From a virus: 34,280 nt of DNA. The translations under genes were made by a program, and so were the position numbers. The stretch is from the IMG/VR virus record IMGVR_UViG_3300027513_000035, positions 1 through 34,280 of that record. One strand, 5' to 3'. The notes beneath the pieces were generated by a model. That model was not told the origin of the DNA. It did not search any database and saw nothing but the letters and a program-made list of their open reading frames with translations. Positions 1 through 34,280 of the stretch are shown piece after piece (position 1 is the first letter of the stretch; each line of letters starts with the position of its first letter).

Positions 1-33
1 TCAGTTGCGTTGAACCTACCACAATAAAACCCA

Positions 34-357
34 TTAAGCGGTTTTCAACCAATGGTGGTGCTGATCGAGCGGTAGTCCATTCGCATCACAACCGCTGAAA
101 CGTGCGTCTCGGGTTGTATGTGTACTTCCGCCAGTGCCTTTTTCGCGATGTGCTTGGTTATCGTGCAGCACGCACAACACCCGCAGGTTATCGGGGGAGA
201 GAGCGAGGTCGGGCCGGGTGCGCACGGGTTGGATGTGGTCCACGCGACTTGAGCCGGGTTTACTGACGTTGCGGCCGCAGATGGCGCAGCGGAAATGCGC
301 CCGCTTCAAGGCGGCGGTGCGGGCTCGCTTCCAGGCTTGGGTGTCGTACAGGGTCAT
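34..357 (-). CDS. HNH endonuclease, terminase-associated
   Basis: A 107-residue HNH nuclease. Visible are the Cys pair CAIC (C24, C27), the core VDHIQPV (D40, H41), the Asn of DNLRVLC (N57) and the second metal ligands C62, H65 and H70. This is the compact phage HNH family that in HK97-like phages sits directly before the small terminase and helps terminase cut at cos. Here it is the last gene of the leftward operon; if the window ends are joined, TerS (33725-34192) follows it on the same strand after about 120 bp, which supports the packaging role. The start fits the family's usual N-terminus, but no clear ribosome binding site precedes it. Nuclease identity is secure from motifs; the role at cos is family knowledge plus position. 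Confidence 0.88.
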   Translation of the reverse strand: MTLYDTQAWKRARTAALKRAHFRCAICGRNVSKPGSSRVDHIQPVRTRPDLALSPDNLRVLCVLHDNQAHREKGTGGSTHTTRDARFSGCDANGLPLDQHHHWLKTA

Positions 358-380
358 GGAAAATCAATGGGTTGCATGCC

Positions 381-400
381 GCGACTTGTGTGTAAGTCGC
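381..400 (-). other. Small perfect hairpin upstream of the HNH gene
   Basis: A perfect 7-bp inverted repeat (GCGACTT / AAGTCGC, 6-nt loop) lies in the 92-bp gap between the DUF6456-like gene and the HNH gene. It has no T run on the minus strand, so it does not look like an intrinsic terminator. It could be an RNA processing or attenuation element between early regulator and packaging genes. Function unknown. Confidence 0.4.
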
Positions 401-449
401 AAAGCCAATCGCAGATGTAGCCTGCGGGAAGTTTCCGAGTTGTCAAGCG

Positions 450-953
450 CTAAATCCCGAAGTGCTTGGCGAGAACGCCGAGTGTGCCGATCAGGGTTCC
501 TTTCGCCACCTCGGGCCGCAGCGGCTTGCCGCCCCAGCCTTCGCGCACTGCCCAGGCGTTGACGCTGAGCTCGCACCCGAGGATGAACCATGCGGCGCTG
601 CCGCACGGGCTGCCGTGGCCGCCGAGCGCATCGAGGGCCGCGAGCACCCGGCGGCGGGCGCGGTCGCTGCCGTGTGCCGATGTTGGGAGCCCTTCGGGCG
701 AACCGCGGTCGGCGCGCATGTCGGCGGCTTTCAGCGGGTCGAGATGGGCGATGCGGAACAGCCGCCCGAACTCCTCGCCGGCATGACGCTGGCTGGCGGT
801 GATGTCGCCGTGCCGCTCCAGCCGGCCGAGCAGCCCCTCGACGCGGAACGGCAGCCCGATAGCGCCGTCGCTGTCGGCCAGTGTCTCGCTGTCGCGTGTC
901 ACCCGGTCGTGCCGGTGACGCTCCGGTGTCGGTGCGGTAGTGGTGACGATCAT
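450..953 (-). CDS. DUF6456-like phage protein, candidate late-gene regulator
   Basis: A 167-residue protein. I chose the ATG at 953 because it overlaps the previous stop as ATGA and has GGAAG 8 nt upstream; a longer frame to 1055 lacks these signals. The part from about residue 50 resembles the alphaproteobacterial DUF6456 fold: a helical segment with ASQRHAGEEFGRLF, then RARRRVLAALDALG, then a C-terminal helix ending in LGVLAKHFG. Proteins of this size found as the last gene before HNH/TerS in lambdoid-type phages are often late transcription regulators (analogous in position to lambda Q). The family assignment is by eye and moderate; the regulator role is inference from position only. Confidence 0.55.
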   Translation of the reverse strand: MIVTTTAPTPERHRHDRVTRDSETLADSDGAIGLPFRVEGLLGRLERHGDITASQRHAGEEFGRLFRIAHLDPLKAADMRADRGSPEGLPTSAHGSDRARRRVLAALDALGGHGSPCGSAAWFILGCELSVNAWAVREGWGGKPLRPEVAKGTLIGTLGVLAKHFGI

Positions 954-1171
954 CGCTGATACTTCCGGGTGTCGAGCGGCGCCATTGGGCTGGCGCCGCA
1001 GCCGGTGCAGCGCTGCTTGGCTGTCATGGCCGGCGGGCCTTGTGTAACCCAGCACCCATCACCGCCATTGCATTCGAGCGGCCGGTGGCGGGCGCGGGTG
1101 TCGGTGTAGGCGGCGAACATTTGCCGCGCTGCCGCCGACCAGCGCACGGCGTCGGGGCGAGGCGTGGTCAT
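950..1171 (-). CDS. Small Cys-containing phage protein, possible zinc ribbon
   Basis: A 73-residue protein starting at an ATG that overlaps the stop of the upstream gene (ATGA at 1168-1171), and whose own stop overlaps the next start (ATGA at 950-953). The N-terminus (MTTPRPDAVRW...ARQMFAAYTDTR) is helical; the second half has four cysteines in the order CNGGDGC ... CTGCG, a spacing that could bind one zinc ion. The double coupling makes it a real member of the early operon. I do not recognise a family; a small nucleic-acid-binding protein is plausible but unproven. Confidence 0.6.
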   Translation of the reverse strand: MTTPRPDAVRWSAAARQMFAAYTDTRARHRPLECNGGDGCWVTQGPPAMTAKQRCTGCGASPMAPLDTRKYQR

Positions 1172-2058
1172 TCGGGTTTGTCCAATTTGCCCTTCGGCAC
1201 GATGCGCGGGAGTGCTAGCGGCAATTGGCGTTGCACGGGCCTTTGGTACGGCAGCGCGGTGACGTTCGGCGGTTTGATCTGGCCGGCTTTCTGCCGCACC
1301 CTGCGGTAGAAGCTGGTTACAATTGGGAGTGCCTCCTGCGCCGGAATGTGATCGGGCCGATTTGGCTTGTGCAAGCGCTCGTGGCAATCCTCACAGGGGA
1401 TCGTGCAATTCTCAGGGCGTAGATCAACCCGGTTTCCGTTCCCATGATGCACTCGGCCTATAACGAGCTTCCGGCCGCGAGCATCGACAACAACGGCGTC
1501 GTTGCAAAAGATGCATTCGCAATTGTTGTAGGTAGCGCAGGCGCTGCCAGCGAATTGCACTGCGTCTTTGCTGAACCCTTCGCGCCAGTTGGTTACTTTA
1601 CCTTCAATGGCGCTCAGGCGTTCATCGGTTCGCCTGGCGTGGGCTGCCAGATGAACGACGTTGCCGTCGATACGGTCGATGCCATTCTTGATCGGCGACA
1701 GTTGCTCCGCGAGTATAAGCTCGATGTTCGGTGATGCTGGTGCGATCTGCCCGTGCCGACATGCGATGAACACGGTAATCACCTCCTGGCGCACGTCTTC
1801 GGATCGCAACGTATCCGCCTTGATGCAGATCAGGACCGCTTGCGGTTCATTGAGCCAGTGTTCGGTGGCTATTGGGCCGCCGCCTGGCGGACGATGCGCC
1901 ACGCTGGCGCAACGTCCATAACGCTCCAGTTCATCTCGGTTGCGTTCGATCAATTTGCGAACATCGCGGGGCCTCTCGAAACCAAGCCGCTCGGCAAGGT
2001 CGAGATCGCGGACGCGATATTCGCCATCCTCGAACCGCTCGGGGACCAGATTGTTCAT
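1168..2058 (-). CDS. Rha-like regulator fused to an HNH nuclease domain
   Basis: A 296-residue two-domain protein. Residues about 15-105 (VRDLDLAERLGF..., EHWLNEPQAVLICIKADT, VRQEVITVFIA) resemble the N-terminal DNA-binding domain of phage regulatory protein Rha and related antirepressors. Residues about 170-225 hold an HNH-type module: CECIFC, then RVHHGNGNRVDLRPEN, then CEDCHERLH. A helical linker containing RTDERLSAIEGKV joins them. The basic, proline-containing tail (about 230-296) has no recognised domain. It overlaps both neighbours by ATGA (1168-1171 and 2055-2058), so it is translated as part of the operon. Known Rha proteins interfere with growth in some hosts; whether the HNH part cuts DNA or is a homing nuclease captured by the gene is not decidable here. 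Confidence 0.75.
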   Translation of the reverse strand: MNNLVPERFEDGEYRVRDLDLAERLGFERPRDVRKLIERNRDELERYGRCASVAHRPPGGGPIATEHWLNEPQAVLICIKADTLRSEDVRQEVITVFIACRHGQIAPASPNIELILAEQLSPIKNGIDRIDGNVVHLAAHARRTDERLSAIEGKVTNWREGFSKDAVQFAGSACATYNNCECIFCNDAVVVDARGRKLVIGRVHHGNGNRVDLRPENCTIPCEDCHERLHKPNRPDHIPAQEALPIVTSFYRRVRQKAGQIKPPNVTALPYQRPVQRQLPLALPRIVPKGKLDKPE

Positions 2059-2933
2059 TCGGCGGCCTCCGCATAGGCGATGCTGGTCTTGCGCAACCGG
2101 CTGAGTTCATCGACGGCGCGGCGCACCTCGGGCGGCGTGGCCTCGCGGGAGCCGGCAGCGCGGGTAGCCTCGATGGCTTCCCAAGCGGCCAACTTGGCGG
2201 GCAGCGGGTCCACCGCTTCGCTGACGAAGGTTGCGAGGTTGTTGAGCCAGGTGTCGCGCTTGTGGTCGGTGACGGCGCGGGCATAGGCGGGCTCGTTGTA
2301 GACGCCGTTTCGCAATCCGCTTGGCGGCAGGCCGAGCGTTTCATGCATCCGCCCGACGATCAGATCGACCGCCGCTTTGTCTTCGGCCGAATGAGGCTCG
2401 GGCGGCGCGTCCGGCTCCCTAAAGGCGCAGCCAAGATCCCCTTTAAGATTCTTAAATCTTAAATCTTCTTCTTGGCTTCGCCTTAAGGTTCTGGGTATGG
2501 GTTCTGGGATAGCTGCATTTTCGCTACCCATTTCGCTACCCGGTTCGCTGGCCGGTTCGCTAGGGCGTTTGCTGATGGTTGATTGCCGTAATTTCAATGC
2601 GGTAGCGGTACCTCCCGCAGCCCCGTTAATTTTATTAATTTCGACTTTTTCGCGAATCCAATTCCACTCCGATTCGAGCCTTTTTTGGTGCAGGAATCCG
2701 TCGTCGGTTTGGAAAAACTCGATCACGGTCGGGCGCAGCGCGCGGCGCCAGTGGGCCACGGTGCTGCGGCAGATCCGGGCCAGTTTGCGGTCGTCGTCGG
2801 GCAGCGGCTTGCCGTTGTTGCGCCAGGTCGCGAACAGCAGGAGCAGGTAGGCGCCGAACTGCTCGGCGCTTAGATGCAGCGTGTCGCCGAGCAGTGCGTC
2901 GGGCCATACCGGCATCATCGGCGCCTGTGACAT
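2055..2933 (-). CDS. DUF1376 (YdaU-like) phage replication protein
   Basis: A 292-residue protein with the DUF1376 N-terminus: the stretch around PVWPDALLGDT, LSAEQFGAYLLLLFATW and LARICRS is the family signature, a winged-helix-like domain at residues 1-90 found in phage replication initiation proteins. The middle (about 100-165) is low-complexity and includes a four-residue repeat SE(P/M/N)x at about 125-140, which is the translation of the 12-bp iterons described separately. The C-terminal half is helical with no recognised fold. Its ATG (2933) directly follows the stop of the HTH gene, and its stop overlaps the next start. Expected role: bind the origin and recruit host replication proteins; no phage helicase was found here, so host DnaB is the likely partner (inference). 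Confidence 0.78.
   Translation of the reverse strand: MSQAPMMPVWPDALLGDTLHLSAEQFGAYLLLLFATWRNNGKPLPDDDRKLARICRSTVAHWRRALRPTVIEFFQTDDGFLHQKRLESEWNWIREKVEINKINGAAGGTATALKLRQSTISKRPSEPASEPGSEMGSENAAIPEPIPRTLRRSQEEDLRFKNLKGDLGCAFREPDAPPEPHSAEDKAAVDLIVGRMHETLGLPPSGLRNGVYNEPAYARAVTDHKRDTWLNNLATFVSEAVDPLPAKLAAWEAIEATRAAGSREATPPEVRRAVDELSRLRKTSIAYAEAAE
2445..2475. other. AT-rich palindromic stretch beside the iterons
   Basis: An unusually AT-rich run inside the DUF1376 gene with a 16-bp palindrome (AAGATT-CTTA-AATCTT, 2445-2460) followed by another AAATCTT. It lies about 45 bp from the iteron block and, with a second AT-rich run at 2625-2652, could be a DNA-unwinding element of the replication origin. 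Function inferred from base composition and position. Confidence 0.4.
2519..2578. repeat. Tandem 12-bp iterons, probable phage origin of replication
   Basis: Four clear tandem 12-bp units sharing (T/G)TTCGCT start at 2519, 2531, 2543 and 2555, and a fifth, degenerate unit (GTTTGCTGATGG) starts at 2567. They sit inside the gene for the probable replication initiator, flanked by AT-rich DNA on both sides (2445-2475 and 2625-2652). This is the layout of the lambda origin, where iterons lie within gene O. In the protein they encode the repeating SE(P/M)(A/G). The repeat is directly visible; the origin role is inference. Confidence 0.6.
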
Positions 2934-3161
2934 TCAATCCTCCCGACGTTCGGTAATGCCGAGCACCCGCTGCCACGCCTGGAGCACAGCGGTGGTCGGT
3001 CGGCGCTCACCACAGGCGTACTTCGCCAGGGTGCGCGGCTCGACACCGATCTCGCGGGCGATGTCCTTGTGCTTGAGGCCGCGCTTTCGGGCGGCGAGGC
3101 GCAGCGCGACACGCTCGCCGGCATCGAGTGTCACACGCGCGTCGATGATCACGGCAGCCAT
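2934..3161 (-). CDS. Small XRE-type helix-turn-helix protein
   Basis: A 75-residue protein whose centre (residues about 22-65) is an XRE-type HTH: ALRLAARKRGLKHKDIAREI with the turn and recognition helix GVEPRTLAKYACGERRPTTA. I start it at the ATG at 3161, which overlaps the stop of the annealing-protein gene as TGATG; the longer reading to 3269 has no such signal. The following gene begins at the very next base after its stop. It probably binds DNA as a small regulator or replication accessory; its target is unknown. Confidence 0.7.
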   Translation of the reverse strand: MAAVIIDARVTLDAGERVALRLAARKRGLKHKDIAREIGVEPRTLAKYACGERRPTTAVLQAWQRVLGITERRED

Positions 3162-4114
3162 CACAACGCCAGCCCGCGCTGCGCATCGGCTTCGGCAGCC
3201 ATCTGTTCGTATTCCATTTTGAACGGTTGCAGCAGATCCTTGTCGGCCTTGCGCAGCGTCTTCCACCACGCCTCAAAACCGGCGGCGCCCTCGCGTGTGG
3301 CGCCGCGCGCCTCGTGCTCCAGTTCGCGGAAAACATCGCGGGCAGCAACGGGTTGCGCCGGTTCCGTCACCGGCTCGGCGGCCGGCAGCGGCGGCAGGTC
3401 GAACGGGCTGTCGGCGCGCAGAGCGGTGTTTCGGAACTCGTCCATATGGCCGACAATATCGGCGCGCTCGGAGCGGGAGAGCGACTGCCAGAATGCCTCG
3501 AATGCAGCGCGTCCATGCTCGGCGGCATCGCGCGCCTCGGCCAGGATGTCGCGTTCGGGCGGTGGCGCGGCGTCACCTGTTACGGCAGCGAACTGGTCGA
3601 GGTCTGCGGTGGTGCCGGCAGGCGCTGCCATACGCTCGCGAGCCGGGATATCATCGACTTCCGTTTCATCGAGGAAGCCAAGGCCGGCGATAGACAGCGT
3701 CACCCGCCGCTTTGCTTTAGTGATGCACTTCAGGGTCGCGTTGGCACGCATTTCGCCACGTAATCCGGCGATGCTGACAACACCGAAATCCTCGTCGGTT
3801 CGGCCGGTTTTGTCACGCGCCCGGACATGCACTGTCAGCATGTCGCCATCGACCTTCTGCGACACCACCTCGACCGATATACCGTTGATTTTGCGAAGCT
3901 GATCGGCGGCGTCGCGGCGTGCGTACAGCACCATCTTGCCGCTGAGTGTCAGGAACTCAAGCGGCCTGGTGAATGGGTTAAGCCCCAAACTATCACAAAC
4001 GTGATTGTAGTACTTCACCCGCTCCTGTGGTGTCAGCCTGGCCAGGTCGCCCTTGGTGATGACCTGTTCGATGATGTCGCCGCCTTGGCGGATCGGCACA
4101 ACGTCACTCGGCAT
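3161..4114 (-). CDS. RecT/Rad52-like single-strand annealing protein (probable)
   Basis: A 317-residue protein. The ATG at 4114 is preferred over upstream ATGs (4132, 4174) because it has AGGAG 7 nt before it and overlaps the exonuclease gene by only 11 bp. The conserved core is at residues about 20-155: YYNHVCDSLGLNPFTRPLEF, GKMVLYARRDAADQLRK, a DKTGRTDEDFGVVSI strand and KAKRRVTLSIAGLGFLDETE. This core is shared by a phage family usually found beside exonucleases and thought to anneal single-stranded DNA. The C-terminal half is Ala/Glu/Pro-rich and variable. With the YqaJ-type exonuclease just upstream it would form a Red/RecET-like pair. The core family is recognised by eye; the annealing role rests on that and on context. 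Confidence 0.65.
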   Translation of the reverse strand: MPSDVVPIRQGGDIIEQVITKGDLARLTPQERVKYYNHVCDSLGLNPFTRPLEFLTLSGKMVLYARRDAADQLRKINGISVEVVSQKVDGDMLTVHVRARDKTGRTDEDFGVVSIAGLRGEMRANATLKCITKAKRRVTLSIAGLGFLDETEVDDIPARERMAAPAGTTADLDQFAAVTGDAAPPPERDILAEARDAAEHGRAAFEAFWQSLSRSERADIVGHMDEFRNTALRADSPFDLPPLPAAEPVTEPAQPVAARDVFRELEHEARGATREGAAGFEAWWKTLRKADKDLLQPFKMEYEQMAAEADAQRGLAL

Positions 4115-5030
4115 CAGGTGTCTCCTGTTCATTGACGGCGCGTACTCTAAGGACTCGTATGTCACGAGCGGCAATCACCGTTTCGCGCCTGTGTTGCGAC
4201 TTCCACGAGATTGAATAGCCGGGGAGCCACGCGGTTGCGGCGGCACCCATCGCGGCTTTCAGCGCGGCGTCTATCTCGGCGATCTGCTTTTCAGCCGTGC
4301 TGACTTCGGCCTTCAGCCGCTCGCGCTCGGGCAGCGCGGCACGCAGATAGTTATTCTCCGACAAGTCTACGAACGAGCCGTCATCGAAGGCCGCTTCAAG
4401 CTCGGCGCTGGGCGCGGTGCCGGCGATCTCGCCTGCGTCGAAGCTCCGCCACCACTTCGCGACGGCATCGATGATGGTGCGCTCTGCGGCCTCGTGGCGG
4501 GCCACATTCCAGATGTGCAGAGGATAGGAGGGGGAGACTTCGAGGCATGCCAGGAGGCCCCAGCGCCGGCCTGTGACGAGCAGTTCGGCGAGGGTCTGGA
4601 TCAGATATCCGGTGGGCACTTTGCCGCGCCACTGCTGGAAGGCCTGCGGGCTGACGGTCTTGGCCTGCACCAGGCCTTCATCACCGCACCAGTAGTCTGG
4701 CGTGCAGCCGAGGCGCCATTCAGGGACGCGGTGATAGGTGTTGGCCTTGACCAGCGGCGGCAGGTCGGGCCGTTCTTCGGCGAGTGCGGCGGCGACGGCG
4801 GGTTCGAGGATGCGGCCGCGGCGCATGGCGGGGCTGTCTGGCACCGAGCCCGTGCCGACGCCCGTGACACCGCGCATGATGTCGGCGAGCTGCTCGCGGG
4901 AAAGGTAAGGATGCAATCCGAAAAGAGCCGGCAGACGTGATGCAGTCACGTCCGATTTCCGCCAATCGAGCCAGGCCCCGGTGCTGGTGATCTCGCGCAC
5001 CTCGCGCACCTCGCGCGCCACTTCGCTCAT
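4104..5030 (-). CDS. YqaJ-type viral recombinase exonuclease
   Basis: A 308-residue nuclease of the YqaJ/lambda-exonuclease (PD-(D/E)XK) superfamily. Visible signatures: WLDWRKSDVTASRLPALFG near residue 20, the helix GRILEPAVAAALAEE (the G-x8-E motif), the strand GCTPDYWC with the catalytic Asp, and VQAKT, the position of the (E/Q)xK motif, here with Gln where Glu is commoner. Residues about 240-290 form a coiled-coil-like helix. It would resect double-stranded ends and hand single strands to the annealing protein encoded next. The ATG at 5030 overlaps the previous stop as ATGA. A longer in-frame reading to 5192 is less likely because it would run through two small coupled genes. Confidence 0.85.
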   Translation of the reverse strand: MSEVAREVREVREITSTGAWLDWRKSDVTASRLPALFGLHPYLSREQLADIMRGVTGVGTGSVPDSPAMRRGRILEPAVAAALAEERPDLPPLVKANTYHRVPEWRLGCTPDYWCGDEGLVQAKTVSPQAFQQWRGKVPTGYLIQTLAELLVTGRRWGLLACLEVSPSYPLHIWNVARHEAAERTIIDAVAKWWRSFDAGEIAGTAPSAELEAAFDDGSFVDLSENNYLRAALPERERLKAEVSTAEKQIAEIDAALKAAMGAAATAWLPGYSISWKSQHRRETVIAARDIRVLRVRAVNEQETPDAE

Positions 5031-5140
5031 GGCGTGCCGAGCCAGTGCGAGCCGAGGCCGTGCGCCATGCCGTAGAGGAGCAGCGGCACGGCCAGCGTGG
5101 CGGCGAGGATGACGATGGCGAGCATGGCGGGGCCGCTCAT
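5027..5140 (-). CDS. 37-residue single-span membrane peptide
   Basis: A very short gene supported by ATGA overlaps at both ends (5027-5030 with the exonuclease, 5137-5140 with the upstream gene). The product starts MSGPAM and has one hydrophobic segment (about residues 6-25, rich in Leu, Ile, Ala and Val) and a short Gly/His-containing tail. It would insert once in the inner membrane. Early membrane peptides of phages can be superinfection-exclusion or host-takeover factors, but nothing specific can be claimed. Confidence 0.55.
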   Translation of the reverse strand: MSGPAMLAIVILAATLAVPLLLYGMAHGLGSHWLGTP

Positions 5141-5397
5141 AGCGGATCGATCCCCAAGCGCTCGGCCCGCTTGAGCCAATCGGCAATGGCAAAGCGGCTC
5201 GTCAGCGCGTCGATACCGCCGCGTAGTTCTGCGAGGGCATCGGCGCCGCGCCAATGCGGCGCCGCGATCCACTGCCGCAAGTAGGCGCGCATGGCCGCAA
5301 CCTGCTCTGCGGTCATGGTATCGCCATGTAGATACGCCTCGATGGCAGGGCGCAGCACGCCGCTTGTCTCGTCCATCCAAAAACCGGGCGCGCTCAT
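5137..5397 (-). CDS. Conserved-looking phage hypothetical protein, 86 aa
   Basis: Starts at the ATG at 5397, which overlaps the previous stop as ATGA, and ends in an ATGA overlap with the membrane peptide. The sequence (MSAPGFWMDETSGVLRP, then EQVAAMRAYLRQWI, then WLKRAERLGIDPL at the end) looks like a compact, all-helical soluble protein of a type I have seen in alphaproteobacterial prophage replication regions. No function is known to me. The frame to 5472 given by an upstream ATG would overlap the previous gene by 79 bp and is rejected. Confidence 0.65.
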   Translation of the reverse strand: MSAPGFWMDETSGVLRPAIEAYLHGDTMTAEQVAAMRAYLRQWIAAPHWRGADALAELRGGIDALTSRFAIADWLKRAERLGIDPL

Positions 5398-5654
5398 GTC
5401 TCGCCCCGCTTCGGCGGGACTAGCGAGCCGGGGTAACCGTCCTCTTCCTGGAAGTGGTGCCCGCCGTCCCACGGCCCGGTGCGGGCCGCCTCGCGCTGGC
5501 GGCGCGCGAGCACGCGGTCGATGGCATCGTAGGCGACGTGAGCGAGCGTGTAGCGCATATCCTCGGACTCGGCCCAGGTTAGGCGCGCTTCGGCGACGCT
5601 GTGGGCGGCGATGATCTCGGCGTAGATGGCGTCGGCGAGGTCACGGTCGCTCAT
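5394..5654 (-). CDS. Hypothetical early protein, 86 aa
   Basis: An 86-residue acidic-to-neutral protein, MSDRDLADAIYAEIIAAHSV at the start, helical for about 55 residues, then a Gly/Pro-rich tail (GGHHFQEEDGYPGSLVPP). Both ends overlap neighbours as ATGA (5394-5397 and 5651-5654), which makes it a real operon member. No family recognised. Confidence 0.6.
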   Translation of the reverse strand: MSDRDLADAIYAEIIAAHSVAEARLTWAESEDMRYTLAHVAYDAIDRVLARRQREAARTGPWDGGHHFQEEDGYPGSLVPPKRGET

Positions 5655-6181
5655 GGCGCGGCCCCCAGCGGCAGTTCGCCGGGCCGCTGTTTTTTATCCT
5701 CCCCCGCGCGTGGGGGAGGGTGGGTGAGAGGCGGCGTAGCGCTGGCCTTGGCCGCCGCGAAGATTGGCGAGATGGTGCAGACGAGCTTTGGCTGAACACC
5801 GAAAATCTTGCGGCACCACACTTCGACTAAGAGGCTATCGTCGCGATAGACGACGCCGTTGAATGCGTCCTCCGCGAGCTTCAGGACATTCGAGAGATCC
5901 GGTCTGCCGCCCGGCCGGATCTGCCCAAGAATGGCGAGGTTGCGGCGTTTCTTCGACCACGACGCCGGCACCGGAAACTCCGCGAGCAGTGTCAGCGATA
6001 GCGGCTCATCGAGCACCGCATGGCCGCCGTGGTGCATGGCCTCGGCCGCCGCAATTCGCAGCGCCGCGGCGGCGTTGCGCTGCTCGGGCGGGACGTAGTG
6101 GATGCCGCCACGGCTGAGGCGCATGCGCGCGAATGGAGTAGGCACGCCGAGCAGGGAGATGGTGATCGGGTCGCGGGTCAT
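5651..6181 (-). CDS. rusA: RusA-family Holliday junction resolvase
   Basis: A 176-residue RusA-like resolvase, which cuts four-way DNA junctions made during phage recombination and replication. The active-site region is clear: GGRPDLSNVLKLAEDAFNG (D95, D105) followed by VVYRDDSLLVEV (D114, D115). The second Asp of the E. coli DLDN motif is Ser here, a variant I believe common in phage RusA proteins. The C-terminal about 35 residues are Pro/Lys-rich and not part of the fold. I place the start at 6181, with GAGG 9 nt upstream and an ATGA overlap with a small upstream frame, rather than 6199. Confidence 0.85.
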   Translation of the reverse strand: MTRDPITISLLGVPTPFARMRLSRGGIHYVPPEQRNAAAALRIAAAEAMHHGGHAVLDEPLSLTLLAEFPVPASWSKKRRNLAILGQIRPGGRPDLSNVLKLAEDAFNGVVYRDDSLLVEVWCRKIFGVQPKLVCTISPIFAAAKASATPPLTHPPPRAGEDKKQRPGELPLGAAP

Positions 6182-6312
6182 GGCGAGCCGCCTCGCCATG
6201 CGGCAAAGTGGGTTGCGTTTCGCAACTGGGCTAGGCGGCTCGCGTTCGGGTCGGATGGCTCATGCCGGCTTCGGCTTTGCAGACAGGAACTGGTCGGAAG
6301 AGCTAGAGCCAT
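6178..6312 (-). CDS. Possible 44-aa coupled peptide before rusA
   Basis: A short frame filling the gap between the IS110-like gene and rusA. Its stop overlaps the rusA start as ATGA (6178-6181), the coupling used throughout this operon. The product (MALALPTSS at the start, SRLAQLRNATHFAAW near the end) is basic and has no recognised domain. The ribosome binding site is weak, and an 11-bp inverted repeat overlaps its first part. It may be a true peptide or only a leader that carries ribosomes to rusA. Confidence 0.4.
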   Translation of the reverse strand: MALALPTSSCLQSRSRHEPSDPNASRLAQLRNATHFAAWRGGSP

Positions 6313-6316
6313 CCGA
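6251..6316. repeat. 11-bp perfect inverted repeat downstream of the IS110-like gene
   Basis: TCGGATGGCTC (6251-6261) and its exact reverse complement GAGCCATCCGA (6306-6316) are 44 nt apart. On the minus-strand transcript this can fold into a long-looped stem right after the 302-aa gene. No T run follows, so it is not a standard terminator. It may stabilise mRNA or mark an old insertion boundary. Confidence 0.45.
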
Positions 6317-6322
6317 TGGCAC

Positions 6323-7231
6323 TCAGGCGGCTTCGGCCGGCATCGGCAGCCGCTTGATTTCGAGATCGCGCCACGCAATCCACAGGTCGCGCACAAAGCG
6401 CTTCGCCATGAAGCGCCGCGCTTCGTTGTCGGCATGCTTCGGGCCGAGACCGCGCGCCAGGTTCCACGCCTTGCGCTCGCCGTAGACGGCACCGAACGTG
6501 CCCAGCGCATGCGCAGGCACGGCAACCGGCTTGCCGGTCTTCGCCGGCTGCTTGCCGTCCTCGTCCCGGTCGCCGCGCCACTGCGCGCGGAACATCGTGT
6601 CATCAAGAAAGGCCCACACCTCGGCGCGCCGGGCCGGGTTGTACCCGCGGCGCTTCCACTCCTCCGCGCGGTTCTCCCGCGACAGGTCGGGCGGCACGCG
6701 CCCCTGCCGGATGCCGTCCATGCAGGCGAGGCCCAGCCGCTTCCATAGCTTCGCCGGCCCGCTGTAGCTGGTGATGTCGCCTGCCTCGGCGACGATCACC
6801 GCAAGCCCAAGCTCGGCGACGCCGCGCACGGTCTTTACCCACGGCCAGATGTCGAGCTGCCGCGCGGTGACGGCCATCTGGCTTTCGATGTTGGCGCGCA
6901 GCCGGTCCCACTGCGCCCGTGCGACGTAGCTCGTCTCGATGATATTTACGACCTGGCTCGGGATGCGCGGATCGCTGGTCGGCCGCCCGGCCTTGGCGTT
7001 CGTCTCGACCGTCAACCGCAGCGCGCGGGCGACCTTAAAGATCTTCTTTCGCTCGGCTTCCGGCAGCCCGGTGTGATAGCCGAAGGATCGCGCGACCAGC
7101 GCCTCGATGGATCGGTCGCAGCGCGATTGCGAGCGGATGCAATGCCGCCGCAGGCTCTGCATCTCCATCAGCGCCGCGATGGGCGAGCCGGGTTCCGGTG
7201 CCGGCCGGATCGGAACGATTGCGGTTTTCAT
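6323..7231 (-). CDS. Protein with IS110-transposase C-terminal-like (Transposase_20) domain
   Basis: A 302-residue protein with a good ribosome binding site (AAAGGAA, 7 nt from ATG). Residues about 128-168 (WVKTVRGVAELGLAVIVAEAG followed by DITSYSGPAKLWKRLGL) match the helix-hairpin-helix part of the IS110/IS116/IS902 transposase C-terminal domain. The DEDD RuvC-like catalytic domain that real IS110 transposases have at their N-terminus is absent: residues 1-125 are helical, Arg-rich and unrelated by eye. No insertion-sequence ends are visible around it, and it sits inside the recombination/replication operon. I read it as a domesticated DNA-binding HhH protein, perhaps for branched DNA beside RusA, not as an active transposase. 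Confidence 0.6.
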   Translation of the reverse strand: MKTAIVPIRPAPEPGSPIAALMEMQSLRRHCIRSQSRCDRSIEALVARSFGYHTGLPEAERKKIFKVARALRLTVETNAKAGRPTSDPRIPSQVVNIIETSYVARAQWDRLRANIESQMAVTARQLDIWPWVKTVRGVAELGLAVIVAEAGDITSYSGPAKLWKRLGLACMDGIRQGRVPPDLSRENRAEEWKRRGYNPARRAEVWAFLDDTMFRAQWRGDRDEDGKQPAKTGKPVAVPAHALGTFGAVYGERKAWNLARGLGPKHADNEARRFMAKRFVRDLWIAWRDLEIKRLPMPAEAA

Positions 7232-7577
7232 TGCCGGTTCCTTTCAAGTCCGCGCCGCCGGCCTTGGGCCTGTACCGCGCCATGGTGAGTGGCTATTGAT
7301 GGGCTGGGCATAAGGCGGCGGCGCGGGTGGGGAGCGGCGCCCGGCGAGCCTGGGCGACCCATGGATGACCCGGTCGGATGGTGGGCAACTCCGGGCGCCG
7401 CAACTGGTCCCTCGCCCGCCTGAGTCATCTCCGGGTCGCAGAGAGCCATCCTTGGCTGACTGTCGGGGCTGGGCGAGGGATGAGGGAGCGGCGCCGCCGT
7501 GCCTGCGACGAGCGTGGATTTGCTTTCCCGAGGACTGAGCGAGGCGGCGCCGCAACTGGTTCCGGCCGGCGCGAATG
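7228..7577 (-). other. Region of uncertain coding, with a 15-bp direct repeat
   Basis: About 350 bp without a convincing gene. One minus-strand frame stays open through it and ends in an ATGA overlap with the IS110-like gene (7228-7231), but its product is Pro/Ser/Arg-rich and looks like a shadow; only its last residues (from the ATG of MPSPSIATHHG) might be a coupling peptide. The 15-mer GGCGCCGCAACTGGT occurs at 7394-7408 and again at 7546-7560. I see no promoter, terminator or RNA gene. Confidence 0.35.
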
Positions 7578-7795
7578 CTAGATCGCGCCTTGGTAGAGCT
7601 TGCCGCAAGCGGAGCTATCATCCCGGCCGGAAGAAAGAGCCGTGCCGTCATGCCAAACGACCGCAGTATCTGGAGAGCGGTGACATTCAGGGCAGGAGGG
7701 CACGGCGACTGGCTCTGGTTCGGCGCGAATGCCTTTCGGCAGCCAGGGGCAACGAAACTGTAATGGGCCATCGCGCCGGCCGGAATACGGGTCAC
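7578..7795 (-). pseudogene. Zinc-ribbon-like small gene, apparently frameshifted
   Basis: A GTG at 7795 overlaps the stop of the upstream gene as GTGA, the coupling expected for a real gene, and its frame begins MTRIPAGAMAHYSFVAPGCRKAF with a Cys-containing look, but then becomes unconvincing. In the next frame the same DNA reads FRCPWLPKGI ... SCPECHRSPDTAVVWHDG ... and stops at 7578 (TAG). That frame carries CPEC, a typical zinc-ribbon knuckle, but has no start codon. Either the gene is broken by an indel between the two frames, or one frame is misleading. If intact it would be a small zinc-binding protein of about 70 residues. Confidence 0.4.
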
Positions 7796-8460
7796 GCGAC
7801 TTCCTTGATGAGGTCGAGCCAGATGCGGTCGGCCTCGTCGGGCGTGATGAACTTACGCACCACGTCGGAGGCGCGGTCGCTCTTCGGGATACCGCTATCC
7901 ATCAAGCGGCTGGCGAAGCGCTGGAACATCGGCGCCTCGTCGTGCGAGTTGGCGAGGCCGTAATAGGTCAGGTCGCCGATGGGCACGCCGCGGTGATTTG
8001 TCAGCCAATCGAGATGAGACTTCTTGCCGCCGATGCTGATCAGCACGTCCTGCGCCGAGCGTGTGCTGCGCGGGCTGCGCGAGCGGGTATGCGATGGCGT
8101 CAGCCGGCGGCGGGCGCCGAGGTCTGAGACGGCCGAATGCCTAGGTCCAGCTCTGAGTGATCCCGCTACATCTGGGCTATCGGCCGTCTCATAGGGTTCC
8201 GAGGCCGTGCCTGCTGTTCCGGTGGACGATGCATGGCTCACTGTGGGCTGGGCCTCGGAATCTTGCTCGATCTGGTGCCGCGCCATGCCATAGAGCCGAC
8301 GCAGCAACGGCACGCGCACCGGCTCGAATAGATCCCAGACAAGGCGCGGGTCGTTGCGTTCGAGCAATTGCAGCTCGAACATCGCCAGCGCGTCTTCCTC
8401 GGAGCCGTCCGTCGTGGAGATCGCCGCCGACATCAGTTCGATAAAGACACTATCGGTCAT
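7792..8460 (-). CDS. Hypothetical early protein, 222 aa
   Basis: Starts at the ATG at 8460 with AGGAG 6 nt upstream. The N-terminal about 75 residues are acidic and helical (FIELMSAAISTTDGSEEDAL, RNDPRLVWDLFEPV). A central Ser/Arg/Thr-rich low-complexity linker spans about 80-150. The C-terminal about 75 residues (KKSHLDWLTNHRGVPIG, then ANSHDEAPMFQRFASRLMDSG, ending DEADRIWLDLIKEVA) look folded. No family recognised. It overlaps the 86-aa gene by 11 bp and ends in a GTGA overlap with the next frame. Confidence 0.6.
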   Translation of the reverse strand: MTDSVFIELMSAAISTTDGSEEDALAMFELQLLERNDPRLVWDLFEPVRVPLLRRLYGMARHQIEQDSEAQPTVSHASSTGTAGTASEPYETADSPDVAGSLRAGPRHSAVSDLGARRRLTPSHTRSRSPRSTRSAQDVLISIGGKKSHLDWLTNHRGVPIGDLTYYGLANSHDEAPMFQRFASRLMDSGIPKSDRASDVVRKFITPDEADRIWLDLIKEVA

Positions 8461-8710
8461 GGCTTGCTCCTGTGGGGTTCGAACTCTGGCCGATCTCGCG
8501 GATCGGCACGCCGGCCTGGCGCAGCGCATCGAGCGCGCGCTGGCGCAGCCGCGCCCTGGCGCGGGCCATCGCTTCGAGCGTCGCGGCCATCTGCGACGGC
8601 GGCTCGGGTTGCGGTGGGGGCCCGGCGATGGCGGCCATACGCTCGGCCTGGATCTCCCGCAGCCGTTCGGCGATGCCGGGCTGCTCGCACATCGGCAGCC
8701 GGCCGCTCAT
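8450..8710 (-). CDS. Hypothetical early protein, 86 aa
   Basis: An 86-residue, mostly helical, Arg/Ala-rich protein (GIAERLREIQAERMAAIAG, a Pro-rich turn, then MAATLEAMARARARLRQRAL). The ATG at 8710 overlaps the preceding stop as ATGA. The helices could form a coiled coil. No family recognised; position second to third in the early operon suggests an early regulatory or accessory role. Confidence 0.55.
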   Translation of the reverse strand: MSGRLPMCEQPGIAERLREIQAERMAAIAGPPPQPEPPSQMAATLEAMARARARLRQRALDALRQAGVPIREIGQSSNPTGASHDR

Positions 8711-8814
8711 GGCACGTTTCCGGCTGCGGGCAGCCCGAGCTTGGGGGCGAGCCGCCCGCGCCGGCCCTGGCCGACAGGGGACAAAAGCGACCAGGGGTTC
8801 ATGTCGCCGGTCAT
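8707..8814 (-). CDS. 35-aa early peptide
   Basis: A very short gene between the Cro-like gene and the 86-aa gene. Support comes from ATGA overlaps at both ends (8811-8814 and 8707-8710). The product is basic and Gly/Pro/Leu-rich (MTGDMNPWSLLSPVGQGRRG...), with no recognisable domain and no membrane segment. Real but functionally opaque. Confidence 0.5.
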   Translation of the reverse strand: MTGDMNPWSLLSPVGQGRRGRLAPKLGLPAAGNVP

Positions 8815-9020
8815 TCGGCGGCACACTTCAGAGCCGCACGCCGCGGCCCCGGCGGCTTGTCGAAGTCCGCCTCGTTGATCTCGCGCAGCCGGTCGGCTCG
8901 CAGCAAATCGAGGCGCCAAGCCCGCGGCACGCCACGAATGCGCCACTTGCGCAGGGCTTCGGCACCGACGCCGATCTCGGCACCGACACGTTCGATTGCA
9001 TCCCAGCTATCTGCGCGCAT
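8811..9020 (-). CDS. Cro-like small HTH regulator
   Basis: A 69-residue protein with a compact HTH: SWDAIERVGAEIGVGAEALR then KWRIRGVPRAWRLDLLRADR, the type seen in Cro-like proteins of alphaproteobacterial phages. It is the first gene of the leftward early operon and is divergent from the XRE repressor, the classic cro position. The probable promoter (-35 TTGACA at 9055-9050, -10 CATGAT at 9032-9027) would place the transcription start at or within a few bases of its ATG, and there is no ribosome binding site, so it is probably made from a leaderless mRNA. It would compete with the repressor for the 17-bp operators. Confidence 0.72.
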   Translation of the reverse strand: MRADSWDAIERVGAEIGVGAEALRKWRIRGVPRAWRLDLLRADRLREINEADFDKPPGPRRAALKCAAE

Positions 9021-9026
9021 GGTTAA

Positions 9027-9055
9027 ATCATGTGGACGATTTGTCCACCTGTCAA
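9027..9055 (-). promoter_or_regulatory. Leftward early promoter with an operator in the spacer
   Basis: On the minus strand, TTGACA (9055-9050) and CATGAT (9032-9027) are separated by 17 bp, and the palindromic operator GTGGAC-N5-GTCCAC (9048-9032) fills that spacer almost exactly. Repressor bound there would exclude RNA polymerase. A start near 9020 coincides with the ATG of the Cro-like gene. Confidence 0.65.
9032..9048. promoter_or_regulatory. Operator OL1 (17-bp palindrome)
   Basis: GTGGAC-GATTT-GTCCAC, a perfect 6-5-6 palindrome lying inside the leftward promoter. It is one of six sites sharing GYGGAC-N5-GTCCRC, all in 9032-9672. Size and symmetry suit a dimeric XRE or Cro protein. Confidence 0.7.
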
Positions 9056-9068
9056 CCGAGCTAAAGCG

Positions 9069-9085
9069 GTGGACGGAGCGTCTTG
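9069..9085. promoter_or_regulatory. Operator OL2 (imperfect)
   Basis: GTGGAC-GGAGC-GTCTTG: the left half matches the consensus fully and the right half in its first three bases. It is spaced 37 bp from OL1 and 23 bp from OL3, start to start, between the Cro-like and repressor genes. Confidence 0.5.
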
Positions 9086-9091
9086 TTGCAT

Positions 9092-9108
9092 GCGGACATA
9101 TTGTCCGC
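9092..9108. promoter_or_regulatory. Operator OL3 (17-bp palindrome)
   Basis: GCGGAC-ATATT-GTCCGC, a perfect palindrome with the same 6-5-6 geometry. It overlaps the -35 region of the repressor's own likely promoter, so occupancy would control repressor synthesis. Confidence 0.68.
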
Positions 9109-9129
9109 TGACACTATCGGTGCTATATA
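9101..9129 (+). promoter_or_regulatory. Probable promoter for the XRE repressor
   Basis: TTGTCC (9101-9106), 17 bp, then TATATA (9124-9129). The -10 is strong and the -35 weak, as is usual for a maintenance promoter that needs help. OL3 covers the -35. The transcript would have a leader of roughly 20 nt before the repressor ATG at 9155. Confidence 0.5.
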
Positions 9130-9154
9130 TCAGCCACCGAAGGGACGGCCCAAA

Positions 9155-9387
9155 ATGGCCTCCAGAGAGTCTCGACCGAATTTGGATATCTCGATGCGGA
9201 TTAAAGAACTGCGCGCGGAACTTGGCTGGTCGCAAAAAGTCCTCGCAGAAATGCTCGGCGTTCCGTTATCGAGATACCAAAATGGGAACAACGCGGTCGC
9301 ATTCCAGCCGAATATCTCCCGGTGTTTTCCAAGCTAACAAATCGAACGATAGAATTTATTCTGACTGGCGGACGCCTTTTACCCTGA
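9155..9387 (+). pseudogene. XRE-type phage repressor, frameshifted at an A run
   Basis: Begins at ATG 9155 (GAAGGGA upstream) with a good XRE domain: MRIKELRAELGWSQKVLAEMLGVPLSRYQ. Just after this, the frame runs into noise and stops at 9337. In the neighbouring frame the natural continuation is present: KWEQRGRIPAEYLPVF, then SKLTNRTIEFILTGGRLLP, stopping at 9387. The two join perfectly as ...SRYQ-KWEQ... if the AAAA run at 9279-9282 had one more A. Repaired, the product is about 77 residues, normal for a short XRE repressor. As written, the protein ends about 60 residues in, with a wrong C-terminus. Causes could be a true mutation (clear-plaque type), a sequencing indel or slippage. Its position, divergent from cro and next to the operators, marks it as the lysogeny repressor. 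Confidence 0.7.
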
Positions 9388-9541
9388 TGATTTCCGCTTG
9401 CAGCACCTGCGTCGCCGTCAATAACAGCGCTTCCCGAGCTTTTTTTGCGCCCTTTGAGCGGTTGTTAAGTGCCAGCGCTTGGCCGATCAGCACCTCGGCG
9501 TGCTCAATCTCGGTCATCATCGCATCCGCCTTTTCAAGCAT
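9356..9541 (-). CDS. 61-aa helical protein antisense to the repressor end
   Basis: Starts with GGAAGG 5 nt before its ATG. The product is two helices (MLEKADAMMTEIEHAEVLIG, then KKAREALLLTATQVLQAEII), probably a small coiled-coil protein. It lies between the two operator clusters, transcribed toward the repressor, and its 3' end overlaps the repaired repressor reading frame by 32 bp on the opposite strand. That overlap could let its transcript interfere with repressor expression. No family recognised. Confidence 0.55.
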   Translation of the reverse strand: MLEKADAMMTEIEHAEVLIGQALALNNRSKGAKKAREALLLTATQVLQAEIIRVKGVRQSE

Positions 9542-9574
9542 AGCGCCTTCCCTGTCAGCGTGGGGGGTTCACAC

Positions 9575-9591
9575 GCAGACCGTGTGTCCAC
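9575..9591. promoter_or_regulatory. Operator OR1 (one mismatch)
   Basis: GCAGAC-CGTGT-GTCCAC. Same 6-5-6 layout as the other operators with one base off the consensus in the left half. It lies about 35 bp upstream of the 61-aa gene on the minus strand and so could control it. Confidence 0.5.
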
Positions 9592-9625
9592 TGTCGGGTA
9601 ATGTTGGGTTCAGTTTGGCCCAAGT

Positions 9626-9642
9626 TAGGACCGGATGTCCAT
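9626..9642. promoter_or_regulatory. Operator OR2 (imperfect)
   Basis: TAGGAC-CGGAT-GTCCAT. The GGAC-N5-GTCC core is perfect and the outer bases diverge. It is 30 bp from OR3, start to start. Confidence 0.5.
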
Positions 9643-9649
9643 TGTGAAT

Positions 9650-9679
9650 TTGACAGTGGACGGTTTGTCCACCAATAAT
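9650..9679 (+). promoter_or_regulatory. Rightward promoter for the xis-int operon
   Basis: TTGACA (9650-9655) and AATAAT (9674-9679) are 18 bp apart; the 17-bp operator OR3 fills this spacer. This repeats the design of the leftward promoter (TTGACA followed at once by an operator). Transcription would start near 9686 and cover the genes from 9710 through integrase. Confidence 0.65.
9656..9672. promoter_or_regulatory. Operator OR3 (17-bp palindrome)
   Basis: GTGGAC-GGTTT-GTCCAC, a perfect palindrome identical to OL1 except in the spacer, placed exactly between the -35 and -10 of the rightward promoter. Confidence 0.7.
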
Positions 9680-9680
9680 G

Positions 9681-9701
9681 CTCCCGGCACCGAGCCGGGA
9701 G
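9681..9701 (+). promoter_or_regulatory. Hairpin covering the ribosome binding site of the 65-aa gene
   Basis: CTCCCGGC / GCCGGGAG, 8 bp with a 5-nt loop, lies 8 nt before the ATG at 9710 and its 3' arm contains the GGGAG ribosome binding site. A transcript from the promoter at 9650-9679 would start near 9686 and lack most of the 5' arm, leaving the site free; a read-through transcript from the repressor promoter would hide it. The fold is seen; the switch is inference. Confidence 0.45.
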
Positions 9702-9709
9702 AATCGCCT

Positions 9710-9907
9710 ATGTCGCGCGCCCCATCGAGATTCCGCCAACGCGACGTGACGGCGGCGGTGAAAGCCGTCGAAGCCAGCGGGCACCCGGTGCGCTATGTCC
9801 GCATCTCGCGCGATGGCGACATTGAGATCGAGATCGGCACGCCGGCTGAGTTGCCGTCGCCCGCGCCGATAAACCCGTGGGATGTTGTTCTAACTCGTCG
9901 TCAATAA
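9710..9907 (+). CDS. Small conserved protein of integrase-adjacent phage operons
   Basis: A 65-residue protein starting MSRAPSRFRQRDVTAAVKAV, then GHPVRYVRISRDGDIEIEIG. The pattern FRQxDVTxAxKAxxxxG followed by a short beta hairpin is a small family I know from alphaproteobacterial prophages and integrative elements, usually just upstream of integrase; function unknown, possibly excision or DNA binding. It ends NPWDVVLTRRQ, a terminus echoed by the next gene (NPWDVVLER), which marks a duplication. The frame extends upstream to 9635 but the ATG at 9710 has the ribosome binding site. Confidence 0.65.
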   Translation: MSRAPSRFRQRDVTAAVKAVEASGHPVRYVRISRDGDIEIEIGTPAELPSPAPINPWDVVLTRRQ

Positions 9908-9945
9908 GGAGAGCGCCGATGGCTGGCCCCACAGCCGGCATAGAC
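9871..9945 (+). repeat. Imperfect direct repeat, left copy, flanking the GIY-YIG gene
   Basis: About 70 bp beginning AAACCCGTGGGATGTTGTTC and running through AGGAG and ATGGCTGGCCCCACAGCCG. It matches 10308-10375 closely at its two ends (stop-proximal NPWDVVL codons and the start-proximal MA(G/A)PTA codons), with a few bases inserted in the middle. Confidence 0.65.
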
Positions 9946-10338
9946 CCGAAAGAGGAGCCTGTCATCTATGTGATCGGCTTTGATCATTATGTGAAAATCG
10001 GATTTTCCAGAAACGTTAGGCAGCGACGGCGGGCTTTACAAGACGGCTTACCTCGGGCGCTCGACACTTACCTGGTAATTCCTGGCGGGTCTTTCCGAAC
10101 CGAGAAAGAGCTGCACATCCGGTTCTCTCGTTACCGGCTGCGAGGCGAATGGTTCCTATTCGCCGGAGAACTAGCCGCTTGGATAGAGGAACAAGTTGGC
10201 ATTCTGTCGGATCGGCGCCGCAGGCGTCAGGCTGATAATCTGCCGGAGCACCGGCTAGAAGCGATCAAACGGCGCAACAAGAACGAATGGCTTGATGAGC
10301 GCCTGCCAAACCCATGGGACGTTGTCCTTGAACGATAG
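9919..10338 (+). CDS. GIY-YIG superfamily protein of the T5orf172/MUG113 type
   Basis: A 139-residue protein; ATG at 9919 with AAGGAG 8 nt upstream. The T5orf172/MUG113 fold is visible from residue about 16: IYVIGFDHYVKIGFSRNVRQR (the two short beta strands replacing GIY and YIG, then the catalytic-type Arg helix), later FRTEKELHIRFSRYRLRGEWF (the conserved Glu/His helix). Such proteins are probable nucleases and often travel as homing-like cassettes. Its beginning (MAGPTAGID) copies the next gene (MAAPTAEID) and its end (NPWDVVLER) copies the previous gene, and DNA repeats bracket it, so it looks inserted. It is visibly more AT-rich than the integrase that follows. Confidence 0.75.
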   Translation: MAGPTAGIDPKEEPVIYVIGFDHYVKIGFSRNVRQRRRALQDGLPRALDTYLVIPGGSFRTEKELHIRFSRYRLRGEWFLFAGELAAWIEEQVGILSDRRRRRQADNLPEHRLEAIKRRNKNEWLDERLPNPWDVVLER

Positions 10339-10375
10339 GAGACTACCGATGGCTGCCCCCACAGCCGAGATCGAC
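10308..10375 (+). repeat. Imperfect direct repeat, right copy, flanking the GIY-YIG gene
   Basis: Starts AAACCCATGGGACGTTGTCC and runs through AGGAG to ATGGCTGCCCCCACAGCCG; it is the partner of 9871-9945, 437 bp away. Together they show that the 5' end of the excisionase gene and the 3' end of the 65-aa gene were duplicated around the nuclease gene. Confidence 0.65.
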
Positions 10376-10876
10376 GCCGATATCTGGGAGCGCATCACCG
10401 CGCTCGCCGATGGCCGGCTGGTGATCCCGCAGACCGAGGTTTGCCGGGCGCTGGGCATCACCACCGACACGCTTAACGCCGAGATCGAGGCGGGCCGGCT
10501 GCGCTATGTGCTGGTCGGCAGCCGGAAGAAGTTCAAAGCCAGCGATCTGGCGCACTACCTCCAGCAACAGGAGCGCGGACCTTGCGGGGAAAATCACTCA
10601 TCGAGGAGCGACCAGGCCGAGACGGCTGGTACGAGAAATTTCAGGTCCGAGGTCGTCGATTTCGCGACCGCATTGCAGCAGGTTCCCGCGAGGAAGCCGA
10701 AGCCGTCGCCGCCGCCACCTACGCCGCGGCCAAGGCTGGTCGGGTTGCCACACGAGAGGGCGCGCCGCACCCGCGCCAGCGGCTCACGCTCGGGGAAGCC
10801 CTCGGGCAATACTGGAAAACCCGAGGGGCGCATGTCAGCAGCGCCGACGACATCCGGCGGCACAGCCAGACCCTGA
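10349..10876 (+). CDS. Excisionase-like helix-turn-helix protein
   Basis: ATG at 10349 with AGGAG 8 nt upstream. Residues about 20-80 form a MerR/excisionase-type HTH: GRLVIPQTEVCRALGITTDT, then AGRLRYVLVGSRKKFKASDL and AHYLQQQER. It precedes the integrase gene as expected for Xis, which bends attachment-site DNA and steers integrase toward excision. The frame runs on to 10876, overlapping integrase by 295 nt; the overlapping part is Pro/Arg/Ser-rich and looks like the shadow of the integrase frame, so the folded protein is probably only the first 80 residues, with an unstructured tail if translated. Confidence 0.7.
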   Translation: MAAPTAEIDADIWERITALADGRLVIPQTEVCRALGITTDTLNAEIEAGRLRYVLVGSRKKFKASDLAHYLQQQERGPCGENHSSRSDQAETAGTRNFRSEVVDFATALQQVPARKPKPSPPPPTPRPRLVGLPHERARRTRASGSRSGKPSGNTGKPEGRMSAAPTTSGGTARP

Positions 10877-11757
10877 TTGCCGAACTCGGCAACGAGACGC
10901 CGCTCGCCGCGCTCGGCACTCGGGATCTTGAGGACTACGTCGCCCGCCGCCGGGTCAGGAAGGCGCGCAACCCGCAGACAGGCCGCATGGAACTGCGCGA
11001 CCGCGCTAACGCCTCGATCAACCGCGAAGTGGGGCTGTTGCGCTCGGTGGTGATCGCCGCCCGGCACTGGCAGGCAGCGGTGCCCGACATCGAGTGGCGC
11101 CGCGTCATGCTGCCCGAACCCGACAAGGCGCAGACGATCCTGTCCGAGGACAAGGAGGCGCTGCTGTTCCAGGCGCTGCGGCCGGATTACTGGCCGCTCA
11201 TTGAGTTCGCCTTGCAGAGCGGCGTGCGCCTGGAGAACGCCATTGGGCTGCGCTGGGACCAGATCGACTGGCAGGCCCGCGCCATCACCTTTCGCGTCAA
11301 GTCGCGCCGCCCCGGCGGCAAGCTCCTGGTGTTGCCGCTGACCGATGGCCTGGCGCAGCTCCTCGCCCGCGAGCAGGGACGCGACGCCGAGATCGTCTTC
11401 ACCTATGTTTGCCAGCGCAACCGGCACGAGCCGCACAAACGCGTCTTGCAGATAAAGGGCGAGCGCTATCCCTTCACCCATGACGGCTGGCGCAAGGAGT
11501 GGATGGCGGCGCGCCAGGCGATCGGCTTGCCGCAGTTGCGCTTTCACGATCTGCGCCACACCGCCGCCACCCGCACCTTAGCGGCCTGCGGCAATCTCAA
11601 TGTCGTGAAGGAGATGTTGGGGCACGCCGACATCGCGACGACGGCGCGCTACGCCAATTCCGACACCGCCCAGGTGCGCGCCGCGATGGAGGCGGTGGCT
11701 CGGCATTTGCCACCAAAAATGCCACCAAAACTGGTGGCGGGCAGCGACAACGCCTGA
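10582..11757 (+). CDS. int: Tyrosine recombinase, phage integrase
   Basis: A 391-residue tyrosine integrase. The start is a TTG at 10582 with AGGAG 8 nt upstream; the N-terminus (GWYEKFQVRGRRFRDR) is the usual arm-binding beta domain. The core-binding helical domain spans about 68-165. Catalytic residues are all present: R216 (QSGVRLENAIGL), K240 (FRVKSRR), H322 and R325 (RFHDLRHTAAT), H348 (MLGHADI) and nucleophile Y357 (TARYAN). The last residues (HLPPKMPPKLVAG) are encoded by the attP arm repeats GCCACCA, so the gene runs into the attachment site. It should integrate the phage into a tRNA-Pro gene, as the half tRNA directly downstream indicates. Confidence 0.95.
   Translation: MRGKSLIEERPGRDGWYEKFQVRGRRFRDRIAAGSREEAEAVAAATYAAAKAGRVATREGAPHPRQRLTLGEALGQYWKTRGAHVSSADDIRRHSQTLIAELGNETPLAALGTRDLEDYVARRRVRKARNPQTGRMELRDRANASINREVGLLRSVVIAARHWQAAVPDIEWRRVMLPEPDKAQTILSEDKEALLFQALRPDYWPLIEFALQSGVRLENAIGLRWDQIDWQARAITFRVKSRRPGGKLLVLPLTDGLAQLLAREQGRDAEIVFTYVCQRNRHEPHKRVLQIKGERYPFTHDGWRKEWMAARQAIGLPQLRFHDLRHTAATRTLAACGNLNVVKEMLGHADIATTARYANSDTAQVRAAMEAVARHLPPKMPPKLVAGSDNA
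11708..11738 (+). promoter_or_regulatory. attP left arm: integrase arm-type sites
   Basis: Two direct copies of TGCCACCAAAA (11708-11718 and 11720-11730, 12 bp apart) followed by an inverted copy (CTGGTGGC, 11731-11738). The same GCCACCA motif recurs on the other side of the half tRNA. Paired arrays around a tRNA match are typical arm-type binding sites for the integrase N-terminal domain. Confidence 0.6.
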
Positions 11758-11774
11758 GAACAGAGGGGCTTAGG

Positions 11775-12209
11775 ATGGCTGGGCCGGATCTTCCCAAAGC
11801 AGGCGCGCTACCGGACTGCGCTACGCCCCGAACGGCGAGAACCCCTTGGGTTTCTTGGCTTTTTCTAGTCTGCGGTGGGGAACATAGCAAGCCCAAAAAT
11901 TTTGCGTTTCTGCCACCAACCCCGAAAAATGCCACCAGACTCCACCAAAAACTCCACCAGATTCCTGCCCTGTTCCTGGCCGCCGCCCTCGCCTTCGACC
12001 CGCACATCCTGCTGCTCGCGTGGTCGGCCGCCCGCCAGGAGACGATCGCCGCCACCAGCCGCGCCACCTGCGAGGCCGCCCGCGACGCCATTGCCGCCGG
12101 CCGGTGGCTGGCCGACGACCCGCCGGCGGTTATGCGGTGCGAGCGCGGGTCGGCCTTCGCGCCGGGCTCGGACTGCATCGCCTCGTATAATTGCGGGCAG
12201 CGGCGATGA
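11775..12209 (+). CDS. Hypothetical protein whose frame runs through attP
   Basis: The C-terminal part is convincing: from about 11970, LFLAAALAFDPHILLLAW then a Cys-containing helical stretch (ATCEAARDAIAAGRWLADD, AVMRCERGSAFAPGSDCIASYNCG), ending in an ATGA overlap with a 23-aa peptide. The only start with a ribosome binding site (AGGGG, 7 nt) is ATG 11775, which puts the first about 55 codons across the half tRNA-Pro and the right arm sites. After integration the frame would be cut at the core and joined to host DNA, so expression could differ between phage and prophage. CTG at 11970 is an alternative start. The product may be membrane-anchored. No family recognised. Confidence 0.45.
   Translation: MAGPDLPKAGALPDCATPRTARTPWVSWLFLVCGGEHSKPKNFAFLPPTPKNATRLHQKLHQIPALFLAAALAFDPHILLLAWSAARQETIAATSRATCEAARDAIAAGRWLADDPPAVMRCERGSAFAPGSDCIASYNCGQRR
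11792..11830 (-). other. attP core: 5' half of a tRNA-Pro(UGG)
   Basis: Read on the minus strand from 11830, these 39 nt are a tRNA-Pro from its first base to the end of the anticodon loop: acceptor arm CGGGGCG, TA, D arm GCGC...GCGC, anticodon 5' stem CCTGC and loop TTTGGGA. The sequence then departs from any tRNA, with no 3' stem, T arm or acceptor complement. It lies 35 bp after the integrase stop. Phage attP sites usually carry the 3' part of a tRNA; the 5' half is the rarer choice. Confidence 0.78.
11862..11890 (-). promoter_or_regulatory. Possible phage-supplied promoter for the host tRNA-Pro
   Basis: On the minus strand TTGCTA (11890-11885), 17 bp and TAGAAA (11867-11862) form a moderate promoter pointing at the half tRNA about 30 bp away. 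Because integration at the 5' half of a tRNA gene separates the tRNA from its own promoter, the phage would need to replace it. Each hexamer matches consensus at four of six positions, so this is tentative. Confidence 0.35.
11911..11960 (+). promoter_or_regulatory. attP right arm: integrase arm-type sites
   Basis: Four copies of a CCACCA-based motif: TGCCACCAAC (11911), TGCCACCAGA (11930), TCCACCAAAA (11941) and CTCCACCAG (11952). The last three are spaced 11-12 bp, about one helical turn, as on the left arm. Confidence 0.55.
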
Positions 12210-12277
12210 GCGGGCGCCTGGACGCCATCCTCGCCGGCCTGGTGTTGCTCGGCGTCGTCCTCGGGTTGAGCATCTGA
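12206..12277 (+). CDS. 23-aa membrane peptide
   Basis: ATG at 12206 overlaps the preceding stop as ATGA. The product is MSGRLDAILAGLVLLGVVLG plus three residues, almost entirely one hydrophobic helix with a short charged N-terminus. The coupling makes it credible despite its size. Function unknown. Confidence 0.45.
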   Translation: MSGRLDAILAGLVLLGVVLGLSI

Positions 12278-12301
12278 GACTGAAGCCGTCGAGCGCGAGG
12301 C

Positions 12302-12319
12302 ATTCTTTCCGGGAAGAAT
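12302..12319. repeat. Short near-palindrome before the 79-aa gene
   Basis: ATTCTTTCCGGGAAGAAT has matching 6-bp ends (ATTCTT / AAGAAT) and lies 43 bp upstream of the ATG at 12362. It could be a protein-binding site or a small hairpin; there is no following T run. Confidence 0.35.
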
Positions 12320-12361
12320 ACCCTAACAATCGGGTGAAGCGGCAGAGAGGGGAGAAGACGG

Positions 12362-12601
12362 ATGGCCGAGCGGCTGGACGCTGACGCCTGCATAGACATC
12401 GCCTGCGCTATAATCGACGACCGCGACGCCATAATAGCCCGCCTTGTTCGAGAACTGGATGGAGAGCGTGAAGCTAGGCATAAACTAGAGACGGCGTTGC
12501 GCGAGAAAGACAAAGCGCTCACCGCAGCGGGTATGGCAGCGGCTGGCCCAAGACGCCGAGCAGCAGGTACAGCAGCATCACCACGCCGATCACGACGATA
12601 A
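12362..12601 (+). CDS. Small coiled-coil protein, 79 aa
   Basis: ATG at 12362 with GGGGAG 7 nt upstream. Residues 1-57 are an acidic helix then a coiled coil (IACAIIDDRDAIIARLVREL, DGEREARHKLETALREKDKA). The last about 22 residues are Arg/Ala-rich and are encoded opposite the end of the membrane-protein gene 12519-12713, so the two genes converge and overlap by 83 bp. No family recognised; it is the last gene of the rightward block. Confidence 0.55.
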   Translation: MAERLDADACIDIACAIIDDRDAIIARLVRELDGEREARHKLETALREKDKALTAAGMAAAGPRRRAAGTAASPRRSRR

Positions 12602-12713
12602 CGATCTGCGCGATCTGCCCCAGCGGAGGCGGCAGCGGGATGATGCCGATGATGTACCAGGCCGCACCCAGCACGATCAGCAGGATCAGCAGGTAGACCA
12701 GCAGGGTGATCAT
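12519..12713 (-). CDS. 64-aa protein with two membrane spans
   Basis: Last gene of the leftward late block. Strong ribosome binding site (GGGGAGG, 7 nt) and an ATGA overlap with the upstream gene. Two hydrophobic helices (MITLLVYLLILLIVLGAAWY and IAQIVIVVIGVVMLLYLLLG) are joined by a short Pro-rich loop. It resembles small phage/prophage membrane proteins of the Thivi_2564 type. Size, topology and position at the end of the tail genes make it a holin candidate, but no holin family is recognised. Confidence 0.65.
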   Translation of the reverse strand: MITLLVYLLILLIVLGAAWYIIGIIPLPPPLGQIAQIVIVVIGVVMLLYLLLGVLGQPLPYPLR

Positions 12714-12895
12714 GCCGCGACCCTCCCCGGCTCGCAGATCAGTATGAGTTCGGCAACGCCGTCGTCTTCATCCGCGTGAAGCTCGAAGGTCATCTCCAGC
12801 GATTGCCCCGGCGCCACCGGCTGCCCGGTCCCCATGTTGCTTCGTAGCTCGATGGGAATAACGAGCCGGTTCGTATAGCGGAGCATCACGATCAT
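12710..12895 (-). CDS. 61-aa small beta-rich protein
   Basis: ATG at 12895 overlaps the stop of the membrane protein upstream (ATGA), and its own stop overlaps the next start (ATGA). The sequence (LRYTNRLVIPIELRSNMGTG, QSLEMTFELHADEDDGVAEL, ILICEPGRVAA) predicts a few beta strands and no membrane segment. Sandwiched between two membrane proteins, it may belong to a lysis or membrane-modifying group, or be a minor virion part. Unknown. Confidence 0.55.
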   Translation of the reverse strand: MIVMLRYTNRLVIPIELRSNMGTGQPVAPGQSLEMTFELHADEDDGVAELILICEPGRVAA

Positions 12896-13047
12896 GGTAT
12901 CCACCCAAGCAACAGAGCCACGATAGCCATCACGACGAGCGCGCCTCGCAGATCGAGCGACGGAATCATCATGGTGACGAGCACGGCACCAGCCAGCAGG
13001 ATCGCAACCGTCAGGAACCCGCGCTGGCGCAGCCGGCGCCAGTCCAC
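12892..13047 (-). CDS. 51-aa protein with two membrane spans (GTG start)
   Basis: Starts at a GTG that directly follows the fibre gene's TGA, and ends in an ATGA overlap. The product has a basic N-terminus (MDWRRLRQR), a hydrophobic helix (FLTVAILLAGAVLVTMM), a short loop with SLDLRG and a second helix (ALVVMAIVALLLGW). This positive-start, two-span plan suits a small holin. It is easy to miss because of its GTG start. Function inferred only from form and place. Confidence 0.55.
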   Translation of the reverse strand: MDWRRLRQRGFLTVAILLAGAVLVTMMIPSLDLRGALVVMAIVALLLGWIP

Positions 13048-15510
13048 TCACGCGATCTTGATGGCGATGATCGGCGACTGTGTGAGCCCGATTCCGTCAA
13101 CCACGAATGTACCGGGCATGCTGCCGGCAGAGAAAGCCACCGTGCTGTAGACGTACATCGCGCCGGTCTGCGAGTTGGTGATGCCGGCGTGCCCGATGAG
13201 ATTGCTCAAGATGGCGTCGTCGGCATGCGACGAGGCGAAATTGCACGCCTGATTGACGATCAGCGCGAGCCAGTACCAGTCCGCCGCCAGCGCTTGGCTC
13301 ACGGCAATATCCGTTGCTCCGGTGCTGACCGTCGATGCGCTGCCGCAATACCGAAGCAGCGTCGATGGTCGGCCGTTGGCATTGTTGTAAATGCCGATCT
13401 GTACCGCGCCGCTGGCCGAGCCGACCGTGACGTTCACCTGCACCGCGCTGATCGTGACGGCGGCGCCGATCTCGATGGGCGTGGCGTAGATGCGGGTCGT
13501 GGTAACGGAAGCGTTCTGGGTGATCTCGCTCACCCGCCGGTTGTAGTAAAAGCCGCTGGCGTAGCCGGGGTGCCCTGCCGCGCCGCCGCCGCCACCGCCA
13601 CCACCGCCGGCCGGGTCCATCGGCACCGCGGGCGCATCGACGCTGAGCGGGTTGCCGAGCACCTGTCCCGGACCGCAGATCGGCATCGTCGCGGTAAGCG
13701 CCTCGAACTCAAGCGGCGTCGTGCCGACCGTGATCGTGCCGCCCGTGATCAGCACCCACGCGGTGCTGTCGAGCGTATCGCCTGCCGTGATCGGGAACGC
13801 CGAGCCTTGGATGATCTCAGTGCTGGGCTGGTCGTAATCCGCCGCCCGCGTCAGGACGAACGGCGCCGCGCCCGAGCCCGTCGCGGTGACGACATAGGCG
13901 CCGTTGTGCTGCAAGCTCGCCTGATCCTTGACGAGCACCCGGTCGCCGCCCACGACCATCAGCCCGTCAACCGCGAGTGCGCCATTCGCCGTTGCCGTCA
14001 GTGTCGCCCCGACGCCCGCCGAGCCGTTGGCGTAGGTGCATGCCGGCAGCGCCGCCGTCGTGGCGAGGTCGCACGCCTCGTTCCACAAGCTCGGCGCCAC
14101 GGCAGCCCCGCCGCCGCCCTTGACGTTGCCCCAGGTCGGGTCTGCTCCCGAACCGCGCGTCTGTAGGAAGTAGCCGCTGGTCCCCGGCCCGAGCGCCGCC
14201 CAGCCCGCCGCGCCGCGATAGATGATCTGCCCGCGGCCCGAGCCCAGCGCCGCATCGAGCAGCGCCGAGACGCTGGTCGCGCCGGGTGTCGCATCGCTGC
14301 CGCTGACGTTGCCGAGCACACTCGCCGTGGCGATCTCATCGAGGCTGATCGTGCCGCTGCCGGTGATCGGCCCGCCCGCGATGCCGCCCGCCGTCGCAAT
14401 GTTCGTCACCGTGCCGCTGCCGGCTGGCGCATCCCACGACACGTCGGCGCCGCCGCCGCCCGAGCGCAGATATTGCCCGTCGCTGCCCGGCCCGAGCACG
14501 CTCCAGCCGCTGGCGCCGCGCCGCAGCACGCTGCCGCGCGCCGAGCCGATGGCCGCATCGAGCAGCGCCGACACCGTGACGCCGGCCGGCGCATTGCTCG
14601 CGCCCGTCACGTTGGCGAGCAGGTTTAGCGAAGCGACGGGCGCGAGGCTGAGCGTGCCGCTCGTCGTGATAGGTCCGCCGATCAAACCGCTGCCACTGCC
14701 AACCGAGGTGACGCTGCCGCCGACCAGAGCCAGCGACACGTTCGTCCACTTTCCGGTGGTCGCGACGTACTGGAGCAAGCTGCCGTTCGCCGGCCCCGAG
14801 ATTGCCACATCCGACAGCCCAGCAAGGCTCGTGCTGCCGCCGCCGCCGCCAGCCGGCACGGCCCAACCGCCTGCCGCGGACAGGAACTTGCCGGCCACAT
14901 CGTCGCCCGCTGCCGGCGCCGGCACGACGCCTTTCCCGCCCGCGCTCGCGCCCGTGGAGCCGCCGAAAGCCGGCAGGATGCCCACGACTGCCACGGGCGT
15001 TTCATTGCGCCACAGGCTCGCCGGCCCGTCCCACACCAGCATGTCGGTGTCGGCCTGCCCCGACAGCGCAACATCGGTCAGGTCGGCGATGCCGCTCGTC
15101 GTGCCGCTGCCGCCGACGAGCTGCTGATAGACCGGTGCGCCGCCCTCAAGCGCGCCCCAGTCGAACGTCGCCGCGCTGGTGTGCCCGATCATCACGGCGC
15201 CGAGGCCACCGTCCGGCGCCGTAAAGAAATCCATCTCGTTGTATTCGACGCTCGGCGCCCACGAGCCGCGCCACAACGGCATCGGGTAGGTTATGGCAAT
15301 CGGGCCAAGCGTCGAGCCGTCCGATAGCCCCATCGTAAAGAGACCGCCCTCGATGTTGATGGCGATGGGCGTTACCGGCTCGACCGGGTTGTCCTCGATG
15401 TATGTAACGCGCGTCGTAATGTCGTAGAAATTGCCGTCAACCTGGGCGGGCGCGAGGTTGCTTCCCTGCCCGGTGCCCCAGGCGCCGTCAGTCCGATAGA
15501 TTATTGCCAT
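13048..15510 (-). CDS. Tail fibre / receptor-binding protein
   Basis: An 820-residue Gly/Ser/Ala-rich fibre. The shaft (about 150-480) holds repeats of the kind VTSVGSGSGLIGGPITTSGT (near 267) and VTNIATAGGIAGGPITGSGT (near 370), each followed by SALLDAA(I/L)GS and a GASGW/GAAGW-LGPG segment, typical of phage fibre shafts. A pure glycine run near residue 638 is a hinge. The last about 170 residues (from YNRRVSEITQNASV) form a beta-rich tip that probably binds the host surface. The N-terminal about 100 residues, which begin MAIIYRTDGAWG, would attach to the tail. No enzymatic motif or chaperone domain is seen. Confidence 0.8.
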   Translation of the reverse strand: MAIIYRTDGAWGTGQGSNLAPAQVDGNFYDITTRVTYIEDNPVEPVTPIAINIEGGLFTMGLSDGSTLGPIAITYPMPLWRGSWAPSVEYNEMDFFTAPDGGLGAVMIGHTSAATFDWGALEGGAPVYQQLVGGSGTTSGIADLTDVALSGQADTDMLVWDGPASLWRNETPVAVVGILPAFGGSTGASAGGKGVVPAPAAGDDVAGKFLSAAGGWAVPAGGGGGSTSLAGLSDVAISGPANGSLLQYVATTGKWTNVSLALVGGSVTSVGSGSGLIGGPITTSGTLSLAPVASLNLLANVTGASNAPAGVTVSALLDAAIGSARGSVLRRGASGWSVLGPGSDGQYLRSGGGGADVSWDAPAGSGTVTNIATAGGIAGGPITGSGTISLDEIATASVLGNVSGSDATPGATSVSALLDAALGSGRGQIIYRGAAGWAALGPGTSGYFLQTRGSGADPTWGNVKGGGGAAVAPSLWNEACDLATTAALPACTYANGSAGVGATLTATANGALAVDGLMVVGGDRVLVKDQASLQHNGAYVVTATGSGAAPFVLTRAADYDQPSTEIIQGSAFPITAGDTLDSTAWVLITGGTITVGTTPLEFEALTATMPICGPGQVLGNPLSVDAPAVPMDPAGGGGGGGGGAAGHPGYASGFYYNRRVSEITQNASVTTTRIYATPIEIGAAVTISAVQVNVTVGSASGAVQIGIYNNANGRPSTLLRYCGSASTVSTGATDIAVSQALAADWYWLALIVNQACNFASSHADDAILSNLIGHAGITNSQTGAMYVYSTVAFSAGSMPGTFVVDGIGLTQSPIIAIKIA

Positions 15511-15514
15511 TGCG

Positions 15515-16534
15515 TCAGGTGCCGATCTTCGGGCTGATGGATTGCGAGATTGGCGGCAGATCGCCGACGAGCTTTACCTCGCCGCCTAGCCCAAGGTTTT
15601 TGACGAACTCGCCCGGCCCGCCGCGGAAGTAGAAATCGGGCTTGAACTCGCCGGTCACGACGCCGTTCACGTCAACCGTGACGACTTCGCCGTTTGACCC
15701 GAGCTTGGCCGGCGTATTGTCCTCGGTTACGAACTTGGACACGTCGTCGAGCTTGTGCTGCGCGCTGATCCAGACATGCGCAAGGCTGAGTTTGTAGTTC
15801 TCATTCATTGGCGCGGCGGGTACGAGTTGCGGCGGCACGCCCTCCTCGCCCAGCACGGTGTGCGCCCCAAAGAACCGAGCCGGCTGGCCCCACGGCACAC
15901 GCGCCGGGATCTCGGATGGCGTTTTGATATCGAGGACGGGCGCGACGAAATCGTAAGAGTTGCTCTGCGGGTAGATCGTGCGCTCCACCTTGTTGACGAT
16001 CAGCTTGCCGGCCCCGGCGCCCGTCGAGAAATCCCAATTCATCAGAAAGTGCGCCCACTTCTCGTCGCACAGATTACCCGGCAGCGAGCGGGTCGTGCCG
16101 AAGACCGTATCCACCGGCTCGATCAGCACGCGGATGTTGCCGATGATGCGGTCGAGGGTAACCTGCACTTGGAAGAAATCAGCGTTACCGCGCACCCGGA
16201 TATAGAAGCCCTGATCATGACCACCGCGCCCACCCTCGCCGGCCAGATGCCGCGGCCCGATCACAAACACAATCGGGATGCCGTCGGTGGTTCCGAGCGA
16301 CGGGCTGCCGGGATTCTCGCCTGCCATCGTGCCGTTGACACGCAGCCAGAACGCCGCCGTTCCGGTGTAGCTGTCGGCCATCGCAGGCGACGGCTGCACC
16401 AGCCGCTCCAGATACGAGAACGGCATCGTCGGCCAGCTCGCGACGCCCTTGGCCCAATGTACCTCGGCGCTGTAGCCGGCCAGCGGCATCTCGACATACG
16501 GATGATCCGGCGAGCCGAACCCGGTTCCCGACAT
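15515..16534 (-). CDS. Virion protein with lectin-like fold, tail tip
   Basis: A 339-residue protein. Around residues 160-185 the text KWAHFLMNWDFSTGAGAGKL-IVNKVER resembles the strand pair of concanavalin/LamG-type domains (a W-x-H-F-x-x-x-W motif then a flexible loop). The rest is beta-rich with many Gly and Pro. It sits between the fibre and other tail-tip genes, so a minor tail protein or adhesin with a carbohydrate-binding domain is likely. Exact family not recognised. Confidence 0.5.
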   Translation of the reverse strand: MSGTGFGSPDHPYVEMPLAGYSAEVHWAKGVASWPTMPFSYLERLVQPSPAMADSYTGTAAFWLRVNGTMAGENPGSPSLGTTDGIPIVFVIGPRHLAGEGGRGGHDQGFYIRVRGNADFFQVQVTLDRIIGNIRVLIEPVDTVFGTTRSLPGNLCDEKWAHFLMNWDFSTGAGAGKLIVNKVERTIYPQSNSYDFVAPVLDIKTPSEIPARVPWGQPARFFGAHTVLGEEGVPPQLVPAAPMNENYKLSLAHVWISAQHKLDDVSKFVTEDNTPAKLGSNGEVVTVDVNGVVTGEFKPDFYFRGGPGEFVKNLGLGGEVKLVGDLPPISQSISPKIGT

Positions 16535-16535
16535 C

Positions 16536-17018
16536 TCAGAGCGAGTTCGGGCCGTTCTTCAGGTTCATCTCTAGCTCGCCCTTCTTCTCGGTCGTGCCGC
16601 CGGTTGGCTGGAAGCTCTTGATCCGCGCAGGGTCGTAAGCGGCGATCCCTTCCGCCGGCTTCGCGCTGGTGTTGGCGCCCGCCTTGGTTTCCAGCTCGCT
16701 GACAAAGAACACGATCTGATCCGCGCGCTTCACCTGGATGTATTGCTCGGGGTCGTCGGGGTTCTCGATCCGCACGTCGCGCTCCTTGCGCTTCTTCTCG
16801 GTGTGCTTCCGTTCCACCGTGTTGAAATCGACGCCCGGCAGCCGCTCCGGGCTTGGCATGTCGCCCACCGTGCCCCAGCAGATTGCGCCCGGCGGCGTCT
16901 CGCCATCGGCCGGCAGCGGAAGGCGGAACCACGAATACGGGCTCTGCTCGGTCGAGAGTGGCTTAAGCGGCAAGTGCCGCGCATAGCTGTACGGCAGATG
17001 TGCCGAGCTTTGCGCCAT
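16536..17018 (-). CDS. Hypothetical tail-region protein, 160 aa
   Basis: A 160-residue protein with a Pro-rich start (HLPYSYARHLPLKPLSTEQS), a polar middle (VERKHTEKKRKERDVRIENP) and a Lys/Glu-rich end. It is separated by one base from the next gene and abuts the 611-aa gene. Probably a minor virion component by position. No domain recognised. Confidence 0.5.
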   Translation of the reverse strand: MAQSSAHLPYSYARHLPLKPLSTEQSPYSWFRLPLPADGETPPGAICWGTVGDMPSPERLPGVDFNTVERKHTEKKRKERDVRIENPDDPEQYIQVKRADQIVFFVSELETKAGANTSAKPAEGIAAYDPARIKSFQPTGGTTEKKGELEMNLKNGPNSL

Positions 17019-18854
17019 CTATGCCGCCCGCGCCATGCCGGGTGCCGGCGCCTCAAGGTCAATCCACCGCGGGATCGGCATCGGCTGCACGGCTGGCGTG
17101 TACACCGTGTTGAAACTCTGCCCGGCAACCGGGACCAGCGTCACGCACACCCGGCTCGGGTATTGCCGCAGCGCGTCGATGGGGTCGCTGACGGCCTCGA
17201 CGACTTGGGTCTGCGTATCCATGCCGCCGGATAACGTCAGGCTGACGACAGCGCTGCGCTCATCGAGCGTCAGCAGATTGGTGCCGTCGTCGTCAACCGG
17301 GAAGGTGTCGAGCGCCTGGTAAACGATATCGCCGGTCGGCGTCGCGATCTCGGCACCCGTCATCTGCTGGTAGCCGTCCATCACATAGCCGGGATCGACA
17401 TAGGTGCCGGTGCCAGCCGCCGCGGACACGGTGCCGTCGTGCCCTATCGAGCAGCCGATGGTGAGATCGACCACGATCTCGCCCGTGCCCGCCGCGCTGA
17501 AGGTGTAGCCGACGATCTTACCGTGCGCCTCGCCGCCCGGCAGCCGGTAGTCTACGATGTGCGCGCTCTTACGCAGCGTCGCGGTGATGCCGAGTGCCCA
17601 CGGCACCCGGCAGCTTATCTCCACCGCCCGCGCCCGGCGCCGCAGCTCGGTGCGCGCCAGCAGCATCAAATACTGTACCGACAGGTTGCCGCGGTCGGTG
17701 TTGAGATACGACATGCGGCGCACATCGCCGATTGGCATCGCCCCGAAGCCCGGATCGGTCACCGTGTCGGCGGCGCTGATGTTTATCTTGCCGACGTTCT
17801 CGTCGAGACCCGGCTCGGCGAGCAGCGGCTGGATGTCGGCATAAACCGAGCATCGGATCGTCTCTGCCCGCGCCCGGTCTGCCTGCCAATCGAACAGCGT
17901 GAATTGCTGGATCGCCGACACCGGGAAATCGACCTGATAGTCGCCCTCGGCGCCAAAGTAATAATAGGCGAGGTTCGTCGTTGCCCGCTCGGGGTCTTCG
18001 GGATCGACGTTAACCTGCCGATACTCGACGTGGTAGTTGTACCGCTTGAAGCTCTTGTTCGCCTCGAACGCGCCCGTCGCGGCGTTAACGGTCCACCCGC
18101 CGTCAATGCTGGTGCCCGGCTTCGGCCAATCCGACATCAGCCCTTCGCCCGTCAGAGACGAGATCACGCCGGCCTTTGGGTGTGTGTAGATCGATTTCTG
18201 GAAGAGGAAGATGTCGTAGATATTCCACGTCAGGTCGATGGTGCCGCGCCCGCCCTGCGTCCAGGTCAGCGCGCCCTCGATGTCGATCCGGCTTAGCGGC
18301 GGGTTGCTGTAGGACGCCGCGAAGTCGCTGTACAGGTGATCCGCCTCGCCTATGCTGACGATGCCGTCCTCGCCCTCCAGCTCGTCGCTGTGCGTCACCG
18401 CCAAACTCGCTCGGTCGATGTGCCAGCGCGCACCGTAGGCATTCAGCACCGTGTCGGGGTTCTCCACGTCGCCCGTGATCCAAACCGGATCGTAGAACGG
18501 CAGAACCTTGAGCCCCTCCGCGTAGGCCGCCTTCACCGCATCGAAGCCCGGCGGCTTCGCGCTGAACAGCAACCGCACAACCTCGCCGTCGATGCTCTCG
18601 GGGAATGCCACCAGACGCCCGCAGAACAGCGGGTGATAGGCGGACCCGTCGTGCCAGCTAAGCCAGCACCATTGATGCCGCGTCGCTGCCAGCAGCCCGT
18701 AGAACGGGTTGATCACCTCTATCTGTAGCCCGGCGAAATCGCCCTCGCTCTGCGTCACTGAGAGCGAAATAATCGCCTCGTCCTCGACGGCATGGATTGC
18801 GCTGTCGTAGGCAACCGGCGCCGGTATCCATGCGAAATAGAACGGCCCAGCCAT
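17019..18854 (-). CDS. Large tail-tip / hub protein
   Basis: A 611-residue protein. I start it at ATG 18854 (MAGPFYFAWIPAPVAYDSAI), with AGGGA about 13 nt upstream; the longer frame to 18965 overlaps the moron on the other strand. The N-terminal 110 residues (EDEAIISLSVTQSEGDFAGL, NPFYGLLAATRHQWCWLSWH, PLFCGRLVAFP) look like the first domain of siphophage baseplate-hub proteins that hold the fibre. Later parts are beta-rich with no catalytic motif. Position after the tape measure and before the fibre supports the hub role; family by eye only. Confidence 0.6.
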   Translation of the reverse strand: MAGPFYFAWIPAPVAYDSAIHAVEDEAIISLSVTQSEGDFAGLQIEVINPFYGLLAATRHQWCWLSWHDGSAYHPLFCGRLVAFPESIDGEVVRLLFSAKPPGFDAVKAAYAEGLKVLPFYDPVWITGDVENPDTVLNAYGARWHIDRASLAVTHSDELEGEDGIVSIGEADHLYSDFAASYSNPPLSRIDIEGALTWTQGGRGTIDLTWNIYDIFLFQKSIYTHPKAGVISSLTGEGLMSDWPKPGTSIDGGWTVNAATGAFEANKSFKRYNYHVEYRQVNVDPEDPERATTNLAYYYFGAEGDYQVDFPVSAIQQFTLFDWQADRARAETIRCSVYADIQPLLAEPGLDENVGKINISAADTVTDPGFGAMPIGDVRRMSYLNTDRGNLSVQYLMLLARTELRRRARAVEISCRVPWALGITATLRKSAHIVDYRLPGGEAHGKIVGYTFSAAGTGEIVVDLTIGCSIGHDGTVSAAAGTGTYVDPGYVMDGYQQMTGAEIATPTGDIVYQALDTFPVDDDGTNLLTLDERSAVVSLTLSGGMDTQTQVVEAVSDPIDALRQYPSRVCVTLVPVAGQSFNTVYTPAVQPMPIPRWIDLEAPAPGMARAA

Positions 18855-18884
18855 CGATGCGCAAATTTCCCTGAGACGATCTCG

Positions 18885-18903
18885 TCGCTCGTGAATTGAG
18901 CGA
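18885..18903. other. Hairpin just before the moron ATG
   Basis: TCGCTC / GAGCGA with a 7-nt loop ends 2 nt before the ATG at 18906. It sits in the 51-bp gap between divergent genes, where a moron promoter should be, but no clear -35/-10 pair could be found. Confidence 0.4.
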
Positions 18904-18905
18904 CT

Positions 18906-19199
18906 ATGAAAAACCTGATCCTCGCCCTCGCCGCCGCTGCCTCGCTCGGCATTTCCGCCGCACAAGCGCAGTCGTCATCAACCTATGAGCGCTCCTGCTT
19001 TACCGACAGGTCGGGCGCCTATCGCTGCACCAGCACCAGCGAGTCGGAAGACTCGTTCTCGGTCATGGAATGCTCGCACCGCGGCGATGAAACGAAGTGC
19101 GAAACCAAAAACCGGGATCGGCGGATTCCCGAGCCAACCATCGAACACGTCCAGCGCGGCGGGAAGACGATCAACGTCATGCGCGGGATGCCCCGCTAG
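18906..19199 (+). CDS. Secreted Cys-rich moron protein
   Basis: A 97-residue protein on the strand opposite to all surrounding tail genes. Residues 1-22 are a clear Sec signal peptide (MKNLILALAAAASLGISAAQ, with AQA as the cleavage end). The mature part has four cysteines in the order RSCFTD, YRCTST, MECSHR, TKCETK, enough for two disulfides in the periplasm. Its stop and that of the converging tail gene share CTAG (19196-19199). A lone reversed gene with its own leader is the definition of a moron; it may be expressed in the lysogen and alter the envelope. No clear ribosome binding site, family unknown. Confidence 0.7.
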   Translation: MKNLILALAAAASLGISAAQAQSSSTYERSCFTDRSGAYRCTSTSESEDSFSVMECSHRGDETKCETKNRDRRIPEPTIEHVQRGGKTINVMRGMPR

Positions 19200-19624
19200 A
19201 TTTCCTCGAGGTCGAGCTGCCAGCTCGTGGCGGCGCCCCACTCGTCGCGCTCGACGGTGTAAGTAATAACCCGCATGCTTAGCTGCGGCCGGAAGTATGT
19301 CCAGACGCCCGACACCCGCGACGAGCCCGCGACGACAGTCCGCCCCGGCGTGCCGCCGGCCGTCAGATAGCCAAGCTCGGGCACGCAATCGACGGTCAGC
19401 ACCATGCCCGGCCAGACGCCGTCAAAGGCCGGCATCTCCTGATCGGTACAACTGATCGTGCTCTTGTACTTGCGCATCTGGCTCGCGCTCAGATCGAGCA
19501 GCGCGCCGTTGACGGTGCGCGCCAGGTTGCCGCTGGCGTCGATGGGGTCGAGCGTCTGCGTCAGCCCGCGAGCGCTCCAATCCGTGATCCCCGGCCCGCT
19601 GATGACAAGCAGCGTGTCTGCCAT
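19196..19624 (-). CDS. Minor tail protein, 142 aa
   Basis: A beta-rich 142-residue protein (LLVISGPGITDWSARGLTQT, GMVLTVDCVPELGYLTAGG, MRVITYTVERDEWGAATSW). Its ATG overlaps the tape measure stop as TGATG. Its place right after the tape measure is that of distal-tail or tail-tip proteins of siphophages. No exact family recognised. Confidence 0.55.
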   Translation of the reverse strand: MADTLLVISGPGITDWSARGLTQTLDPIDASGNLARTVNGALLDLSASQMRKYKSTISCTDQEMPAFDGVWPGMVLTVDCVPELGYLTAGGTPGRTVVAGSSRVSGVWTYFRPQLSMRVITYTVERDEWGAATSWQLDLEEI

Positions 19625-21267
19625 CAGGCGGCGAAGGCTCCCGGCACTCGGCCGGCATTCAGCATCCCGGCCCGGCGCCCTTCGCGCACCAGCCCGGCGA
19701 CAATGCCGGCGTCGCCGCGCAGCGCGAAGCTGCTGCCGCTCGGGAACATTAGATTAACGGTGGCGCCGTCGCTGGTCTTTGCCGAGACCATGCCGCCCGC
19801 GGCAAAACGCGGCCTGCCCGCCGCGTTCATCGCCGACAGCAGGCCGGCGCCCCAGTGCTGCACGGCCGATGCGCGCATCACGAACTCGCCGTTACTGAGC
19901 CGGGCGAGGATGCTGTCGCTGGTGCCGCTGCCGGGACCGCGGATATAGCCGCCCGCCGCTCTGCCGGGGATCGGCGCCTCGGCAACCGGTGCTGATGTTC
20001 CTCCGCTGCCGGGAAGGATCGAGCGCACCGCGGCAGCCGCGGCTCGGGCTTTATCGATGACCCAGTTGAATGCCCGCTCGGCTGCCCCCACGATGTCGTT
20101 GAATGTCTGCGTGAAAGACGCGCTGACGCTGGCCCATTCGTCTTTGATCGCGGTAGCGGCATCCCTGACATACTGCGTGATGCCGGCCCAAAGCGCCGTC
20201 AATTCCGCATGCTGTACTTTGGTGAACTCGGCAATGTTCTTAATGAATTGCGCCATCGCCGGCAGCCAAGTGATGACGAGCGGCTGAATTATGGATTCAA
20301 CCGTGTCGCCGAACTCGTCCCACGCCGCTTCGTATTGTTTCAGCCGCTCCAGCGCCTCGGGCGTCGGCGCCCTGCCACTGTCTTCCAGTTGTTTTCGAAG
20401 CTTATCCCACGCGCCGGATTCGGCAAGCCGCTCCAGAACGACAGCCATCTGTGAGTATTGCCTGCCGAACACCTGCACGCCGAGCGCGGTGCGAAGTTGT
20501 TCGTCCTTTACCTGCGCCAATCGCTTGGCAAATTCGACCAGCAGATCGGCGTTGTTCTTGAACCGCGCGACGCTAATGTTTAGCGTCTCGAACGGCTTGG
20601 AGATATCCGGCGCCGCCGCCTTAACGCCGCCGCGGAAAACCTTTACCTCGTTTGCGGCATCTCCGATGGCACCCTTTAGCACATTGACGCCGCGCGAGGT
20701 ATCCTCGCCCAACGTGCCGGCCTTCTGCCGGGCGTCTGCTGCTTGGTCAGCAAACCGCGTCAGCGCTTGCCGGGCACGGTCGGTGCTGACGCTGGCGCCC
20801 TCCATCGCCTCTTGAAACACCTTCACATCGGTCGGCTTAAAGCCCGACGCCGCGCTGACGTTACGGATCTCGGTGAGGCTTTGCGTCACGCCCGCAATCG
20901 CGCGGCCAACCGCATAAAACGCGCCGGCAACACCAGCCGCCCCGAGGCCGCCGCGCAATGTGGCAAATGCAGCCGACGCGCCGGCAATCCCGCTGGTCAG
21001 ATTGTCGAACCGCCGCCCCAGCCCTACCGTCGCTTGCCCGGTCTGCGATAGCTCACGCTTGAGCCCGCGCACCCGGTCGGTCAGCGCCTCGTACCGCGCC
21101 GCCGCCGCTTGCAAGTGCCGCGTGTCGCCGGTCTTGCGCGCTTCTTCCGCCGCGAGCCGAACCTCGCGGCCGAACTCCTTCAGCCGCGCCTGCGCCAGCG
21201 CCAAGTCGGCGCGCATCTTCGAGCTGTCGGCGCCGATAGAGACGGTCAGGTTGTTAGAGAGCGCCAT
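19624..21267 (-). CDS. Tail tape measure protein
   Basis: A 547-residue helical protein with the usual tape-measure order: coiled coil (residues 15-75, ALAQARLKEFGREVRLAAEE), a Gly/Ala-rich hydrophobic stretch (about 95-130, GGLGAAGVAGAFYAVGRAIA), long helices, a second hydrophobic zone and a Gly/Pro-rich C-terminus with SILARLSNGEFVMRASAVQH, common in tape measure ends. It is short for the family; at about 1.5 angstrom per residue it predicts a tail near 80 nm. It follows the tail chaperones, as expected. No lytic domain is seen. Confidence 0.85.
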   Translation of the reverse strand: MALSNNLTVSIGADSSKMRADLALAQARLKEFGREVRLAAEEARKTGDTRHLQAAAARYEALTDRVRGLKRELSQTGQATVGLGRRFDNLTSGIAGASAAFATLRGGLGAAGVAGAFYAVGRAIAGVTQSLTEIRNVSAASGFKPTDVKVFQEAMEGASVSTDRARQALTRFADQAADARQKAGTLGEDTSRGVNVLKGAIGDAANEVKVFRGGVKAAAPDISKPFETLNISVARFKNNADLLVEFAKRLAQVKDEQLRTALGVQVFGRQYSQMAVVLERLAESGAWDKLRKQLEDSGRAPTPEALERLKQYEAAWDEFGDTVESIIQPLVITWLPAMAQFIKNIAEFTKVQHAELTALWAGITQYVRDAATAIKDEWASVSASFTQTFNDIVGAAERAFNWVIDKARAAAAAVRSILPGSGGTSAPVAEAPIPGRAAGGYIRGPGSGTSDSILARLSNGEFVMRASAVQHWGAGLLSAMNAAGRPRFAAGGMVSAKTSDGATVNLMFPSGSSFALRGDAGIVAGLVREGRRAGMLNAGRVPGAFAA

Positions 21268-21873
21268 CCCATTCCTTCAGTTGCGCGCGGATCGCCTTTT
21301 CGTCGCCGCGCGCCGCCAGTGTACCGACGTTCAGGTGCTCAGAAAGCTCGCGGCGCCTGCGGTGGCCGGCAATCACGATAAAGGCTTCCGCCTGGCGCGG
21401 CGTGTAATCCCAGACATCGCGCGGGTTGTGCCCGCCCGCGATCAGTTGCTCGGCGGCAGCGGCGTATTCGTAGCCCGATCCCTGCCATTGGGGACGCTTA
21501 GGCTGGCGCCGCCGCTGCCGTTTAGCACCCGCGCCAGCCGCTCTAAAGGGTCCATACCGCTCGGCATCGTCAGCACCAGCACGGCTTCCAGGCACTCGGC
21601 CAGATCGCCGAGCGATAGTGTTTCGGCAATCCGGTCGGCCGCTTCCGGCTGGCCCGCCGCCTCCGCGACAATCGCCGCCACCGCATCCGGCGCCTGCGCG
21701 ATCAATGCCTCCACATCGATATCGGGCGCGCCCGGCGTGATCAGCTTTCGCAACTCCGGGAAGCGCAGCAGCAGCCCGGCGATGTGCCGCAGCCCGAGCC
21801 CGCGCAACTCAAGCGGCCCGGCGGCGATCTCCACCGTCGTCGTCTGCGGTACAATGTCGAGCAGCGAAACCAT
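21254..21873 (-). CDS. Tail assembly chaperone fusion (G-T type), by -1 frameshift
   Basis: The second chaperone reading frame (stop at 21254) has no credible start of its own; its conserved part, RPQWQGSGYEYAAAAEQLIA then DVWDYTPRQAEAFIVIAGHR, begins inside the end of the first chaperone gene in the -1 frame. This is the lambda G/G-T arrangement, where a small share of ribosomes slips and makes a fusion. A possible slip site is CCCCAAT at 21493-21487 (read GTC-CCC-AAT), with GTGCTAAAC upstream as an alternative; neither is a textbook heptamer. The fusion should help load the tape measure encoded next. Confidence 0.6.
21442..21873 (-). CDS. Tail assembly chaperone (G-like)
   Basis: A 143-residue helical protein (VSLLDIVPQTTTVEIAAGPL, LRHIAGLLLRFPELRKLITP, ADRIAETLSLGDLAECLEAV) of the kind encoded between tail tube and tape measure in siphophages. 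The ATG at 21873 overlaps the tube gene stop as TGATG, so I prefer it to the GTG at 21876. Its last about 25 codons overlap the -1 frame that makes the fusion. Confidence 0.7.
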   Translation of the reverse strand: MVSLLDIVPQTTTVEIAAGPLELRGLGLRHIAGLLLRFPELRKLITPGAPDIDVEALIAQAPDAVAAIVAEAAGQPEAADRIAETLSLGDLAECLEAVLVLTMPSGMDPLERLARVLNGSGGASLSVPNGRDRATNTPLPPSN

Positions 21874-22388
21874 CACGGCGCCGCCGTCTCGCCGAGCAGC
21901 ACCAGCATCAGGTTTTGATAAGTGAACTCATCCATGACGATGTTGAGGCTGGCGCTCTTCTCGGTGATGACCTCAAGGTCTTTTGCCCGCACTCCGTACC
22001 GCGAAGAGAAATGCGGCAGCGTTGTGATGTTCGGCGTAAATTCAAAGGTCGGCACATTGCCGATGTCCCGATATGCCACGTCAGGGTCGATCATCACGCT
22101 GACGATGCCCTTGCCGATATAGTACGCATCGACAAGCGGCGACGTCATGCCGGTGTCCGGGTGCGTCACCGTGCCGAAGATGCCCGCGTCATCGACCAGC
22201 ACCTCGCCGGTCAGCGACAATTGCCCCCACTCGTCTTGGATCATCCCGATGGGGTTCGCCGGGCGAAACATGACCTTGTTCAGTTCCATCGTGATCTGCG
22301 GCCCGATGTCGTTGGCGCCGACGAACTGCACTTTCCCCACGACTTCCGAGCGCCCGAAAATATTAAACGTGCCGGGTGTGACGGCCAT
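21873..22388 (-). CDS. Major tail tube protein
   Basis: A 171-residue beta-rich protein with a good ribosome binding site (AGGAG, 8 nt). Sequence style (MAVTPGTFNIFGRSEVVGKV at the start, ITMELNKVMFRPANPIG, TFEFTPNITTLPHFSSRYG) suits the tube fold, and it lies directly before the tail chaperones, the normal place of the tube gene. Hexamers would stack to form the tail tube. Confidence 0.72.
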   Translation of the reverse strand: MAVTPGTFNIFGRSEVVGKVQFVGANDIGPQITMELNKVMFRPANPIGMIQDEWGQLSLTGEVLVDDAGIFGTVTHPDTGMTSPLVDAYYIGKGIVSVMIDPDVAYRDIGNVPTFEFTPNITTLPHFSSRYGVRAKDLEVITEKSASLNIVMDEFTYQNLMLVLLGETAAP

Positions 22389-22399
22389 TGGCGTTGCTC

Positions 22400-22954
22400 C
22401 TACTTTCTGAAATTCTGATCTTTGATCGCGTCGCCGAGCGCGGCTTCCAGTTGCGCCAGCGCGCGAGCCCGCTGCGCCAGCGCCGGCCCGCGCAGGAAGC
22501 GCATCGCTCGGATCGTCGGCCGGCGGCGCTCGTAGCCGCGCACCATCGCCCGGCCGCGGGTGTGCCCCGCCACGGCCACCTTGCCGGTGCCACGCCTGCC
22601 CGGCGCGCCATACTCCAGAGCCCCGGCAACCTTGCCGTAATTGACACCCGACACTTCATGCCGCAGCACCCGCACCCGGCCGCGTATCCACTGCCCGCCC
22701 CGGCTGATGCCCTCGTCTACATAGGCGTGCGTCTGTTGCCGCAGCGTGCCGGTGCGAACCGGCTCCGCTGCCTCCACCTTCGCCAATAGCTCGTGCGTCA
22801 GCCGGGTGATCGTCGCGTGTAGCCGCCGCCGCACCGCTTTCGGGAACTGATCGAGGCGCAACAGCACCCGGCCGTTGTCCTTCCCCTCCTCGATGCGGAA
22901 GTCGATGCCGCCGGCTATGACGTCATTTCCAGTAGAGCCACGCAGGCGCCCCAT
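22400..22954 (-). CDS. HK97 gp10-like tail completion protein
   Basis: About 184 residues. The part from residue 16 on is an HK97-gp10-like protein: GIDFRIEEGKDNGRVLLRLD, QFPKAVRRRLHATITRLTHE, EPVRTGTLRQQTHAYV (the conserved VRTGxLRxS-type strand), then YGKVAGALEYGAPG. The C-terminus is basic. The start is uncertain: no ribosome binding site is seen, the ATG chosen overlaps the upstream gene by 32 bp, and ATGs at 22957 and 22963 are alternatives. It joins head and tail. Confidence 0.72.
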   Translation of the reverse strand: MGRLRGSTGNDVIAGGIDFRIEEGKDNGRVLLRLDQFPKAVRRRLHATITRLTHELLAKVEAAEPVRTGTLRQQTHAYVDEGISRGGQWIRGRVRVLRHEVSGVNYGKVAGALEYGAPGRRGTGKVAVAGHTRGRAMVRGYERRRPTIRAMRFLRGPALAQRARALAQLEAALGDAIKDQNFRK

Positions 22955-23684
22955 CATCGACATAGCGGAACTGAAGTGCCGCGCCCGGCCCATAGCCCGA
23001 CGTCGGCGCGGTCGGCACCGTCTCCCCGGCAGCGTCCTGCACCACCAAGTCGGCAACCGGCCCCGCGAACGATATCTCCATCAACCCGCCGATCGGCGGG
23101 TCAGGTGGTAGCCGCACCGTCAAGGCGGCGAGCGGCCCCTCCGCCACATGCAACGTCAACTCACCGGCCAACAACACAATCGTCGCGCCGCTCGCCGGAT
23201 GCTCCACCCGTATTGCCACGGCCAACGGCGCTCCCAAATCAAAGTCCGCCAAGCGGAACGGATAAGCAAAGACCAGCGCCAGATCGACGCGGTATTCCTT
23301 GCCCTCGGCATCCGGCGGGGACACCACACAGCCCTCGTAGCGGATGCCGCCATTCGGCCCGGTGAGGCTGATTAATTCGCTGTCGCGCAGCACCGCAGCG
23401 ACAACCCGTGTCCGGTACAGCGAGAGGATCTGCCCGCCGCCATCGGCGCCGCCGCGCACGATCACCGTGATGCCCGGCGACAACTCCATGCGGGCGATCT
23501 CGGAATATCGCGCGCCCGCCGGCATATCGCGCATCTGCTCGATGCCGTCGTGCACGACAACCGCAGGCCGCGCCAGGTCCGCCACGTCGAGCCGGTTGCG
23601 CACCGCTGCCTGCACACCATCCACCGCGCCGCACACTGCCACCAGCCGCGCGAGGATCAATTCCCGCGTGTCAGCCACGACCAC
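22923..23684 (-). CDS. Tail terminator-like protein with extra C-terminal domain
   Basis: A 253-residue protein from GTG 23684 (GTG 23678 is as good). Residues 1-145 (RELILARLVAVCGAVDGVQA, RPAVVVHDGIEQ, ITVIVRGGADG, YRVDLALVFAYPF) suit the tail terminator fold. Residues about 150-253 form a second beta-sandwich-like part (HPASGATIVLLAGELTLHVA ... LMEISFAGPVADLVVQDAAG) that ordinary terminators lack. It may decorate the neck. Order between head closure and gp10-like genes supports the call. Confidence 0.6.
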   Translation of the reverse strand: MVVADTRELILARLVAVCGAVDGVQAAVRNRLDVADLARPAVVVHDGIEQMRDMPAGARYSEIARMELSPGITVIVRGGADGGGQILSLYRTRVVAAVLRDSELISLTGPNGGIRYEGCVVSPPDAEGKEYRVDLALVFAYPFRLADFDLGAPLAVAIRVEHPASGATIVLLAGELTLHVAEGPLAALTVRLPPDPPIGGLMEISFAGPVADLVVQDAAGETVPTAPTSGYGPGAALQFRYVDDGAPAWLYWK

Positions 23685-24018
23685 GACAGAGCAGGTTCAC
23701 CCGCACCAGGGTGCCGCCATATTCCATCGGCGCGATCTGGATGATGTTCGCCTCGTTGCCACCGATCAGGATGCGGTCGTCGCGCGCCAGCACGCCCCAA
23801 GTGCCGAGCGAAGTCGGGCTGAGCACAACCCGGATCTCCTGCACCTCGCCCGCTTCAAGATCCTGCGGCCCGAATTTCCGCACCGCCGCCGGGCAATTCA
23901 GTTCCTCAGTGGAAATGACGCCGCCGGTCGCGTTGCGCGTCTCGCGCTGCAACGTCACCGTCTGCCCGTAGCCGGCAATCGCCGCATCGAGCCGGGCGAT
24001 CAGCGTCTGCGGCGTCAT
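23671..24018 (-). CDS. Head closure / head-tail joining protein
   Basis: A 115-residue protein (LIARLDAAIAGYGQTVTLQR, then LEAGEVQEIRVVLSPTSLGT, DRILIGGNEANIIQIAPMEY) of the small beta-barrel head-closure type. Overlaps the connector gene as ATGA and the terminator gene by 14 bp. It would sit under the connector ring and gate the DNA channel. Confidence 0.65.
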   Translation of the reverse strand: MTPQTLIARLDAAIAGYGQTVTLQRETRNATGGVISTEELNCPAAVRKFGPQDLEAGEVQEIRVVLSPTSLGTWGVLARDDRILIGGNEANIIQIAPMEYGGTLVRVNLLCRGRG

Positions 24019-24662
24019 ACAAACCAGATGATGTATGGCGTCAGCAGATCACGCGCGCCGCCCGGTATCGAGCCCGCGCTCGCCGATGTGCTGCTGCTGT
24101 CGCTGTAAACCTGAGTAATCAAGTCCGGGATCGTCTCCGAGCGCAGCCCCGGATCGCGCCCAGTGTTGCCCCAGCGTGCGCCGAGCCACTCCAGCGCCGC
24201 CGACGCCACGTCGGGCGGCACCGGGTCGAACCCGGCGGTGTACTCGACCAAGATTAGCGGTGCCGTCCAGGCGCCCACCGCTGTCGAGCCGCTGTCGAGC
24301 CGATAGAGGCTGCCCGTTTCCGGGTGCAGTTCCAGGTACGCCGGATCGAGTGCCAGCCCGCCCTCGCTCACCGTCACCAGCGGCACCCCGTCCGCCTCGA
24401 CAATCGGGAACTGCCGCGTCACCAAGGGCTCGCCCCAGTAGCCGCAGACGTTGCGGATCTGGTCGGTGTATTCCTGCACCGCAAAGATCCGGTTGCAGTA
24501 GGCGTTGATTGCTGCCGACACGCTGTCGATCTGCGCCGCGAGCGCGGTGTCCTGCGACGTGTCCTCAATGGGGATGCCGAGCGCCGCCTTCGCCTGGTCG
24601 AGCGTGACCAGCGCCAAGCTCGCGGCCGGCGTCACGACGCGGGTGATGCGGTAGCCGCTCAC
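24015..24662 (-). CDS. Head-tail connector (gp6-like)
   Basis: A 215-residue protein starting at a GTG that overlaps the collagen-like gene stop (GTGA at 24659-24662). Features: SLALVTLDQAKAALGIPIED, TALAAQIDSVSAAINAYCNR (paired helices of phage connector proteins), and VASAALEWLGARWGNTGRDP near the end. It would form the ring below the portal. The long frame to 24869 is rejected in favour of the coupled GTG. Confidence 0.7.
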   Translation of the reverse strand: MSGYRITRVVTPAASLALVTLDQAKAALGIPIEDTSQDTALAAQIDSVSAAINAYCNRIFAVQEYTDQIRNVCGYWGEPLVTRQFPIVEADGVPLVTVSEGGLALDPAYLELHPETGSLYRLDSGSTAVGAWTAPLILVEYTAGFDPVPPDVASAALEWLGARWGNTGRDPGLRSETIPDLITQVYSDSSSTSASAGSIPGGARDLLTPYIIWFV

Positions 24663-25309
24663 CGCAGCTTCGCCAGCACGGGATACAGATCGCAGTCGAG
24701 CGTCGTGCCGTCGCTGTAGTGCAGCGTCAGCATGCCCTCGTCGTCTACGACGAGCGCTTGCGGTAACGGCCCCGGCGGGCCGGGATAGCCGCGCTCCCCG
24801 ATTCCGGCAGGCCCCGGAGGCCCGGCTTTGCCGCGCGGCGACAACAGCCGCCAATCCTCGCCGGGACACGCCCCCGGAGCGTCGCTGACGGCCACAAACG
24901 AACTGCCGTCTAGCATCACCACGTCGAGCGCTTCATACGCCTCTGCGGCCTTCCAGTGGCCCCGGAAGGCAAGTGTGCGGCCCTCGGGTCCGCGTTCGCC
25001 TGCTGCCCCCGGAATGCCCTGTTCACCGGCCGGGCCAACGATACCCTCGCCGGGCTCGCCCCTATCTCCAGGCGGCCCGGTGGGGCCCGCCGGCCCTATC
25101 AGCGATGCAACGTGCAACGCCGCCTCGGCACGCGACGCCCGTAGCATGGCGATCTCCTCGCGCATCTCGGCCCGCATGGCCGCCCACTCGGCGCGCAGGC
25201 TCCGTTCCAGCGACGTGACATCTGCAGCAATCTCGGCCGCGAGCGCCTCAAGCGGCGCGGCGCTGGGCACGATAGGCAAGAATGGTGCGCTCGGTGTCGT
25301 CGCCGCCAT
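24659..25309 (-). CDS. Collagen-like virion protein with carbohydrate-binding-like module
   Basis: A 216-residue protein from ATG 25309 (GAGG 6 nt upstream). Order: coiled coil (20-68, LEALAAEIAADVTSLERSLR), collagen Gly-X-Y repeats (72-110, GPAGPTGPPGDRGEPGE), a compact domain (113-158, FRGHWKAAEAYEALDVVMLD then PGACPGEDWRLLSPRG) like the small chitin/carbohydrate-binding modules, a second collagen run (159-182), and a short beta tail. It probably forms a trimeric fibre. It overlaps the portal gene by 62 bp, placing it between portal and connector, an odd place for a fibre; it could be a head or neck fibre. Confidence 0.75.
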   Translation of the reverse strand: MAATTPSAPFLPIVPSAAPLEALAAEIAADVTSLERSLRAEWAAMRAEMREEIAMLRASRAEAALHVASLIGPAGPTGPPGDRGEPGEGIVGPAGEQGIPGAAGERGPEGRTLAFRGHWKAAEAYEALDVVMLDGSSFVAVSDAPGACPGEDWRLLSPRGKAGPPGPAGIGERGYPGPPGPLPQALVVDDEGMLTLHYSDGTTLDCDLYPVLAKLR

Positions 25310-26618
25310 CGGCGCCCTCGTCGGGTGTGTCTGGTTCTTCATTTCCAGCCGATGGATCGGCCGTTTCCGCCGGCTTTGGGGCGGGGTTCTTATCGTGCCA
25401 GTCCAGCCCGACGACTTGTTGTTGGACCCTGGGCATCGCGCCGTAGCCGCCCGGCACCGCCGGCAGATCCTCCGCGGCGCGAGCCTCGTCGGGTGAATAG
25501 ATGCCCGAGATCACGCCGCGAGCCAGCCCCTCGATACGCTCGCGATACGCCGAGCGCAGCAATGCCCGCGTGTCAAATTCGAGATATTCGTCAGGCATGC
25601 CCTTCAAATTGTACAAGAGCCCGAACGCCTCCTCGACGTGGTTCAGCCAGAACCCCAAGCCCTTCGAGATCCAATCTTGCATGTGCAGTTCGGCACTCGC
25701 ATACGTCGTCTGCCCGATGCCGAGAATGGGCAGCGGTATCCGCATGCAGAGCGCAACCTGCTCGTCGGTCAGCTTCAGCATCTCGGCAAGCTGCCCGTCC
25801 ACTGCCGTCGTCTCGATCAGGTGCGCCTTCAACCCGTGCGTCGCGAGCGGCGTGTTGCCGGCGTTCTCGCCGCTGGTCTTCTCGCGCCAGCGCTGCGACA
25901 GCAGCTCGGCCTGCTCCTGCGTCAGCACCTGATCGGTTTCGAGAATAAAGCTCGGCCGGGCGCGGTTGAGGTAGAACGCGATCTGCTGGTTAAGCACCGC
26001 ATCCGACATCGCCAGATCGAGCGCGGCTGCCAGGATCGGCGACTCGCCGCGCAACGGGTGCCGCGGTGTCTGAAGCCGTACATGCAGCACGTCGCGCGCC
26101 GGCACCGGCAACGACAGATCGAACCGCGCCTCGATGATCTCGTTGCCGGAAATCGCATAGAAGATGCTGCCGTCCTCGGCGAGCCGCGCCTGGCCCTCGC
26201 GCATCAGGTGAAGCTGGTCGATCTCGCCGCGGTTGTTGCGCAGCCCCAGCGCGAACGCCTCGCCGCGCTCGTAAGCCCGGCGCGTCAGGTTCAGCATAAA
26301 GTCGCTGATCGACTGATAGTCGTTCGGGCGTTTGCAGACGCGGGTCAATGCGCTGTTCGTCACCCGCTCCCGCCCGCCGTTCGGCAACGTGCGCCAATGA
26401 TCCGGCGCGCACATTGCGCTCGTCTGCGCGTAGCTCGAAACGCAGGCTTCCACCATCGCCGAGCGCGTGCCGTAGGGCTGAAGGTTGTGGCCGCTTTGCC
26501 ACCAGTTGACGTAACGCCCGGCCGACGCCGACAGCCAGCCGCCCGAGAGCAGGTATGGCCCCGGTCTGTAGGCTCCTTCCGGCGCCCGCCCGAGCATGCG
26601 GGTGAGCCAGTTCGCCAC
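25248..26618 (-). CDS. Portal protein, HK97 family
   Basis: A 456-residue portal. It starts at GTG 26618 with GAGGGGG 6 nt upstream. Recognisable are HNLQPYGTRSAMVEACVSSY near the N-terminus, CKRPNDYQSISDFMLNLTRR, DVLHVRLQTPRHPLRGESPI (a conserved portal stretch), RPSFILETDQVLTQEQAELL and MRIPLPILGIGQTTYASAEL, then an acidic Pro-rich tail. The dodecamer forms the DNA gate used by TerL. Unusually, it is not next to the protease/capsid gene: four genes for exported or Pro-rich proteins lie between. Confidence 0.88.
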   Translation of the reverse strand: MANWLTRMLGRAPEGAYRPGPYLLSGGWLSASAGRYVNWWQSGHNLQPYGTRSAMVEACVSSYAQTSAMCAPDHWRTLPNGGRERVTNSALTRVCKRPNDYQSISDFMLNLTRRAYERGEAFALGLRNNRGEIDQLHLMREGQARLAEDGSIFYAISGNEIIEARFDLSLPVPARDVLHVRLQTPRHPLRGESPILAAALDLAMSDAVLNQQIAFYLNRARPSFILETDQVLTQEQAELLSQRWREKTSGENAGNTPLATHGLKAHLIETTAVDGQLAEMLKLTDEQVALCMRIPLPILGIGQTTYASAELHMQDWISKGLGFWLNHVEEAFGLLYNLKGMPDEYLEFDTRALLRSAYRERIEGLARGVISGIYSPDEARAAEDLPAVPGGYGAMPRVQQQVVGLDWHDKNPAPKPAETADPSAGNEEPDTPDEGADGGDDTERTILAYRAQRRAA

Positions 26619-26678
26619 CTACTGCCCCCTCGCCATCGGGTTCAGCAGGGCCAGCAGGAGGGCCGGGGCGCGGGTCAT
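26619..26678 (-). CDS. 19-aa coupling peptide before the portal gene
   Basis: ATG overlaps the stop of the beta-helix gene as ATGA, and its TAG lies immediately before the portal GTG. The product (MTRAPALLLALLNPMARGQ) is short and hydrophobic. It carries the portal ribosome binding site in its last codons, so its main effect may be to bring ribosomes to the portal start. Low confidence as a functional peptide. Confidence 0.3.
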   Translation of the reverse strand: MTRAPALLLALLNPMARGQ

Positions 26679-28321
26679 TGGCATGCGGCACACCGGAACC
26701 AGGAGCCGGCCCCAAACGTCCAGGCCGCTGGTGTCGTGCCCGTCAGCGTCGTCAGCGGGTCGAGCACCGGCCCGGTCATCGTCAGGGCGGTGATGTTGAA
26801 CTTGGTGCCGAGGCTAACCGTGCAGCCAACCCGCGGACTCGCCGGCATCGCCACGGTGTGCCCCGCAATCCCGCTGGTGTGGGTGAACAGGGTCGTGCCG
26901 CAGTTGAGGTTAGTCGTACCACCATCAGTCGCCAGGACGAAGCTCTTCGGGGTGATGATGCTGCCGTTAAACATCGGCTGTAGGCTGGTGTTGTTAGATG
27001 GGCCGCCGTTGTCGATTACAGCGCTGGTAATGCCGCTCACTGCATCGTTATGGCGCTCGTACCACCAAATAGACCCCGCTTCCAGCGTTACCCCGTTCAT
27101 CGTCACGCCGACTTGCGGATTACGATAAATGTTGCCGTAGACCTGCCCGTGCTGCCCGTCCGTGGTCAGGAAATTGACCAGGGCCGTGTTGGTGCCAGTG
27201 ACGCTCAGCGTATTGGCAATGATGCTCGCGCCAAACGCGCCGCGCAGGTTGAACCCACCGCCGACCGCAACCGGCGACGGCATGCCGCCGGCACCGATAA
27301 ACATCTCGTTGCCGATCGCCTTCAGGTTCTGCACCGGGGCGGCGTCGACAAAATACCCGTCGATCTGCGCCTCATTGTCCAAGAGCGTGTACTCCGGCGG
27401 GCTGCCCGCGCCCGGCATGTTCTCCACATAGAGGAACCGCTGCCCGCGCACATGGTCATTGTGCAGCCAGCGCGGCCCCTGCTGGGCCACGGTGCTGTTG
27501 TTGACGATATGATAGCCGTTGATCCAAGAATGACTGTAGTTGTCGCTGAACTTGTTGCTGTAGTGGCCGAGGAGCGTGTTGTTGTCCTCGAAATAGACGA
27601 AATCAGTACTTCCAGGCAGTGTACCGTAAGCATGATTGTGCTCGATCACCGCGTAACTACACGCCAGACAGTGGATCGCCCGGCTGAAATAGCCCGATCC
27701 GACCTTGCTGAAATCCATGTAATCGACGGTCAGCGTCGGGGTCGCCAGGTTGAACTTCGCGTTGATCGCAATACCGCCGGCGCCAGCGTTCAGCCAGGTC
27801 ATGTTGCTGACACGCAGGGCGCCGGAGCGAGGCAAGCTGCCGCCCTGGCCGAAATCGAGCAGGTTGACGCCGGCGCTGCCGGTGTACTGGATGACCGTGC
27901 TCTGCGGCCCGGCGCCGCGCAGGTAGAGCGTCGTGTCATCCGCCACCAGGGTGCTGGCGCCGTGCATGTAGTAGCCCGGCGGCCAGTAAATCTCCGCACC
28001 TCTGGCGCCGGTCATGCCGGCGATCTCCGGCAGGTTACGGGCGTAGTCGATCGCCGCCTGCGCCGCGCACCAGTCGATCTCCTGAGTCAGCGCCGTGGCC
28101 GTTGGGCAGACCGCCTGCGCCTCAGCCAAGCTGCCGTACCGGGTCGAGAGCGAGTGACTCCCACCATCGCCAATCGCGCCATAATCCTTGACGCTCAGCA
28201 CCAACCCAAGATTACGCGCCGCCTCCGGCATCTTTGCGTTGCCGGCGTCCTGAAACATATCGGCATGCGCGCCGAACGACAGCAGCAACGGAAGAATAGC
28301 GACGGCAGCCAAGCGGCGCAC
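26675..28321 (-). CDS. Signal-peptide-bearing beta-helix protein (pectate-lyase/tailspike-like)
   Basis: A 548-residue protein from a GTG start. Residues 1-20 are a Sec signal peptide (MRRLAAVAILPLLLSFGAHA, ending AHA). The mature N-terminus has LSVKDYGAIGDGG, the opening motif of pectate-lyase/tailspike beta-helix proteins, followed by about 450 residues of short beta turns with many Asn, Gly and His (YAVIEHNHAYG, VNNSTVAQQGPRWLHNDHV). It ends with two Cys-containing strands. It should cleave or bind a surface polysaccharide. A signal peptide is out of place on a virion spike, since virions assemble in the cytoplasm, so the protein may be exported by the infected cell or lysogen. Confidence 0.75.
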   Translation of the reverse strand: MRRLAAVAILPLLLSFGAHADMFQDAGNAKMPEAARNLGLVLSVKDYGAIGDGGSHSLSTRYGSLAEAQAVCPTATALTQEIDWCAAQAAIDYARNLPEIAGMTGARGAEIYWPPGYYMHGASTLVADDTTLYLRGAGPQSTVIQYTGSAGVNLLDFGQGGSLPRSGALRVSNMTWLNAGAGGIAINAKFNLATPTLTVDYMDFSKVGSGYFSRAIHCLACSYAVIEHNHAYGTLPGSTDFVYFEDNNTLLGHYSNKFSDNYSHSWINGYHIVNNSTVAQQGPRWLHNDHVRGQRFLYVENMPGAGSPPEYTLLDNEAQIDGYFVDAAPVQNLKAIGNEMFIGAGGMPSPVAVGGGFNLRGAFGASIIANTLSVTGTNTALVNFLTTDGQHGQVYGNIYRNPQVGVTMNGVTLEAGSIWWYERHNDAVSGITSAVIDNGGPSNNTSLQPMFNGSIITPKSFVLATDGGTTNLNCGTTLFTHTSGIAGHTVAMPASPRVGCTVSLGTKFNITALTMTGPVLDPLTTLTGTTPAAWTFGAGSWFRCAACQ

Positions 28322-28322
28322 G

Positions 28323-29204
28323 TCAGAAGCCCCAAAACGAGCGCTGGTTCGTCACCAGCGTCGCCCGCTCGGTCAACGTCAGCGGGTAGTTGTCCCAAAC
28401 GATCGCCTCACCGTGATTGCACGTCGTCGCAGCGGCACCGACAATCCCCTGACTGCCCGCCGTCACGTTGCCCGCCGCGCTCGCCGTCACCTCCGTCCCA
28501 TCCGTATTAGCCGCGCTCGACGCCCCATTGATCGCCGCCGCGCTGGCGTGCCAATTATCATTGGCCGCCGTCACCGTCATAAACCCGGCGCCGCCACCCC
28601 GCGCTATCCAGGTGCCGACGCCGGTGTTGCCGTTAATCCGGTTATTGAGACCGTTCTGCTGTATAAAAACACATGCGCCGGTTGCCGCGCCGTCCCGCTT
28701 CGCCACCACCGAGAGACCGACCACACCGGTAGCCGGCGTCACCGTCGCACTCGTCAGCAAAGTCTGCGTCGCCGCCGTGGTTCGCCAGCACGGCAAGGTA
28801 CCCTGACAATTGAAAATCAACTGCGGCTGATTAGCCGCCGTGGTTTGCACAAGGTCTTTGGCACCACCCGATTGATCGTACCAAGTCCGGCCAAAACAAC
28901 TCGTCGCCGCACAGTGCGACACCGCCGCCGCCGCGTCCCACGGCGCCCCCGTGAAGGAGGTGAACCCGAGGAAAGCGATGTCCAGCTCGGCGTTGTCGCT
29001 GGCCCGCCGGATGCGGATCGCACTGCCTGTATAGGCGGTGCGCAACTTGCGAAAAGAATACGCCCCGCTCGGGGTGGTGAAAGCGTCCAGCGGCGCCGCT
29101 GCGGCCGGGATGATCCGGTGCCCGCGGTACGGTGCGTGCATCCGCGCCTCGGCTGGCGCCACAAACGCCAGCAACAGCCCGGCGAGCAGCAGTGCCACGC
29201 GCAT
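28323..29204 (-). CDS. Signal-peptide-bearing arabinofuranosidase-B-like protein
   Basis: A 293-residue protein. Residues 1-21 form a signal peptide (MRVALLLAGLLLAFVAPAEA, AEA end). The mature part matches the concanavalin-like domain of alpha-L-arabinofuranosidase B: AYSFRKLRTAYTGSAIRIRR-ASDNAELDI, then a Cys pair (SHCAATSCF) and RTWYDQSGGAKDL, all hallmark segments of that family. Further Cys pairs suggest folding in the periplasm. It lies between two other exported proteins. Enzyme or glycan-binding role toward plant or bacterial surface sugars is likely; catalytic residues cannot be assigned by eye. Confidence 0.75.
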   Translation of the reverse strand: MRVALLLAGLLLAFVAPAEARMHAPYRGHRIIPAAAAPLDAFTTPSGAYSFRKLRTAYTGSAIRIRRASDNAELDIAFLGFTSFTGAPWDAAAAVSHCAATSCFGRTWYDQSGGAKDLVQTTAANQPQLIFNCQGTLPCWRTTAATQTLLTSATVTPATGVVGLSVVAKRDGAATGACVFIQQNGLNNRINGNTGVGTWIARGGGAGFMTVTAANDNWHASAAAINGASSAANTDGTEVTASAAGNVTAGSQGIVGAAATTCNHGEAIVWDNYPLTLTERATLVTNQRSFWGF

Positions 29205-29207
29205 CGA

Positions 29208-29564
29208 TCAAATGCCCGTGCCTGGGGTCACATACAATGTCGCGGTGCCCGTGCCGGTAATGCCGGCGACGTGCGTCTGATTGCAGCCGAGAATCTCGAC
29301 GCTGCCCGGTGCAACCGGCAGGCTGGCGGCAACAGTCGCAACAACGGCCACGGTGCCGCATTCGATGAAGACGGCGACGCTGCCGGCGTTGTACAGGCGC
29401 ACATGCTGCGTCCCGCCGGCCGCGGCTCGGATCTGCACGCGCCCGGACGCAGCGGTGGCCGCCAGCGTCACGGTGGCCGCGCCGTCCGTCCGAAATGCCG
29501 TGTCGCTCTGCGCCGCGCCGGTTGCCGCCAGCAGCAGCGCCGCGGCAAGGGCAATGCGTCTCAT
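29208..29564 (-). CDS. Signal-peptide-bearing small beta-sandwich protein
   Basis: A 118-residue protein: signal peptide MRRIALAAALLLAATGAAQS, then a beta-rich mature part (ATVTLAATAASGRVQIRAAA, QHVRLYNAGSVAVFIECGTV, GSVEILGCNQTHVAGITGTG) with two Cys. The style, with a strand reading HVRLYNAGSVAVFIECGT, resembles small phage appendage proteins that cap or decorate spikes. Its start overlaps the preceding stop as ATGA; it ends 3 nt before the arabinofuranosidase-like gene. First of three consecutive exported proteins. Confidence 0.65.
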   Translation of the reverse strand: MRRIALAAALLLAATGAAQSDTAFRTDGAATVTLAATAASGRVQIRAAAGGTQHVRLYNAGSVAVFIECGTVAVVATVAASLPVAPGSVEILGCNQTHVAGITGTGTATLYVTPGTGI

Positions 29565-29944
29565 CGCGTGGTGTATCCCGGCCCGCTCGTCGCAGGGCGC
29601 ACATCGCGCTCGCGCCGCGGCACGCCCTGCGGCTCGCCCGCCTTTGGCTCTGCTGCGGGGATGCCCTCTGCCATCGCGTCGAGCTCGGCCTGCGTCGGGG
29701 TGGCAGGCGGCGGCACTATCGGCTGAGCCGGCTCGCTGCGCGGCGCGGCTGCCGTTACCGGGCCGGGCGGCGGCGGGGTGTAGGTGCCCGTCGCCATCGC
29801 ATCAAGCTCCTCTTGCGTCGGGGTGGCCGGCGGCGGTGTCACGGGTGTCGGCGGCGGCTCGCCCTCGCGCTGGTCGGGCCGCGGTTGCGGCGGCGGCGGT
29901 GCCGGCCGCGGCTCCGGTGCCGGATCGGGTGTCGATTGCGCCAT
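29561..29944 (-). CDS. Proline-rich protein with duplicated ELDAMA motif
   Basis: A 127-residue, Pro/Glu/Ala-rich, probably unfolded protein. Strong ribosome binding site (GGAGG, 6 nt before ATG 29944). It contains the segment PPPATPTQ(E/A)ELDAMA-x-G twice, about 45 residues apart, so it arose by internal duplication. It is the first gene after the capsid gene. Similar short TPTQxELDAM peptides occur in small structural-region proteins of other phages; function unknown, perhaps a capsid-associated or assembly peptide. Confidence 0.6.
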   Translation of the reverse strand: MAQSTPDPAPEPRPAPPPPQPRPDQREGEPPPTPVTPPPATPTQEELDAMATGTYTPPPPGPVTAAAPRSEPAQPIVPPPATPTQAELDAMAEGIPAAEPKAGEPQGVPRRERDVRPATSGPGYTTR

Positions 29945-29973
29945 TACTTTCCCTCCGTTGTGTCGCGCGTCGA

Positions 29974-29991
29974 GCGGGGCCGAAGCCCCGC
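29974..29991 (-). other. UUCG-tetraloop hairpin after the capsid gene
   Basis: On the minus-strand RNA, GCGGGGC-UUCG-GCCCCGC, a 7-bp GC stem closed by the very stable UUCG loop, starts 13 nt after the capsid stop codon and ends 30 nt before the next start codon. No T run follows, so it is more likely an mRNA 3'-end stabiliser or partial terminator that lets capsid outnumber downstream products. Confidence 0.6.
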
Positions 29992-30003
29992 CCGCAATGT
30001 GCG

Positions 30004-31920
30004 TTATGCCGGCGCCCAGTTGGCCCCGGTGAGCCATTGCACCATGCCGCTGCGGCGCATCGCCCAGGTCGTCGGCAAGATGAGACGCAGTGCCAGTTGG
30101 TTGGTCTGGTACATGCTCTCGACCGGCGACGACGCCGTGCCGGAGACAATGTGCAACGGCGTCGTGTCCTCGATATGCAAGGTCGCCTCCTCCGACACCA
30201 TGAACTCCGGGGTGCCCTGCACCGACACAAAGTCCTCGGCCTCGACCACGATCACCGTCCCGGCCGCAACAACAGTGCTCTCCAGCACCGTCAGACGGCT
30301 GGTAAATTGATCCGACCATCCGAAGCCGCTATTGCCCGGCCCCGGTGCCGTCGCTAGCTGCATTGCCTGCGCCGGGTTGATCATCATCACCAGGTTGTTG
30401 CCGGCATTCGCCGTGTAAAACGGCCCGGTCAACTTCGTGAGATCGCCGAGAATGGCGCCGTAGCCGCCGCCCGCCGTGGCGGTCAGCGCCGACACGCCGT
30501 TAAGCAATCCCGCCGGCCGCGTGCTGCCGCTGCCGCCGCCCGCCGTGGCGTCGATCAGCAGCGTGTCGATCATCAGCCCGGTCTTGCGGATGATCGCGTC
30601 GCGCACCAGCCCCTCAAGGCTCGGGTTGCTGTACATCGCGATTTCGCGGCTGTAGCGGGTGATAACACCCACTTTGTGCGGGTAGAGGCTCAGCGACGTG
30701 AACCCCATACGGCGCACCGGGATGGGCTGCGCCTCGCCGACGAAGGAGCCCGCGATGCTCGGGGTAGCCGCTTCCGACGGGATGCGGATGACACCCGCAT
30801 CCGGCCCGAATTGCAGCGACGTGCCCCGCGCCGCCAGCGGTGGCAACAACCGCCGTGCCTCACGCGGTGTCAGCATCGCCGCCGTCGCCGTCTGCACCAG
30901 TTCCGCCGCCCAGGTGGCGAGCGTCGTCGATGCCCCGGCCGGCGCCGCGCGGGTCAGAACACCGGCTATCACACGGGTCGCCTCGTCGCCCTCGTAGCGT
31001 TCGCTCAGCGCCGCATCGAGCGACTGCGGGTTGACGCTGCCGGTCTTCAAATGCGCCCGCAACGCCGCCGCCCCGGCCCGCCAGAAATACTCCTGCGGCT
31101 CGGGCTCGCGCAGCGACATGCCGAGGGGCCGGCGCATCACGGCCGGCGCCCGGATCTCGGGCTGCTGCGCCAACGTGCGCGCCGCCAGCGCCTTCTCGGT
31201 GCGCTCCAGCGACGCCAGCCGCTCCGACACCGCCTCGATGGTGTCCTGCAACGCCTGCGCCCGCTCGGTGTCGTGGTTGGCGTCCTTGGTGTGTTCGGTA
31301 AGCTCATCCCGCGCGGCATTCAGCCGTGCCTGGGCGTCGGTAATCTGCTCGGTGATGTTCATGGGAGTTCCCCGCATTGCGGGTTTCGACACGGCATGCC
31401 CGCCGCTTCTCACCACTCCCGGCCTTGTTGCGGCATGCTCGCCGAAGGCTAGGTTCATGGTGCCGTCGCTGATGTTCAGCGATTTCGCGATGCTCAGTGC
31501 CGCCGGGTTGGCGGGCACGCTGACGATCGATGTTTCGAGAAGTTCCTGCCGCGTGTAGCGGGTGCCAGCCATCGGCCGCTTCGGGTCGATGGGCTCGCTG
31601 TCGATGCCGCGGAACCCGACGCTCGTCGCGCGCAAAATATCCTGCTCGATCAGCGACAGGATCTCGTCGGTACGCTGGCTGGTGCCCACCTTCGCTGGCA
31701 CAAAGTCCGCCACCAGCCGCCCATCCTCGACGCGGATATTCACCCACTTGCCGATCGGCTGGTGCGGCGAATGATTGAATAGCGCAATCGGATTGGACCG
31801 GAACGAATCGAGCAGCCAGCCATCCGGCTCGATGATGTCGCCATAGCGGTCCTGGGTGGCGTCGCTCAGCACATAGGAGAGCGTCCCGTCCACCTTGCCG
31901 GCGAACTCGCGTAGAAGCAT
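30004..31920 (-). CDS. Prohead protease-major capsid protein fusion
   Basis: A single 638-residue frame with the HK97-type protease first and the major capsid protein second. Residues 1-145 are the U35 protease: GDIIEPDGWLLDSFRSNPIA, LFNHSPHQPIGKW (His50), ATSVGFRGID, and LLETSIVSVPANPAA (nucleophile Ser131). Residues 187-260 are a coiled-coil scaffold (delta) domain, and about 270-638 is the HK97 fold capsid protein (IRIPSEAATPSIAGSFVGEA, PHKVGVITRYSREIAMYSNP, FVSVQGTPEFMVSEEATLHI). Start ATG 31920 has AAGGA upstream. An internal ATG at 31362 (M187) has GGGGAA 7 nt before it and could make capsid without protease. Confidence 0.88.
   Translation of the reverse strand: MLLREFAGKVDGTLSYVLSDATQDRYGDIIEPDGWLLDSFRSNPIALFNHSPHQPIGKWVNIRVEDGRLVADFVPAKVGTSQRTDEILSLIEQDILRATSVGFRGIDSEPIDPKRPMAGTRYTRQELLETSIVSVPANPAALSIAKSLNISDGTMNLAFGEHAATRPGVVRSGGHAVSKPAMRGTPMNITEQITDAQARLNAARDELTEHTKDANHDTERAQALQDTIEAVSERLASLERTEKALAARTLAQQPEIRAPAVMRRPLGMSLREPEPQEYFWRAGAAALRAHLKTGSVNPQSLDAALSERYEGDEATRVIAGVLTRAAPAGASTTLATWAAELVQTATAAMLTPREARRLLPPLAARGTSLQFGPDAGVIRIPSEAATPSIAGSFVGEAQPIPVRRMGFTSLSLYPHKVGVITRYSREIAMYSNPSLEGLVRDAIIRKTGLMIDTLLIDATAGGGSGSTRPAGLLNGVSALTATAGGGYGAILGDLTKLTGPFYTANAGNNLVMMINPAQAMQLATAPGPGNSGFGWSDQFTSRLTVLESTVVAAGTVIVVEAEDFVSVQGTPEFMVSEEATLHIEDTTPLHIVSGTASSPVESMYQTNQLALRLILPTTWAMRRSGMVQWLTGANWAPA
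31360..31378 (-). promoter_or_regulatory. Candidate internal ribosome binding site and ATG for capsid alone
   Basis: GGGGAA followed 7 nt later by ATG (31362) within the fused frame, exactly at the join between the protease and the scaffold domain. It would allow many capsid subunits per protease, as in separate-gene phages. Seen in sequence; use is inferred. Confidence 0.4.
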
Positions 31921-32034
31921 GCGCGGTGTCCTTGCGGCTACGGCCGATGCCGTGCTCGCTGGATGCGGTGTTTCGGGTTGCCGGCTACCCGCCGCCGGCA
32001 GGCTTCAGCGCGTCAGGCGCGCTCTCAGGCGGCG

Positions 32035-33756
32035 CTATGCCACCATGCCGTAGATGTCGAGTTCCTCGCGGATATCGGTCAGCAACAGCCCAACGCCCTC
32101 GGCCAGTGCCACCAGCGCATCGATCTTGCCCGTCGAGCGCCGCTTGTCATAAATCCGGTTGCCCTTGCTATCGGCAATGTGGATCGCGCTCGCCGCGGCA
32201 TAGGTCACCGCCGGGTTGCGCTTCACCCGCAGCTTGCGCTTGCCGATAAGCTCCTCCAGAAGCTCGACGCTGTGCGGCATCCACAAGCCGCTCTCCTGCG
32301 CCCGGTAGTAGCCCTGCCCGTGCGGCACCAGCTCGATATCCAGCCCTATCGCATCCAAGTCGCGCTCCAGGTACTGGATGCGATACGGGTCATACGCCAC
32401 GCGCCGCAAGCCGCGCTCGATCTGTAATTCAGAGAGGCGCTGTGCCACGAACCCGTAATCCACATTCCGCCCAGGCGGCGCCGTGATGTGCCCTTCCCGC
32501 ACCCACTGCGCCATCGGCACCCGGTCCCGCGCCGAGCGCTCGGCCACCGTGTCGCGCGGTGTCCACAGCTCCACCACCGCATGCACCACACCGTCCCCGT
32601 CCGGCGCGTATACCCGCGCCAGCGCCGTCAGATCGCGCGTGCCCGACAGATCCAGCCCGCCGATGCACTCCAGCCCGGCCAGCGCGTCCTCGTCAAAGTC
32701 GGCCTCGCACTGCCGCCACAGATCGCCGTCGATTGCCGGGTTGGCCGCATCCACCCATTGGCAAAAGTTCAGCCGCCGTACGAGGCTTTGCTTCGCCGGC
32801 ATGCCCAGCGCTTCCCGCACCTGCTTGCGCAAATACTCGGGCTGGATCGTCACCCCAAGGCTCGGATTGGCCTTCGGCCAGCACGCCTCGTCCGAGAACG
32901 GCTCGTCGCCCTCATCGAGCGCGCAGACATAGCCAAACCACTCGTCGTCCTGCACCTGCCCGGTAACAACCCGCTCGCTATACTCGTGGTGCTGGTAGCA
33001 GATCGTGGTCCTGTCCACGCCGCTGTTGGTGATTTCCAGAATGAGGGGTTGTGCCCGGCCTTTGACGCCGGCCGTGATCTTCTCCACCACAACATCTGTC
33101 GGGTGCTCGTGAACCTCATCGATTAAGGCGAAATGCACCCGCTTGCCGTCGAGCCCACGTCCCTCCGAACTGATCGGCCGGAAGAACGAGCCGGCGTCCA
33201 AATATGCTAAGTTGAACACATCGCGCTGCCCACTTTTCTGCAAGCGCTTCGACAAGCCCGGCGACGCCTCCATCATCCGCACTGCATCGCGAAATGGGAT
33301 CTTCGCCTGATCGCGCGTCACCGCCGCTGCATAGCACTCGGCGCCCATCTCGCCGTCGGCCGTCAGCATGTAGAGCCCGATCCCCGCACCCAGCGGGCTC
33401 TTGCCAGAGCCCTTGCCGGTCTCGATATACGCCGTCCTGAACCGCCGCGGCCCGCCCTCGCCCCGCCGCCAGCCGAACACACTCCCCGCCACAAACGCCT
33501 GCCACGGCTCCAGCGTGAAGGGCTGCCCGGCCTTGTCGCCATCGGGCAGGCGCAGCACAACCTCGAAGAAATCAATGACCCGTTGGCAAGCGTTCCGGTC
33601 CCAGTAAAGACCGTGATCAGGCCCGCGCTGAAGGTCCGCTAGGTGCCTTTTAGCTGCTGCTCTGACCAACGGCCCAGCCAAGACATCCCCGGTATCCACG
33701 CGCACCGCATAGCGCGTCGCAGGGTCAGCCGAAGAACCGCTCTTCCGGTTCTTCAT
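32035..33756 (-). CDS. Terminase large subunit (TerL)
   Basis: A 573-residue HK97-type TerL, the motor and nuclease that packages DNA. Walker A is ETGKGSGKS (residues 112-120), Walker B HFALIDE (208-214) with coupling residues after it. The RNase-H-like nuclease has GGLDLSGTRDL (D369), AYDPYRIQ and the final KIDALVALA. It overlaps TerS by 32 bp. Its first codons form one arm of a hairpin (33731-33754), probably opened when TerS is translated. The 114 bp after it, before the protease/capsid gene at 31920, hold no gene. Confidence 0.93.
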   Translation of the reverse strand: MKNRKSGSSADPATRYAVRVDTGDVLAGPLVRAAAKRHLADLQRGPDHGLYWDRNACQRVIDFFEVVLRLPDGDKAGQPFTLEPWQAFVAGSVFGWRRGEGGPRRFRTAYIETGKGSGKSPLGAGIGLYMLTADGEMGAECYAAAVTRDQAKIPFRDAVRMMEASPGLSKRLQKSGQRDVFNLAYLDAGSFFRPISSEGRGLDGKRVHFALIDEVHEHPTDVVVEKITAGVKGRAQPLILEITNSGVDRTTICYQHHEYSERVVTGQVQDDEWFGYVCALDEGDEPFSDEACWPKANPSLGVTIQPEYLRKQVREALGMPAKQSLVRRLNFCQWVDAANPAIDGDLWRQCEADFDEDALAGLECIGGLDLSGTRDLTALARVYAPDGDGVVHAVVELWTPRDTVAERSARDRVPMAQWVREGHITAPPGRNVDYGFVAQRLSELQIERGLRRVAYDPYRIQYLERDLDAIGLDIELVPHGQGYYRAQESGLWMPHSVELLEELIGKRKLRVKRNPAVTYAAASAIHIADSKGNRIYDKRRSTGKIDALVALAEGVGLLLTDIREELDIYGMVA

Positions 33757-34192
33757 TGTCCCGCTGGTCTACCCGCAACCGAGATCGTGAAGCCGGCGTC
33801 TTGCCGAACTCTGATAGCCATAACTTTATTCTTCTGTCGGCGTCCTGCACTACCTGCATAGCAGGATGCAGGCGATGTAATGTACTACCCTTCTCCGTTG
33901 TCGTTTCGTAGTAGTTGCTGCCCAATACTTTCAGTTCCTGCCTTGCATCTAGGTAATCAGCATACGCCTCGCATAAACACTCCAACCCGATAGCATCAGC
34001 TTTCGTCAACACACCCATGTCGTCGAGCATGGTTGATACATAGCCCCATGCTTGCTTGGCCTTGGCGCTCATATGAGATGGCGCATCTACCTTGCCACGG
34101 CATGGCTTCGGCTCGCTCGTGTTGATCCTGCTCTTGTGATGATCGCCCTTAACGATCTTCAGGTGGGTTGGAATTGGTTTGCGACCAGCCAT
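33725..34192 (-). CDS. Terminase small subunit, P27 family
   Basis: A 155-residue P27-type TerS: MAGRKPIPTHLKIVKGDHHK is the family's N-terminal signature (GRKPxPTxLKxxxG), followed by helices AKAKQAWGYVSTMLDDMGVL and TKADAIGLECLCEAYADYLD, and NYYETTTEKGSTLHRLHPAM, another family segment. It recognises the packaging site and feeds DNA to TerL. It is visibly more AT-rich than the flanking late genes. No standard ribosome binding site precedes the ATG at 34192. Confidence 0.9.
   Translation of the reverse strand: MAGRKPIPTHLKIVKGDHHKSRINTSEPKPCRGKVDAPSHMSAKAKQAWGYVSTMLDDMGVLTKADAIGLECLCEAYADYLDARQELKVLGSNYYETTTEKGSTLHRLHPAMQVVQDADRRIKLWLSEFGKTPASRSRLRVDQRDNEEPEERFFG
33731..33754 (-). promoter_or_regulatory. 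Hairpin over the TerL start region
   Basis: GAAGAACC / GGTTCTTC, an 8-bp perfect stem with an 8-nt loop; one arm begins immediately after the first two bases of the TerL ATG. It lies within the TerS-TerL overlap, so translating TerS would open it. A translational coupling device is likely. Confidence 0.45.
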
Positions 34193-34194
34193 TG

Positions 34195-34280
34195 ATGGTT
34201 AACGACCCAACATGGTTAACAACGCCCGATATTGCAAAAGGGGGGGGAAGGGTAGAAATCCAGGGCCGTCGGCCAGCCAG
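34195..34280. other. Candidate cos / TerS-binding region at the window end
   Basis: Between the TerS start and the window end are two direct copies of ATGGTTAAC (34195-34203 and 34212-34220, 17 bp apart), a purine tract A4-G8-A2-G3 (34236-34252) and a short GGCCGTCGGCC near-palindrome (34265-34275). Such repeats and bent or purine-rich DNA between HNH and TerS are common in packaging sites. With bases 1-33 this makes a gap of about 120 bp. No actual cut can be read from sequence. Confidence 0.45.

Follow-up and report, generated by a model that had tools for sequence, protein, structure and literature searches.

A candidate mobile cassette of Sec-exported, spike-like proteins among the structural genes of tailed phages

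The cassette and its genomic settings

The window, meaning the whole stretch of DNA analysed, is an entire IMG/VR virus record of 34,280 bases. Its minus strand encodes, in order, TerS, TerL, a protease-capsid fusion, a Pro-rich ORF, P3, P2, P1, the portal protein, a collagen-like gene and a siphovirus tail module. The three ORFs originally predicted between capsid and portal are present on this strand at the coordinates below, together with the other features relevant here.

30004-31920, minus strand: fusion of an S78 protease and an HK97-type major capsid protein, 638 aa (PF04586, PF05065; phrog_617, E 1e-71)
29561-29944, minus strand: Pro-rich pre-portal ORF, of the type that is the usual left neighbour of the portal gene in cassette-free prophages
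29208-29564, minus strand: P3, 118 aa; predicted signal at about residues 1-18 (29511-29564), then a small beta-rich domain with 2 Cys
28323-29204, minus strand: P2, 293 aa; predicted signal at residues 1-20 (29145-29204), mature start RMHAPYRGHRI, GH54/LamG-like jelly roll at 36-293, 6 Cys
26675-28321, minus strand: P1, 548 aa, GTG start; predicted signal at residues 1-20 (28262-28321), motif DMFQDAGNAKMPEAARNLG (21-39), tailspike-like start at 38-97, then a variable body
25248-26618, minus strand: portal protein (PF04860, E 7e-59)
13048-15510, minus strand: conventional fibre-like gene without a signal (phrog_11518 tail fiber and others)
10582-11757: integrase

The junctions are tight, with an ATGA overlap between the Pro-rich ORF and P3, 3 nt between P3 and P2, 1 nt between P2 and P1, and 56 nt between P1 and the portal gene. 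Contamination by host DNA was rejected on the basis of these junctions within a structural operon, the similar G+C content (0.645 vs 0.655) and the occurrence of the trio on many independent contigs. The signal-less gene at 13048-15510 indicates that the window phage also makes cytoplasmic fibres besides the trio.

Relatives of the trio occur on dozens of IMG/VR contigs whose terminases and portals are unrelated. P2 matches 72 loci in IMG/VR and a simple search with P3 gives four, though several loci are the same contig under different identifiers and the contigs are fragments; at most loci, P3, P2 and P1 stand together with their order kept. Three backbones carry them: one resembling the window, with the capsid-protease fusion and a PF04860 portal; a second that differs in its terminase and has a phrog_1216 portal; and a third with a phrog_38 terminase, in which the cassette lies near tail genes. 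At least four positions are used, namely capsid/portal, TerL/capsid, TerS/TerL and the tail end. The proposed insertion between capsid and portal is thus real in the window but not tied to that gap, and P3-P2-P1 can be regarded, from these gene neighbourhoods, as a mobile cassette of unrelated phages.

Portal relatives, 18 in total and most 50-66% identical, are present in 17 alphaproteobacterial genomes, including those of Corticibacterium, Enterovirga, Aureimonas, Mesorhizobium, Methylobacterium, Devosia, Bradyrhizobium, Sphingomonas, Reyranella and others. In the prophages of cultured bacteria that were inspected, the cassette is missing and the interval before the portal gene is limited to one to three small genes, none with a signal; the last of these genes is usually a counterpart of the Pro-rich ORF (YPSQADLD/PTPTQEEND-type). 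Since the site is empty in prophages with related portals, the window lineage carries an insertion; and since the portal relatives are alphaproteobacterial, the host is likely an alphaproteobacterium, probably a member of Hyphomicrobiales. No complete cassette turned up when about 1,180 genomes of alphaproteobacteria and their relatives were searched by profile, and a P2 profile search of genome contigs gave no match. Apart from secreted bacterial P2-like proteins beside groEL and one true GH54, the P2 and P3 homologues in the same 1,180 or so genomes are all signal-less, several of them in phage or GTA-like modules.

Other carriers encode further exported companions. These comprise the fibre families c16, c27, c49, c107, c113 and c222, a WbsX/DUF5010-like, glycosidase-like protein with an RR-type leader (c28) and a PEP-CTERM protein (c21), and they include relatives of PHROG tail fibre or EPS-depolymerase proteins. 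The PEP-CTERM partner of some relatives suggests host-surface sorting and, along with the integrase of the window, the signals and the adhesin-like folds of the trio, would suit a role in lysogenic conversion or surface display, in which export in lysogens or early in infection coats or alters the surface of the host, for instance to block superinfection or to modify attachment. Such a role appears improbable: the trio is tightly coupled to late structural genes, the sites of the cassette vary yet stay inside late modules, and no lipobox, membrane anchor or autotransporter was seen in the three proteins.

Signal sequences and cysteine pattern

At the N-terminus of each of P1, P2 and P3, a short basic stretch precedes a hydrophobic core, which leads to an A-x-A-like site; positions -3 and -1 carry small residues, as in Sec-type signals. 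Cleavage points were placed by comparison with relatives and fall after MRRLAAVAILPLLLSFGAHA and before DMFQD in P1, after MRVALLLAGLLLAFVAPAEA and before RMHAPYRG in P2, and after MRRIALAAALLLAATGAA and before QSDTAFR in P3. The signal score used is a home-made heuristic, not SignalP, and the gene caller is likewise home-made. Only four of the 42 called genes of the window score at least 20, these being the trio and an unrelated plus-strand ORF (18906-19199). Among relatives, scores of at least 25 are found for 47/53 P1, 47/61 P2 and 47/50 P3 proteins, and those below this value are mostly truncated, mis-called or non-cassette homologues. No capsid, portal, TerL or collagen-like gene of the same phages reaches 25; 56 of 729 unassigned genes do, several of these being additional fibre-like genes for exported proteins.

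Signal parts of relatives share only 26-30% pairwise identity (last three residues left out), whereas the mature start is conserved, at 55% over the first nine residues of P2 (RMHAPYRGH) and 70% over the first 18 of P1 (DMYQDASNAKLPEARxNL). In the P2 set first assembled, positions -3 and -1 are always Ala. Chance hydrophobic starts were rejected given this drift of the signals beside a conserved mature start.

Exported bacterial proteins favour even Cys numbers, which served as a criterion here (PMC7678975). Mature Cys counts, taken over non-redundant relatives, are even in 36/36 P1 (4 to 16 Cys), 30/30 P2 and 23/24 P3 proteins, the pattern of Sec-exported, Dsb-oxidised proteins. The exception among the P3 proteins, L050, has an odd count because one of its Cys falls where relatives have signal sequence; with its cleavage site corrected, all 24 are even. 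The non-redundant P3 relatives have two mature Cys. By comparison, signal-less proteins of the same phages are even in 61% (at least two Cys) or 64% (at least four Cys) of cases. A plain binomial at 0.61 puts the chance of 36/36 at about 2e-8, a figure that treats as independent relatives that are not so, though the even counts of P1 span largely non-homologous bodies. Hold-out loci, found later by the leader, gave even counts in 10/11 P1-type proteins, six Cys in 5/5 P2 and two in 4/4 P3. Changes are also paired: three P2 proteins gain two Cys together (columns 121 and 127), and in two P3 proteins the Cys partner has moved six alignment columns on, from 113 to 119. Signal-less P2-like proteins have 0-1 Cys (L074, L075, L076, L083 and L086) or, in a protein of 1536 aa (L072), two, and two signal-less P3-like proteins, L127 of a head module and L126 encoded close to a terminase-like gene, lack Cys at the paired positions. 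Odd counts do occur in some companion families (7 and 5 in c107, 7 in c28). On this pattern, the trio appears to be held by disulfide bonds.

That the signals are used is argued by the drift of the signal sequences beside a conserved predicted mature start, together with the even mature Cys counts, and Sec export of the trio is considered very probable. The original prediction of Sec-type signals on all three proteins is therefore borne out, by the heuristic score and by the conserved mature starts of relatives. An alternative, scarcely credible, is that the hydrophobic N-termini instead serve ordinary spikes of the cytoplasm in trimerisation or attachment. In its favour, signals are not usual in phage spikes and the score is a heuristic of our own; against it stand the constant Ala of the P2 set at -3 and -1, the drifting hydrophobic core, and Cys that are even in number and covary.

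Domains and relatives of the three proteins

P1 resembles known spikes at its start. Residues 38-93 match the starts of the tailspikes 4ru5 (E 1.5e-13) and 4ru4 (E 7e-12), which are phi297 gp27 and LKA1 gp49 respectively, and the window protein also matches the tail-protein PHROGs phrog_13768 and phrog_29076. Beyond residues 38-93 no match was found for the window P1, which has no Pfam match and an AF2 model with a pLDDT of 35.8. A PF12708 pectate-lyase domain is present in 6/13 P1 proteins scanned, and other scanned relatives match tail, spike and appendage PHROGs. Tailspike likeness, as first proposed for P1, is thus seen in the window protein only through its N-terminal 60 residues and its relatives, and a pectate-lyase-like beta-helix in its own body is putative.

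A search of viral contigs with P1 alone returned no relative, its body being unique there and only the leader shared. The leader motif is conserved in 54 IMG/VR loci, was never found internal to a protein and, in some phages, is grafted onto c107, c16 and c113 bodies. P1 is best described, by these alignments, as a modular, spike-like protein made up of a signal, a conserved mature motif of about 20 residues and a highly variable body. It departs from tailspikes, which are cytoplasmic and without a signal, in that its signal is conserved.

P2 matches PF09206 (E 7e-10, 38.9 bits, cut-off 25), with sequence similarity to GH54 limited to about residues 38-127. Its AF2 model (mean pLDDT 88.8), in the mature form, superposes on the arabinofuranosidase AkAbfB (1wd3) with Z 23.8 and rmsd 2.8 over 248 residues, the next fold being at Z 14.7; matches to neurotoxin binding domains were set aside as the common lectin-type jelly roll, with Z far below that of GH54. 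AkAbfB shares with P2 the fold of the whole mature protein, a C-x(4)-C before YDQSG and secretion, predicted in the case of P2. P2 differs in stopping after the GH54 domain, without the AbfB C-terminal part, and in its active site, which was located in the P2 alignment via the true bacterial GH54 (L125). The vicinal CC of AkAbfB and L125 is absent from all 21 P2 sequences. The positions of the nucleophile and acid/base, presumably Glu221 and Asp297 (numbering after the title of an E221Q entry and the known GH54 active site), align to non-acids, with no conserved acid in the P2 columns opposite MVDME and GGDN, where the alignment is weak as similarity ends near residue 127. Given the missing vicinal Cys and the unaligned catalytic acids, P2 is probably a lectin-like binder rather than an enzyme. 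The name arabinofuranosidase-B-like, as first applied to P2, therefore suits its fold and should not be taken as its activity.

Relatives of P2 are virion or tail proteins in phages of Gordonia, Arthrobacter, Synechococcus and others, and homologues lie in the tail modules of L119 and L120. Signal-less homologues (phrog_10356; Gordonia, Arthrobacter and Aphanizomenon phages; L119 and L120) have the same domain and frequently carry annotations as minor tail proteins or as structural proteins of the virion; those examined differ from P2 in having no signal and at most a few of the six Cys. P3 in turn appears to resemble small head-region phage proteins, as its signal-less homologue L127 lies close to a capsid-like gene; a search of named phages with P3 gave no match.

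No lysis gene was recognised in the 34,280-base window, and phage lysins and esterases with signals are known (PMC6116005, PMC10975493), so the trio might consist of hydrolases sent out to breach the envelope or capsule from the inner side, comparable to the lysin Lys44 of phage fOg44 and the gp40 esterase of phage PBR31. This seems very improbable, as no peptidoglycan-active domain was found in the trio by Pfam or PHROGs, the bodies are spike-like and the location is not a lysis module.

Possible roles and known systems

The reading we favour, though with only an even chance of being correct, is that P3-P2-P1 form a mobile late cassette of Sec-exported, disulfide-bonded proteins resembling spikes, fibres and head-region proteins, which act mostly in free form on surface polysaccharide. 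The trio would be translated late, along with the structural genes and on top of the phage's own cytoplasmic tail fibres. It would cross the inner membrane via Sec, losing its signals after an A-x-A or similar site, fold and become oxidised in the periplasm, and be freed at lysis or leak out earlier. P2 and P3 may then bind, and the variable P1 body bind or degrade, polysaccharide of the surface or matrix, to the benefit of the progeny. A polysaccharide role fits the tailspike-like start of P1 and the pectate-lyase domains of its relatives. Of the late secreted polysaccharide-degrading system or pseudo-spike first envisaged, export is strongly supported and the polysaccharide role remains fitting, while arabinofuranosidase activity of P2 is not supported.

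The strongest rival holds that the three proteins are virion appendages matured in the periplasm, exported and disulfide-bonded before docking onto finished particles at lysis, which would place the making of some virion parts outside the cytoplasm. It owes this rank to the tailspike plan of P1, a conserved N-terminus with an exchangeable body as expected of a virion-docking spike, and to the origin of all three families in virion modules, homologues of each being virion or virion-module proteins elsewhere. The cassette also remains among head and tail genes, and its mature motif is common to several different fibre families. We regard docking as a substantial minority possibility. A signal takes a protein away from the assembly compartment and the phages retain separate signal-less fibres, for which reasons free or surface-bound action is favoured; in addition, a docking partner was not identified. 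In a broader form of the idea, spike and fibre proteins sharing one leader (DMYxDASNAKLPxARxNLG after the signal) would be virion parts that many uncultured tailed phages export via Sec from a mobile cassette, oxidise in the periplasm and dock at lysis; this is tentative and less likely than not.

The prevailing view is that the reducing cytoplasm is where spikes and fibres of tailed phages fold and assemble. In the literature consulted, phage proteins with signals are lysins, spanin-type and lysis-module proteins (PMC6116005, PMC10975493, PMC12571629), and phage DGR target proteins are without signals, the absence of which has been taken to support phage origin (PMC6199706). No description of an exported spike cassette was found in the open-access full-text literature (subscription papers being outside its scope), in keeping with the earlier statement that no equivalent was known. 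If the favoured reading is true, tailed phages possess their own secreted system for clearing matrix or for adhesion; if docking is, some add virion parts outside the cytoplasm. The cassette may offer naturally secreted, disulfide-stabilised and exchangeable modules for binding or degrading polysaccharide. It also advises caution, in that a homologue of a phage spike is not always a virion protein and a signal-bearing gene on a viral contig is not always a host gene.

Among known systems, phage EPS depolymerases, whether virion parts or free enzymes, bring about diffusible polysaccharide degradation, seen as halos around plaques (PMC6116005). Unlike the trio, the free depolymerases are not described as a three-gene Sec-exported cassette. 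The tailspikes phi297 gp27 and LKA1 gp49 share with P1 the start of the spike body and a conserved N-terminus with a variable body; P1 differs from them in its signal, its even Cys number, its position between capsid and portal and the lack of a recognisable virion-binding head domain. The filamentous-phage adhesin pIII is akin to the trio in being Sec-exported and disulfide-bonded; filamentous virions assemble in the membrane, while the carriers of the trio are tailed dsDNA phages.

Further genes of the window

Three genes of the window lie apart from the cassette of exported proteins:
6323-7231, minus strand: transposase-like gene within the early region (phrog_4285, E 5e-12)
12519-12713 (within 12519-12895): 64-aa membrane protein
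18906-19199, plus strand: ORF of 97 aa; a clear signal, MKNLILALAAAASLGISAAQA, precedes QSSS

No endolysin or holin was recognised among the window genes scanned with Pfam or PHROGs, and the 64-aa membrane protein is the only lysis-gene candidate. The 97-aa ORF, for which no family match was found, has a minus-strand gene on either side; of the genes called in the tail module, it alone is on the plus strand.

Companion genes in other cassette carriers

Other phage contigs bearing the cassette encode additional exported proteins. One of ~223 aa (L051:2478-3149) ends in a PEP-CTERM sorting motif, matched slightly under the Pfam cut-off; it has relatives in L047, L048, L053, L055, L060 and L062, and its gene adjoins that of the small beta-rich protein P3 in most of its carriers. 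A protein of ~400 aa that resembles WbsX/DUF5010 (glycosidase-like) and carries an RR-type leader is encoded at L041:13811-15031 and by cluster c28 (L028, L038, L044, L046 and L052), immediately following a gene that is either like that of the spike-like P1 or of the exported fibre family c27. In carrier L066, the 1029-aa terminase large subunit (6501-9590) seems to contain two intein-like insertions (CFGRGTKVL...VTHNS and CLAKGTQVL...LVSNS).

P2-like proteins beyond the cassette phages

Proteins resembling P2, the predicted GH54-fold binder, occur in other settings. Secreted, signal-bearing bacterial forms (L116, L117) stand in tandem with related exported genes next to groES-groEL, apparently outside any prophage. 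The gene for a signal-less P2 homologue (L119) adjoins one of 1299 aa that resembles a tail-tip gene, and the cluster around them has the look of a gene-transfer agent or a tail module. In a different phage type, possibly infecting Bacteroidota (L080, L081), a signal-bearing P2-like protein is encoded beside a signal-bearing 455-aa protein; exported fibre-like genes may extend beyond phages with the window-type cassette.
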